A DNA stretch of 43,636 bases from Lysobacter sp. A03 (lineage in GTDB: Bacteria > Pseudomonadota > Gammaproteobacteria > Xanthomonadales > Xanthomonadaceae): NCBI RefSeq assembly GCF_000855665.1, contig NZ_JXSS01000074.1, positions 1-43,636 on the forward strand, given 5' to 3'. Both the position numbers and the translations under genes were made by a program. Below are positions 1 through 43,636 of the stretch, one piece after another. The notes beneath the pieces were generated by a model. The model was not told where the DNA came from, ran no database searches, and saw only the letters and a program-made list of their open reading frames with translations. Position 1 is the stretch's first letter. Each line of letters starts with the position of its first letter.

Positions 1-56
1 ATTGCTGTTGATGCGCCGGGGGGGACATGCAGGAGTGGCTGGGAAACGTCTTGGCA

Positions 57-86
57 GGGGCGGGATGCCAGCCATTATCCCGCCCC
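57..86 (-). terminator. Hairpin after the leftward catabolic operon
   Basis: GGGGCGGGAT (57-66) and ATCCCGCCCC (77-86) form a perfect 10-bp stem with a 10-nt loop, 22 bp beyond the stop codon of the last gene of the leftward operon. There is no T-tract on either side, so it is either an atypical terminator or a 3'-end stabilising hairpin. Nothing else is recognisable in positions 1-107. Confidence 0.5.
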
Positions 87-107
87 GCGGCTGAAGACGC
101 GAAACGG

Positions 108-1055
108 CTAGCTTGAGGCGGTCTCGTGCGTGTTGGGCGGCGCCGCGGTCAGGATCGCCGACGGGGCTGCGTTCCAGATCGCATCCGCGCGCGATGCCAG
201 ATGCGCGAACACGCGTTCCAAGTGTTTGATCCGGTGCGGCTGGCCCATCACCCAGGGATGGATGTTGAGCGCGAGCAGACGGCCGTGGCCGGTCTCGCGC
301 GCCTCGCGGAGCAGGAACTCGCAGGCGTCGATCACCTGGTCGGCGTATTCGGATTCGGCGTGCAGGTTGTCACCGACGATGAAGCGGTCTTCCAGCTCCA
401 GCGACAGCGGCAGGATCGACAGCGGGCCGTGGTCGGTGTTGAAGGCGTACGGCAGTTCGTCGTTGACCCAGTCCGCGCCCCAGTCGAGTCCGGCCTCACG
501 CAGCAGATCGGGCGTGCGGTGTGACTGCGAGCGCGCCGGCGACAGCCAGCCACGGATCGGCTGATCGGAGTAAGGCGCCAGTGCAGCCAGACTGCGCTGG
601 ATCCACTCGCGCTCGCGTGCCTCGTCGAGACCGCCGTAATGGATGGCATCCATATTCCAGCCGTGGCCGAGCAGTTCAAAGCCGGTTGCCTGCACGCGGC
701 GCAGCAGCGCCGGGTAGCGTTCGGCGACTTCGCCATTGACCGCGACACTGGCCGTGAGGTCCTGCGCTTTCAGCGCATCCAGCACGCGGAACACCCCAAC
801 CCGGTTGCCATAGTCGCGCAGCGTGTAATGGCGCAGGTCCGGGTAGGGCATGGTCATGCTGCCGGGCGCCTTGAAGCCTTCGCCGGTCGGGTTCAGCGGG
901 AAGTGCTCCAGGCTCAGGTTCAGCCACAACGCCAGCGGCTTGCCGTCCGGCCACGCCACCGGGGCGCGCTCGGCCAGCATCGACCACGCATAGCGGTCAT
1001 GGTCCATGCCGTGGCGGCGGTTCGGGTATTCCAGGTATTCCGGGCCCAGGCTCAT
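108..1055 (-). CDS. PuuE-like polysaccharide deacetylase-fold hydrolase (paralogue 1)
   Basis: A 315-aa cytoplasmic protein of the NodB/PuuE superfamily, whose members hydrolyse C-N bonds in N-acetyl sugars or in cyclic amides such as allantoin. Visible signatures are RDYGNRVG (residues 80-87), the LLGHGWNM stretch (128-135) that carries the superfamily histidine, a WLSPARSQS segment (about 168-176), and NIHPWVMGQPHR near the C terminus, matching the PuuE HxxxxGxPxR region. It is one of three divergent paralogues in the window. Its ATG overlaps the stop codon of paralogue 2 by 4 bp (ATGA, 1052-1055), so translation is probably coupled. The position corresponding to PuuE EEGSE reads SLEHF, so the substrate probably differs from allantoin. 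Fold assignment is firm; substrate unknown. Confidence 0.85.
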   Translation of the reverse strand: MSLGPEYLEYPNRRHGMDHDRYAWSMLAERAPVAWPDGKPLALWLNLSLEHFPLNPTGEGFKAPGSMTMPYPDLRHYTLRDYGNRVGVFRVLDALKAQDLTASVAVNGEVAERYPALLRRVQATGFELLGHGWNMDAIHYGGLDEAREREWIQRSLAALAPYSDQPIRGWLSPARSQSHRTPDLLREAGLDWGADWVNDELPYAFNTDHGPLSILPLSLELEDRFIVGDNLHAESEYADQVIDACEFLLREARETGHGRLLALNIHPWVMGQPHRIKHLERVFAHLASRADAIWNAAPSAILTAAPPNTHETASS

Positions 1056-1996
1056 GCCGATGTCTCCTGCGCCGCCGCGTCGATCGACGCCAGCGCCTCG
1101 TCGTAGTGGTGCTCAAGGTAGTGCGCGGCGATCTCGCGGCCGGTGGTCTTCCACACGCCCGAGTGCTGGCTGATGTAGTCCATCGCGTCCTCGAAAGCGG
1201 CGATCCGGTGCGGGTGGCTGACCTGGTAGGCGTGCAGTGGCACGCACATCACGGTGCCGCTTTCCGCGCCCTCCTCGTACAGACGGTCGAAGGCGTCCTT
1301 GATCATCTGCCCGTAGCGGCGCGGCTCGATCTTGTTGACCACGTAGGTGATGGTGTCGTTGAGCTCCAGCGAGTAGGGCACCGAGACGAAGCGCTGGCCG
1401 CTGCGGGTGCGCACCGGGGTGGGCTGGTCGTCGTGGAACAGGTCGCAGGTGTACCGGCCGCCGGCCTCGGCGAACAGGTCGATGGTCGCGTTGGAGTGCG
1501 ACAGCGCCGGCGCCAGGTAGCCGTCGCAGTGCTGACCGGTGTGCTGGGCGATCAGTGCCATCGACTCCTCGATCATCTCCCGCTCCTGTGCCTCCGACAG
1601 GCCGTAGGTGTAGCGGGTGTTGTAGATGCCGTGGCTGAAGAACTCCCAATCGCGCTCGGCCGCCAGTTCGATCACCTCGGGGTGATGGATCAACGTCGCC
1701 GCCGACAGCGACACCGAGCCGCGCAGGCCGTACTTGTCCATCACCCGCATCATGCGCTGATGACCGACGCGGTTGCCGTAGTCACGCGTGGCGTAGCCCA
1801 GCACATCGGGCAGTGGCCGTGGCCACGGTTTGCGCAGTGGATTGGGCGGCGGGTCCAGCTCGTAGAACTCGATATTCGGCGCGATCCACAGCGCGACTCT
1901 GGCATCGCCGGGCCAGCGGATCTTCGGCCGGCTGTCGTAGGGCCAGTAGTCGTACAGGCCCGGATCGGCCTTCTGCGTGGGCGCGCCGGCACTCAT
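1052..1996 (-). CDS. PuuE-like polysaccharide deacetylase-fold hydrolase (paralogue 2)
   Basis: A 314-aa member of the same family as the downstream gene. The frame is open upstream to 2239, but the start is placed at 1996 (MSAGAPTQ): this ATG overlaps the stop of the amidohydrolase gene as ATGA (1993-1996), and the upstream extension is arginine-rich out-of-frame sequence. Signatures: WPGDARVALW (28-37), NIEFYE (41-46), RDYGNRVG (71-78), FFSHGIYN (119-126) and VPLHAYQVSHPHR near the C terminus. The HGIYN motif differs from HGWNM and HGWRW of the two paralogues, which argues for three distinct substrates or steps rather than simple redundancy. It sits in an operon with an MFS transporter and an isochorismatase-fold hydrolase, consistent with hydrolysis of an imported amide-containing compound. 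Confidence 0.86.
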   Translation of the reverse strand: MSAGAPTQKADPGLYDYWPYDSRPKIRWPGDARVALWIAPNIEFYELDPPPNPLRKPWPRPLPDVLGYATRDYGNRVGHQRMMRVMDKYGLRGSVSLSAATLIHHPEVIELAAERDWEFFSHGIYNTRYTYGLSEAQEREMIEESMALIAQHTGQHCDGYLAPALSHSNATIDLFAEAGGRYTCDLFHDDQPTPVRTRSGQRFVSVPYSLELNDTITYVVNKIEPRRYGQMIKDAFDRLYEEGAESGTVMCVPLHAYQVSHPHRIAAFEDAMDYISQHSGVWKTTGREIAAHYLEHHYDEALASIDAAAQETSA

Positions 1997-2667
1997 GGTG
2001 CGATCTTCTTCAGCTGCGCCGCCACCTCGTCGACGGCCTCCACGTCGGCGTACTTGAGCATGATGTCGGCCAGGTTGGCGAAGTGCGGGATCTCGTGCTT
2101 GTCGGCCACGCACTCCTCCACCACGATCGTGCGGAACCCACGCGACAGGCTGTCCACCGAGCAGGCGCGCACGCAGCCGGAGGTCGAGCCGCCGGTGATG
2201 ATCAGCGTGTCGATGCGGTGGAAGGTCAGCAGCGACCACAGATTGGTCTCGAAGAACGGGCTGGCCATCCGCTTGTGCATCACGATGTCGCCGGGCTGCA
2301 CGTCCGCACGTGGGTCGATCTGGGCGCGCTCGGAGCCGTGCTTGATGTTCTGCAGCGAGTCCGGCGTGTTGGTGCGCGTGCCCCAGACCCCGGCGTCCTC
2401 GCCGTTCTCCAGATAGGCAACGTAGGTCCAGATCACCGGTAGGCCGCGCTCGCGCACCAGCGCGGACAGGGTATTGATGTGCTCGATCTGGCGCGGGTCG
2501 GTCTCATACGCGGTCTTGAACGCGTCCATGTCGGTGTAGGCGCGCTGCACGTCGATGTTGACGATCGCCGGGCGCGAGCCGAAGCCGAACTTGGCGCGGT
2601 TGCGGTTGGCCTTGACCTGGGCCCAGTACTGGCGGGCGGTGAGGTCGGAGGTTTCCATTACAGCCAT
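1993..2667 (-). CDS. Isochorismatase-family cysteine hydrolase (amidohydrolase-like)
   Basis: A 224-aa cysteine hydrolase. The catalytic triad of the family is visible: Asp39 (VNIDVQRAY), Lys132 (MHKRMASPF) and Cys165 (STSGCVRACSVD). The STSGCVRA signature and the long N-terminal helix resemble N-carbamoylsarcosine amidohydrolase, maleamate amidohydrolase and related amidases more than isochorismatase itself. It probably releases ammonia or carbamate from a linear amide or carbamoyl compound, which would fit ring-opened product from the PuuE-like enzymes beside it. The start at 2667 is supported by AAGGAG eight bases upstream. The MFS gene ends 68 bp upstream, and the gene overlaps paralogue 2 by 4 bp. 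Family assignment is firm; substrate is inferred only from context. Confidence 0.9.
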   Translation of the reverse strand: MAVMETSDLTARQYWAQVKANRNRAKFGFGSRPAIVNIDVQRAYTDMDAFKTAYETDPRQIEHINTLSALVRERGLPVIWTYVAYLENGEDAGVWGTRTNTPDSLQNIKHGSERAQIDPRADVQPGDIVMHKRMASPFFETNLWSLLTFHRIDTLIITGGSTSGCVRACSVDSLSRGFRTIVVEECVADKHEIPHFANLADIMLKYADVEAVDEVAAQLKKIAP

Positions 2668-2683
2668 GAGGTGTCTCCTTGGA

Positions 2684-2718
2684 TCAATGAAGCCTGGGTC
2701 AATGAAGCCCGATCAATG
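2684..2718. repeat. Short direct repeats between MFS and amidohydrolase genes
   Basis: TCAATGAAGCC occurs at 2684-2694 and 2699-2709, followed by a partial third copy TCAATG at 2713-2718, with periods of 15 and 14 bp. The repeats fill the 68-bp spacer between the two genes of the operon. Either local slippage or a protein-binding array could explain them. Confidence 0.5.
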
Positions 2719-2735
2719 GGTTTTGCAGCCGCGCC

Positions 2736-3983
2736 TCAAGAGGCCGCTGCGGCCAGACGGATGCGTTCGTCGCGCACCAGCGTGGCCATGATCAGCGCCA
2801 GCACGATCAGCCCGAACACCAGCTGGAAGGCCGGCTGGTAGCTGCCGGTGAGGTCGAAGATCTTGGCCGCCAGCCAGATGCCCAGGCCGGCGGTCGTGGC
2901 GTCGAGCAGGGTCACCGAACCGAGGATCTTGCCGGCCGAGGACAGGCCGAACGCGTTGACCGCCAGCAGCTGGATCATCGTGTACAGACCGCCCCAGCCC
3001 AGACCGAACAGGATCAGCGAGTACCAGATCAGGTCCGCGCGCATCGTGGCCAGGATGAACGCACCGGTGGCCATGATGGTGAGGTTGACCAGGAACACCG
3101 CCTTAGGCGGCACCACGTCGGCCAGTGCGCCGAACAGGAACTTGCCGACCATCGCCAGACCGAACATCAGGGCCAGCGCGTTGCCGGCCTGGGCCGGTGC
3201 GAACTGGAGGTCGCGCATGTGCAGGAACAGGTTCTGCGACACGGCCATGATCGAGAAGAATGTCGCCATCGCCACCACGGCCAGTGCCCAGAAGGTGCGG
3301 GTGCGCAGCGCCTGCTTGTAGGTCACGTCGGGCAGGGTGACGATGTTGGCGGCCGCGTCCGAGATGACTTTGGCGGCCGCCTTGTCGGCGCCCCACGGCT
3401 TGATACCACCGGGCTGCGGACTGCGCACGAAGAAGTAGGCGATCACCAGGAACGTCAGCGGAATCGCCATCTCCCACATGAAGGCCGTCCGCCAGTTCAT
3501 GCCCAGCGTCTCCATGAGGTACACGCCGAGTCGTGGGAAAAGCATCCCGCCCATGCTGGTGCCCACCAGTGCAATACCGATGGCGGTGCCGCGATTGAGG
3601 GAGAACCACTGCGACACATAGATGACCGATACGGTCAGCCCCGCCGCGACCAGCACCACGCCGAACCCGACGTGGATCAGGTACAGCTGGGTCAGTGAAT
3701 GTACGTAGGCGTAGGCGAAGTACAGACCCGCCAGCAGCGCGATGCCGGCCAGGATCAGCTTGCGTGGACCGGCGCGATCGATCACCACACCAATGAAGGG
3801 CCCGAGCCAGCCAGCCAGCACCAGGGTGATCAGGTCGCGCATCTTCAGCTCACTGCGCGTCCAGCCGAACTCCTTCAACAGCGACTCGTCGAACGCGGTC
3901 AGCCCGGTGACAATCAAGCCGTTGGACGTCAGCAGGATCAGCAATCCCATTACCGCCATAAGCCATGGGTAGTAGCGCTTCAT
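2736..3983 (-). CDS. MFS transporter (OFA/monocarboxylate-porter-like)
   Basis: A 415-aa inner-membrane protein with about 12 hydrophobic segments. Start chosen at 3983 (MKRYYPWLMAVMG): it is preceded by GAGG, and the first transmembrane helix follows directly; the open frame upstream to 4442 runs through the operator and the divergent gene. The conserved cytoplasmic loop 2-3 motif is present as DRAGPRK, and SQWFSLNRGTAIGIALVG matches the substrate-translocation region of oxalate/formate antiporter- and MCT-like MFS proteins, which mainly carry organic anions. It heads the leftward operon and diverges from the HapK-like gene across a 141-bp spacer containing a perfect palindrome. The likely role is uptake of the pathway substrate across the inner membrane. 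Confidence 0.88.
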   Translation of the reverse strand: MKRYYPWLMAVMGLLILLTSNGLIVTGLTAFDESLLKEFGWTRSELKMRDLITLVLAGWLGPFIGVVIDRAGPRKLILAGIALLAGLYFAYAYVHSLTQLYLIHVGFGVVLVAAGLTVSVIYVSQWFSLNRGTAIGIALVGTSMGGMLFPRLGVYLMETLGMNWRTAFMWEMAIPLTFLVIAYFFVRSPQPGGIKPWGADKAAAKVISDAAANIVTLPDVTYKQALRTRTFWALAVVAMATFFSIMAVSQNLFLHMRDLQFAPAQAGNALALMFGLAMVGKFLFGALADVVPPKAVFLVNLTIMATGAFILATMRADLIWYSLILFGLGWGGLYTMIQLLAVNAFGLSSAGKILGSVTLLDATTAGLGIWLAAKIFDLTGSYQPAFQLVFGLIVLALIMATLVRDERIRLAAAAS

Positions 3984-4049
3984 TCTCTTACCTCTGCAGG
4001 TTGGTGTTGGCGGGATAGCCGACTGTAGGGGAGAAATCCGCGTCTGGCG

Positions 4050-4079
4050 TTGACCGGCAACGGATGGCATGCCTACACT
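4050..4079 (+). promoter_or_regulatory. Probable promoter of the rightward catabolic operon
   Basis: TTGACC (4050-4055) and TACACT (4074-4079), separated by 18 bp, match sigma-70 -35 and -10 elements at 5/6 and 4/6 positions. The -10 box overlaps the left edge of the palindrome at 4075-4096, the expected layout for a repressor operator. The HapK-like gene starts at 4125. Confidence 0.55.
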
Positions 4080-4096
4080 TTGTCCGGACAAAGTGT
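4075..4096. promoter_or_regulatory. Perfect 22-bp palindromic operator
   Basis: The half-site ACACTTTGTCC is followed immediately by its exact reverse complement, with the dyad centre between 4085 and 4086. The site lies in the 141-bp divergent spacer between the MFS operon (start 3983) and the HapK-like operon (start 4125), so one regulator could control both. The TTGT-N4-ACAA core resembles operators of FCD-type GntR repressors, but other families bind comparable sequences. The inner TGTCCGGACA recurs exactly at 23658-23667. Confidence 0.8.
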
Positions 4097-4124
4097 GCCA
4101 CAGTCGATTGCCCCGGAGGAAGCC

Positions 4125-4433
4125 ATGAATACCGTGATCGTTCTTTTCAACCTCAAGCCCGGCGCCAGCGTCGCGGATTACGAGAAATGGGCGCGCGAGC
4201 AAGACGTGCCAACGGTCAACGCCCTGGCGTCGGTCGACCGTTTCGAGGTGCTGCGGGCCAACGGCCTGCTGATCGGCGAGGGCAAGCCGCCCTACGAGTA
4301 CATCGAAATCATCCGCGTGCCGGACATGGCCGCCTTCGGTGCCGACATGGCAGGCGAGGCGGTTCAGGCCGGTGCTGCCCAGCTGCAGAAGTTTGCCGAC
4401 AACCCGATTTTCATCCTTGCCGAGTCGATCTGA
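4125..4433 (+). CDS. HapK/REDY-like small alpha-beta protein
   Basis: A 102-aa protein resembling the HapK (REDY-like) family, small ferredoxin-like alpha-beta barrel proteins named after a protein of the Hahella prodigiosin cluster but common in catabolic operons. Recognisable features are the opening TVIVLFNLKPGASVADYEKWAR, the DVPTVNALASVDRFEVLR segment and the closing PIFILAES strand. The start at 4125 is set by GGAGGA at 4115-4120. It is the first gene after the operator and lies 7 bp before the SDR gene. Its biochemical role is not known; a dimeric alpha-beta-barrel enzyme or small-molecule-binding function is plausible. No other prodigiosin genes are nearby. Confidence 0.72.
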   Translation: MNTVIVLFNLKPGASVADYEKWAREQDVPTVNALASVDRFEVLRANGLLIGEGKPPYEYIEIIRVPDMAAFGADMAGEAVQAGAAQLQKFADNPIFILAESI

Positions 4434-4440
4434 GGCCGCC

Positions 4441-5310
4441 ATGACCGCTGAAACCTCCCCGTTGCCGTCACCGCGCTACAGCGAACTCAAGGGCAAGGTC
4501 GCCCTGATCACCGGTGCCGGCCGCGCCGGCGGCCTGGGCGAGGGCATCGCCCGCCGCCTCGCCGCCGAGGGCTGCAAGGTGGTGATCACCGATATCGGCC
4601 AGGGCCGCGGCGAGGAGATGCCGGTCGATGCGATCGGCACCGACGAGGAAATGGCGCGTACCGCCGCCGCGATCACCGCCGCCGGGGGCGAGTGCATCGC
4701 GATGGCGCTGGACGTGCTGGAGGAAAGCCAGGTCGAGGCGGTGATCGCCCGGACGGTCGAGCGTTTCGGCGGCATCGACATCCTGGTCAACAACGCCGGC
4801 ATCGGCTACCTGATGAAATCCATCGTTGATATGGATGTCGCGGAATGGGACGCGGTGCTCGGGGTCAACCTGCGCGGCACCTTCCTGTGCACCAAGCACG
4901 CGGCGAAGGCGATGATCGCTCAGGGGCGCGGCGGACGCATCGTCAACATCGCCTCGCAGGCAGCCAAATCCGGGGTGCCACATGCCAGTGCGTACTGTTC
5001 CTCCAAGCACGGCGTGGTCGGCCTGACCCGGGTCAGCGCGATCGAGCTGGGCGGGCACGGCATCACCGCCAACGCGATCTGCCCCAACCACGTCACCACC
5101 GGTCTGGGCGCCTGGCAGAACGAGTACTTCGCCAAACTGCGCGGACTGAGTGTGGATGAGTACCTCGCCCAGATGCGCGCGCGAATCCCCCTGGGCCGCG
5201 CCGGTCTGCCCAGCGATACCGCGGCGGCCTGCGCATTCCTGTGTTCCGACGACGGCGCCTATGTCACCGGCGAGGCGATGAACGTCTCCGGCGGCGAAGA
5301 GACCCACTGA
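4441..5310 (+). CDS. SDR-family NAD(P)-dependent oxidoreductase
   Basis: A 289-aa classical short-chain dehydrogenase/reductase. The Rossmann nucleotide-binding motif TGAGRAGGLGEG is at residues 24-35, NNAG at 117-120, the catalytic serine at 172 (NIASQ), and the YxxxK pair at Tyr185/Lys189. The start is placed at 4441 (MTAETSPLPS), 7 bp after the upstream stop; the open frame further upstream overlaps the HapK-like gene. An insertion after the second beta strand (about residues 53-72) is longer than in minimal SDRs. In this operon it probably oxidises a hydroxyacyl intermediate or reduces a ketone; substrate unknown. Confidence 0.9.
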   Translation: MTAETSPLPSPRYSELKGKVALITGAGRAGGLGEGIARRLAAEGCKVVITDIGQGRGEEMPVDAIGTDEEMARTAAAITAAGGECIAMALDVLEESQVEAVIARTVERFGGIDILVNNAGIGYLMKSIVDMDVAEWDAVLGVNLRGTFLCTKHAAKAMIAQGRGGRIVNIASQAAKSGVPHASAYCSSKHGVVGLTRVSAIELGGHGITANAICPNHVTTGLGAWQNEYFAKLRGLSVDEYLAQMRARIPLGRAGLPSDTAAACAFLCSDDGAYVTGEAMNVSGGEETH

Positions 5311-5385
5311 CCGCGACGCGTCCACCACGCGACGATTCCATTTGATGCGGGCCGCGATGCCTGCACCGCAGAACCGGAGGGTTCA

Positions 5386-6264
5386 ATGTCCCAAACCACC
5401 TACGCCTGGCCCAACGACGCCCGACTCGCGCTGTCGGTCGTGGTCAATGTCGAGGAAGGCTCCGAGTACAGCATTGGCGAGGGTGACAAGATCACCGAGC
5501 CCGTCGATGAGCTGTCGGTCAGCCTGACCAAGCCGATCCGCAACTACGGCAACGAGTCCAACTACCGCTACGGCGTCAAGGAAGGCCACGCGCGCATTGC
5601 CGCGCTGCTGGACAAGTACGACGTCACCACCACATACACCGCCGCCGCGCTGTCGCTGGAGCGCGCCCCGGAGATCGCCGCGTACCTGCACGGCAGCCGC
5701 CACGAGACCTGTTCCCACGGCTGGCGCTGGATCCACCAGTTCCGCCTCAACCAGGAGCAGGAGCGCGAGTTCATCCGCAAGGCTGCCGACAGCATCGAGC
5801 GCACCACCGGCACCCGCCCGGTGGGTTGGCTGTCGCGCTACCTGCACACCGCCGACACCCGCCGGCTGCTGCAGGAAGAAGGCTTCCTGTACCACATGGA
5901 CGACTACTCGGCCGACGCGCCGTTCTGGGCGCCGGTGGAGGGTTCCGACGAGCCGATGGTGATCGTGCCCTACCAGCTGGACACCAATGACATGAAGATG
6001 TGGCTGGCGCCGTCCTACCTGCCCAAGGACTGGCTGGACTACGCGATCGACAGCTTCGACACCCTGTATGAGGAAGGTGCCCATGCACCGCGCATGATGT
6101 CGATCGGCCTGCACCTGCGGATCATCGGACGGCCCGGCCGGATCGGTGCGCTGGAGAAGTTCTTCCAGTACGTGGCCAGCAAACCCAAGGTCTGGTACGC
6201 GACCCGTCGCGGCATCGCCGAACACTTCGTCGCCAACAGTGACAAGAAGGTGGTCACCGTATGA
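5386..6264 (+). CDS. PuuE-like polysaccharide deacetylase-fold hydrolase (paralogue 3)
   Basis: A 292-aa protein and, of the three paralogues, the one closest to allantoinase PuuE. It has WPNDARLALSVVVNVEEGSE (8-27), a TCSHGWRW stretch (108-115), GLHLRIIGRPGR and a C-terminal KVWYATRRGIAEHF segment, all characteristic of PuuE. PuuE hydrolyses the amide bond of allantoin without resembling classical metal-dependent amidohydrolases. GGAGGG lies just before the start, and the 3' end overlaps the CitE-like gene by 4 bp (ATGA, 6261-6264). No other purine-degradation gene is present, so allantoin itself is an unlikely substrate; another hydantoin- or imide-like ring is more plausible. Confidence 0.88.
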   Translation: MSQTTYAWPNDARLALSVVVNVEEGSEYSIGEGDKITEPVDELSVSLTKPIRNYGNESNYRYGVKEGHARIAALLDKYDVTTTYTAAALSLERAPEIAAYLHGSRHETCSHGWRWIHQFRLNQEQEREFIRKAADSIERTTGTRPVGWLSRYLHTADTRRLLQEEGFLYHMDDYSADAPFWAPVEGSDEPMVIVPYQLDTNDMKMWLAPSYLPKDWLDYAIDSFDTLYEEGAHAPRMMSIGLHLRIIGRPGRIGALEKFFQYVASKPKVWYATRRGIAEHFVANSDKKVVTV

Positions 6265-7130
6265 GCACGCCGTCGAACGGTTCTGCCGTCGTCAATCCGC
6301 GCCGCTGCCTGCTGTTCGTACCCGGCTCGCGCCCGGAGCGCTATGCCAAGGCGGTTGCCACGGGTGCCGACCAGGTCTGCATCGATCTGGAGGACGCGGT
6401 CGCGCCGGGCGACAAGGACAGCGCGCGCGCCTCGGTGTTCGCCTTCCTGGCCGACGCCCCCGAGTCGTACAGCGAAATCGGCTTGCGTCTGAATCCGCTC
6501 TCGACCGAGCTGGGTCGCAAGGATCTGGCCGAGCTCAAGGCGTCCGGCCTGACGCCGGCGTTCGTGATGTTGCCCAAGGTCGAGACCGTGCAGGAGTTAC
6601 TGGACGCTGATGCCGTTCTGGCCGGGTCCGACACCGGGCTGATCGCCCAGATCGAGACCCCGCGCGGGCTGCTGGATGCCCGCGAGCTCGCCCGCGCCAC
6701 GCCGCGCCTGCAGGCGCTGATGTTTGGCGGCTTTGACTTCATTGTCGCCCTGCGCGGCCGCGCCAGCTGGGAAAGCTTCTTCCATCCGCGCGTGCAGCTG
6801 GCCGTGATCGCTGCCGAAGCCGGCATCGGCTGCCTCGACGTCCCGTATCTGGACATCAAGGACGAGGCCGGACTGGTTGCCGAGACCGACCGTGTGATCG
6901 CGCTGGGCTTCACCGCCAAGGCTGCGATCCATCCGGCGCAGGTTGATCCGATCCAGCAGCGCTACCTGCCCACCGCCGAGGAGCTGGATCGCGCCAAGCG
7001 GGTGGTCGCCGCGCTGCAGGCCAATCGTGGCGAGGCGATCCAGCTGGACGGAAAACTCGTAGACCGACCAATTGAGATTGCCGCCGAGCGCGCCATTGCG
7101 CTGGGCGTACATGGCGCGCGTCAGGACTGA
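6261..7130 (+). CDS. HpcH/HpaI aldolase / CitE-like CoA-ester lyase
   Basis: A 289-aa TIM-barrel lyase of the CitE group, which includes citrate lyase beta subunit, malyl-CoA lyase and citramalyl-CoA lyase. The N-terminal RRCLLFVPGSRPERYAKA and CIDLEDAV segments, the RLNPL arginine region, IETPRGLLDA (Mg-binding glutamate) and the C-terminal AKAAIHPAQV are all visible. The usual AEDF metal-ligand motif reads GGFDF here, retaining the aspartate. Together with the MaoC hydratase and CaiB transferases, it points to final C-C cleavage of a hydroxyacyl-CoA. The start overlaps the upstream stop (ATGA). Confidence 0.88.
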   Translation: MSTPSNGSAVVNPRRCLLFVPGSRPERYAKAVATGADQVCIDLEDAVAPGDKDSARASVFAFLADAPESYSEIGLRLNPLSTELGRKDLAELKASGLTPAFVMLPKVETVQELLDADAVLAGSDTGLIAQIETPRGLLDARELARATPRLQALMFGGFDFIVALRGRASWESFFHPRVQLAVIAAEAGIGCLDVPYLDIKDEAGLVAETDRVIALGFTAKAAIHPAQVDPIQQRYLPTAEELDRAKRVVAALQANRGEAIQLDGKLVDRPIEIAAERAIALGVHGARQD

Positions 7131-7216
7131 TCATCGCCCGACACATCGCTCCACCACCCGTTGTTGCTTCCCGTTTCATTACTCCCACCCAGCTTCCCAG
7201 ACAACAGGAACCCCCC

Positions 7217-7735
7217 ATGGTCCAGACAGCCAAGAAAGTCGGTGAGAACCGCTACCGCGAGACGTTCGGTCGCTTCTTCGAGGAGTTCACGGTCGGTGAT
7301 ACGTACGAGCACCGCCCCGGCCGCACGATCACCGAGACCGACAACACCTGGTTCACCCTGCTGACGATGAACACGCACCCGATGCACTTCGACAAGGAAT
7401 ACGCGAAGGCCTCCGAGTTCGGCAAGATCATCGTTTGCTCGCCGTTTACCGTCGCCCTGATGGTCGGCATGAGCGTGACCGACGTCAGCCAGAAAGCCGT
7501 GGCCAACCTGGGCTGGTCGGAAATCAAGCTGACCCACCCGCTGTTCGTGGGCGATACCCTGTACGCCGAGTCGACCGTGCTGGAAAAGCGCGAGTCCAAG
7601 TCGCGCCCCGGCGCCGGCATCGTCACCTGCAGCACCATCGGCCTGAACCAGGACGGCAAGACCGTGTGCACCTTCAACCGCACCATGCTGATCGCCAAGC
7701 AGGGTCACTCGGTTGAAGACAAGGTCAACTACTGA
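7217..7735 (+). CDS. MaoC-family (hot-dog) enoyl-CoA hydratase-like protein
   Basis: A 172-aa single hot-dog domain protein. The hydratase-2 type signature appears as TDNTWFTLLTMNTHPMHFD followed by ASEFGKIIVCSPF, with the catalytic Asp/His pair expected in the first segment. Related proteins hydrate acyl-CoA double bonds, for example mesaconyl-CoA and R-specific enoyl-CoA hydratases. It is separated from the CitE-like gene by 86 bp with no evident terminator, and from the acyl-CoA dehydrogenase by 11 bp. The expected role is hydration of the enoyl-CoA made by that dehydrogenase. Confidence 0.88.
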   Translation: MVQTAKKVGENRYRETFGRFFEEFTVGDTYEHRPGRTITETDNTWFTLLTMNTHPMHFDKEYAKASEFGKIIVCSPFTVALMVGMSVTDVSQKAVANLGWSEIKLTHPLFVGDTLYAESTVLEKRESKSRPGAGIVTCSTIGLNQDGKTVCTFNRTMLIAKQGHSVEDKVNY

Positions 7736-7746
7736 GTACTGATGCC

Positions 7747-8916
7747 ATGAGCAACGAGACGAATGCCGAGTGGAGCGCCGAGGACGAGCAGGCGCTGCTG
7801 GACACGATCGATGGCTGGATCGAGAAGTCGGTCGCGCCGATCGCGCGCGAGTACGACCTTGAGGACAAGTACCCGCACGAGCTGGTAGAGGAAATGAAGG
7901 ACCTCGGCCTGTTTGGCGCGACCATCTCGCAAAAATACGGCGGCCTTGGTTTGCCGGCCAGCATCTACGCCAAGATCGTGATCCGCATCTCGGCGGTGTG
8001 GATGGCGCCGACCGGCATCTTCAACTCGCACCTGATCATGGCCTCCGCGATTGAGCGCGCCGGCACCGAGGAGCAGAAGCAGCACTACCTGCCGCTGATG
8101 GCGACCGGCGAGCTGCGCGGTGGCATTGGCCTGACCGAGCCCAATGCCGGGACCGACCTGCAGGCGATCCGCACAGTTGCGAAGCTTGAAGGTGATCATT
8201 ACGTCATCAACGGCGCCAAGACCTGGATCACCAACTCGCTGCACGGCGACATGATCCTGCTGCTGGTCAAGACCGACCCGGATGCGCAGCCGCGCTACAA
8301 GGGCATGAGCATGTTCATTGCCGAGAAGGGCGATGGTTTCATCGTCGCCAACAAGATGAAGAAGAGCGGCTACCGCTCCATCGACACCTGCGAGCTGGTG
8401 TTCGAGGACTACAAGGTGCCGGTTGAGCGTCTGCTCGGCGGCGTGGAAGGCCAGGGCTTCAAGCAGACCCTGGGTGGCCTGGAGCTGGGCCGGATCAACG
8501 TGGCGGCACGCGGTTGCGGCATCGCCGAAGGTGCGCTGCGCCTGTCGGTGCGCTACGCGCAGGAGCGCAAGACCTTCGGCGTGCCGATTGCCGAGCACCA
8601 GGCGATCCAGCTCAAGCTGGGCGAGATGGCGTCCAAGGTCGAGGCCTCCAAGCTGCTGATCGAAAGCGCCGCCAAGGCGTTCGACAAGGGCGAGCGCTGC
8701 GACATGGAAGCGGGCATGGCGAAGTACTTCGCGACCGAGACCGGCGCGTACTGCGCCCAGGAAGGCATGCGCATCTTCGGTGGCTACAGCTACTCCACCG
8801 AGTACGAGATCGAGCGCTTTCACCGCGACGCGATGCTGATGTGCATCGGCGAGGGCACCAACGAGATGCAGAAAATCATCATCGCCAAGCAGCTGGTCGC
8901 CAGAAACGCGATCTAG
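7747..8916 (+). CDS. Acyl-CoA dehydrogenase
   Basis: A 389-aa FAD enzyme of full family length. Typical segments are GGIGLTEPNAGTDLQAIRT, KTWITNS, the RKTFGVPIAEHQAIQ helix and the C-terminal IGEGTNEMQK, whose glutamate occupies the usual catalytic-base position. ITEP-type flavin-contact residues are conserved. It should introduce an alpha,beta double bond into a CoA thioester and pass electrons to ETF. It is packed between the MaoC hydratase (11 bp) and a CoA-transferase (15 bp), which gives an activation-dehydrogenation-hydration series within one transcript. Confidence 0.93.
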   Translation: MSNETNAEWSAEDEQALLDTIDGWIEKSVAPIAREYDLEDKYPHELVEEMKDLGLFGATISQKYGGLGLPASIYAKIVIRISAVWMAPTGIFNSHLIMASAIERAGTEEQKQHYLPLMATGELRGGIGLTEPNAGTDLQAIRTVAKLEGDHYVINGAKTWITNSLHGDMILLLVKTDPDAQPRYKGMSMFIAEKGDGFIVANKMKKSGYRSIDTCELVFEDYKVPVERLLGGVEGQGFKQTLGGLELGRINVAARGCGIAEGALRLSVRYAQERKTFGVPIAEHQAIQLKLGEMASKVEASKLLIESAAKAFDKGERCDMEAGMAKYFATETGAYCAQEGMRIFGGYSYSTEYEIERFHRDAMLMCIGEGTNEMQKIIIAKQLVARNAI

Positions 8917-8931
8917 GACGGAGACAACACC

Positions 8932-10119
8932 ATGAGCGAGCTTCCCCTCAAGGGCGTGCGCATCCTGGCCGTGGAGCAGTACGGCGCCGGGCCCTATGGC
9001 TCGATGCACCTGGCCGACCTGGGCGCGGAAGTGATCAAGATCGAGTCGCCCCCGGGCGGCGACGTCTCCCGCGCGACCGGGCCGTACTTCCTCGGCGAAG
9101 GCGACAGCCAGTTTTTCCAGACCTTCAACCTCAACAAGCATTCGTTGCGGCTGGATCTGAAGAGCGCCGAGGGCCGCGAGGTGTTCGAGAAACTGGTCGG
9201 CACCGCCGATGCGGTGCTCAACAACCTGCGCGGTGACCAGCCGGCCAAGCTGGGTCTGGACTACGCCACTCTGGGCAAAGTCAACCCGAAGATCGTCTGC
9301 GCCCACCTGTCTGCCTACGGGCGCGACAACGAGCGGGCGGCGTGGCCGGGCTACGACTACCTGATGCAGGCCGAGGCCGGCTTCATGGCCTTGACCGGCG
9401 AGCCCGGGCAACCGCCCGCGCGGTTCGGGCTGTCGATGGTCGACTTCATGACCGGTACGACGATGGCGATGGGCCTGCTGGCCGCGCTGGTCGGCGCGAT
9501 GCGCAGCGGGCAGGGGCGCGACGTCGACGTCAGCCTGTTCGACGTGGCTCTGCACCAGCTCAGCTACCCGGCCACCTGGTACCTCAACGAAGGCCACGAG
9601 ACGACCCGTCTGGAGCGGTCCGCGCACCCCAGCACGGTGCCGTGCCAGGTGTACCGCACCAGCGATGGCTGGGTGATGGTGATGTGCATGCTGGAGAAGT
9701 TCTGGCAGACCTTCATCGCCGGCATCGAGCGTCCGCAGTTGGGCACCGATCCGCGCTTTACCGACTTCCCGGCGCGCCGCGAACACCGCGAGGCGCTGAC
9801 GCCGCTGGTGGACGAGGCGTTGATGCAGCACGACACCGCGTACTGGACGGAGAAGTTTGCCGGCCAGATCCCGATCGCACCGGTGTACGACATCGCACAG
9901 GCGCTGGACAATCCGTATGTCGAACGCATCGGCATGCTGCAATCGGTTGACCACCCGCAGGGCGCACAGCGGATGCTGCGCAACCCGATCAAGCTCGACG
10001 GTCAGCGTCTGGACGGCATCGCCTGCCCGCCGCTGAGTGCCGATGCCGACGCGCTGCTGGCCGAGCTGGGATACAGCGCCGAGGATCGTGCACGGCTGCT
10101 CGAGCAAGGTGTGGTCTGA
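8932..10119 (+). CDS. CaiB/BaiF family CoA-transferase (1)
   Basis: A 395-aa family III CoA-transferase. The N-terminal LKGVRILAVEQYGAGPYGSMHLADLGAEVIKIE block, the AYGRD segment and the catalytic aspartate in SMVDFMTG (Asp171) are all present. These enzymes move CoA between carboxylic acids through aspartyl-CoA thioester intermediates. It lies 15 bp after the acyl-CoA dehydrogenase and is followed by an intrinsic terminator, so it probably ends the main transcript. The probable role is activating the free acid released by the hydrolases. Confidence 0.92.
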   Translation: MSELPLKGVRILAVEQYGAGPYGSMHLADLGAEVIKIESPPGGDVSRATGPYFLGEGDSQFFQTFNLNKHSLRLDLKSAEGREVFEKLVGTADAVLNNLRGDQPAKLGLDYATLGKVNPKIVCAHLSAYGRDNERAAWPGYDYLMQAEAGFMALTGEPGQPPARFGLSMVDFMTGTTMAMGLLAALVGAMRSGQGRDVDVSLFDVALHQLSYPATWYLNEGHETTRLERSAHPSTVPCQVYRTSDGWVMVMCMLEKFWQTFIAGIERPQLGTDPRFTDFPARREHREALTPLVDEALMQHDTAYWTEKFAGQIPIAPVYDIAQALDNPYVERIGMLQSVDHPQGAQRMLRNPIKLDGQRLDGIACPPLSADADALLAELGYSAEDRARLLEQGVV

Positions 10120-10124
10120 GCCTC

Positions 10125-10166
10125 GTTATTTAATAACCGGGAGGGGCGCATGATGCGCCCCGTTTT
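10125..10166 (+). terminator. Palindrome plus intrinsic terminator between the two CoA-transferase genes
   Basis: GTTATT-T-AATAAC (10125-10137) is a perfect AT-rich dyad. It is followed by GGGGCGCAT (10143-10151) and ATGCGCCCC (10153-10161), a near loop-less 9-bp inverted repeat that in RNA would open to a slightly shorter stem, then GTTTTG. The second element has the shape of a weak rho-independent terminator, 23 bp after the first CaiB stop. ATG codons inside it (10150, 10153) are not credible starts. Confidence 0.62.
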
Positions 10167-10179
10167 GCTGGAGTCGACG

Positions 10180-11295
10180 ATGAAACTGGAAGGCGTGCGC
10201 GTTCTTGACCTGTCGCTGTTCCTGCCCGGGCCGCATCTGACGATGATGATGGCCGACCACGGCGCGGACGTGATCAAGGTCGAGCCACCGAGCGGCGAGC
10301 CAGTCCGCGAGGTCGGCCTGAAGCAGGCCGGCGTGTCGACCTGGTTCCGCAATACCCACCGCGGCAAGCGTTGCATCGTGCTCGACCTCAAGAGCGAGAC
10401 CGGCAAAGCGGCGTTCGCGCGGCTGGTCGAGCGCGCCGACGTGGTGGTCGAGGCGTTCCGTCCGGGTGTGGCCAAGCGGCTGGGCATCGATTACGACAGT
10501 TGCCGCGCGCTCAACCCGGCCATTGTCTACTGCTCAATCAGCGCCTACGGCCAGACCGGGCCGAAGGTCCAGCGGCCCGCGCACGATCTGGCGATGCAGG
10601 CCGACAGCGGCGTGGTCAGCCTCAACCTGGGCCCCGACGGCTCGCCCGCCTCGCCGCACATGCCTGTGGCCGACATGGCCGGCTCGCTGATGGCGCTGTC
10701 GGCGATCCTGATGGCCCTGTACCGCCGCGAGAAAACCGGGTCGGGCGATTACATCGACCTGTCCATGCAGGACGCGCTGATGGCGTGGCTGCCCAACGTG
10801 CTGGGTCCACCATTCGCCGAGCACCGCGACCCGGTGGTCAAGGACGAGCGCAGCTGGGGCGGCAACGCGCTGTACCGGCTGTACCGCTGCAGCGACGACC
10901 GCTGGCTCGCGCTGGGCGGCGCCGAGCACAAGTTTGCCGACAACCTGCTGGACGCGCTGGACCGGCCTGACCTGGCGCCGTTGTGCCGCCTACCGCCGGG
11001 GCCAGGGCAGGATCCGGTCAAGGCCTTCCTCGCCGACACCTTCGCCACCCGCCCGCTGGCCGAGTGGGTCGCGTTCCTGGAGCCGCTGGACGTCTGCTGG
11101 GCACCGGTGAAGACGCTGACCGAAGCGTTCAACGACCTGCACACCCGCGCGCGTGAGATGGTCTGGACCGCGCCGGACGGCGGTACCCACCTGGGCATTC
11201 CGATCCGGTTTGCCAACGAGCCGGGACGAATCGATCCGCGTTTGGATGAGCTGGGCGAGTCGACGGCCGACGTACTTGCGGAGCTTGGGCTTTAG
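10180..11295 (+). CDS. CaiB/BaiF family CoA-transferase (2)
   Basis: A 371-aa family III CoA-transferase, distinct from the preceding one. Start chosen at 10180 (MKLEGVRVLDLS): it follows a GGAG, the protein then aligns with family N termini, and the upstream ATG lies in a terminator hairpin. Conserved features are LPGPHLTMMMADHGADVIKVEPPSGE, SAYGQTGP and the catalytic Asp165 (PVADMAGS). Two CoA-transferases in one locus suggest two acids are activated, or that one enzyme recycles the CoA donor. The terminator in front implies read-through or a separate promoter. Confidence 0.9.
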   Translation: MKLEGVRVLDLSLFLPGPHLTMMMADHGADVIKVEPPSGEPVREVGLKQAGVSTWFRNTHRGKRCIVLDLKSETGKAAFARLVERADVVVEAFRPGVAKRLGIDYDSCRALNPAIVYCSISAYGQTGPKVQRPAHDLAMQADSGVVSLNLGPDGSPASPHMPVADMAGSLMALSAILMALYRREKTGSGDYIDLSMQDALMAWLPNVLGPPFAEHRDPVVKDERSWGGNALYRLYRCSDDRWLALGGAEHKFADNLLDALDRPDLAPLCRLPPGPGQDPVKAFLADTFATRPLAEWVAFLEPLDVCWAPVKTLTEAFNDLHTRAREMVWTAPDGGTHLGIPIRFANEPGRIDPRLDELGESTADVLAELGL

Positions 11296-11338
11296 CGGGG
11301 CAATCCGCTGCCACCCGTTTGGTGCGAAAATCCCCCGC

Positions 11339-11812
11339 ATGATCAACAACGACGTATTACGCAGCATCCGCTACATGCTCGATCTCAGTGACGGCATGGT
11401 GGTGGACCTGGCGAAGCTGGCCGATCCGGAGTTCCCGCTCGACAAGGATGATGTACCGGCGCTGCTCAAGCGCGAGGACGAGGAAGGCTTCGTCGCCTGC
11501 TCCGACCGGATCTTGGCGCACGTGCTGGACGGCCTGGTGCTGCACTGCCGCGGACGCGACGAGAGCCTCCCGCCGCGTCCGGTCGAGAAGCGGGTCACCA
11601 ACAACGTGGTGCTGAAGAAGCTGCGCGTCGCCTTCGAGCTGAAGGACGTGGACATGCACGAGATCTTCGCCGGCTCCGGGTTTCCGATTTCCAAGCCGGA
11701 GTTGACCGCGCTGTTCCGCCAGCCAGGACACAAGCACTTCCGCCTGTGCGGCGATCAGCTGCTGCGCAACTTCCTCAAGGGCCTGACGTTGCGCATCCGC
11801 GGCGCGGACTGA
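11339..11812 (+). CDS. DUF1456 (YehS-like) protein
   Basis: A 157-aa protein made of two copies of the DUF1456 domain, at about residues 3-70 and 88-155, each beginning NNDVLRSIRYML or NNVVLKKLRVAF and containing a D/E-rich helix and an F[LV]KGL or LDGL element. The E. coli relative YehS has no established function. The start at 11339 gives the standard family N terminus MINNDVLRSI. It follows the second CoA-transferase by 43 bp on the same strand but is a widespread conserved gene, so it is probably a bystander of the catabolic cluster. Confidence 0.88.
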   Translation: MINNDVLRSIRYMLDLSDGMVVDLAKLADPEFPLDKDDVPALLKREDEEGFVACSDRILAHVLDGLVLHCRGRDESLPPRPVEKRVTNNVVLKKLRVAFELKDVDMHEIFAGSGFPISKPELTALFRQPGHKHFRLCGDQLLRNFLKGLTLRIRGAD

Positions 11813-11890
11813 GCATCCACGCGACCCTCACGCAGGTGACTGAGGGCGCCGCTGGACTGTCGAACGACTGCGAGGTGCCGGTCCGACCAA

Positions 11891-11930
11891 ACAAAAACCG
11901 CCGGAGCGCATGCGCCGGCGGTCTGCTTTG
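11891..11930 (-). terminator. Intrinsic terminator of the leftward nitrilase operon
   Basis: ACCGCCGG (11897-11904) pairs with CCGGCGGT (11915-11922), enclosing a GCGCATGCGC dyad. On the minus strand the stem is followed directly by TTTTTGTTT (complement of 11889-11897), a standard rho-independent terminator. It lies between the convergent DUF1456 gene and the nitrilase-like gene. In the rightward direction the stem is followed only by TCTGCTTTG, so it may act weakly on that side as well. Confidence 0.8.
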
Positions 11931-11981
11931 TGGTTCAGCCCGCGCCGGGATATCTGCGGCGCGGACCCGACCCCTCGCCGC

Positions 11982-13100
11982 CTACTTCCAGCGACTCACC
12001 TTGTCCATCAGCACCTTCATTTCCGCGCCATTATCGGGAAGCTCCTCAACCGGCACATCCAGATGGTTAAGTGGGAACGCCGGCACGTACTGCGAGAAGA
12101 CGGGGCGTGTTACATCCATCGGGTAATCCGGGATCTTCCGACCCTTGCGCAGCGCGGCGATATCAATTTCAGCTTCAATGATGCCTTCATTGTTGCTCGG
12201 ATCCTCTGCCAGTACCTGGCCCTGGGGGTTGACGATCAGAGATTGGCCACCCATATGGGCCCATTCGCTATCCGCCGGGAAGTTGATGTTCGACATCGCG
12301 GAATAGAAGTTGTTGAAACTGGCGGTCGCCATGACGTCAAGCTTGGAGAAGAGCGTTGATGTGCGGAACATGATTTCCACTCCACGCATCGCGAAGGCGT
12401 TGAACACCATGGTGTCGCGTTGGACCGTACTCACCGCGATGTTGCCGTATTCGGTTCGCAGCACGGGGAACAACGCCTCCTCGCCGTACATCGCAACATA
12501 CCGGTCGTAGACGTTCTCGATGGTCGTGGTCGGGATCTCCATGTCGGGCTGGTAGTTCTTGACGTTGCGGGTCTTCCAGAACTTTTCAGCGACCTTGCCG
12601 TCGCGGCCAATCACCGCGTTCAGGCTGAGGATATGGCCCGGCCAGGCGTCGTCGCGGGCGTAGCTGCCAAAGATGATGTAGGTGTCACATTCCTTGGCGA
12701 GCTTGCCCAGAGCGTCGGTTTCTGCGCCGGGAATCTCAATGGTGAACTTGAGCTTCTCTTCACGCTTGCCATCGGAATAACCGGTGAGCGGAAATTCGTT
12801 GAACAGGATGAAGTCCGGCTTCTTGCCTGCCGAGCAGGCCTGCTTGGTCAGCGTGGTCATCTGCTCCAGGTTGTGGGCAAGGCCTTCGCTGACGGTGGGG
12901 AAGTCCTGCAGGTTGCGCGTCAGGTTCTGCACCACCTTGATCACGACCTTGTCTTTCTCCAGCGGGACGGTGGCGTAACTGCCATCCTTCTCGACCAGCG
13001 TGGTGGAGTGTGCACACGCGGTGGTCAGGAGAAGCGCCACGGTGAGGATTTTCAGGGGCGCGGGCGCCAGAAAGTTCAGTTGCATATTGCGAAGTGCCAT
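11982..13100 (-). CDS. Nitrilase-fold (carbon-nitrogen hydrolase) lipoprotein lacking the catalytic Cys
   Basis: A 372-aa exported protein. The N terminus has a hydrophobic stretch ending LLLTTAC (Cys29), an imperfect lipobox. The nitrilase fold is recognisable: Glu102 in ILFNEFPLTGYSDG, a lysine at about 176 in EKFWKTRNV, and AMRGVEIMFRTST after the usual nucleophile strand. At the nucleophile position the sequence reads YGNIAVSTVQRDTM (218-231), with no cysteine; the remaining cysteines (Cys29, 89, 138) lie elsewhere. It may be a pseudo-enzyme, a binding protein, or use another nucleophile. It is the last gene of the leftward operon and is followed by a strong terminator. Start could alternatively be Met6 (13085). 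Confidence 0.82.
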   Translation of the reverse strand: MALRNMQLNFLAPAPLKILTVALLLTTACAHSTTLVEKDGSYATVPLEKDKVVIKVVQNLTRNLQDFPTVSEGLAHNLEQMTTLTKQACSAGKKPDFILFNEFPLTGYSDGKREEKLKFTIEIPGAETDALGKLAKECDTYIIFGSYARDDAWPGHILSLNAVIGRDGKVAEKFWKTRNVKNYQPDMEIPTTTIENVYDRYVAMYGEEALFPVLRTEYGNIAVSTVQRDTMVFNAFAMRGVEIMFRTSTLFSKLDVMATASFNNFYSAMSNINFPADSEWAHMGGQSLIVNPQGQVLAEDPSNNEGIIEAEIDIAALRKGRKIPDYPMDVTRPVFSQYVPAFPLNHLDVPVEELPDNGAEMKVLMDKVSRWK

Positions 13101-13118
13101 GTCTGATCTCTACTCAGG

Positions 13119-13143
13119 GGCACCACGCCATTGCCGTGGTGCC
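13119..13143 (-). other. Intra-operon hairpin
   Basis: GGCACCACG (13119-13127) and CGTGGTGCC (13135-13143) form a perfect 9-bp stem with a 7-nt loop in the 71-bp spacer between the 170-aa protein gene and the nitrilase-like gene. No T-tract follows on the minus strand, so an RNA-processing or stabilising hairpin is more likely than a terminator. Confidence 0.55.
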
Positions 13144-13171
13144 GGGACAGGTGGGTGCCTCTACGAATCGA

Positions 13172-13684
13172 TCAGGGCTCCAGGGCCTCGCCGGCAAAGC
13201 TGTCGCCGGTGATCTGCTGCCAGTTGTGGCTGGCACGCTTCTCGTCGATCAGCGTGCGCTGGATCAGCACGCCCTTGCGGTACCAGTGCCAGACCCGGTT
13301 GCGCAGGTTGCCGCAGTCCGACAGCTGGATCATCTCGTACAGCTCCAGGCCTTCCTCGCCCTTGCGCTGCCAATACAGCATCAGGGTGCGGTGGAAGTCG
13401 TCGGCCGGGATTTCGGTGCACCAGCCGTAGATCAGCTCGTTGTCGAAGATGATCCGGCCGAAGGAGTAGGTGGTCTTGAAGTCGCGCACTTCGGTTTTGC
13501 CATCGGCCCAACTGTAGTTGTTGGTCTGGTGGTAGGGCACCGCGTCGTCGCCAGTGAAGCGGCAGACCAGGCGCGAGGCGTGCTCGTCGGTCTTGTTGCC
13601 CTCGGCGTCGTAGTAGCGGTACATCCCGTCCCAGACGCCTTCGTGGCGGGCGAGGGCGGGCATGTGCATCTTGAGGTCGATCAT
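13172..13684 (-). CDS. Unknown 170-aa beta-rich protein (calycin/DUF3598-like?)
   Basis: A 170-aa protein with no signal peptide, rich in aromatic residues and predicted beta strands: GVWDGMYRYYDAEGN, YHQTNNYSWADGK, LMLYWQRKGEEGLELYEMIQ and VWHWYRKGVLIQRTLIDEKRA. The pattern of alternating strands with an early WxGxY motif resembles lipocalin/calycin-type small-molecule-binding proteins such as DUF3598, but I cannot assign it firmly. The start at 13684 (MIDLKMHMPA) has AAGGA just upstream; an in-frame extension to 13765 is unlikely. It sits in the leftward four-gene operon, so a role on the same small molecule as the methyltransferase is plausible. Confidence 0.72.
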   Translation of the reverse strand: MIDLKMHMPALARHEGVWDGMYRYYDAEGNKTDEHASRLVCRFTGDDAVPYHQTNNYSWADGKTEVRDFKTTYSFGRIIFDNELIYGWCTEIPADDFHRTLMLYWQRKGEEGLELYEMIQLSDCGNLRNRVWHWYRKGVLIQRTLIDEKRASHNWQQITGDSFAGEALEP

Positions 13685-13772
13685 TCGTGGTCCTTGTGGC
13701 TTGCTTGGGTATGTCTGTAGCGGGTGTGGGTGGCCGTGCGGCGCAGCAGGGTGCCGCGCCGCCAAGCCCGGG

Positions 13773-14153
13773 TTACTCGTCGCGCATCTGCGCGATCAGG
13801 TCGGCCATCGGTGGCTCCTTGGAGCCGGCCTCCAGCGCCTCGGTTTCCTGCTGCACGATGCGCAGCACGCGGGCTACGTATTCCTGCATCCAGGTGGTGC
13901 GCTCGGCCTCCGCATCGGCGTCGGGGGTGAAGGCGTCCAGCTCGGCGCGCGTGGCCACGCCCTTGGACTCGATCAGCCGTTCCAGCGCGTCCAGCCGCTG
14001 CCGGGTCACGGCGTGCTCCATCGCAATCACCATCGCGATCGAGAGCACGCGCTCCACGTCGGGATCCTTGAAGAAGTACGGACGCTTGCCCTTCGGGCGT
14101 GTGCCTGCGAGGGCGATCGGATCGATGTCTTCAATGCCGGGAAGTTCACTCAT
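13773..14153 (-). CDS. Unknown 126-aa helical protein
   Basis: A 126-aa acidic, mostly helical protein that I do not recognise. It has a short N-terminal segment (ELPGIEDIDPIALAGTRPKGKRPYFF), then long amphipathic helices (VERVLSIAMVIAMEHAVTR, QRLDALERLIESKG, AERTTWMQEYVARVLRIVQQE). There is no signal peptide or membrane segment. Its ATG overlaps the methyltransferase stop codon as ATGA (14150-14153), which fixes the start over an upstream in-frame ATG at 14177. Tight coupling suggests an accessory subunit or partner of the methyltransferase; this is inference from position only. Confidence 0.75.
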   Translation of the reverse strand: MSELPGIEDIDPIALAGTRPKGKRPYFFKDPDVERVLSIAMVIAMEHAVTRQRLDALERLIESKGVATRAELDAFTPDADAEAERTTWMQEYVARVLRIVQQETEALEAGSKEPPMADLIAQMRDE

Positions 14154-15334
14154 TTCCACGCTCCAAACATGGTCCACAGGGCGGCGCGGCCGTAGTCCTC
14201 GCCGTCATTGCTGGCCTCCGGGAAGATGCTGCGATCGACCACCCCCGCCACCGTGGTCTCGAAGTACTTGCTGTCGTCGAATCCGGCCGCGGCCATCATC
14301 GCGCGCAGGTCGTACTCGTGCATGACGCTCCAGAACGGCTCGTTGTTGTTGTACGCGTCCCAGTCGCGCACGAAGGCCTCGTACGGGTCCATGCCGTGGT
14401 ACTGGGGCTGTTCCAGATTGGCCGAGAGGCCGCCGTCTGCCAGCAGGCGATACACCTCCTTCAGGGTCTTGGGCATCGACTTGGCCGAGCTCTCGTGCCA
14501 GAACATCGCGGTGCTGATGATGTCGAAGTGGCCATCAGGATAGTCCAGCGATTCGGCATCGGCCTGACGGAACACCAGATTGTCCACGCCCATGGAGCGT
14601 GCCCGCGCATGGCCGTAGCGAAGCATCGGCGCAGATACGTCAACCGCGATCACTTCGGCGTCCGGGAAGGCCTGCGCCAGCGGCACCACGTTGTGGCCGA
14701 CGGTACAGCCCAGGTCGAGGATCCGTCGCGGCTTGAAGTCCGGGTGCTCCTTCTTCAGCCACTGCGCGAGCGCCTGGCCACCGCCATCGTTGAAGCGGCC
14801 CAGCATCCCGCCGGTGGTCGCGAAGATGCCGGCGTCGTAGTTGGCGCCTGCGGAGATATCGTCCTTGACCAGCTCGGTGTGGTAGCCGCCGGGCATGCAG
14901 TGGATGTCCACCGCGCTGACGTGGCGGGGCACCTTCACCGAAGGGTCCAGCTGCAGGTTGGGCGAGCCTTCGTTGAGCTCGCGCGCCTTGTCGACCAGCG
15001 GCGCCAACTGCCGCAACACCAGTCCGCGTCCGGCCTGCTGGCGCATCTCCATCGAGTTGCGACGCAGCGCGCTCCAGGTCTGGTAGATCGGATCGCCGAC
15101 CATCGCCTTGCGGACCTCATGACGGGTCTCCGGCGCGCGACCCTGGGCCGCTTCAAAGGCCGGCTTGACCCGCTTGTCGTAGGCCACGCGAACCTTCGGG
15201 CTCAACCGGGTCGCCAGGTACCCATTGAGATTGGCAAGGAAGTCGAAGCGGGCGGTGTCGTCGTGGCCGCTGCTCGGGAACACGTCGTGGCGACCTACGT
15301 GCTGCCAGCTCGGGGGAAGGGCTTGCTGGGACAT
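14150..15334 (-). CDS. Class I SAM-dependent methyltransferase
   Basis: A 394-aa protein with a C-terminal Rossmann-like methyltransferase domain. Motif I is RILDLGCTVGHN (204-215), followed by an acidic motif II (VIAVDVSAPML), ADAESLDYPDGHFDII and a motif with HESSAKSMPKTLKEVYRLLADGG. The N-terminal 200 residues form a separate, mostly helical domain that I cannot assign. The start at 15334 (MSQQALPP) has GGAG six bases upstream, itself part of an alternative ATGGAG start at 15346. It heads the leftward operon and is divergent from the DUF1838 gene. The size and the added N-terminal domain suggest a small-molecule rather than an RNA methyltransferase. Confidence 0.85.
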   Translation of the reverse strand: MSQQALPPSWQHVGRHDVFPSSGHDDTARFDFLANLNGYLATRLSPKVRVAYDKRVKPAFEAAQGRAPETRHEVRKAMVGDPIYQTWSALRRNSMEMRQQAGRGLVLRQLAPLVDKARELNEGSPNLQLDPSVKVPRHVSAVDIHCMPGGYHTELVKDDISAGANYDAGIFATTGGMLGRFNDGGGQALAQWLKKEHPDFKPRRILDLGCTVGHNVVPLAQAFPDAEVIAVDVSAPMLRYGHARARSMGVDNLVFRQADAESLDYPDGHFDIISTAMFWHESSAKSMPKTLKEVYRLLADGGLSANLEQPQYHGMDPYEAFVRDWDAYNNNEPFWSVMHEYDLRAMMAAAGFDDSKYFETTVAGVVDRSIFPEASNDGEDYGRAALWTMFGAWK

Positions 15335-15360
15335 GGTGTGCTCCATTCAGTTTCGGTGCA

Positions 15361-15420
15361 TCGGGATTGTCGTATGGCAAATGACTGGACAATCATGAAC
15401 TAATGTTATAGCTATATGTC
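15361..15420. promoter_or_regulatory. Divergent regulatory region with degenerate operator and TATAGCTATA dyad
   Basis: The 194-bp spacer between the methyltransferase (15334) and DUF1838 (15529) genes holds TGACTGGACAATCA at 15382-15395, identical at 12 of 14 positions to the exact operator sequence at 23658-23671 and in the same orientation relative to the leftward gene. The perfect dyad TATAGCTATA lies at 15407-15416 and could be a -10 region or a second binding site. The AT content here is clearly above that of the surrounding DNA. Confidence 0.5.
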
Positions 15421-15528
15421 ATCTAGGGGGTTGTGGTCAAGGCGCGTTCATCTTTCTGGTCCCGTTTTCCCCGGTGGTTAGAGCCATCGCTATCTCCCGT
15501 CCATTCCGAACTTCAACGAGGTATCCGC

Positions 15529-16410
15529 ATGCTGCGACTCTTCTCCGTGATGGCCCTTGCGACAAGTGCCTTTGTGCCCTCCGCCCTGGCCCAGTCGGCG
15601 ACATCGGCCGCGCAGCCGGCGACCGATATCGGCAACACCGATGCGATGGTCAAGATGCGCTGTTCGCTGGACCCGAAGGAGGACGTGATCCTGTGGTGGT
15701 CGGGCACGGTTTTCGCGCAGTTGCCGGAAAAAGCACCCTCCGCGCTGCTGGGTTTCGAGGGCTACAACATCTGTCGCGCCGAGAAGCAGGCCGACGGCAC
15801 CTGGCGCCTGCTGACGCGTGAGCTGACGTTCTACCGCGACCTGAAGACCGGAAAGATCATCGATCAGTGGGACAACCCCATGACCGGTGAGCGCAACGAG
15901 GTGTTGCAGGTCGCCAACGACCCGGTCAACAACGTGCTCAACCCGCCGGGCCGTCCGTCGACCGTGCCTTGGGTGGAAGCCGGCGACCAGCTGATGCTGA
16001 CGATGAACATCCCGCTGACCTATCCCAACCCTCTGCCGCCCAAGGATTTCCCCAAGCAGTCGTCGGGCGAGATGTACATGGGTTCGGAGCACTTCATGTT
16101 CTTCACTCCCCGTGCGGCCATCGAGGACCCGTCCCTTACCCAGGCCCCCGCGACCTATGGCTGGACCCGGACCGGCCCGTGGTTGCCGTGGATGGAAATG
16201 GGCCAGGCGCCGGGCGGACTGTTGTACATCGCCCAGGGCAACAAGAAGGCCTCCATCGCCGAGCTTCCCGCGGACATCCAGGAGCGCGTGCGCACGACCT
16301 ATCCGGAGTACGCCACCGCACCGAAGGAGTGGGTCCAGCCGAACATGACCAGCTGGACGGTCTACAAGCAGTGGCACGATAGCCAGCAGCAGGCCAAGAA
16401 AGCCAAGTAA
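15529..16410 (+). CDS. Exported DUF1838 family protein
   Basis: A 293-aa protein with a clear Sec signal peptide (MLRLFSVMALATSAFVPSALA, cleavage after residue 21). The body matches DUF1838: KMRCSLDPKEDVILWWSGTVFAQLP, LTRELTFYRDLKTGKIIDQWDNPMTGERNEVLQVANDPVN and a C-terminal TWTRTGPW-type aromatic region. The family function is unestablished; its members recur beside TonB receptors and oxidoreductases in catabolic islands. The start at 15529 is preceded by GAGG and yields the signal peptide; the open frame begins earlier at 15433. It is probably periplasmic and co-expressed with the amine oxidase and TonB receptor downstream. Confidence 0.87.
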   Translation: MLRLFSVMALATSAFVPSALAQSATSAAQPATDIGNTDAMVKMRCSLDPKEDVILWWSGTVFAQLPEKAPSALLGFEGYNICRAEKQADGTWRLLTRELTFYRDLKTGKIIDQWDNPMTGERNEVLQVANDPVNNVLNPPGRPSTVPWVEAGDQLMLTMNIPLTYPNPLPPKDFPKQSSGEMYMGSEHFMFFTPRAAIEDPSLTQAPATYGWTRTGPWLPWMEMGQAPGGLLYIAQGNKKASIAELPADIQERVRTTYPEYATAPKEWVQPNMTSWTVYKQWHDSQQQAKKAK

Positions 16411-16573
16411 CGCGCGGCAAGTAATCAGCTCCTCCCGCCCCCGGGCAAGCAATGACTACTCCCGTTCCCAGCCGGCAGGTATCACGCGTATGACCAGACT
16501 GCAGTCCCCACCATTGAGTTGCCGCACCCGCGGCATACGCTCGCGCCTGCCTCGCGCCAAGCAGGGCTGAACC

Positions 16574-18004
16574 ATGGATAGAAGACACTTCCTCAAGGGC
16601 ACCGCCGGCGCGGCAATGCTGGGCGTGCTCGGTTGCGCTGCGACGCCCAAGCCGCCCATGGGCGGCGAGCCGCGCAGCGATGTCATCGTCATCGGCGCCG
16701 GCCTGTCCGGGCTTGCCGCGGCGCAGGCGCTGCAGGATGCCGGCGCGCGCGTCACCGTGCTGGAAGGCAACGACCGGATTGGTGGGCGGTTGAACACCAT
16801 CGAACGCAACGGCCTTCGATTCGAAGTGGGTGGCGTGCAGGTAGGCGCCAGCTACGAGCGAGTTCACGCGCATGCCAAGCGCGTGGGAATCGAAATCGCG
16901 CCACCGGACATCCAGATGACAGGCCCGGATGGGCGGCCGCTGCCGAATGCACTGATGCTGGCGGGCGGTAGCGTTTCGAGTGCGCAATGGGCGACCAGCC
17001 CCTTGAATACCTTGCAGGGTCGGGAGCGCGCCTTGCCGCCGCCGAGCCTGCTCTACGCGGCCATGAACAGTGTCGCGCTGGAGCAACTGGCCGGTTGGGA
17101 CGACCCCGCCAACCTTGCTTTGGATATACCCCTGCGCGACTACCTAGCCGCGCAGGGCTGGTCTTCGCAGGCGCTGGACTGGATGGACGTGTCCGACAGC
17201 TACACCTCGCTGCGTACCATCAGCGCGCTGGACGCATTGCGTCGTGCTGCCGAACTTAAGGACGCACCTCGTGCCGCCCCTGGTTGGGTGACCAAAGGAA
17301 GCCAGGCGCTTCCTGAGGCCATGGCGGCCGCACTGGACGTCGAGCCAATGCTGGGGATGGAAGTGCTTGGTGTGGAACAAAACCGGCGCGGCGTTGAAGT
17401 GACCTGCAAGGACGGGCGCCACTTCCGCGCCGACCACGTCGTGATGACCGTTCCGAGCGGTCCGCTGAGCCGGATCCGGCTCGACCCGCTACCGCCGGCC
17501 GAGCAGGCCGCCGTGTGGGCCGCGCGGCGCAGCAACTCGGTGACCACCATCCACCTCCACCCCACGCGCCCGTTCTGGGAAAGCGATGGCCTGCCGATGA
17601 ACATGTGGAACGACGGTCCACTGCAACGGGTCATGGCGGTTCCCGGTTCCGCGGGGACCATCCAACGCCTGATCGTCTGGCTTAATGGCGAGGCCGCCGA
17701 CCGGGCGGATCGCCCGGCGCCGGACGTGCGCATGCAGTGGGCGATGGACCAGTTGGCCCAGTTGCGCCCGGCCAGCGCAGGAGCACTGGAACCCCTGGCC
17801 ACGCGCGGCTGGGGCAATGACCGTTTCGCCGACGGTGCCTTTTCTGAAATCGCTCCAGGCCGAGTGGCCGATACCGTGCAATGGAGCGGCAAGCGTCTCG
17901 GACGGATCCACTTTGCCGGTGAACACAACGCGTTGGACAAGCCCGGTATGGAAGCCGCGGTCGTGTCCGGTGAACGAGCCGTGGCCGCCGTTCTGGCTGC
18001 CTGA
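16574..18004 (+). CDS. Exported FAD-dependent amine oxidase-family oxidoreductase
   Basis: A 476-aa flavin monoamine oxidase-type protein. The N terminus carries a Tat-like signal, RRHFLK (3-8), followed by a possible lipobox VLGC (Cys21), so the folded flavoprotein may be exported and lipid-anchored. The dinucleotide fold follows: VIVIGAGLSGLAAAQAL (38-53), LEGNDRIGGRLNT (63-75) and VGGVQVGASYERV. The C-terminal FAD-binding motif reads GRIHFAGEHNALDKPGMEAAVVSGERAV. It probably oxidises an amine or another C-N or C-C bond in the periplasm. The 163-bp gap before it contains no obvious terminator or other gene; the TonB receptor follows after 39 bp. Confidence 0.9.
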   Translation: MDRRHFLKGTAGAAMLGVLGCAATPKPPMGGEPRSDVIVIGAGLSGLAAAQALQDAGARVTVLEGNDRIGGRLNTIERNGLRFEVGGVQVGASYERVHAHAKRVGIEIAPPDIQMTGPDGRPLPNALMLAGGSVSSAQWATSPLNTLQGRERALPPPSLLYAAMNSVALEQLAGWDDPANLALDIPLRDYLAAQGWSSQALDWMDVSDSYTSLRTISALDALRRAAELKDAPRAAPGWVTKGSQALPEAMAAALDVEPMLGMEVLGVEQNRRGVEVTCKDGRHFRADHVVMTVPSGPLSRIRLDPLPPAEQAAVWAARRSNSVTTIHLHPTRPFWESDGLPMNMWNDGPLQRVMAVPGSAGTIQRLIVWLNGEAADRADRPAPDVRMQWAMDQLAQLRPASAGALEPLATRGWGNDRFADGAFSEIAPGRVADTVQWSGKRLGRIHFAGEHNALDKPGMEAAVVSGERAVAAVLAA

Positions 18005-18043
18005 CCCCACAACCAAAATCAGACCCATTGGAGTTCCAAAATA

Positions 18044-20503
18044 ATGACTACGCCCCGACCGAAATTGCTGAGCGCCTGCATTGCGGCCACCTTGTTCGTA
18101 GCCGCCCCACAGGCCTTTGCCCAGCAGGAAGAGACGCAACCCGCCGACCAGACACCGCCGGCCACGGCGACATCGGAATACGACGCCACCGCCACCCAGC
18201 TCGACACGGTCACCGTCACTGCGCGCGGCATTTCCGAGTCCTTGCAGAAAGCACCGCTCCCGATCTCCGTCATCTCCTCCAAGCAGATCGAAGAGCAAGG
18301 CCTGGTCGACGTGAATGACATCGCAGCGATCACGCCCAGTTTCTCGTTCCGCTCCGGCTATGGCCGCGGCTTCGATCGTCCCGTCATCCGCGGCATGTCC
18401 AACATCCAGGGCGAGCCGAACGCCTCCTTCTTCATCGACGGCATCTTCGTGGTCGGTGATGTCACCAGCTACGGTTTGGACAACATCCAGCGCGTCGAAG
18501 TCATCCGTGGCCCACAGTCGGCCGAGTTCGGTCGTCGCACATTCGCCGGCGCGGTCAACTTCATCACCCAACGTCCGGGTTCATCCGTCGGTGGCAAGGT
18601 GACTTTGGGTGGCGGCAATTACGGTTCGGAAAAACTCGGCGTTTTCTATTCCGGTGGCAGTGAAGACGGCAGCTTCGGCTACGATCTCAGCCTGACCAAG
18701 CGCGGCAATGACGCGATTTATTTCAACGACTACTCGGGCAAGACGGATCTTGGAGACACCGAGACCCAAAGCTTCATGGCTGCCGCTGCCTGGTCGCCAA
18801 TCGCCAACCTGGAGATCACTGGCCGCGTGATGCGGCAGAAGAGCCGCGACGGTCACTTCGCCATCGACCTGTTGGGCGTCGACAAGATGAACTGCTACCT
18901 GCCGGAGTACACCGGCGGCGTGGGACCAGGCGGCTTCCCGGTCCTCGCCTCGCGCAGGAAGGGTTACTACTGTGGTGACATCCCGGGACCGAACGAATAC
19001 GGGATCAACACTTCCGAGTTCGTAGCGGCCGGGTGGATGCCGGGCCGCAAGACCGACCTGTCCCGCAACAGCCTGGTGTTCGACTACGCCTTTGACAACG
19101 GCTGGAACTTCACCTCCACCTCGGCCTACAACGAGACGGTGACCTACGCGGGCACCGACCAGGACTACAGCAGCATGCGTGGTCTCGGCGGCGGGTTTGA
19201 GAGCATCAACCAGACCAACCTCATGGACTGGTCGCAGGACTTCCGTGTCAGCACCGACCAGTCGCTGCCAGTGTCGGGCAAGGCCGGCCTGTACTACTAC
19301 AACCAGTCCTCGCACCCCGGCTTTTTCGGCGACCTGAGCGGCTTCGTCCTGCCAGGCAACAAGAGCGTCACGCCGTTGCCGACCAACCCGCAGGACTCGA
19401 CGATCAACAAGGCGATCTACGCCATGGTGAATTGGCGCATCAACGACCAGTGGACCGCATCGGCGGAAGGGCGTTATGCGCAGGACGAGATCAGCGCTGC
19501 CGCCACGGATACCAAAGCCCTGGGCGGTGTGGTGTACAGACAGCCCTACTCGTTGACCGAGAAGTTCAAAAGCTTCACGCCGCGCGTCACCCTGGCCTAT
19601 CAGGCGGCTGACAACATCAACATCTACGGGCTGTACTCCGAGGGCACCAAGCCGGGTGGCTTCAACACTTCGGTCTACCGCGCCGACCTGAGCGACGCTG
19701 GTCGCGACGAGTTGATCGCCCGCGGCCTGGAGTCGTTCAAAGAGGAAGAAGCCACCAACTACGAGCTGGGCATCAAGTCGGATTGGCTCGATCAGAGCCT
19801 GCGGGTCAATGCCAGCCTCTACCAGATCAACTGGGACAACCAGCAGTTGACCGAAACAGGGGCGATCGCCCGCAAGGATGGCAGCTTTTTCTCGACCAGC
19901 TACACCACCAACGTCGGTGAGACGCGTATCCGCGGTTTCGAGCTGGAAACCCAGTGGCTGTTCGCGCAGGGCTGGTTGGGTTCGTTCAACTACTCCTACA
20001 ATGACGCCGAGATCATCAACTTCTTCAGCCAGGCCCAGGCCGACCTGTTCTGCGCGGATCCCACCAGCGCCAGCAGTGGTGCTGCCTGCGCCAGTTCCGC
20101 TGGAAACACGCTTCCGCGCGCACCCAAGCACTCCGCGACCCTGGGCCTGACGTACGACGGCACGTTCTCCAATGGGTGGGGCTGGACGGCTTACGGTGAT
20201 GCCAGCTACGAGGGCCGTCGCTACGTACAGGTGGACAACCTGGCCAGCATCGCCCCGTCCACGCGCACCAACTTCCGTTTTGCCGTGAGCCCCAACGACG
20301 CCCTTCAGGTCAGCGCCTTCGTGACCAACGCGTTCAACGACCGCACTCCGGAAGATGTCCAGCGCACGCTCGACCCGTCCAAAACTGTCTGGACACCCAA
20401 CGTGCCGCCGCTGGTCGGTCCTGGGGCGGGCAACCTGACCGACTTTGCGGTGTCGCCATCGCTGCCGCGCATGTACGGCATCGAAGTTCAGTACCGCTTC
20501 TAA
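18044..20503 (+). CDS. TonB-dependent outer-membrane receptor
   Basis: An 819-aa protein with a signal peptide ending AFA (residue 26) and a TonB-box-like segment LDTVTVTAR (about 53-61). The plug domain follows (KAPLPISVISSKQIEEQG ... VIRGPQSAEFGRRTFAGAVNFITQRPG), then a beta barrel ending in the outer-membrane signature MYGIEVQYRF with terminal Phe. The family imports large or scarce molecules across the outer membrane using TonB-ExbBD energy. Its neighbours are catabolic and exported enzymes, with no siderophore genes, so an organic nutrient is the more likely ligand. Positioned 39 bp after the amine oxidase and followed by two hairpins. Confidence 0.95.
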   Translation: MTTPRPKLLSACIAATLFVAAPQAFAQQEETQPADQTPPATATSEYDATATQLDTVTVTARGISESLQKAPLPISVISSKQIEEQGLVDVNDIAAITPSFSFRSGYGRGFDRPVIRGMSNIQGEPNASFFIDGIFVVGDVTSYGLDNIQRVEVIRGPQSAEFGRRTFAGAVNFITQRPGSSVGGKVTLGGGNYGSEKLGVFYSGGSEDGSFGYDLSLTKRGNDAIYFNDYSGKTDLGDTETQSFMAAAAWSPIANLEITGRVMRQKSRDGHFAIDLLGVDKMNCYLPEYTGGVGPGGFPVLASRRKGYYCGDIPGPNEYGINTSEFVAAGWMPGRKTDLSRNSLVFDYAFDNGWNFTSTSAYNETVTYAGTDQDYSSMRGLGGGFESINQTNLMDWSQDFRVSTDQSLPVSGKAGLYYYNQSSHPGFFGDLSGFVLPGNKSVTPLPTNPQDSTINKAIYAMVNWRINDQWTASAEGRYAQDEISAAATDTKALGGVVYRQPYSLTEKFKSFTPRVTLAYQAADNINIYGLYSEGTKPGGFNTSVYRADLSDAGRDELIARGLESFKEEEATNYELGIKSDWLDQSLRVNASLYQINWDNQQLTETGAIARKDGSFFSTSYTTNVGETRIRGFELETQWLFAQGWLGSFNYSYNDAEIINFFSQAQADLFCADPTSASSGAACASSAGNTLPRAPKHSATLGLTYDGTFSNGWGWTAYGDASYEGRRYVQVDNLASIAPSTRTNFRFAVSPNDALQVSAFVTNAFNDRTPEDVQRTLDPSKTVWTPNVPPLVGPGAGNLTDFAVSPSLPRMYGIEVQYRF

Positions 20504-20528
20504 GTAGCACGATCTAAACGGTGGTTTT

Positions 20529-20577
20529 CACCGTAATACGGTGTGAATACCCGCGCAGCTGGCAGCAGCTGCGCGGG
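20529..20577 (+). terminator. Tandem hairpins after the TonB receptor gene
   Basis: CACCGTA-A-TACGGTG (20529-20543) is a perfect dyad. It is followed by CCCGCGCAGCTG (20550-20561) and CAGCTGCGCGGG (20566-20577), a 12-bp stem with a 4-nt loop. The second stem is very stable but is followed by TCCTCCG rather than a T-tract. The pair probably ends or stabilises the DUF1838-amine oxidase-TonB transcript. Confidence 0.6.
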
Positions 20578-20652
20578 TCCTCCGTCCCCCGATAGGTTCC
20601 TCCCCCATTCCGGCTGCCCCCAAGGGTGGCCTTTTCCACAAGAAGACCGACC

Positions 20653-21816
20653 ATGTCCCTCAATCCCTACGACCTGTACGACACCCGCTCCCTGCTGACC
20701 GAGGAGGAGCGCGCCGTGCAGGACACGGTGGCGCGCTTCACCGACGAGCGCGTGCTGCCGATCATCGGCGCTGCTTTCGATGAAGGCCGCTTCCCGCGCG
20801 AGCTGGTCAGCGAGATCGCCGAGCTTGGCCTGCTGGGTTCGTCCTTGCCCGAGGAGTACGGCGGTGGCGGCCTGAACTCGGTGTCCTACGGCCTGATCTG
20901 CCAGGAGCTGGAGCGCGGCGATTCCGGCATCCGCAGCTTCGTCTCGGTGCAGTCCTCGCTGTGCATGTACCCGATCTTCGCCTACGGTACCGAAGAGCAG
21001 AAGCAGCGCTGGCTGCCGTCGATGTCGCGCGGCGAGACCATCGGCTGCTTCGGCCTGACCGAGCCGCACGGCGGCTCCGACCCGGCCAACATGAAGACCC
21101 ACGCCCGCAAGGACGGCGGCGACTGGGTCCTCAACGGCAGCAAGATGTGGATCACCAACGGCAACCTGGCCGACATCGCGATCGTCTGGGCGCAGACCGA
21201 TGACGGCATCCAGGGCTTCGTGGTCGAGAAGGGCATGAAGGGTTTTGCCGCCCAGGAAATCAAGCACAAGATGAGCCTGCGCGCATCGGTCACCAGCGGC
21301 CTGTTCTTCGATAACGTGCGCGTGCCCGAAGCCAACCGCCTGCCCAACGTGAAGGGCCTGAAGGGCCCGCTGGGCTGCCTGACCCAGGCCCGCTACGGTA
21401 TCACCTGGGGCCCGATCGGCGCGGCGATCGCCTGCCTGGATGAAGTGCTGGGCTACACCAAGGAACGCATCCTGTTCGACCGCCCGGTGGCGGCGACCCA
21501 GAGCGCCCAGCTGAAGATGGCCGACATGGCCCGTCGCATCACCATGGCGCAGCTGATGGTGGTCCAGCTGGGCCGCCTGAAGGACGCCGGCACCATGGCC
21601 CCGACCCAGGTCAGCCTGGCCAAGTGGAACAACTGCCGGATGGCGATCGACATCGCCCGCCAGTGCCGGGATCTGCTGGGCGGCGCCGGCATCACCACCG
21701 AGCATTGCGCCATCCGCCACGCCATGAACCTGGAGTCGGTGATCACCTACGAGGGCACCGAGACCATCCACCAGCTGGTGGTGGGCCGGGAGCTGACGGG
21801 GATCAACGCGTTCTGA
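20653..21816 (+). CDS. gcdH: Glutaryl-CoA dehydrogenase
   Basis: A 387-aa acyl-CoA dehydrogenase of the glutaryl-CoA type, which oxidises and decarboxylates glutaryl-CoA to crotonyl-CoA in lysine, tryptophan and glutarate breakdown. Characteristic segments are SLCMYPIFAYGTEEQKQRWLPSM, GCFGLTEPHGGSDPANMKT, WITNGNLADIAIVWA, NVKGLKGPLGCLTQARYGI and the catalytic-glutamate motif VITYEGTETIHQLVVGRELTG. The start at 20653 (MSLNPYDLYD) is preferred over the open frame from 20626. It is a single gene bounded by hairpins upstream and a strong terminator downstream. It may be housekeeping, or could finish the breakdown of a glutaryl-level product of the neighbouring clusters. Confidence 0.92.
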   Translation: MSLNPYDLYDTRSLLTEEERAVQDTVARFTDERVLPIIGAAFDEGRFPRELVSEIAELGLLGSSLPEEYGGGGLNSVSYGLICQELERGDSGIRSFVSVQSSLCMYPIFAYGTEEQKQRWLPSMSRGETIGCFGLTEPHGGSDPANMKTHARKDGGDWVLNGSKMWITNGNLADIAIVWAQTDDGIQGFVVEKGMKGFAAQEIKHKMSLRASVTSGLFFDNVRVPEANRLPNVKGLKGPLGCLTQARYGITWGPIGAAIACLDEVLGYTKERILFDRPVAATQSAQLKMADMARRITMAQLMVVQLGRLKDAGTMAPTQVSLAKWNNCRMAIDIARQCRDLLGGAGITTEHCAIRHAMNLESVITYEGTETIHQLVVGRELTGINAF

Positions 21817-21843
21817 AAAGCACGCGCCTGCTCAAGCAATAAG

Positions 21844-21873
21844 AAAAACCGCCCTTGCCGGGCGGTTTTTTTT
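21844..21873. terminator. Bidirectional intrinsic terminator
   Basis: AAAAACCGCCC (21844-21854) and GGGCGGTTTTT (21860-21870) form an 11-bp stem with a 5-nt loop, followed by further Ts to 21873. The A-tract on the left makes it equally good for leftward transcription, so it serves both gcdH and the convergent beta-helix gene. Confidence 0.93.
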
Positions 21874-21896
21874 GGTCCGAGACTGCTGAAGGCGAA

Positions 21897-23618
21897 CTAT
21901 TTCACCTTCAAGTCCAAGTGGCCTTCGGTATTCAACTCGCCGATGACCGCGCCGACAGGGTCACGTACTGGCAGCGCCGCAGCGATCGCCAGCGTGCCGT
22001 CGCCCTCATCCACGGACGCAAAGTTGGCGATCCGGTAGTCCCCGCCAGGCAATGCGCTGGCATCGACAGTGATCCGTGTGCCCTTGCCGATTGACAGTGT
22101 GGGCTCGCCCTGCTTCGCCGGGTTGTTGTCCCCAGCGAAAATCCCGCCGATGTGCGTACCCACAAGCAATGGCGCACCGGTCGCTGCGGGAGCGGCGATG
22201 CGGAAATTCAGAGTGCCGCCGCTGATGACCAGGTCCTGCTGCGCGGTCGGGTAGGGGGAATGCGCCTTGCTGTCTCCTTTGATCGCGCCGATGAACGACT
22301 GCGCACCGACGTTGACTGTTCCGCCGGAGATCGTCAGCGCGCCCGTGGGACTGTAGATCGCCGACACTCCCGTCAGGTTGACCACCCCGCCCTTGAGCGC
22401 ACTGTCAGGGCCGACCAGCTGAGCGTTGTCGAGGTTGATCGTGCCGTCCTCCAACACGGTTCGCATGTTCCACATCGACGGGCTTTCGGTCGGCGTGTCG
22501 ATCAACGACTGCGCACTTGTAACGTTGAGGGTGCCGCCGCTGATCACCGTGACGATATCGAAGCCACCTTCCAGCGCCAACAGCGTTGAGCGGTGCTCGC
22601 CGTCCAGGCTGATCGCGCCCGAGCGCAGGTTGATGTGTTGGGTACCGGGCTCGTCCGCGCCAACCGGCTTGGTCGCCCTGCCGATCTGCAACATCCCGTC
22701 CGACACCCGGAGCTCGGGGCCGCGCTCTCCCGAACGCCCGACGTTGATGTCTCCGTCGGTCACGACCGCCAAGTACTTGCCCAGCGTCCAGCGGTCCCGA
22801 TCGAGTCGCTGGCGCGGATCGTAGTAGATCGGACTGGCGGTGCCATTGACCGCACCGGCGCTGCTGATGCTCCCGCCCAGCAGCTCGATGCCGGTGGTGC
22901 CTTGCAGCGTCGTCTCGCCACCACCACCGCGCGACAACAGGCCGCCGCCATTCCACACCAGTTTTCCCTGTCTGGCTGCTATGACATTGCCGTTGACCGA
23001 GTGGAAGTCGAACACGCCATCGTTGACCACGAGATCCCCGTTTTCAGCCGTCAGCTGCCATGCCGTTTGCTCCCGCGCACGCACTACGTCATTCGCGGCG
23101 CTCAATGCCGCCAGCACCGACGCTTCGTTCAGCGGTTCTGGCGCGACGCCTTTGGCGTCGGCTGAAGTAAATGCCTTGGCGATGCGCGCGGCATCACCAC
23201 TGGCGAAGATCTCGCGAACCTGCTCCGGCGTGTAGAGCTGGAAACCTTCCTTCGCCGGCGCATCGGCCGTGTCCGCCGGACCAGGATGCACCTTGTTGTA
23301 GAGCGAGATGCTCTTGCCGCGTCCCAGTGCGATCCCGCGCGCGAGATCGATGGGTTGCGCGGTCGTGAACTTCCCGCCATCAATCACCAATCCATCGTGG
23401 CCCGTAATTTCCACTGACGCCGGGGCCACGCCATCGGCCAAGCGGACAAAATCGCCACCCTCGACATGCGCGGCGGTGAACCGGTGCGTACCGACGGCGA
23501 ACTCGCCTCCGTCAGGAAGGGTTGCCACCGGAGAGCTCGCATCGCCGGCGGTGGCGGCAACCAACGGGGACGTGGCGAGTGCCAGGGAAAGAACCAGGAC
23601 TGAACCGTGCGGTGTCAT
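21897..23618 (-). CDS. Secreted beta-helix-like protein (autotransporter passenger-like, no translocator)
   Basis: A 573-aa protein with a signal peptide (MTPHGSVLVLSLALATSPLVAATA). From about residue 190 to the end it consists of repeated short strands of the type GGTLNV, GDLVVNDGVFDF, GGSISSAG, GGTVNVGAQ and GGTLNFR, ending KGTRITVDASALPGGDYRIANFA, as in autotransporter passenger beta-helices. The C-terminal autotransporter barrel is missing, since the protein stops at HLDLKVK. The start at 23618 has AAGGAG seven bases upstream. An exact copy of the TGTCCGGACA operator core lies 40 bp before the start, linking it to the catabolic operon at 4 kb. Possible roles are a surface or periplasmic glycan-active or binding protein; the catalytic function is not visible. 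Confidence 0.78.
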   Translation of the reverse strand: MTPHGSVLVLSLALATSPLVAATAGDASSPVATLPDGGEFAVGTHRFTAAHVEGGDFVRLADGVAPASVEITGHDGLVIDGGKFTTAQPIDLARGIALGRGKSISLYNKVHPGPADTADAPAKEGFQLYTPEQVREIFASGDAARIAKAFTSADAKGVAPEPLNEASVLAALSAANDVVRAREQTAWQLTAENGDLVVNDGVFDFHSVNGNVIAARQGKLVWNGGGLLSRGGGGETTLQGTTGIELLGGSISSAGAVNGTASPIYYDPRQRLDRDRWTLGKYLAVVTDGDINVGRSGERGPELRVSDGMLQIGRATKPVGADEPGTQHINLRSGAISLDGEHRSTLLALEGGFDIVTVISGGTLNVTSAQSLIDTPTESPSMWNMRTVLEDGTINLDNAQLVGPDSALKGGVVNLTGVSAIYSPTGALTISGGTVNVGAQSFIGAIKGDSKAHSPYPTAQQDLVISGGTLNFRIAAPAATGAPLLVGTHIGGIFAGDNNPAKQGEPTLSIGKGTRITVDASALPGGDYRIANFASVDEGDGTLAIAAALPVRDPVGAVIGELNTEGHLDLKVK

Positions 23619-23657
23619 GCGGCGTCTCCTTGTAGCTAGCCCGAGTGTGTTGACAAA

Positions 23658-23667
23658 TGTCCGGACA
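23658..23667. promoter_or_regulatory. Second copy of the TGTCCGGACA operator core
   Basis: This 10-bp perfect palindrome is identical to the core of the 22-bp operator at 4081-4090. The leftward side extends to ATTGTCCGGACA, while the other side degenerates (ATTTG instead of AAAGT). It sits 40 bp upstream of the beta-helix gene start. Confidence 0.65.
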
Positions 23668-23681
23668 ATCAATGCCCGTGT

Positions 23682-24338
23682 TCAACCGGACCGCGGACGT
23701 ATCAACTGCACGCCGCTACTGCGCACGTTCCCGACGGCCGGATCGACCGCATGCCAATCCAGTTCCGGGGTCGCCGCCGAGAGAGCGATCTGCGCCGCGT
23801 CTTCCGGCGAGCCTCCGATCCACGTGCCCAGCAGATCCGGGGAGAGCATCAGTGGCATGCGGTTGTGAAGGTGGGCAATCGCCGGATCCGCATCCCGGGT
23901 CACGATGCTGTAGGTGAGCAGCTCGCCACGCTGCTCCCACAGCCCGGCAAAGAACAGCACAGGCGAGTTTCGCGCGTGGATGAAGTAGGGCTGTTTGGCG
24001 CCATCTTCCATCCGCCATTCGTAGTAGCCAGAGCTCGGCACCAGACCGCGTCGCTGCTTCCACGCCGAACGGAACACCGGCTTGGTGGCCGCCGTTTCGC
24101 AGCGAGCGTTGATCGTGCTGTACGCCAGACGCGTGTCCTTCGCCCACGACGGCAGCAGGCCCCAGCGCATTTCCGTGGCGACGGCTCCGTCACCGTCGGC
24201 CACCAGCACCCACCCGGCCTGGGTCGGCGCGCGGTTGTAGTTGGGCTCGGGATCCTGCGCCGGCGCGCTCACCGCAAGGCCGCCGGAGAACGCGTGGATC
24301 TCGCGCCACGTAAAGAACTGGCTGTCACGTCCGCACAT
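23682..24338 (-). CDS. yedK: SRAP-domain abasic-site processing protein (YedK/HMCES family)
   Basis: A 218-aa SRAP protein. The family forms a stable thiazolidine DNA-protein crosslink at abasic sites in single-stranded DNA through Cys2 after removal of Met1. The N terminus here is exactly MCGR, which decides the start at 24338 over a longer open frame. Other conserved parts are YNRAPTQ, MRWGLLPSWAKD, INARCETA, RGLVPSSGYYEW (active-site glutamate), and HNRMPLML (active-site histidine). It is transcribed away from the extensin-like gene across a 79-bp spacer. In the cell it protects replication forks from abasic lesions. Confidence 0.93.
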   Translation of the reverse strand: MCGRDSQFFTWREIHAFSGGLAVSAPAQDPEPNYNRAPTQAGWVLVADGDGAVATEMRWGLLPSWAKDTRLAYSTINARCETAATKPVFRSAWKQRRGLVPSSGYYEWRMEDGAKQPYFIHARNSPVLFFAGLWEQRGELLTYSIVTRDADPAIAHLHNRMPLMLSPDLLGTWIGGSPEDAAQIALSAATPELDWHAVDPAVGNVRSSGVQLIRPRSG

Positions 24339-24417
24339 CGGCGCAGCGTACTCGCCGCGCCGTGTAGCGTTCCTGACGACCACGCGCGGCTGACGCCCGA
24401 TCACCGACAGTCGGCTC

Positions 24418-25206
24418 ATGACCGACACCGCAAGCAACGCGCGACGCACGTGGTTGCTCCTTCTGCTGGCGATCCTGCTGGCGTGGTGGGCCGTGGAATC
24501 AAGCCGTACCGCGATCCCGGACGCGTGGAACCCGTGGGCCCCGCTGCAGATCGACGATCCGCCCAACCTGCTGACCGGCTTCAAACTGTCGCGGGCGTCC
24601 GGCGACCCTGAAGCGTGCACGGCGGCATTGGCCGACGCGCAGATGGCGTGGACGCCACTGGAAGACCGCGTCACAGGTCCGGGCTGCGGTTTCAAGAATG
24701 CGGTGGCCATCACCCGCAGCAGCGTTGCCGTCAACGCTCCGTTCTCGCTGAGTTGCCGCGCCGCATTGTCGCTGGCGATGTGGGAGCGCCATGTACTGCA
24801 GCAGGCTGCGGCGACGGAATTGGATGCGAAGGTCCTGCGAATCGAGCATCTCGGCTCATATGCCTGCCGGAACCTGTACGGCCGGACGACGGCGGCGCGC
24901 AGTCAACACGCAAGCGCGGATGCGCTCGACGTTGCCGCCTTCGTCATGGATGACGGCCGGCGGATCAGCGTCGTCAACGACTGGCAATCGCTCGGATCGG
25001 AAACGGATCCGCACGGGGATGTGCCGGGCGGCGATGCGGACCCTCAAAACGCCCCAAGCGACAATCTGACTCCCGAGGCGCGCTTCCTGCGTGCGGTACA
25101 CGATGGCGCCTGCCGCTACTTCGATGCCGTTCTGGGGCCGGACTACAACAGCGCCCACGCCGACCACTTCCACTTCGATCGCGGCCATGCGCGTGCGTGT
25201 CGATGA
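24418..25206 (+). CDS. Extensin-like family protein (membrane-anchored)
   Basis: A 262-aa protein with one N-terminal transmembrane segment (about residues 12-28, LLLLLAILLAWWAV) and a periplasmic extensin-like C-terminal domain. The family signature is clear: GPGCGFKNAVAITR, LSCRAALSLAMWERHVLQQAA, EHLGSYACRNLYGR, SQHASADALDVAAF and a C-terminal YNSAHADHFHFDRGHARACR with zinc-type His/Asp residues. The domain is related to D-Ala-D-Ala carboxypeptidase-like (VanY/peptidase M15-type) folds, so a peptidoglycan-linked role is possible but not established. Four conserved cysteines suggest disulfides. Confidence 0.88.
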   Translation: MTDTASNARRTWLLLLLAILLAWWAVESSRTAIPDAWNPWAPLQIDDPPNLLTGFKLSRASGDPEACTAALADAQMAWTPLEDRVTGPGCGFKNAVAITRSSVAVNAPFSLSCRAALSLAMWERHVLQQAAATELDAKVLRIEHLGSYACRNLYGRTTAARSQHASADALDVAAFVMDDGRRISVVNDWQSLGSETDPHGDVPGGDADPQNAPSDNLTPEARFLRAVHDGACRYFDAVLGPDYNSAHADHFHFDRGHARACR

Positions 25207-25261
25207 GGGAATCCCGATTCGAAGAGAAAGGAGAGCTGGTGTGGCGGTGCGCCGGGAAAAT

Positions 25262-25338
25262 TGGTGCGCCTGGAGGGATTCGAACCCCCGACCAATGGCT
25301 TCGGAAGCCACTACTCTATCCAGCTGAGCTACAGGCGC
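25262..25338 (-). tRNA. tRNA-Arg (anticodon CCG)
   Basis: Reading leftward, the sequence folds into a standard cloverleaf. The acceptor is GCGCCTG paired with CAGGCGC, the D-arm contains AGCTCAGCTGGATAGAG, the anticodon loop TTCCGAA gives CCG, the T-arm has GGTTCGAATCC, discriminator A, and the 3' CCA is encoded (25262-25264 as TGG on the plus strand). Length is 77 nt. The CCG anticodon reads the CGG arginine codon. Confidence 0.96.
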
Positions 25339-25374
25339 ATCTTGGGCCGCATGCGAAGACCGCACGGGGAGGGC

Positions 25375-25404
25375 ATTCTAGCCCCAAACCCGGCTACGCG
25401 TCAT
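25375..25404 (-). promoter_or_regulatory. Probable tRNA-Arg promoter
   Basis: On the minus strand ATGACG (-35, 4/6) and TAGAAT (-10, 5/6) are separated by 18 bp and followed by a GC-rich discriminator (GCCCTCCCC), the usual feature of stringently controlled stable-RNA promoters. The predicted start lies about 30 nt before the mature 5' end. Confidence 0.6.
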
Positions 25405-25420
25405 CGCCCATAATTGCGCG

Positions 25421-26323
25421 ATGAACTACGAGCGTTTCGAGCCGGCCCAGGTGCCCGCGTGGAAGACCCGCCTGCGCCTGTACTGGCAGCTGACCCGCAA
25501 CGACCGCCCGATTGGCTGGTTGCTGCTGCTCTGGCCTACGTGGTGGGGGTTGTGGCTGGCGGCGGAGGGTGTGCCGCCGCTGTGGACGTGGTTCGTGTTC
25601 ACCGCCGGGGTGTGGCTGACGCGCTCCGCCGGCTGCGTGATCAACGACTACGCCGACCGTTGGCTGGACCCGCATGTCGAGCGCACGCGCGATCGGCCGC
25701 TGGCGACCGGAGCGGTCCGCGGCCGCGAAGCGCTGATGCTGTTCGCCGTGCTGATGCTGGCGGCGTTCGCGCTGGTGCTGACCATGAACACGCTGACCAT
25801 CTGGCTGAGTCTGGTCGGCCTGCTGCTCGCTGCCAGCTATCCCTATCTGAAGCGTTACACGCATCTGCCGCAGGTCTACCTGGGGATGTCGTTCGGCTGG
25901 TCTATCCCGATGGCGTTTGCTGCGGTAACCGGCGAGGTGCCCGCGCTGGCATGGCTGCTGTACGTGGCCAACATCCTGTGGTCCACGGCCTACGACACCT
26001 GGTATGCGATGGTCGACCGCGAGGACGACATCAAGCTGGGCGCGAAATCCACCGCGATCCTGTTCGGCGATCTGGACCTGGTCATCCAGGGAGTGCTCTA
26101 CGCGCTGTTCTTCACCGCCTTGCTGTTGGTCGGCCAGCGCGCCGGACTGGGCGCCTGGTACCTCGCCGGGCTGGCCGTTGCGCTCGCGCTGGTCGCATGG
26201 GAGTTCTGGATCAGCCGCACCCGCGATCGCGGGCCGTTGTTCCGCGCTTTCGTGCACAACCACTGGGTGGGGATGGCGGTGTTTGCCGGGATCGCGCTGG
26301 ACCTGTGGATGCAGCGCGCCTGA
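25421..26323 (+). CDS. ubiA: 4-hydroxybenzoate octaprenyltransferase
   Basis: A 300-aa inner-membrane prenyltransferase of the ubiquinone pathway that attaches the polyprenyl tail to 4-hydroxybenzoate. Both aspartate-rich Mg-diphosphate motifs are visible: NDYADRWLD (75-83) and DREDDIKLG (199-207), with the flanking [25 protein letters not shown] segment. About eight hydrophobic helices are present, and length is standard. The start ATG at 25421 gives the family N terminus (ERFEP...[27 protein letters not shown]). It converges with the HdeD-like gene, with 37 bp between and no clear terminator. Confidence 0.95.
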
Positions 26324-26360
26324 TTATCCCTGCGTGGTGGTCCCGGCTGCGATGCCCCGG

Positions 26361-26894
26361 CTAGAGCCGCGTGGCGAACTTGCGCAGTTTCAGCCCGACC
26401 CAGATCTGCAACGCGCCGTACAGCAGTGCTCCCAGACCGATCCAGATCGCGATCGTGGCAAGCCCGGCCAACGGGAACGCCACGAAAAGCACCGCCAGGG
26501 CGATCACCAGCAAGCCGCTCAGCACGATCAGCCACTCACCGCGGATGTGCTTGCGGATCCGGATTGCCAGGGCGATCCGGAACACGCCGGCGATCAGCAG
26601 CCAGGCGGCCAGAAGCAACAGCAGGACGCTCGCCATCTGCAGCGGGTTGAGCACCGCAAGCACACCGAAGGCAAGCGAGCTCAGCGCGTACAGGGCGAGC
26701 CAGCCACGCGAGATCCGCGAGTTTCCGGAAATCAGCGCAAACAGGCTGATCACCCCTTCCGCGATCGCCATCACGCCGAACGCCCAGACCATCGCCACCG
26801 CGGTAGCGGCCGGCGAGACCAGCGAGATGATCCCGAACGCCACGGCGATCACGCCAAACAACACCAGCACCCACCAGCTGCGGCCAATAACCAT
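26361..26894 (-). CDS. HdeD family (DUF308) membrane protein
   Basis: A 177-aa protein with six hydrophobic helices in tandem pairs, characteristic of HdeD/DUF308: WWVLVLFGVIAVAFGIISLVSP, VWAFGVMAIAEGVISLFALI, LALYALSSLAFGVLAVLNP, LLLLLAAWLLIAGVFRIALAIRIRKH, WLIVLSGLLVIALAVLFVAFP and WIGLGALLYGALQIWVGLKLRKF. The family is linked to acid resistance in E. coli, but most members are uncharacterised. The start at 26894 (MVIGRSWW) has GGGAG just upstream; an in-frame extension to 27014 is rejected. Single gene between convergent ubiA and codirectional comF. Confidence 0.9.
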   Translation of the reverse strand: MVIGRSWWVLVLFGVIAVAFGIISLVSPAATAVAMVWAFGVMAIAEGVISLFALISGNSRISRGWLALYALSSLAFGVLAVLNPLQMASVLLLLLAAWLLIAGVFRIALAIRIRKHIRGEWLIVLSGLLVIALAVLFVAFPLAGLATIAIWIGLGALLYGALQIWVGLKLRKFATRL

Positions 26895-26953
26895 GACGAA
26901 CTCCCGATAGAAGATGGGGCCATCTAGGCGCGCGCGACGATGGCTGTCAAATT

Positions 26954-27703
26954 TCACGGGACCCGTGCTGCCACCCAGGCATCCACCCGCACGGCGCCGG
27001 CCAGGTACAGGCACTGAGCCGCGGAGTGCAGCGTGGCGCCGGTGGTCATGACGTCGTCCACCAGCACCACGTGCGCGGGGAGGTCGACGCGCGCACGCAC
27101 CTCGAATGCGTCCTCGACGTTGTAGCGGCGATCGGCGGCATCCAGCCGCGACTGCGGACTGGTGGCGACGGCGCGCGACATCACTCCGTCCCGCAGCGGA
27201 ATCCGCAGCGCGCTTGCCAACGGCCGCGCCAATTCCAGCGCCTGGTCGTAGCCACGTTGGCGCAGGCGTGAGCGGTGCAGGGGTACCGGCACGATCGCAT
27301 CGGGTCGCGGCAATGACCCAAACGCCTCAACCATCAGCGCGCTCAACACGCGCCCGGCCGCCAGGTCGCCGTGGAACTTGAAGCGCGGTGCGAGGCGGTC
27401 CAGCGGCGCCCCATAGGTGCACGCTGCGCGCACCTCGACCAGCGGAGGGGGTTCGGACAGGCAGCTCGCGCACGTCGCCGATCCGGTGTCATGTGCCGTT
27501 GTCGCCGCGGTGTTCTGCTGGTCCAAGGGCAACGCACAACGCAGGCAGGCATGCGGATGCCAGGGCATTGCGGCCTCGCAAAGCGGACACAGGTCGCGTC
27601 CTTCCCGTCCGTGCGCGCCGCACACCAGACAGCTGCCGGGCCACAGTGTTCTGGCGAGCCAGCTACTGCACCGGGCCAACGCACCGATCCTGTTTTGCCC
27701 CAC
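26954..27703 (-). CDS. comF: ComF family phosphoribosyltransferase-like protein
   Basis: A cytoplasmic ComF/GntX-type protein linked to DNA uptake and utilisation. It has an N-terminal zinc-finger region with CLVCG, CPLC, CLRC and CASC pairs, and a C-terminal phosphoribosyltransferase domain with the PRPP-binding motif HVVLVDDVMTTGATL and the RGYDQALELARPLA segment. There is no ATG before the first zinc pair. A GTG at 27703 gives 249 aa and leaves room for the bioB promoter; a GTG at 27766 gives 270 aa but leaves 23 bp to bioB. Neither has a good ribosome-binding site. Divergent from bioB, a common arrangement in Xanthomonadaceae. Confidence 0.88.
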   Translation of the reverse strand: MGQNRIGALARCSSWLARTLWPGSCLVCGAHGREGRDLCPLCEAAMPWHPHACLRCALPLDQQNTAATTAHDTGSATCASCLSEPPPLVEVRAACTYGAPLDRLAPRFKFHGDLAAGRVLSALMVEAFGSLPRPDAIVPVPLHRSRLRQRGYDQALELARPLASALRIPLRDGVMSRAVATSPQSRLDAADRRYNVEDAFEVRARVDLPAHVVLVDDVMTTGATLHSAAQCLYLAGAVRVDAWVAARVP

Positions 27704-27722
27704 CGTGTCGATCGCCAATGTG

Positions 27723-27752
27723 TTGACAGCCGTGACCGTTGCTTTCCAGACT
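27723..27752 (+). promoter_or_regulatory. Probable bioB promoter
   Basis: A consensus -35 TTGACA (27723-27728) is followed at 18 bp by CAGACT (27747-27752), which keeps the key A and T positions of a -10 element. bioB starts at 27790. The promoter overlaps the longer possible 5' end of comF, favouring the shorter comF start. No convincing BirA-type inverted repeat is visible. Confidence 0.45.
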
Positions 27753-27789
27753 GCCCGGCCCGCCACGCGCCGTCAGCCGGAAAACCGCC

Positions 27790-28938
27790 ATGTCCCTTGT
27801 CAGTAAAGCCAGCGTTTCCGCCGAGGTGTGCGACGACCTTCGTCACGACTGGTCGCGCAACGAAGTTCTCGCCCTGTTCAATCTGCCATTCACCGAGCTG
27901 GTGTTCCGTGCGGCGAGTGTCCACCGTGCGCACTTCGATCCGGCCGAGGTCCAGGTCAGCACCCTGTTGTCGGTGAAGACCGGCGGTTGCCCGGAAGACT
28001 GCGCCTATTGCCCGCAGGCCCAGCGTTACCACACCGGGGTGGACGCGCAGAAGTTGATGTCCACCGAAGCGGTGCTGGAGCGTGCGCGCGCCGCGCGCGA
28101 TGCCGGTGCCTCGCGCTTCTGCATGGGAGCGGCGTGGCGGTCGCCCGCGGATCGCGATATTCCCAAGGTTGCCGAGATGATCCGTGGCGTGAAGGCGCTG
28201 GGGCTGGAGACCTGCGCGACGTTGGGCATGCTCAGCGGCCACCAGGCGGAGTCGCTCAAGGATGCCGGGCTGGACTACTACAACCACAATCTGGACACCG
28301 CCCCGGAGTTCTACGGCGAGGTGATCCAGACCCGCGGCTACCAGGATCGGCTGGACACCCTGGCCCACGTCCGCGATGTCGGCCTGAAGACCTGCTGCGG
28401 TGGCATCGTCGGCATGGGCGAATCGCGGGAGCAGCGCGCCGGGCTGCTGCAGGCGCTGGCCAACCTGCCCGCCCATCCCGACTCGGTGCCGATCAACCGC
28501 CTGGTCAAGGTCGCCGGCACGCCGCTGGCAGACGATGACGGCCTGGCCGAGCTGGACCCGTTCGAGTTCGCCCGCACCATCGCCGTGGCGCGGCTGTTGA
28601 TGCCCCGGTCAATGGTGCGCCTGTCGGCCGGACGCGAGCAGATGAGCGATGAGCTGCAGGCGCTTTGTTTCCTTGCCGGCGCCAACTCGATCTTCCACGG
28701 TGAGAAACTGCTCACCACCGCGAACCCGGGCACCGACCGCGACCGTGCGCTGTTCGACCGGCTCGGATTGCGGGCGATGGCGATGCCCGGAAAGGACGAT
28801 AATGTGACCCCAACGGCCACGAGTCCGGGGGGAACAGTGCACGCCGACATCATCCAGAGCAACAGCTTCGATCACCGCGTCAGCGACGCGCCTGCAACGT
28901 CCCATCCGCCGCGATCAGTGGCCGGTCTGAAGCGCTGA
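27790..28938 (+). CDS. bioB: Biotin synthase
   Basis: A 382-aa radical-SAM enzyme that inserts sulfur into dethiobiotin, the last step of biotin synthesis. The CxxxCxxC cluster motif is [19 protein letters not shown] with Cys67, Cys71 and Cys74; [24 protein letters not shown] and the [11 protein letters not shown] region are all standard. The start at 27790 ([10 protein letters not shown]) is chosen over an in-frame TTG at 27739. The C-terminal 40 residues (after about 340) are low-complexity and longer than in E. coli. First gene of bioBFHC, with bioF 3 bp downstream. Confidence 0.97.
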
Positions 28939-28941
28939 GAC

Positions 28942-30162
28942 ATGGCGCGCGCATTCTGGGGCGATCGAATTGAAGCGATCCGGGCGCAACGCGCCGATGC
29001 GCCAGGCAGCCACGCCCGGTGCACGGTCAGCCATCGTGACGGCGCCCGCTGCATCGTCGACGGCCGCGAGCTGCTGAACTTCTGCAGCGACGACTATCTC
29101 GGCCTGTCCCAGCATTACGCCGTGATCGGTGCGTTGCAGGACGCCGTGGCCGCGCAGGGGGCCGGTGGCACCGGGTCACACCTGGCCTGTGGCCGCCATC
29201 GCACCCACGAGCGGCTGGAAGAGGAGATCGCCGACTGGCTGGGGACGCCGCGCGCGCTGTTGTTCGGCAGCCGCTACCTGGCCAACCTGGCGGTCCTGCA
29301 GGCGTTGCTCGGCGATGAGGACGTCTGCGCCCAGGACGCGTTCAACCACGGCAGCCTGGTTGACGCCGCGCGCCTGGCCGGCTGCCGTCTGCGCCGCTAT
29401 CCGCATGCCGATCCGGAGGGCGCGATCCGGCAGTTGCGCGGCATGCCCGACGGCATGGCGATGGTCGCCACCGAAGGCGTCTTCAGCGCCGATGGCGACC
29501 TTGCACCGCTGCGGCAACTGGCGTTGGTCGCCCGCGTCCAGCACGCCCTGCTGTATGTCGACGACGCGCACGGGATTGGCGTCGTCGGCCCGGAAGGCCG
29601 CGGCAGCGTTGCCGCCGCAGATCTGGGCGTGGATCAGGCGCCGCTGCAAACGGTCAGCCTGGGCAAGGCGCTGGGCGGGCAGGGCGCGGTGGTTGCAGGC
29701 AACCATGAGCTGATCGAACACCTCGCCGAAACCGCGCGGCCTTATCGGTTCACCACCGCCTTGCCCCCCGCGCAGGCGGCGGCCGGACTGACCGCACTGA
29801 AGCTGGCCCGGAAGGATCATTGGCGCCGGGAGAAGCTGGCCGAGCTGGTCGCGCATTTCCGTGAGCGCGCCCAGCACGCCGGCTTGTCGCTGCTCGACTC
29901 GCAGACCCCGATCCAGCCGCTGCTGGTCGATGATGACGCATGCGCGGCATCGATGGCGGTCGCTCTTCAGCGCGTCGGCTATTGGGTGGAAGCGGCCGCG
30001 TCACCGACCTTCGGCGAAGGGCAGGCCCGCCTGCGCGTCACCCTGTCCGCCCTGCACGCCCCGGCCGATATCGACGGCCTGATCGAGGCCATGTCGGGCG
30101 CCCGTGATCGCGCCCGGGCCGAGGCCCGCGTTGCCGCCATCAGCCGCGCTGTCACCCCATGA
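28942..30162 (+). CDS. bioF: 8-amino-7-oxononanoate synthase
   Basis: A 406-aa PLP enzyme that condenses pimeloyl-ACP (or CoA) with alanine in biotin synthesis. The fold-type I landmarks are present: [18 protein letters not shown] (77-94), VDDAHGIG (206-213) and the PLP lysine in [12 protein letters not shown] (Lys242). It starts 3 bp after the bioB stop and is followed by bioH after 16 bp. The C-terminal 20 residues ([19 protein letters not shown]) are an extra alanine/arginine-rich tail. bioA and bioD are not in the window. Confidence 0.96.
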
Positions 30163-30178
30163 ATCCACAGAGCAACCC

Positions 30179-30958
30179 ATGCATATCGAAACCCGCGGGC
30201 AAGGCCCGGCGCTCGGCCTGATCCACGGCTGGGCGATGCACAGCGGCCTGTTCGGACCGCTGGTGGACCGCCTCGCCGAGCGCTACACCCTGCATCTGGT
30301 GGATCTCCCCGGCCACGGCCACTCGCGCGACAGCGACGCGTCCCTGGATCCGGCCCCACTGGCGGCCGAGCTGGTGACACGTATTCCGGACGCGGCCTGG
30401 CTGGGCTGGTCGCTGGGGGGGCTGGTGTCGCTGCGCGCTGCGCTGGATCACCCCGACCGGGTTCGGGCGCTGGTGCTGATCGCCTCCTCGCCGCGGTTCG
30501 TGCACGGAGCCGACTGGCCGCACGGAGTCGGGCCGAACCTGTTTGGCGATTTCGGCAGCGCGTTGGCGCAGGACTTCCGCGGCACCCTGGATGGCTTTCT
30601 GGCCCTCGAGGCCCTCGGTTCAAGCAGCGCCCAGGAGGAGCTGCGCAAGCTGCGGCTGCAGGCGTTCGAGCGCGGCGCGCCGTCGCCGGCAGCGCTCCAG
30701 CATGGCCTGCAGTTGCTCGACCAGCAGGACCTGCGCGCCGAGTTGCCGGACTTGCGCGTGCCCAGCCTGTGGATTGCCGGCCGCCGCGACCGCCTCGTGC
30801 CACCGGCCGCGATGGCCGCCGCCGCGGCGTTGGCGCCTGCGGGTCGCAGCATCGAGATCGCCAGCGCCGGCCACGCGCCGTTTCTGGGAGCGCCCGACGA
30901 GGTCGCCGGCGCCATCGACGACTTCCTGCAATCCAGCGCAAACGGAGTCACGGCATGA
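30179..30958 (+). CDS. bioH: Pimeloyl-[ACP] methyl ester carboxylesterase
   Basis: A 259-aa alpha/beta hydrolase that removes the methyl group from pimeloyl-ACP methyl ester, ending BioC-dependent pimelate assembly. The nucleophile elbow is GWSLGG (Ser78), the oxyanion-hole region LIHGWAMHSGLF, the acid Asp in AGRRDRLVP, and the catalytic His232 in SAGHAPFL. The start at 30179 gives the family N terminus HIETRGQGPALGLIHGW. The last codons overlap bioC as ATGA (30955-30958), indicating coupled translation of the paired BioC/BioH activities. Confidence 0.95.
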   Translation: MHIETRGQGPALGLIHGWAMHSGLFGPLVDRLAERYTLHLVDLPGHGHSRDSDASLDPAPLAAELVTRIPDAAWLGWSLGGLVSLRAALDHPDRVRALVLIASSPRFVHGADWPHGVGPNLFGDFGSALAQDFRGTLDGFLALEALGSSSAQEELRKLRLQAFERGAPSPAALQHGLQLLDQQDLRAELPDLRVPSLWIAGRRDRLVPPAAMAAAAALAPAGRSIEIASAGHAPFLGAPDEVAGAIDDFLQSSANGVTA

Positions 30959-31866
30959 GCGCGCTGTTCGACTACCGCCAGATCCGCCGGGCGTTCTCAC
31001 GCGCAGCGGACAGCTACGCGGGCTTGGACGAGGTGCAGCGCGAGATCGGTTCTCGGCTGGCCGACTCGCTGGACTACCTGGATGATCCGGCGCTGGCGTT
31101 GCCGACGCCGGAAGTCGTGGTCGACCTGGGCTCGGGCCCGGGACACATGGCCGCGCTGCTGCAGAAGCGCTGGCCCAAGGCGCGGGTTCTCGCGCTGGAC
31201 GTGGCGCCGGGGATGCTCGCCCAGGTCCGCGGGCAAGGCGCGGGTTTCCGCTTCAATCCGTTCGCGCCGCGCCCGGTGCCGGTGGCGGCGGACGCGCGAG
31301 CGCTGCCGCTGGCCGATCGCAGCGTCGATGTGCTGTATTCCAACCTGTGCCTGCAGTGGGTCGAGGACCTGCCGGCCGTCTTCGCCGGGATGCGCCGGGT
31401 GCTCAAGCCCGGTGGCCTGATGCTGGTCTCAACCTTCGGCATGGATACGCTGATCGAACTGCGCCAGGCCTTTGCGGAGGTCGACGAGGTGCCGCACGTC
31501 AGTCCGTTCACGGCGATCGGCCCGTTCGGCGATGCCCTGATCGCCGCCGGCTTCAAGGACCCGGTGCTGGACCGCGACGAGTTCCACCTCGGCCAGCCCG
31601 ATATGGCCAGCCTGATGCGCCGACTCCAGGGGCTGGGATCCACCAACGCCCTGGCCGCGCGCCGGCGCAGCCTCACCGGCCGCCATCGCTTCGCACGCGC
31701 CGCCCAGGTCTACGAAGCGATGCGCAAGGCCGACGGCCAGCTGCCGGTCACCCTGGAGGCGATCTACGCCCACGCCTGGGGGCCACCGCCGGGCGCACCC
31801 ATCCGTGTGGGTGGCATCGATGAGGTGCAGGTGCCTGCGTCCAGCATCCGCGTGCGCAAGCGCTGA
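30955..31866 (+). CDS. bioC: Malonyl-[ACP] O-methyltransferase
   Basis: A 303-aa SAM-dependent methyltransferase that methylates the free carboxyl of malonyl-ACP so it can enter fatty-acid elongation toward pimelate. The BioC N terminus IRRAFSRAADSYAGLDEVQREIGSRL, motif I VVDLGSGPGHMAALL (55-69), ALDVAPGML and SNLCLQWVEDLPAVFAGMRRVLKPGGLMLVSTFGMDTLIELRQAF are diagnostic. The start overlaps the bioH stop. Slightly longer than E. coli BioC at the C terminus. Confidence 0.96.
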   Translation: MSALFDYRQIRRAFSRAADSYAGLDEVQREIGSRLADSLDYLDDPALALPTPEVVVDLGSGPGHMAALLQKRWPKARVLALDVAPGMLAQVRGQGAGFRFNPFAPRPVPVAADARALPLADRSVDVLYSNLCLQWVEDLPAVFAGMRRVLKPGGLMLVSTFGMDTLIELRQAFAEVDEVPHVSPFTAIGPFGDALIAAGFKDPVLDRDEFHLGQPDMASLMRRLQGLGSTNALAARRRSLTGRHRFARAAQVYEAMRKADGQLPVTLEAIYAHAWGPPPGAPIRVGGIDEVQVPASSIRVRKR

Positions 31867-31911
31867 CCGGCTTGGCACGCCCGCATCCTCGCGTTGGCGT
31901 AGATTCGCCGC

Positions 31912-32928
31912 ATGACTGATCTCTCCCAGCGCCGGCGCGCGCTGCTGGCGGTGGCGATCGCGCTGCTGTCCGCGCTGTTTTTCACCTGCACCTACGTGCT
32001 CAACCGTGCGGTGGCCACCGGCGGTGGGCACTGGGCGTGGACGGCCTCGCTGCGCTACCTGATCACCCTGCCGCTGCTGGTGCCGCTGATGCGTTGGCAG
32101 GGTGGCATGGGGCCGGTCTGGCGGGCGATCCGGGCCCATCCGCTGCCGTGGCTGGGCTGGAGCAGCGTGGGCTTCGTGATCTTCTACCTCGGCCTCAGCT
32201 ACGCCGCCGCAAGCGGACCGTCGTGGCTGGTGGCGGGGACATTCCAGCTGACCGTGATCGCCGGCATGCTCTGCGCGCCTTTCCTCTATAACGATGAGCG
32301 CGCCCGGATTCCGCGCCCGGCACTGGCCGTCGGTCTTCTCGTGGTCGCCGGCGTGCTGATGATGCAGTTCGGTGTCGACGATGGCGGACTGGATCGCGAT
32401 GGCTGGATCGCGCTGGGCTGTGTCGCGGTGGCGGCGGTCGCCTATCCGCTGGGCAACCGCGGCCTGCTGCTGCATCTGGAGCGGGTCGCGCCCTCATCCG
32501 ATGGGGTCGAGCTCAACGCCACCCAGCGGGTGTTCGGGCTGACCCTGGCCAGCCAGCCGGCCTGGTGGCTGGTCGCCGCCTTCGCTGCCGGTCAGGCGGG
32601 CGCCCCTTCGATGGAGCAGGTCTGGTTTGCCGCAGCCGTGGCGCTGGGCGCGGGCGTTATCGCCACGGTGTTGTTCTTCCAGGCCACCGGCATGGTCCGC
32701 AACAACCCCACCGCGCTCGCCGCGACCGAAGCCATGCAGGCGGCCGAGATCCTGTTTGCGACCGTGCTGGGCGTCCTCCTGCTGGGCGAGGCGTGGCCGC
32801 AGGGACGCGCCCTTTACGGCGCGCTGGTGGTGATGGCCGGCATCGCGGTGTTCAGCTGGATCGCCGCACGCGAAGCGGCGGGCAACGCACCGGCGGTGCG
32901 GGCGCTGCGAAGCGAACGCGGTGGCTGA
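31912..32928 (+). CDS. DMT-superfamily transporter (multidrug resistance efflux-type)
   Basis: A 338-aa inner-membrane protein with about ten hydrophobic helices arranged as two five-helix EamA-like halves, of the type annotated as multidrug-resistance efflux transporter family (EmrE-like DMT). Visible segments: ALLSALFFTCTYVLNRAVATGGGHWAWTASLRY near the N terminus, and a C-terminal AATEAMQAAEILFATVLGVLLLGEAWPQGRALYGALVVMAGI typical of the superfamily's second repeat. It lies 45 bp after bioC on the same strand, so export of a biotin-pathway molecule is conceivable but unsupported; substrate unknown. Confidence 0.85.
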   Translation: MTDLSQRRRALLAVAIALLSALFFTCTYVLNRAVATGGGHWAWTASLRYLITLPLLVPLMRWQGGMGPVWRAIRAHPLPWLGWSSVGFVIFYLGLSYAAASGPSWLVAGTFQLTVIAGMLCAPFLYNDERARIPRPALAVGLLVVAGVLMMQFGVDDGGLDRDGWIALGCVAVAAVAYPLGNRGLLLHLERVAPSSDGVELNATQRVFGLTLASQPAWWLVAAFAAGQAGAPSMEQVWFAAAVALGAGVIATVLFFQATGMVRNNPTALAATEAMQAAEILFATVLGVLLLGEAWPQGRALYGALVVMAGIAVFSWIAAREAAGNAPAVRALRSERGG

Positions 32929-33012
32929 ACAGTGGCGCGTGCAGGACGAGCCCGCGGTTCAGCGCGACATGCTTAAATTCGGGCTCTGTCCGCACAGCCG
33001 TGAGTGCCCGCC

Positions 33013-33645
33013 ATGTTTCATCCGATGACTTTCGCAGCGGTGGTGTCTCTGGCCACGCTGATTGCCACCAGCCTGATGCCGGTGCGGGCGCAGCAATCGC
33101 CAGCCGCGTCCATCGAACAACGGGGGTTCGACCCGTCGGCGCTGATCGCCGATGGCCACGAGTTGCTCCTGAGGGCGCCGGATCCGGCGATCGACCAACT
33201 GTTCCAGGTCGCGCGCAGCAGCCTGTCCGATCCGCGTGAGGCCGAGGTGCTGTGCCCGCTGTTCGACCCGTCCGCCGAGCGCAGCCTGGCGTCGTTCAAC
33301 GAGGTCGCCAACAAACTGGGGCCCGAGCACAGCGGGCGCTTTGCCGGCGCCGTGGCGAACCTGTTCGTTGCCGCCATGCAGTCGCCGCGCCAGCCGTTCG
33401 ACGAAGCTTCGGCCCGTCAGGGCCTGAAGTCGGCGGGGGTGCGCGCCGCGCTGGTCAATGACGGGTTTGTTGCCGGTCTGAACGGGTCGGACCACCAGGC
33501 GCGGTGTCGCTCGATCAGCTGGCTGCTCGACGATCTGCACGCCCAACCGCTCGCTCAGCGTGCAGCCGTCGCGCGCCTGCTGTTGGCCGAAGGGCTGGGC
33601 CACCTCGCCGTCGCTTCCGGGACGGCGCCGCCTTCAGGCGGGTGA
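33013..33645 (+). CDS. Exported protein of unknown function
   Basis: A 210-aa protein with a Sec signal peptide (MFHPMTFAAVVSLATLIATSLMPVRA) and a mostly helical mature domain containing two cysteines that could pair (VLCPLFDP and ARCRSISWLL). I recognise no family; the pattern AALVNDGFVAGLNG...SWLLDDLHAQPLAQRAAVARLLL looks like a small conserved Xanthomonadaceae periplasmic protein. The start at 33013 (ATG) is preferred over an in-frame GTG at 33004, although both keep the signal peptide. It converges with the dehydratase gene with only 11 bp between stop codons. Confidence 0.75.
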   Translation: MFHPMTFAAVVSLATLIATSLMPVRAQQSPAASIEQRGFDPSALIADGHELLLRAPDPAIDQLFQVARSSLSDPREAEVLCPLFDPSAERSLASFNEVANKLGPEHSGRFAGAVANLFVAAMQSPRQPFDEASARQGLKSAGVRAALVNDGFVAGLNGSDHQARCRSISWLLDDLHAQPLAQRAAVARLLLAEGLGHLAVASGTAPPSGG

Positions 33646-33656
33646 CCGTTGGACCG

Positions 33657-34664
33657 TCAGCTGCGCGACGCGAGCGAAAGCAGGTCCGACAACTGGTAAA
33701 GGTCGATGTTGCCGCCCGACAGCACGATGCCAACGGTGCGTCCGGCGAACAGCTCGGGGTTTGCCAATACCGCCGCCAGACCGATCGCCGCGGACGGCTC
33801 GATCACCAGCTTCATGCGCTCCCATACCAGCAGCATGGCATCGATCGTTTGCGTGTCTTCCACCAGCAGGATGTCGCGTACGAGCTGACGCACCAGCGGA
33901 TAGGTGAGGGTTCCCAGCTCGGCGCGAAGCCCGTCGCACACGGTGTCGGCCACCCGGCCGGTGACGCGCTCACCCTGCTTGAGCGAATCGTGGGCATCGC
34001 GCGCGCCGGCAGGCTCGGCGCCATAGACCTGGATCGACGGATCGACGCCGAGGGCGGCCAATGCGGTGCCGGAAATCAGCCCGCCACCGCTGACCGGCAC
34101 CACCACCGTGTCGATGTCGGGGGCGAAGCGCAGCATCTCCAGCGTGGCCGTGCCCTGGCCCGCGATCACCCGCGGATCGTTGAACGGGTGGACCAGGACC
34201 GCGCCGGTTTCTTCCAGAACTCGTGCAGTAACCTCGTCGCGCGACGCCTGGGTCGGCTCGCAGGGAACAATGCGCGCGCCGTAGCTTTCCATCGCCGCCA
34301 ATTTAACCCGCGATGCACCCCGCGGAACCACCACGGTGGCGGGAATTCCGCGCTCGCGGCACGCCAGCGCCACCGCGCCGCCGTGATTGCCCGAACTGTG
34401 GGTGACCACGCCGTGCGCGGCCTGTGCATCGGTCAGTGAGAAGACCGCATTGCAAGCGCCGCGGAACTTGAAGGAGCCGGCGCGCTGGAGGTTCTCGCAC
34501 TTGAACAGCAACCGGCAGCCGGCCATCGCATCCAGGGTACGGGCGTGCAACACCGGGGTCGGGTTGATGTGCGGCGCAATGCGCGAGGCGGCGGTCAGCA
34601 CGGCGTCAAAGTCGGGCGCGGCGTGCGCCGTGGCGGTGGTCTGGGCGGGGTCGGCGTTGTTCAT
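33657..34664 (-). CDS. Threonine/serine dehydratase-like PLP enzyme (serine racemase family)
   Basis: A 335-aa fold-type II PLP enzyme. The PLP lysine is in GSFKFRGACNAV (Lys66), the substrate loop is SSGNHGGAVAL (90-100), the phosphate-binding loop is PVSGGGLISG and the C-terminal pyridine-contact region reads GIVLSGGNID. The absence of a C-terminal ACT domain and the short length match catabolic threonine dehydratase, serine racemase or hydroxyaspartate dehydratase rather than biosynthetic IlvA. The start at 34664 (MNNADPAQ) is preferred; the frame continues to 34718. Exact substrate not decidable from sequence. Confidence 0.9.
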   Translation of the reverse strand: MNNADPAQTTATAHAAPDFDAVLTAASRIAPHINPTPVLHARTLDAMAGCRLLFKCENLQRAGSFKFRGACNAVFSLTDAQAAHGVVTHSSGNHGGAVALACRERGIPATVVVPRGASRVKLAAMESYGARIVPCEPTQASRDEVTARVLEETGAVLVHPFNDPRVIAGQGTATLEMLRFAPDIDTVVVPVSGGGLISGTALAALGVDPSIQVYGAEPAGARDAHDSLKQGERVTGRVADTVCDGLRAELGTLTYPLVRQLVRDILLVEDTQTIDAMLLVWERMKLVIEPSAAIGLAAVLANPELFAGRTVGIVLSGGNIDLYQLSDLLSLASRS

Positions 34665-34728
34665 GCCGACAAGCGTAGCCGAAGTCGCGGGCGCCGGCGG
34701 CAAGGTCTCCGGCGGCAAAATGGATTAA

Positions 34729-34760
34729 GCGCTAGTTCAACGGCTATAGCGCAGTATGAT
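34729..34760 (+). promoter_or_regulatory. Possible promoter with inverted repeat
   Basis: GCGCTA (34729-34734) and TAGCGC (34747-34752) form an inverted repeat just upstream of a good -10 hexamer, TATGAT (34755-34760). No good -35 is seen at the normal spacing, which suggests an activator-dependent or extended promoter for the lipoprotein gene at 34786. Confidence 0.4.
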
Positions 34761-34785
34761 TCAACAATCAATGGGGGATCCACGC

Positions 34786-35340
34786 ATGTTCCGCAAACTC
34801 CTGCTCCCCGCGCTCGCGATCGGCCTGTTGGGCGGTTGCGTCAGCAGCGGCTACCAATACGACAGCGGCGGCTATTACTACGGCCAGCCATCGACCAGCT
34901 ATCGGTACTACGACGGCTACTACAACAACTATCGCTACCCCGGCTATTACGGCAGCCTGAACTACCGCTACGGCTATCCGGGCTACCGCTACCCCGGCTA
35001 CGGCTATGGCGGCGGCTACTACCGGCCACCGGTGGTGATCGTGCGTCCGGGGCATGGCAACAACCATGGCGGCAACCACGGCAACCGGCCGCCCACCGGT
35101 GGACGGAATGATCGTGCGCCGTGGCGCGACTACGAGCGTCTGCAGCGCGAACGCATCCAGCGGTCGACGCCGCCCTCCGGTAACCGGCCAAGCTCGGCGG
35201 TGATCCGCAACCCGGTCCCGGCGCAGCCGCGCCCCGCGGCAATGCCCAGTCGACCCGCCGCTCCTCCCAGTCAGGGTTCGCGCAATTCGCGTTCCGATCG
35301 CATGATCGAACGCGCGCGTACCTCGCGGCAGGTCGAGTAA
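34786..35340 (+). CDS. Tyr/Gly-rich lipoprotein of unknown function
   Basis: A 184-aa protein with a lipoprotein signal (MFRKLLLPALAIGLLGGC, lipobox LGGC). A low-complexity region follows (about residues 22-75) with repeats of YPGY, YRY, YGGGYY and YYDGYYNN, then a basic Pro/Arg-rich tail with NNHGGNHGNRPP and repeated RPAxPS. It has no catalytic domain. Such proteins are usually outer-membrane associated; the aromatic repeats could bind wall or surface polymers. The start at 34786 (not 34756) places the signal peptide at the N terminus. Confidence 0.8.
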   Translation: MFRKLLLPALAIGLLGGCVSSGYQYDSGGYYYGQPSTSYRYYDGYYNNYRYPGYYGSLNYRYGYPGYRYPGYGYGGGYYRPPVVIVRPGHGNNHGGNHGNRPPTGGRNDRAPWRDYERLQRERIQRSTPPSGNRPSSAVIRNPVPAQPRPAAMPSRPAAPPSQGSRNSRSDRMIERARTSRQVE

Positions 35341-35488
35341 TCGGCGTCGTTGGGCCGGCACCACGGGCCAGCTATTGACAAACAACGTCGCAATGCGACG
35401 TAATCAGTTATCGCTTCAATGCTGATGCCCGACAAGGAATCTCGGATCCCCCCTGTTCCGCCCTTGTCCGGCATCGGCGCCTACACCC

Positions 35489-35513
35489 GAAAGCCCCGCC
35501 ACGCGGGGCTTTC
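35489..35513 (+). terminator. Intrinsic hairpin after the lipoprotein gene
   Basis: GAAAGCCCCG (35489-35498) and CGGGGCTTTC (35504-35513) form a perfect 10-bp stem with a 5-nt loop. The T-run is inside the right arm, and the A-run in the left arm makes it potentially active in both directions. Confidence 0.8.
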
Positions 35514-35623
35514 GCCATTCCGGGCATGCCGTCGCGACGCAGTGTGCAGGTGAGAGTGCGGCGCTTCTGGTGTTGATCCTTCGCGCGGCGTCTCGCGCAG
35601 AGTGTGATCGCGCTCAACGCGAA

Positions 35624-35762
35624 GACAAAAAAAGGGCCGAATGTCCCCCGACATTCGACCCTGGTGCTTCCCCGACGGGCACATGGTCGGCCCTGTTCCA
35701 ATCCCGACCGGCGCCTGGCGCCTGCCCCGTTGGGTGCAGGAGTGATAACGCACGAAGCGTGC
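35624..35762 (-). ncRNA. Candidate small RNA ending at a leftward intrinsic terminator
   Basis: On the minus strand the stem GGGTCGAATGTC/GACATTCGGCCC (35635-35662, one mismatch) is followed by seven Ts (35627-35633), an excellent terminator, yet no minus-strand gene precedes it within 4 kb. Upstream on the same strand are four further hairpins: GTGC...GCAC, GGTCGG...CCGACC, GGCGCC...GGCGCC and CCTGC...GCAGG, with GCACG...CGTGC at the far edge (35750-35762). GGA occurs in three of the loops, as in CsrA/RsmA-binding RNAs. The 5' end is uncertain, no strong promoter is evident, and it does not match tmRNA, 4.5S or 6S RNA. Confidence 0.45.
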
Positions 35763-35932
35763 CAAGGTTGACCGCGAGCGGAATCGATCCCGTCGCAAAC
35801 CCTTTCAGTTCCGATCATTCCGCGCCATTTTTCGCGGCAAGTGATTGATCGGCGTACAATTCCCTCCCTGCACTGGCGCCGGTTCCGGCGGCCTGCGCGT
35901 CCACGGCGGACTCCACCTGCCCGGTTTGCGAC

Positions 35933-37822
35933 ATGAAAAACGACTTCTACCAATATGACGTGATCGTGGTCGGAGGCGGCCATGCCGGGACCGAGGCGGC
36001 GCTGGCGGCCGCGCGCGCCGGTGCACGCACGCTGCTGCTGACCCACAACATCGAGACGATCGGTGCGATGAGCTGCAATCCGGCCATCGGCGGCATCGGC
36101 AAGGGTCATCTGGTGCGCGAGATCGACGCCTTGGGCGGGGTGATGGCGCACGCTGCCGATGCCGCGGGCATCCAGTGGCGCCGGCTCAATGCGAGCAAGG
36201 GTCCGGCGGTACGGGCGACGCGTTGCCAGGCGGACCGCAGCCTGTATCGCGCCTTCATCCGTGCCGCGGTCGAGCGCCAGCCGGGGCTGACCGTGTTCCA
36301 GTCGGCGGTGGACGATATCGAGTTCGAGTCCGGGCAGGTCGGTGGCGTTACCACGCAGGCCGCGCTGCGCTTTCGCGCGCCTGCGGTGGTGCTCACTGCC
36401 GGGACCTTCCTCGCTGGCAAAATCCATGTCGGCCTGACCACGCACGCCGGCGGCCGGGTGGGCGACCCACCGTCGGTTACCCTGGCCCAACGCCTGCGTG
36501 ACGGCCCCTTCGTGGTCGACCGGCTGAAAACCGGCACGCCGCCACGCATCGACGGCCGCAGCCTGGACTACTCGGTCATGGTCGAGCAGCCCGGCGATGA
36601 TCCGCGGCCGGTGATGTCCTTCATGGGCTCGCGCGCCGACCACCCACGGCAGGTGTCGTGCTGGATCGCCGAGACGTGCGAGCGCACCCACGAGATCATC
36701 CGTGGCGCGCTGGACCGCTCGCCGCTCTACACCGGCCAGATCGATGGCATCGGTCCGCGCTACTGCCCGTCGATCGAGGACAAGGTGGTGCGCTTTGCCG
36801 AGAAGGCCAGCCACCAGATTTTTGTCGAGCCCGAAGGCCTGGGGGTGACGGAGATCTACCCCAACGGCATTTCCACCTCGCTCCCGTTTGACGTGCAATT
36901 GGAGCTGGTGCGCTCCATCCGCGGCTTCGAGAACGCCCATGTCACCCGCGCCGGCTATGCGATCGAATACGACTATTTCGACCCGCGCGGCCTGAAGGCC
37001 AGCCTGGAGACCAAGGCAGTGCAGGGGCTGTTCTTCGCCGGCCAGATCAATGGCACCACCGGATACGAGGAGGCCGCCGCGCAGGGCCTGCTGGCTGGCG
37101 TCAATGCGGCCCGGCAGGTGCAGGGCCACGAGGGCTGGTGCCCGCGCCGCGACGAGGCCTACATCGGTGTGATGGTGGATGACCTGATCACCCACGGCAC
37201 CACCGAGCCCTACCGGATGTTCACCAGTCGCGCCGAATACCGCCTGCAGCTGCGCGAGGACAATGCGGACCTGCGCCTGACCGCCACCGGGCGCGACCTC
37301 GGGCTGGTCGACGATGCGCGCTGGGATGCGTTCGCGGCCAAACGCGACGCGATCGATGCGGAGAACGCCCGACTGGGCGCGATCTGGATGTCGCCGGGCA
37401 ACGCGCTGGGTAACGAGGTCGCCAGCGGCCTGGGCATCGAGCTCAGCCGCGAGACCAGTGCGCGCGACCTGCTCAAGCGTCCGGAAATCGACTACGCCCG
37501 GCTGGTGTCGGTGCCCTCGCTGGGTCCCGGCGCCGCGGATCCGGCGGTCGCCGAGCAGGTCCAGATCGGAGTGAAGTACGCCGGCTATCTGGACCGGCAG
37601 AACGCCGAGATCGCGCGCCAGATCCGCCACGAGACCACGCCGATCGACGGAGATTTCGACTATGGCCGGGTCCACGGCCTGTCGGCGGAACTGGCGGGCA
37701 AGCTGGAGCAGGTGCGGCCGCAGACGGTGGGCCAGGCCCAACGCATCCCCGGCATGACCCCGGCGGCGATCTCGCTGCTGCTGGTGCACCTGGTCGGCGC
37801 GCGGCGGCATCGGGTCGCCTGA
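35933..37822 (+). CDS. mnmG: tRNA uridine-5-carboxymethylaminomethyl modification enzyme MnmG
   Basis: A 629-aa FAD protein that, with MnmE, installs the cmnm5 (or nm5) group on wobble U34 of several tRNAs. Diagnostic features are [21 protein letters not shown] (11-31), [64 protein letters not shown] and the C-terminal [10 protein letters not shown] helical domain. Length and start are standard. It stands alone in front of a 237-bp gap before mgtE. Confidence 0.97.
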
Positions 37823-37990
37823 ACCGCGCAGCCAGTGTGCCGGTTGACCCCGGCGGCGACCCTTCCTAGACTTCGGCGGCTGCCGGGGCCTGTTTCCTCC
37901 GGCCACGCCCGCACTGTGGACAGACCGAGTCGACCTGGAATTTTCCCCTACACCATGGACCGCGCGCGTCCCTGGCGGTACGTGGGGCCT

Positions 37991-38054
37991 GTAGCGATCC
38001 GCTAAGCCGGCGCTACCCGCCTCCGTGGTCGCCACATTCGCGACCTCCGGAGGC
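37991..38054 (+). promoter_or_regulatory. mgtE leader: tandem hairpins, the second sequestering the ribosome-binding site
   Basis: GTAGCG (37991-37996) pairs with CGCTAC (38011-38016). Directly after it, GCCTCCG (38019-38025) pairs with CGGAGGC (38048-38054), and GGTCGC (38027-38032) with GCGACC (38040-38045), around the loop CACATTC. Together these give a 13-bp hairpin interrupted by a small internal loop. The mgtE Shine-Dalgarno GGAGG (38049-38053) is entirely within the lower stem, so the folded leader would block translation. Confidence 0.65.
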
Positions 38055-38059
38055 ACCCT

Positions 38060-39493
38060 GTGATCAACCTCAAGAAGAAGAAAAAGGCCGACACCCGCCT
38101 CCTGTACCGGGCTGACGCGGAGGGCAACTTCGATGCCGACCTCGTCGCCGAGGCGATCGCCGCGGAGCTGGAGCGCGGTGACGGCGAGTCGCTGCGCCGC
38201 GAGCTGGTCGATGTCCTGGCCGCCGACCTGGCCGACGTACTGACCCGCCTGGAGCCGGAACAACAGGCGCAGGTGCTGCCGCTGATCACCGCCGACCAGC
38301 TGGCGCTGCTGTTCGGCTACCTGCCGCTGGAGCTGCAGACCGAGCTGGTCGCCGGCATGCCGCGGCCGCAGGTGCTGGAACTGCTCAACCTGATGTCCGC
38401 CGACGAACGCGTGGACCTGTTCAACACGCTGCCGGCCGACCGGCGCGAGCGGTTGCTGCCCGCGCTGGCGCAGGCCGAACGCGACGACATCCGGCGCCTG
38501 GCGAGCTACCCGCGCGACAGCGTCGGCGCGCTGATGACCTCCGAGTACGCGACGCTGACCCCGGACCTGACCGCGGGCCAGGCGATCGCCGAGCTGCGCC
38601 GGGTCGCCCCCGACAAGGAGACCATCTACACCTCCTACGTGGTCGACCACGACCGCCACCTGGTTGGCGTGGCGACGCTGCGCCGCCTGATCCTGGCCGA
38701 CCCGGACACCCCCGTGCTGGAGGTCATGGCGCCCAATCCGGTCACCGTGTACGTGGATGCCGACCAGGTCGAGGCGGCGAACAAGATCGCCCGTTACGAC
38801 TTCATCGCTCTGCCGGTCATCGATCGCGACGAGCGCATGGTCGGCATCGTCACCTCCGATGACGCGATGGATGTCGCCGAGGCCGAGGCAACCGAGGACT
38901 TCCACAAGTCCGGCGGTACCCTGGGCACGCTGACGATGAGCATGAAGGACGCCACGGTGTCCCTGCTGTATCGCCAGCGCGTGTACTGGCTGGTGCTGCT
39001 GGTATTCGCCAACCTGTTCTCGGGCGCGGGCATCGCCCACTTCGAGGATCTGATCGCAGCCAACATGGCGCTGGTTTTCTTCCTGCCGCTGCTGATCGCC
39101 AGTGGCGGCAACGCCGGCGCCCAGTCCGCCACGCTGATGGTGCGTGCACTGGCCACCGGCGATGTGGAGATGCGCGACTGGGGCAGCATGCTGGTGCGGG
39201 AACTGGTCGTCTCCACCTTGCTGGGCCTGACGATGGCCGTGGCGGTCAGCGCGATCGGCCTGTTCCGCGGCGGTCCGGCGATTGCCCTGGTGGTGGCCAC
39301 GACCATGCTGCTGATCGTGTTGGTGGGCAGTGTCATGGGCATGTCGCTGCCTTTCCTGTTGAACAAGTTCAAGGCCGATCCGGCCTCTGCCAGCTCGCCT
39401 TTGATTACCTCGCTGGCCGATGGCATCGGCATCCTGATCTATTTCGGCATCGCCACGGTGATGCTGTCCTGGATGGGTCATCCCATCGCCTGA
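38060..39493 (+). CDS. mgtE: Magnesium transporter MgtE
   Basis: A 477-aa Mg2+ channel. It has an N-terminal acidic helical MgtE_N domain (about 30-150, repeated LLPLITADQLALLFGYLP-type units), two CBS domains (about 155-275, with MTSEYATLTPDLTAGQAI and VMAPNPVTVYVDADQ), the linker helix, and a C-terminal five-helix pore with ASGGNAGAQSATLMVRALATGDV and GMSLPFLLNKFKADPASASSPLITSLADG. In known MgtE the cytosolic domains gate the pore by Mg2+ binding. Translation starts at GTG 38060, with GGAGG at 38049-38053 inside a hairpin. Cytoplasmic N terminus begins with a lysine run. Confidence 0.96.
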   Translation: MINLKKKKKADTRLLYRADAEGNFDADLVAEAIAAELERGDGESLRRELVDVLAADLADVLTRLEPEQQAQVLPLITADQLALLFGYLPLELQTELVAGMPRPQVLELLNLMSADERVDLFNTLPADRRERLLPALAQAERDDIRRLASYPRDSVGALMTSEYATLTPDLTAGQAIAELRRVAPDKETIYTSYVVDHDRHLVGVATLRRLILADPDTPVLEVMAPNPVTVYVDADQVEAANKIARYDFIALPVIDRDERMVGIVTSDDAMDVAEAEATEDFHKSGGTLGTLTMSMKDATVSLLYRQRVYWLVLLVFANLFSGAGIAHFEDLIAANMALVFFLPLLIASGGNAGAQSATLMVRALATGDVEMRDWGSMLVRELVVSTLLGLTMAVAVSAIGLFRGGPAIALVVATTMLLIVLVGSVMGMSLPFLLNKFKADPASASSPLITSLADGIGILIYFGIATVMLSWMGHPIA

Positions 39494-39630
39494 GTGCTGC
39501 GATGCGCGTGGCCTGAGAGCGGCGTGCGCTTGTGAATTGCGCGATCGCACCCATTCAGGGGAGTGCTGCCGCGGCGGTTGGAGGACAATGACCCGTTCGC
39601 TGCAATCCCCCCTGTTGTGCAGGAACCGCA

Positions 39631-40332
39631 ATGAGTGACCCCAGTCCCGCCGTCGATCTCCACGCCGCCGACGCCACGCCGGCGGCGGAAGCGGACGCCC
39701 GCCTGCCTGTGCCCTCAAGCGCGGAAGGCGATGCGGAAATCCGCTACGTCGACAGTTGCGACCGCCCCACGCCGTGGGCGACCTTCCGCCTGCACGGGTT
39801 CATCGACACCGCCAGCGGCAAGGAGCACGTGGCCCTGACCCTGGGTGAACTGGATGACGGCGAGCCGGTGCTGGCGCGGGTGCATTCGGAATGCCTGACG
39901 GGGGACGCGTTCTTCAGTCAGCGCTGCGACTGCGGGGCGCAGCTTGAGGAGGCGCTGCGGCGTATCGCGACGGAAGGCCGCGGCATCGTCCTCTACTTGC
40001 GCCAGGAAGGGCGCGGCATCGGCCTGATCAACAAGATCCGCGCCTACCACCTGCAGGACGCGGGGGCAGACACCGTCGAGGCCAACGAGCACCTGGGCTT
40101 TGCCGCCGACCAGCGCCATTACGGCCTGTGCGAACCGATGCTGGCCCATTTCGGCGTGGGTGCGTTGCGCCTGATGACCAACAACCCGGCCAAGGTCGTG
40201 GCGCTGCAGAAGTTGGGGGTGCTGATCCCGGAGCGGATCTCGATCCTGGTCGGGCACAACCCGAGCAACCAGCGCTACCTCTCTACCAAGCGCGAGAAAC
40301 TGGGCCACGTGATCGGCCTGCCGGCCGAGTAG
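39631..40332 (+). CDS. ribA: GTP cyclohydrolase II
   Basis: A 233-aa enzyme converting GTP to 2,5-diamino-6-ribosylamino-pyrimidinone phosphate at the start of riboflavin synthesis. Zinc ligands are Cys88, Cys99 and Cys101 in [17 protein letters not shown], followed by [23 protein letters not shown] and [11 protein letters not shown], all invariant in RibA. The N-terminal ~36 residues (Ala/Pro/Asp-rich) are an extension compared with E. coli RibA. It is a stand-alone RibA, not fused to RibB. No FMN riboswitch is seen in the 137-bp upstream spacer. A REP-like inverted doublet follows its stop codon. Confidence 0.95.
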
Positions 40333-40352
40333 CGGTCGCGGGCGACCGGGGA

Positions 40353-40583
40353 AATGTCCCTGGGCGCGAATGTCCCCCGGCACCGATAGAGCCGGTGCCT
40401 CCTCCTTTATTTCTCACCCAGGGACATTCCCCCGTTCATTCCAGCCTGTCGGTGGCTGTTGAAGCGACGCTTGTCTGCGGCGCTATCGGGGCACCGCTAC
40501 GATCCGTCATCGGGACCTGCGGGCATTCCGGGCGAAATAAAGGAGGAGGCATCCGCCGCAGGCGGAGGCCGGGGGACATTCGC
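40353..40583. repeat. REP-like inverted doublet (BIME/REPIN-like) between ribA and tamB
   Basis: Two oppositely oriented units are present. The left unit (40366-40413) is GCGAATGTCCCCCGGC, a small hairpin (GGCACCG/CGGTGCC), then GCCTCCTCCTTTATTTC. The right unit (40534-40583) is its mirror: GAAATAAAGGAGGAGGC, a hairpin with a different stem (TCCGCC/GGCGGA), then GCCGGGGGACATTCGC. The 16-nt and 17-nt shoulders match exactly; the middle stems differ in sequence but still pair. An extra AATGTCCCTGGG (40353-40364) pairs with CCCAGGGACATT (40417-40428). The 312-bp gap otherwise holds no gene. Confidence 0.82.
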
Positions 40584-40644
40584 CCGGAAGGTTCACAGGT
40601 CCCAGCCCCGGCCCCAGGTGCAACGTCCTCTCCGCGGGAAGCGT

Positions 40645-43636
40645 CTACTTCTCCTTGCGCCAGTTGATCGAACCGCGATCCTCCAGCGTGCTCGATTCGA
40701 TTTCGATGTCGAAGCCGTGGTCGAGCAGGTACTTCAGGGTCAACACCTGGCCGGTGCCCAACAGCGAAACACCGTAGCCGACGTACATCCGCGGCGAGAG
40801 CTGCTTGCCGAAGCCGAACACGCTGCTGCCCAGCGCGCGACTCTGGGTGACACCGGCATCCTCCAAGCCGATCCTGGTCGCCAGTTGCGAGGCCAGCATG
40901 CCGCCGCCGGCGGTCAGTGCCGCGTTGGCGGCGTTGAGGTCGCCACGCTGATCGCCCGATAACGTCGACAGCGGCCGGCCGAGGGTCAGGTAGGCCAAAG
41001 CCTCGGGCTGGGAGCTGGCCGGGTTCGACCACACCGAGGCCTGTGGCGCAGTTGCGCGCCCGCTGACGTCCACGCCGGCGGTGACCTCGCCGATCACCCG
41101 CTCGGCGCGCAGGTTGACCACCGGGTTGGAGACCGGGTCATTGGACCAGCTGAGCAGGCCGCGGGTGATCGTCAGGTCCTGGCCGTAGGCCTTGTACTCA
41201 CCGGCGACGTTGATCGCACCGGTCGCGGCGAGTTCGCGACCGGGACGGGCCAGCAGGTGCATGTTGCCGTCGACCTTGCCGGTCAGGCCGAAGCCCTTCA
41301 TCCGCACGTCGTCGCCGACGGTAATGCGCAGGTCCATGGCCAGTGGCGCGCCCGGGCCGTCGTCGGGATTGACGGGATCGAGCACGACGACGTCCGCCGA
41401 CGGCGACACTGCGTGATCGAGTCCTTCCAGGTTGACCATCGCCTCGGGCACGAGAATGGTGCCGGTCAGACGCGTCGGTTGGCCGATCTGGTAGTTGAGC
41501 TGCAGGTCCGGGCTGGCCACCGCGCGCAGGTCGGGGGTGTCGGAGACCAGCACGTCGGTACCACTCAGGCGGAGCACCAGCGGCGTCTCGTCGCCCTTCC
41601 AGCCCAGGGTGCCGTTGATATTGAGAACGCCGTTGCCGTCGTTGCCGGCGCTGGAGGCCGAGCGCACGCTGCCGTGGATCCGTGCGCTGCCATCGGCCAT
41701 CGCGTCCAGCTGGACGTTGCCTTCGCGCAGGGTGATGGCCAGTGCCGGCAGCTCGGTGCTGAAATCCGCCAGTCGCGCCTGGCCGCCCAGCTGGGGTGTA
41801 TCGCGCGTGCCGGCGACGGTGATCTGCGCGTTCAGCCGGCCCGTGGGCTCCACGATGTCCGGCGAGAACAGCTCCATCCAGGTCAGTTCCCGGGTGTTCA
41901 GCGACAACTGGCCGCTCAGGGGTGACCACGCATCCCAGCCCGTGCGCAGGCTGGCGTCGATGCGGCCGTCACCGTTGAAGCCGGTGCCCAACTCGGCCTC
42001 AATGCCCTGCGGCCGGAAGGTGGCTTTCAGGGCGAGGTTGTCGTAACTGAGCAATTCGGTACGTGAGCGCTCACTGTTGCGGATCCCGCCGCCGGCCGAG
42101 GTGATGCGGGCCTCGCCGTCCCAGCCACTGCCGACCGGACGGATGTGCGCGTCGATCGCGAGCTCGCCGCGCAGCAGCCATGGCTGTCGATGCTCGCGCT
42201 CGGGAAGGTATGGCTCGACGAGCGCGACCGGCAGCCCCTCGCCCACCACACTCAGGCCACGGCCCGGCCAGTCCGCGTTGATACACAGCGAGCCGCCGGC
42301 GGTCGACGCCAGACAGGCCTGCTCAAGCGTCGCGCTGCTGCCGTTGGGCGCGGGCGTCCAGGCGAATCCGGCTGGCGCGCGCAGGTTCCAGTCCGCGCCG
42401 CGCTCCATGTCCACTGCCAAGCGGGAGAGGTTGCCCTGCCAGCGGTTGCCGCGATGGTTCAGCGAGGCGTCCAGCGCGAGCGACGCGAGGCCTTCCCGCC
42501 CGGCAGTGGCGCTCAGGCGCAGTTGCTCCACCGCGCCACGCGCATCGATGACCAGGCGGTCCACCGGTGCGCCGATGGCCAAGCCGTCGCCGCGGATGGC
42601 CAGCTGGCCGTCGCCGCGTGACCAGGGCAACTCGCCCTTGATCGTCAGGGTGCTGGCGGAGTAATCGGCAAACTTCAGGTTGCTGCCGACGAGGTCGGCG
42701 CGGACGTCCGGCCCTGCCGCCGGGCCCAGCACGCGCGCGGTGCCGCGCAGCGTGCCACTGGCATCGGGCAGCAGGTCCTGCAGGTTCAAAGGGGCGAAGC
42801 GCGCATCGACATCCACGCGGTTGCCGTAGCTGCCCTTGGCGTTGATCCGGCTGCCGCCAATGGAGAGGGCGAGTTCGCCCTGGTAGCGCGCGACATCCCC
42901 GGTCGGGGAGGCGCCGGACATGGTGAAGTGACCGTTGCCGTCCAGCGGCTTGCCATGCAGTCGGCCACCCAGATCGGCCAGGTCGAGGGTGGCTTCCAGT
43001 CCGCCATCGTCGCGGGCGCTGCCGGTGCTGGTGATGTGACCGTTGATGGAGCCGTTCCAACCCGCGGCGAAGTAGCCCGGGTCAAAACCGGCCAGGCGGC
43101 TGTCGATGTCCCACGCCAGCGACGGAGCCCAGGCGATGCGACCGGTGGCGGCCAGGGTGCCGGTGGGCATCGCCACGTCCAGTGCCTTCAAGTCCATCCG
43201 CTCGTTGTTGCCGCGTCCATCCAAGGTCAGCGTCGCGCGCTCGCCGTCGCGGGTCAGGGTGGCGTTGCCGATGAGCGCCCAGGCCTGCAGGGTGCCGGCG
43301 AGACCGAAATCCGCATCCGCGGCCAGCGCGGTCGGGCTGCCCCACTGGATGCCGCGGGCATTGGTCGCGAAGCGGAACGAGGCATTGGCCGGATCGTTGA
43401 AGTCGGCCGTTCCGCGCGCGACCACGGTCCCGTCCAGCAGCTCCAGACGCAGCGGGTCCAGGTCCAGGACCTGGTCCTCCACGCGCAGTCGCGAGTTGAG
43501 CACCTTGGCGCTGAACTCGCCCTGCCGAAGTTCGCCGCGAAGGCGGGCGTCGCCACCGACCCCGTCGACCTGCAGCTGCAGCGCCAGTGGCGTCTCCGCG
43601 GGAGCGGCCCCGGGACCGGTCATGGCCAGCGTCAAC
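40645..43636 (-). CDS. tamB: TamB/DUF490 translocation and assembly module protein (5' end outside window)
   Basis: The C-terminal ~996 residues of a large TamB/AsmA-like protein; the gene runs off the right edge, so its start is not seen. The sequence is built of beta-rich repeats (GRIDASLRTGWDAWSPLSGQLSLN, LNGHITSTGSARDDGGLEATLDLADLG) and ends with the conserved TamB C-terminal domain: MRITVGDDVRMKGFGLTGKVDGNMHL, RGLLSWSNDPVSNPVVNLRAERVIGEVTAGVDVSG, SQPEALAYLTLGRPLSTLSG and QLSPRMYVGYGVSLLGTGQVLTLKYLLDHGFDIEIESS. TamB spans the periplasm and works with the Omp85 protein TamA in outer-membrane assembly or lipid transfer; tamA would be expected just outside the window. Confidence 0.93.
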   Translation of the reverse strand, partial: LTLAMTGPGAAPAETPLALQLQVDGVGGDARLRGELRQGEFSAKVLNSRLRVEDQVLDLDPLRLELLDGTVVARGTADFNDPANASFRFATNARGIQWGSPTALAADADFGLAGTLQAWALIGNATLTRDGERATLTLDGRGNNERMDLKALDVAMPTGTLAATGRIAWAPSLAWDIDSRLAGFDPGYFAAGWNGSINGHITSTGSARDDGGLEATLDLADLGGRLHGKPLDGNGHFTMSGASPTGDVARYQGELALSIGGSRINAKGSYGNRVDVDARFAPLNLQDLLPDASGTLRGTARVLGPAAGPDVRADLVGSNLKFADYSASTLTIKGELPWSRGDGQLAIRGDGLAIGAPVDRLVIDARGAVEQLRLSATAGREGLASLALDASLNHRGNRWQGNLSRLAVDMERGADWNLRAPAGFAWTPAPNGSSATLEQACLASTAGGSLCINADWPGRGLSVVGEGLPVALVEPYLPEREHRQPWLLRGELAIDAHIRPVGSGWDGEARITSAGGGIRNSERSRTELLSYDNLALKATFRPQGIEAELGTGFNGDGRIDASLRTGWDAWSPLSGQLSLNTRELTWMELFSPDIVEPTGRLNAQITVAGTRDTPQLGGQARLADFSTELPALAITLREGNVQLDAMADGSARIHGSVRSASSAGNDGNGVLNINGTLGWKGDETPLVLRLSGTDVLVSDTPDLRAVASPDLQLNYQIGQPTRLTGTILVPEAMVNLEGLDHAVSPSADVVVLDPVNPDDGPGAPLAMDLRITVGDDVRMKGFGLTGKVDGNMHLLARPGRELAATGAINVAGEYKAYGQDLTITRGLLSWSNDPVSNPVVNLRAERVIGEVTAGVDVSGRATAPQASVWSNPASSQPEALAYLTLGRPLSTLSGDQRGDLNAANAALTAGGGMLASQLATRIGLEDAGVTQSRALGSSVFGFGKQLSPRMYVGYGVSLLGTGQVLTLKYLLDHGFDIEIESSTLEDRGSINWRKEK

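Follow-up and report, generated by a model that had tools for sequence, protein, structure and literature searches.

The window analysed here, a stretch of 43,636 nucleotides from Lysobacter sp. A03, carries a gene set that looks like an undescribed pathway for opening small nitrogen-containing rings and turning them into ordinary food molecules; no description of this pathway was found in the literature searched. We lean towards the view that the locus is part of a catabolic regulon of alpha-, beta- and gammaproteobacteria for five-membered cyclic imides that carry a methyl branch, or for the hydroxylactams that precede them, in which the amide would be removed and the resulting diacid cleaved, giving pyruvate together with an acid or an acyl-CoA. 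Two gene groups, PuuE1-PuuE2-ISO-MFS and HAPK-SDR-PuuE3-CitE-MaoC-ACAD-CaiB1-CaiB2, diverge from a palindrome at 4075-4096. Re-reading of the window and Pfam (Polysacc_deac_1 three times, Isochorismatase, MFS_1, HapK, SDR, HpcH_HpaI, MaoC, acyl-CoA dehydrogenase and CoA_transf_3 twice) place the genes where the first-pass annotation had put them. The motifs it reported were also recovered (HGWNM at residue 131 of PuuE1, HGIYN at 122 of PuuE2, HGWRW at 111 of PuuE3), as were the Asp39, Lys132 and Cys165 triad of ISO and the single operator, a perfect palindrome, flanked by both groups.

108..1055, minus strand: PuuE1, PuuE-like NodB-fold protein, probable second subunit of a PuuE2/PuuE1 hydrolase (PF01522)
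1052..1996, minus strand: PuuE2, PuuE-like hydrolase, probable catalytic subunit (PF01522); start set at 1996, overlapping the ISO stop
1993..2667, minus strand: ISO, isochorismatase-fold cysteine amidohydrolase, half-amide or carbamoyl (PF00857)
2736..3983, minus strand: MFS transporter, oxalate/formate-lactate type (PF07690; NCBIfam matches below cut-off)
4075..4096, no strand: operator, perfect 22-bp palindrome ACACTTTGTCCGGACAAAGTGT
4125..4433, plus strand: HAPK, HapK/EthD-like small protein, first gene of the plus-strand operon (PF11639)
4441..5310, plus strand: SDR, short-chain dehydrogenase, proposed to oxidise hydroxylactam to imide (PF13561/PF00106)
5386..6264, plus strand: PuuE3, predicted PuuE-like cyclic amide/imide hydrolase (TIGR03212 248 bits, cut-off 424.6)
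6261..7130, plus strand: CitE, HpcH/HpaI lyase, nearest named family RipC/Ccl (NCBIfam 225.8 bits, cut-off 375; PDB 3qll)
7217..7735, plus strand: MaoC, (R)-enoyl-CoA hydratase-like, nearest named family RipB/Ich (NCBIfam 254.7 bits, cut-off 340)
7747..8916, plus strand: ACAD, acyl-CoA dehydrogenase (PF00441 among others; best PDB match 4iv6)
8932..10119, plus strand: CaiB1, class III CoA-transferase (PF02515)
10180..11295, plus strand: CaiB2, class III CoA-transferase or 2-methylacyl-CoA racemase-like protein (PF02515)

The order of steps suggested earlier (ring opening, deamidation, CoA transfer, dehydrogenation, hydration, cleavage) agrees with the protein families, from which we infer the individual reactions. 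SDR would oxidise a hydroxylactam to a cyclic imide, PuuE3 and a two-subunit PuuE2/PuuE1 enzyme would open the ring to half-amides, and ISO, or elsewhere an amidase-signature amidase, would release ammonia to give a dicarboxylate. In a CoA branch, CaiB1 would transfer CoA and CaiB2 would either transfer CoA or epimerise a 2-methyl centre; ACAD would then form the enoyl-CoA, MaoC would hydrate it and CitE would split a citramalyl-CoA-type ester into an oxoacid and an acyl-CoA. In a free-acid branch, a maleate-type acid would be hydrated by LeuCD and cleaved by a methylisocitrate-lyase-like enzyme to pyruvate and a second acid. The NCBIfam scores of the window proteins quoted here all lie under the curated cut-offs, including those of CaiB1 against its nearest families, the succinate-glutarate and succinyl-CoA:mesaconate transferases (229.9 and 220.6 bits, cut-offs 750 and 700). 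CaiB2 matches the racemases 2g04 and 1x74 in the PDB, the transferase 10uh scoring higher, and contains an AHD motif, which may be the racemase catalytic His-Asp pair.

With PF00857 and the D39/K132/C165 triad, ISO has the features of an isochorismatase-family cysteine amidohydrolase. Its best PDB sequence matches are 26st, an N-carbamoylsarcosine amidohydrolase (143 bits), 4l07 (110 bits), 1nba (100 bits) and 3ot4 (91 bits), with 4l08 also among them; 4l07 and 3ot4 are presumably maleamate amidases. Judged by these scores, which assign ISO to neither type, the substrate may carry a half-amide or a carbamoyl group. The top match would suit a ureide route, in which a hydantoin or dihydropyrimidine ring would be opened by PuuE-like enzymes to give an N-carbamoyl acid, ISO would decarbamoylate it and the CoA genes would process the deaminated skeleton. 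PuuE acts on allantoin, as its PDB molecule name states, and opens the hydantoin ring of that compound; PuuE3 retains the allantoinase loop around G46-D47. However, a transaminase or ammonia-lyase would be needed after decarbamoylation, and there is none among the annotated recurring families, a subset of all. The LeuCD-like hydratases, dicarboxylate CoA-transferases and glutaryl-CoA dehydrogenase (GcdH) indicate a nitrogen-free diacid instead, and the 4l07 and 3ot4 matches also speak against a ureide, making this route unlikely.

The preferred cyclic imide pathway is consistent with the conservation of the gene set across classes, a check called for by the first-pass annotation and made here on 80 loci and 274 class genomes. 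In the loci of the best 80 PuuE3 relatives, the core (MaoC, ACAD and CaiB1) is present in 50 and missing in 30, the triplet (PuuE1, PuuE2 and ISO) is present in 27, and 24 have both. HAPK is found in 56 of the 80, and SDR lies directly upstream of PuuE3 in 59 of 78. The MFS protein had been read as the importer of the set; a gene like that of A03 occurs in only 10/80 loci, although elsewhere its relatives belong to a second operon preceded by the operator. Among the 274 class genomes, PuuE2 (E<=1e-60) occurs in three, and the same three carry PuuE3 of 63-100% identity: A03 itself, one genome of its family, and G046, where the two genes are on different contigs. The chance of two PuuE2/PuuE3 pairs coinciding among 273 genomes is 2.7e-5. 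CitE is missing from the G046 operon and from some alphaproteobacterial loci. When 25 genomes with the core but without the triplet in the locus stretch were searched, PuuE2 was found in 22 and not found in three; 14 of the 22 genes are on the PuuE3 contig, seven are on other contigs and one was not placed. As 14/22 share the contig, most PuuE2 genes outside the locus stretch are loosely linked. PuuE2 is present in 22/25 core versus 6/17 non-core genomes at E<=1e-100 (p 0.0007) and in 22/25 versus 11/17 at E<=1e-50 (p 0.12), the non-core set being defined by the locus stretch and including at least one genome (G308) with the core on another contig.

Across alpha-, beta- and gammaproteobacteria, copies of the operator motif ATTTGTCCGGACAAAT stand upstream of both modules, in many cases next to a GntR/UTRA gene. 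When the window is aligned with eight Lysobacter/Stenotrophomonas-type loci, all nine sequences share the same 18-base core; L042 and L043 depart from the others at one outer position of the 22. A search of the window with up to three mismatches gives a single core site, with 0.00 expected from shuffles. The operator lies within 250 bp upstream of HAPK in 42/56 loci, compared with 26/715 for other genes and 0/5600 for shuffles, and is absent there in 14/56, five Microbulbifer loci included. The 23 whole genomes picked as operator carriers contain 93 sites versus two for the reversed pattern. Genes preceded by the operator are HAPK, PuuE3, ACAD, MaoC, ISO, LeuC-like, ETF-QO, DUF1838 and TonB. 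The only other site in the A03 genome is upstream of an MmgE/PrpD operon, which is split over contigs and seems to continue to a PaaK-like ligase, an amidase and a CaiB; beside this site is an acetyl-CoA hydrolase/transferase-family protein that scores far below named cut-offs. A putative regulator, most likely the GntR/UTRA protein adjoining the operator, would bind TTTGTCCGGACAAA.

These distributions also bear on whether two pathways became neighbours by chance, an imide or ureide module beside an unrelated itaconate/methylsuccinate-type CoA module. The seven genomes (of 22) with PuuE2 and PuuE3 on different contigs and the three core genomes (of 25) where PuuE2 was not found would fit such a history, as would triplets with other partners on plasmids, seen in plasmid sequences only, and one pair without an adjacent ISO. 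Yet both modules are preceded by the same operator, their presence coincides in the 274 genomes and PuuE3 sits between SDR and CitE/MaoC inside the CoA operon, so a chance association appears quite improbable.

Phylogenetically, the three PuuE paralogues form three separate clans outside the allantoinase group: PuuE1 (61/61, support 0.952), PuuE2 (73/73, 0.839) and PuuE3 (83/83, 0.997), with 28/29 reference or class homologues on the allantoinase side (0.999). The references L145 and L147 adjoin uraH and puuD, and most others are unlabelled. Each paralogue thus has its own clan, and the refutation test set by the earlier proposal was passed as regards allantoinases, the characterised group that the tree covered. 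That the locus is a standard allantoin or purine pathway whose paralogues were misread is very improbable, for although PuuE3 matches TIGR03212 (PuuE allantoinase) and is 43% identical to an annotated P. aeruginosa puuE, all three proteins miss the 424.6 cut-off (86.9, 128.8 and, for PuuE3, 248 bits) and lie outside the allantoinase clan, and OHCU decarboxylase, the one other urate/allantoin gene searched for, was not found in the A03 genome. PuuE3 is closer to PuuE structures (232-239 bits) than to the imidase-related 3qbu (47 bits). For each paralogue 3qbu ranks last or last but one among five PDB matches, and a closest kinship to HxnM/HpPgdA (3qbu-type) imidases was therefore rejected. In the annotated records examined, PuuE-like enzymes are labelled polysaccharide deacetylases.

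Three independent hydrolases had been proposed, which is probably wrong. A PuuE1-like gene is directly downstream of PuuE2 in 70/70 copies (>=44% identity), with ISO before PuuE2 in 61/70. From this fixed pairing we infer that PuuE2 and PuuE1 probably form one two-subunit enzyme; PuuE2 keeps N34/E36/H126/D187/D217/H259 (P. aeruginosa PuuE numbering) and the active-site columns of PuuE1 are relaxed. PuuE3 is probably a separate, allantoinase-like enzyme. A PuuE2 relative at 42% identity, below the 44% limit, stands without PuuE1 in L150.

The cluster is probably larger than first reported, with the following genes in the window.

13172..13684, minus strand: C29, DUF3598-like lipocalin (AlphaFold pLDDT 85.7)
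13773..14177, minus strand: C16, small conserved protein (no Pfam match)
14150..15346, minus strand: C14, methyltransferase-domain protein, co-conserved (PF13649)
15529..16410, plus strand: DUF1838 protein (PF08894)
16574..18004, plus strand: FAD amine-oxidase-family protein with a TAT-like signal, possible member (PF01593, PF10518)
18044..20503, plus strand: TonB-dependent receptor, possible member (PF00593, PF07715)
20626..21816, plus strand: glutaryl-CoA dehydrogenase-like protein, possible member (best PDB matches are glutaryl-CoA dehydrogenases)

Homologues with >=40% identity occur in 18/80 relatives' loci for the methyltransferase, 17/80 for C16, 5/80 for C29 and 3/80 for DUF1838. The amine-oxidase and TonB genes have only distant homologues in the 80 loci (<=36% identity), those of the former (C22) in 10/80. 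Three C22 genes are under the operator, as are a C29 homologue in three betaproteobacterial loci, DUF1838 homologues in L186, L191 and L194, and TonB receptors in relatives. The C29 fold matches BFA1, DUF3598, Ycf58 and CPES in the PDB. A second glutaryl-CoA dehydrogenase-like copy, 98% identical, is encoded elsewhere in the A03 genome. The DUF1456 gene at 11357, found in 1/80 loci, was rejected as a member. The methyltransferase-like, amine-oxidase and DUF genes fit nowhere in the scheme.

In other genomes the triplet neighbours homoaconitase-family LeuCD, a methylisocitrate-lyase-like gene and GcdH, and A03 has relatives of all three: a LeuC relative (65%) that has LeuD, a CaiB and a GntR-like gene in its vicinity, a methylisocitrate-lyase-like gene below cut-off, and two GcdH genes. 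A LeuC-like gene is present in 20 of 70 PuuE2 stretches of other genomes and in only three of the 27 triplet loci among the 80 relatives. L155 and L158 have GcdH-ISO-PuuE2-PuuE1 in one row with the operator ahead, and L159, L163 and L166 have LeuC-LeuD and a methylisocitrate-lyase-like gene beside the triplet and GcdH. The LeuC of L159 scores 480 against a homoaconitate-family cut-off of 385.7, and the methylisocitrate-lyase-like proteins score 252-306 bits (PrpB cut-off 354.4).

Among natural substrates, chlorophyll or haem fragments fit best so far, and we tentatively raise the possibility that the regulon serves to mineralise tetrapyrroles in the form of oxidised fragments (rings of chlorophyll, haem or bilins). 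Hematinic acid is the imide of 2-methyl-homoaconitate and would yield pyruvate and glutarate by the steps above: PuuE2/PuuE1 would open the ring, ISO would remove the amide, LeuCD would hydrate the diacid and the methylisocitrate-lyase-like enzyme would cleave it, and the glutarate would pass to a succinate-glutarate-type CoA-transferase and then GcdH. Methylvinyl-, methylethyl- or dihydro-rings would be handled by the HAPK-SDR-PuuE3-CoA branch. The GcdH/LeuCD/lyase arrangements and their A03 relatives, the TonB receptors under the operator and the operator-linked lipocalin, with its likeness to BFA1, DUF3598, Ycf58 and the bilin lyase CPES, point the same way, as does the occurrence of maleimides and hematinic acid in senescent leaves and lake sediments, according to the available part of PMC7318184. 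Against a tetrapyrrole substrate, GcdH occurs in only 11/70 PuuE2 stretches and no haem- or bilin-specific gene was found in the regulon analysis.

For a nitrogen-ring catabolism of alpha-, beta- and gammaproteobacteria, the locus would supply the genes, the operator and an order of reactions that can be tested; it would also place a two-subunit enzyme among the PuuE-like proteins. In carrier genomes the regulon can be read from its operator sites; therefore, the substrate can be sought by induction. A tetrapyrrole substrate, if true, would show how chlorophyll and haem pyrrole rings may enter central metabolism.

Parts of the scheme resemble known systems. In the methylcitrate cycle and the dimethylmaleate/dimethylmalate steps of nicotinate fermentation, a LeuCD/aconitase-family hydratase is followed by a methylisocitrate-lyase-like enzyme, as suggested by the gene neighbours in L159, L163, L166 and plasmids; here, however, the lyases are below the PrpB cut-off and the proposed substrate has a longer or other side chain. 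MaoC and CitE recall itaconate degradation by Ict-Ich-Ccl, RipB and RipC being their nearest NCBIfam families, but CoA transfer is of the CaiB type and the set also includes an acyl-CoA dehydrogenase and genes for ring opening. Membership in the RipB/RipC equivalogs was rejected (MaoC 254.7/340; CitE 225.8/375; L055 CitE 234.4/375). The partner CoA-transferase of the RipB/RipC route belongs to the acetyl-CoA hydrolase/transferase family, and none of this family is beside MaoC/CitE in the window. With PuuE allantoinase the paralogues share columns H126, D187, D217 and H259, and PuuE3 the G46-D47 loop, whereas their separate clans, sub-threshold TIGR03212 scores and lack of purine neighbours set them apart. 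ISO shares family and Asp/Lys/Cys triad with maleamate and N-carbamoylsarcosine amidohydrolases, and its score cannot pick either. A parallel in reaction order is the Aspergillus nidulans nicotinate route, where, in the available part of PMC9304392, the dehydrogenase HxnW forms a cyclic imide, the NodB-fold imidase HxnM opens it and the amidase HxnN frees ammonia; SDR, PuuE3 and ISO or an amidase-signature amidase would act in the same order. That part mentions no CitE-type lyase, which is present here, and describes HxnM as kin of the P. putida imidase and HpPgdA and as a single protein, whereas PuuE3 is nearest PuuE and PuuE2/PuuE1 is a pair.

The unit to which these genes belong is larger and better defined than first reported. 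It would be a regulon under a common operator, in which two genes encode one hydrolase, and in which the amidase, ligase, hydratase and lyase modules are interchangeable; its chemistry is predicted from sequence. The window is the entire contig G000:C36, with 43,636 bases out of a genome of 2.86 Mb; the genes for MFS, the isochorismatase-fold amidohydrolase (ISO), PuuE2 and PuuE1 lie together on one strand, and those for HAPK, SDR, PuuE3, CitE, MaoC, ACAD, CaiB1 and CaiB2 lie on the opposite strand. The first-pass annotation had proposed that three divergent PuuE-like hydrolases, an amidase and a CoA-thioester cleavage series form one pathway. That observation was upheld: the residues and motifs it named were found at the numbers given when the translated proteins were checked, and the single-pathway model withstood the tests run, as the PuuE paralogues fall outside the allantoinase clan and the gene set is conserved beyond this genome.

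To assess conservation, GTDB contigs were scanned with a three-sequence alignment of PuuE3 orthologues; of 478 loci that were confirmed, the best 80 were kept. At an identity of at least 40%, these 80 loci encode SDR (62), ACAD (57), HAPK and MaoC (56 each), CitE and CaiB1 (54 each), CaiB2 (46), ISO (29), PuuE1 and PuuE2 (27 each) and MFS (10). Among the same best 80 of 478, the core of MaoC, ACAD and CaiB1 is present in 50, the PuuE1/PuuE2/ISO triplet in 27 and both in 24; by label they include Lysobacter, Stenotrophomonas, Paraglaciecola, Colwellia, Thalassotalea, Shewanella, Microbulbifer and Burkholderiales. The PuuE3 proteins of the window and of Lysobacter antarcticus share 99% identity. 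Some of the 30 core-less loci in this best 80 are short contigs, and in several, mostly alphaproteobacterial by label, PuuE3 instead neighbors MmgE/PrpD, PaaK-like and amidase genes. No ISO relatives were confirmed in viral contigs.

In a tree of 246 sequences, each PuuE-like protein forms one clan: PuuE3 (83/83, support 0.997), PuuE1 (61/61, 0.952) and PuuE2 (73/73, 0.839). The reference and class homologues, 28 of 29, group apart from these clans with support 0.999; the references comprise three annotated allantoinases, two of which adjoin purine genes, along with unlabelled sequences, deacetylases being left out. In P. aeruginosa PuuE numbering, H126, D187, D217 and H259 predominate in every group (in PuuE1, H126 at 0.92 and H259 at 0.84), while N34 and E36 are kept in PuuE2 and E36 in 0.59 of PuuE1. 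A PuuE1-like gene lies immediately 3' of PuuE2 in all 70 PuuE2 copies of at least 44% identity and ISO immediately 5' in 61, some copies being near-identical (L110/L111 and L122/L127). The loci beyond the PuuE3 scan were chosen for holding a PuuE-like gene or the operator, so such tallies are not genome-wide rates. We infer that PuuE2 and PuuE1 are the subunits of one enzyme, with PuuE2 catalytic. A more distant PuuE2 relative (42%, L150) stands alone.

Allantoin catabolism was rejected on TIGR03212 scores, the separate clans and the lack of an OHCU decarboxylase in the Lysobacter genome, and a ureide route is improbable. In the portions consulted, one report describes PuuE as metal-free and HpPgdA as without activity on allantoin (PMC3084791), and a 2024 survey of the NodB fold treats PuuE-like proteins as allantoinases only (PMC10967932). 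On an Arthrobacter crystallopoietes plasmid (L149), xanthine-dehydrogenase-family hydroxylase genes are followed by a PuuE2/PuuE1-like pair and then an asparaginase gene, an arrangement that suggests other heterocycles feed the same type of hydrolase.

For the 26 loci whose fetched stretch holds the core and lacks the triplet, 25 genomes were searched and PuuE2 was present in 22, on the same contig outside the fetched stretch in 14, on another contig in 7 and unplaced in 1. Where the stretch lacked the core (17 genomes), PuuE2 was found in 11 at E<=1e-50 and in 6 at E<=1e-100; the contrast between core and core-less genomes is significant at the stricter limit only (p 0.12 and 0.0007, respectively). 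This search covered 45 genomes, three of them known positives, with L055 left out. Among 274 genomes of the class, the same three carry PuuE2 (E<=1e-60) and PuuE3 (at least 63% identity), with PuuE3 homologues of at most 44% identity in 26 more. In one of the three, G046, PuuE2 and PuuE3 are on separate contigs, and at the PuuE2 locus ISO-PuuE2-PuuE1-LeuC-LeuD runs divergently from MmgE/PrpD, PaaK-like and amidase genes. A PuuE2 orthologue elsewhere (L133, G296:C7:48306-49199) carries one in-frame TGA, either through a sequencing error or because the copy has decayed.

The operator, a perfect 22-bp palindrome between MFS and HAPK, has an 18-base core that is identical in nine sequences, the window counted, with one outer base differing in two. 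With up to 2 mismatches, the motif ATTTGTCCGGACAAAT is found in the 250 bp preceding HAPK in 42 of the 56 loci with that gene (from the best 80 of 478); all five Microbulbifer loci are among the 14 without it. Under the same rule it precedes 26 of 715 other genes and is absent from all 5600 shuffled upstream regions. Across the 2.34 Mb of fetched loci there are 88 sites, where shuffles predict 0. Across 23 genomes chosen as prior carriers, 93 sites (1 to 11 per genome) were found at up to 1 mismatch, versus 2 for the reversed pattern, which served as the control. The exact core in viral contigs (69 stretches) was taken as chance, and a literature search on the core found nothing relevant.

In fetched loci the operator precedes PuuE3, ACAD, ISO and LeuC-like genes, as well as ETF-QO, DUF1838 and TonB genes, and in a Sandarakinorhabdus MAG it precedes MaoC. 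In 7 of 20 operator stretches the site is immediately before a GntR-like family gene, usually divergent from MmgE/PrpD-PaaK-amidase; L185, L187 and L200 were confirmed to encode GntR and UTRA domains. The Lysobacter genome has one more site, on contig C89, which departs from the 18-base core at 3 positions and is flanked by a CoA-transferase-family gene and an MmgE/PrpD operon; contigs C99 and C72 appear to extend this operon with PaaK-like, amidase and CaiB genes. A GntR/UTRA gene (C89, 2779-3519) is one gene off, and its product is the likely regulator of the operator.

These contigs (L185, L275 and L280) appear to be pieces of a single locus: flavoprotein, GntR/UTRA, CoA-transferase-family gene, operator and two MmgE/PrpD genes, followed by PaaK-like, amidase, CaiB, LeuC/LeuD, two C28-type, amine-oxidase-like and another GntR-like gene. 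In five Microbulbifer loci (L082, L086, L091, L094 and L102), genes for a Rieske oxygenase, a GST and a further GntR/UTRA protein accompany the gene set, and no operator copy precedes HAPK. In three betaproteobacterial genomes (L071, L074 and L075, near 3441-3673), paired abutting operators 16 bases apart precede a gene for a DUF3598-like lipocalin (C29).

In the CoA branch, the families nearest to CitE and MaoC are RipC/Ccl and RipB/Ich, respectively, and CaiB1 is nearest succinate-glutarate and succinyl-CoA:mesaconate transferases, all below cut-off; CaiB2 is also similar to 2-methylacyl-CoA racemases. ETF-QO, which the operator precedes in two betaproteobacterial genomes, fits as the electron outlet for ACAD.

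A putative free-acid branch accompanies some copies of the triplet. LeuC-like genes occur in 20 of the 70 PuuE2 stretches (3/27 from the best 80 of 478 PuuE3-scan loci, 7/12 plasmid, and 7/20, 2/10 and 1/1 other fetched stretches), and glutaryl-CoA dehydrogenase (GcdH) in 11 of 70, the L064 member scoring 608 bits against 3eom. GcdH leads GcdH-ISO-PuuE2-PuuE1 in L155 and L158, where the operator separates it from divergent LeuC; L159, L163 and L166 additionally hold LeuD and a gene resembling methylisocitrate lyase, at 296-306 bits against a cut-off of 354.4. The Lysobacter genome encodes a LeuC relative (65%) followed by LeuD, a lyase (282.5 bits) with 77% identity to a triplet-side lyase, by label that of B. 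plantarii (L126), and two GcdH genes that are 98% identical, perhaps a recent duplication:

G000:C36:20626-21813, GcdH gene inside the window
G000:C77:64358-65530, second GcdH gene

No operator-like site was found on the three stretches of this genome examined for the LeuC/LeuD, lyase and GcdH genes. PrpB adjoining the Stenotrophomonas cluster (L030) was rejected as evidence of a special lyase, since it scores as an ordinary methylisocitrate lyase (519 bits against a cut-off of 353). The sphingomonad plasmids pJE1 (L122) and pTomTYG65b (L127) share a near-identical block in which the triplet is accompanied by two LeuCD-like pairs, an HMG-CoA-lyase-like gene and an ICL/PEP-mutase-family gene; literature searches on pJE1 and on DUF1838 found nothing useful.

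Past 11.9 kb of the window, homologues of at least 40% identity are found for the methyltransferase (18/80), C16 (17/80), C29 (5/80) and DUF1838 (3/80) in the best 80 of 478 loci, in which the amine-oxidase and TonB genes have distant homologues only. The DUF1456 gene at 11357 was ruled out as a cluster member, being present in 1 of these best 80. A fold search with DUF1838 was uninformative: its 19 matches with E<=0.001 reach TM values of just 0.17-0.26 on the model. The methyltransferase-domain gene and C16, which encodes a small protein without a Pfam family, are a conserved unit (13773-15346) near both modules; elsewhere it includes C23, a 243-aa protein without a Pfam family.

On balance, we favor a regulon for methyl-branched cyclic imides, each reaction being predicted. 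Hematinic acid diacid is a methyl-homoaconitate, and therefore hydration and methylisocitrate-lyase-type cleavage would yield pyruvate and glutarate; the free-acid branch fits hematinic acid as a substrate unusually well. That the regulon degrades tetrapyrrole fragments is possible and distinctly more doubtful. At TM 0.53-0.67 on the model for the best eight matches, the C29 fold resembles BFA1, DUF3598, Ycf58 and the bilin lyase CPES, a weak pointer to tetrapyrroles because the fold is general. No haem- or bilin-specific gene was found, nor did the literature search find a paper joining tetrapyrrole, bilirubin or maleimide with the cluster and TonB. Maleimides and hematinic acid were found in senescent leaves and lake sediments and there taken as chlorophyll products, according to the part of that study consulted (PMC7318184).

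The literature searched, with most subscription journals outside its scope, holds no description of this gene set. A parallel to the predicted cyclic-imide regulon is known from A. nidulans, where, in the sections consulted, the HxnW dehydrogenase, the NodB-fold cyclic imidase HxnM and the HxnN amidase act in sequence (PMC9304392); here, similarly, the SDR gene is immediately 5' of PuuE3 in 59 of 78 loci (from the best 80 of 478).
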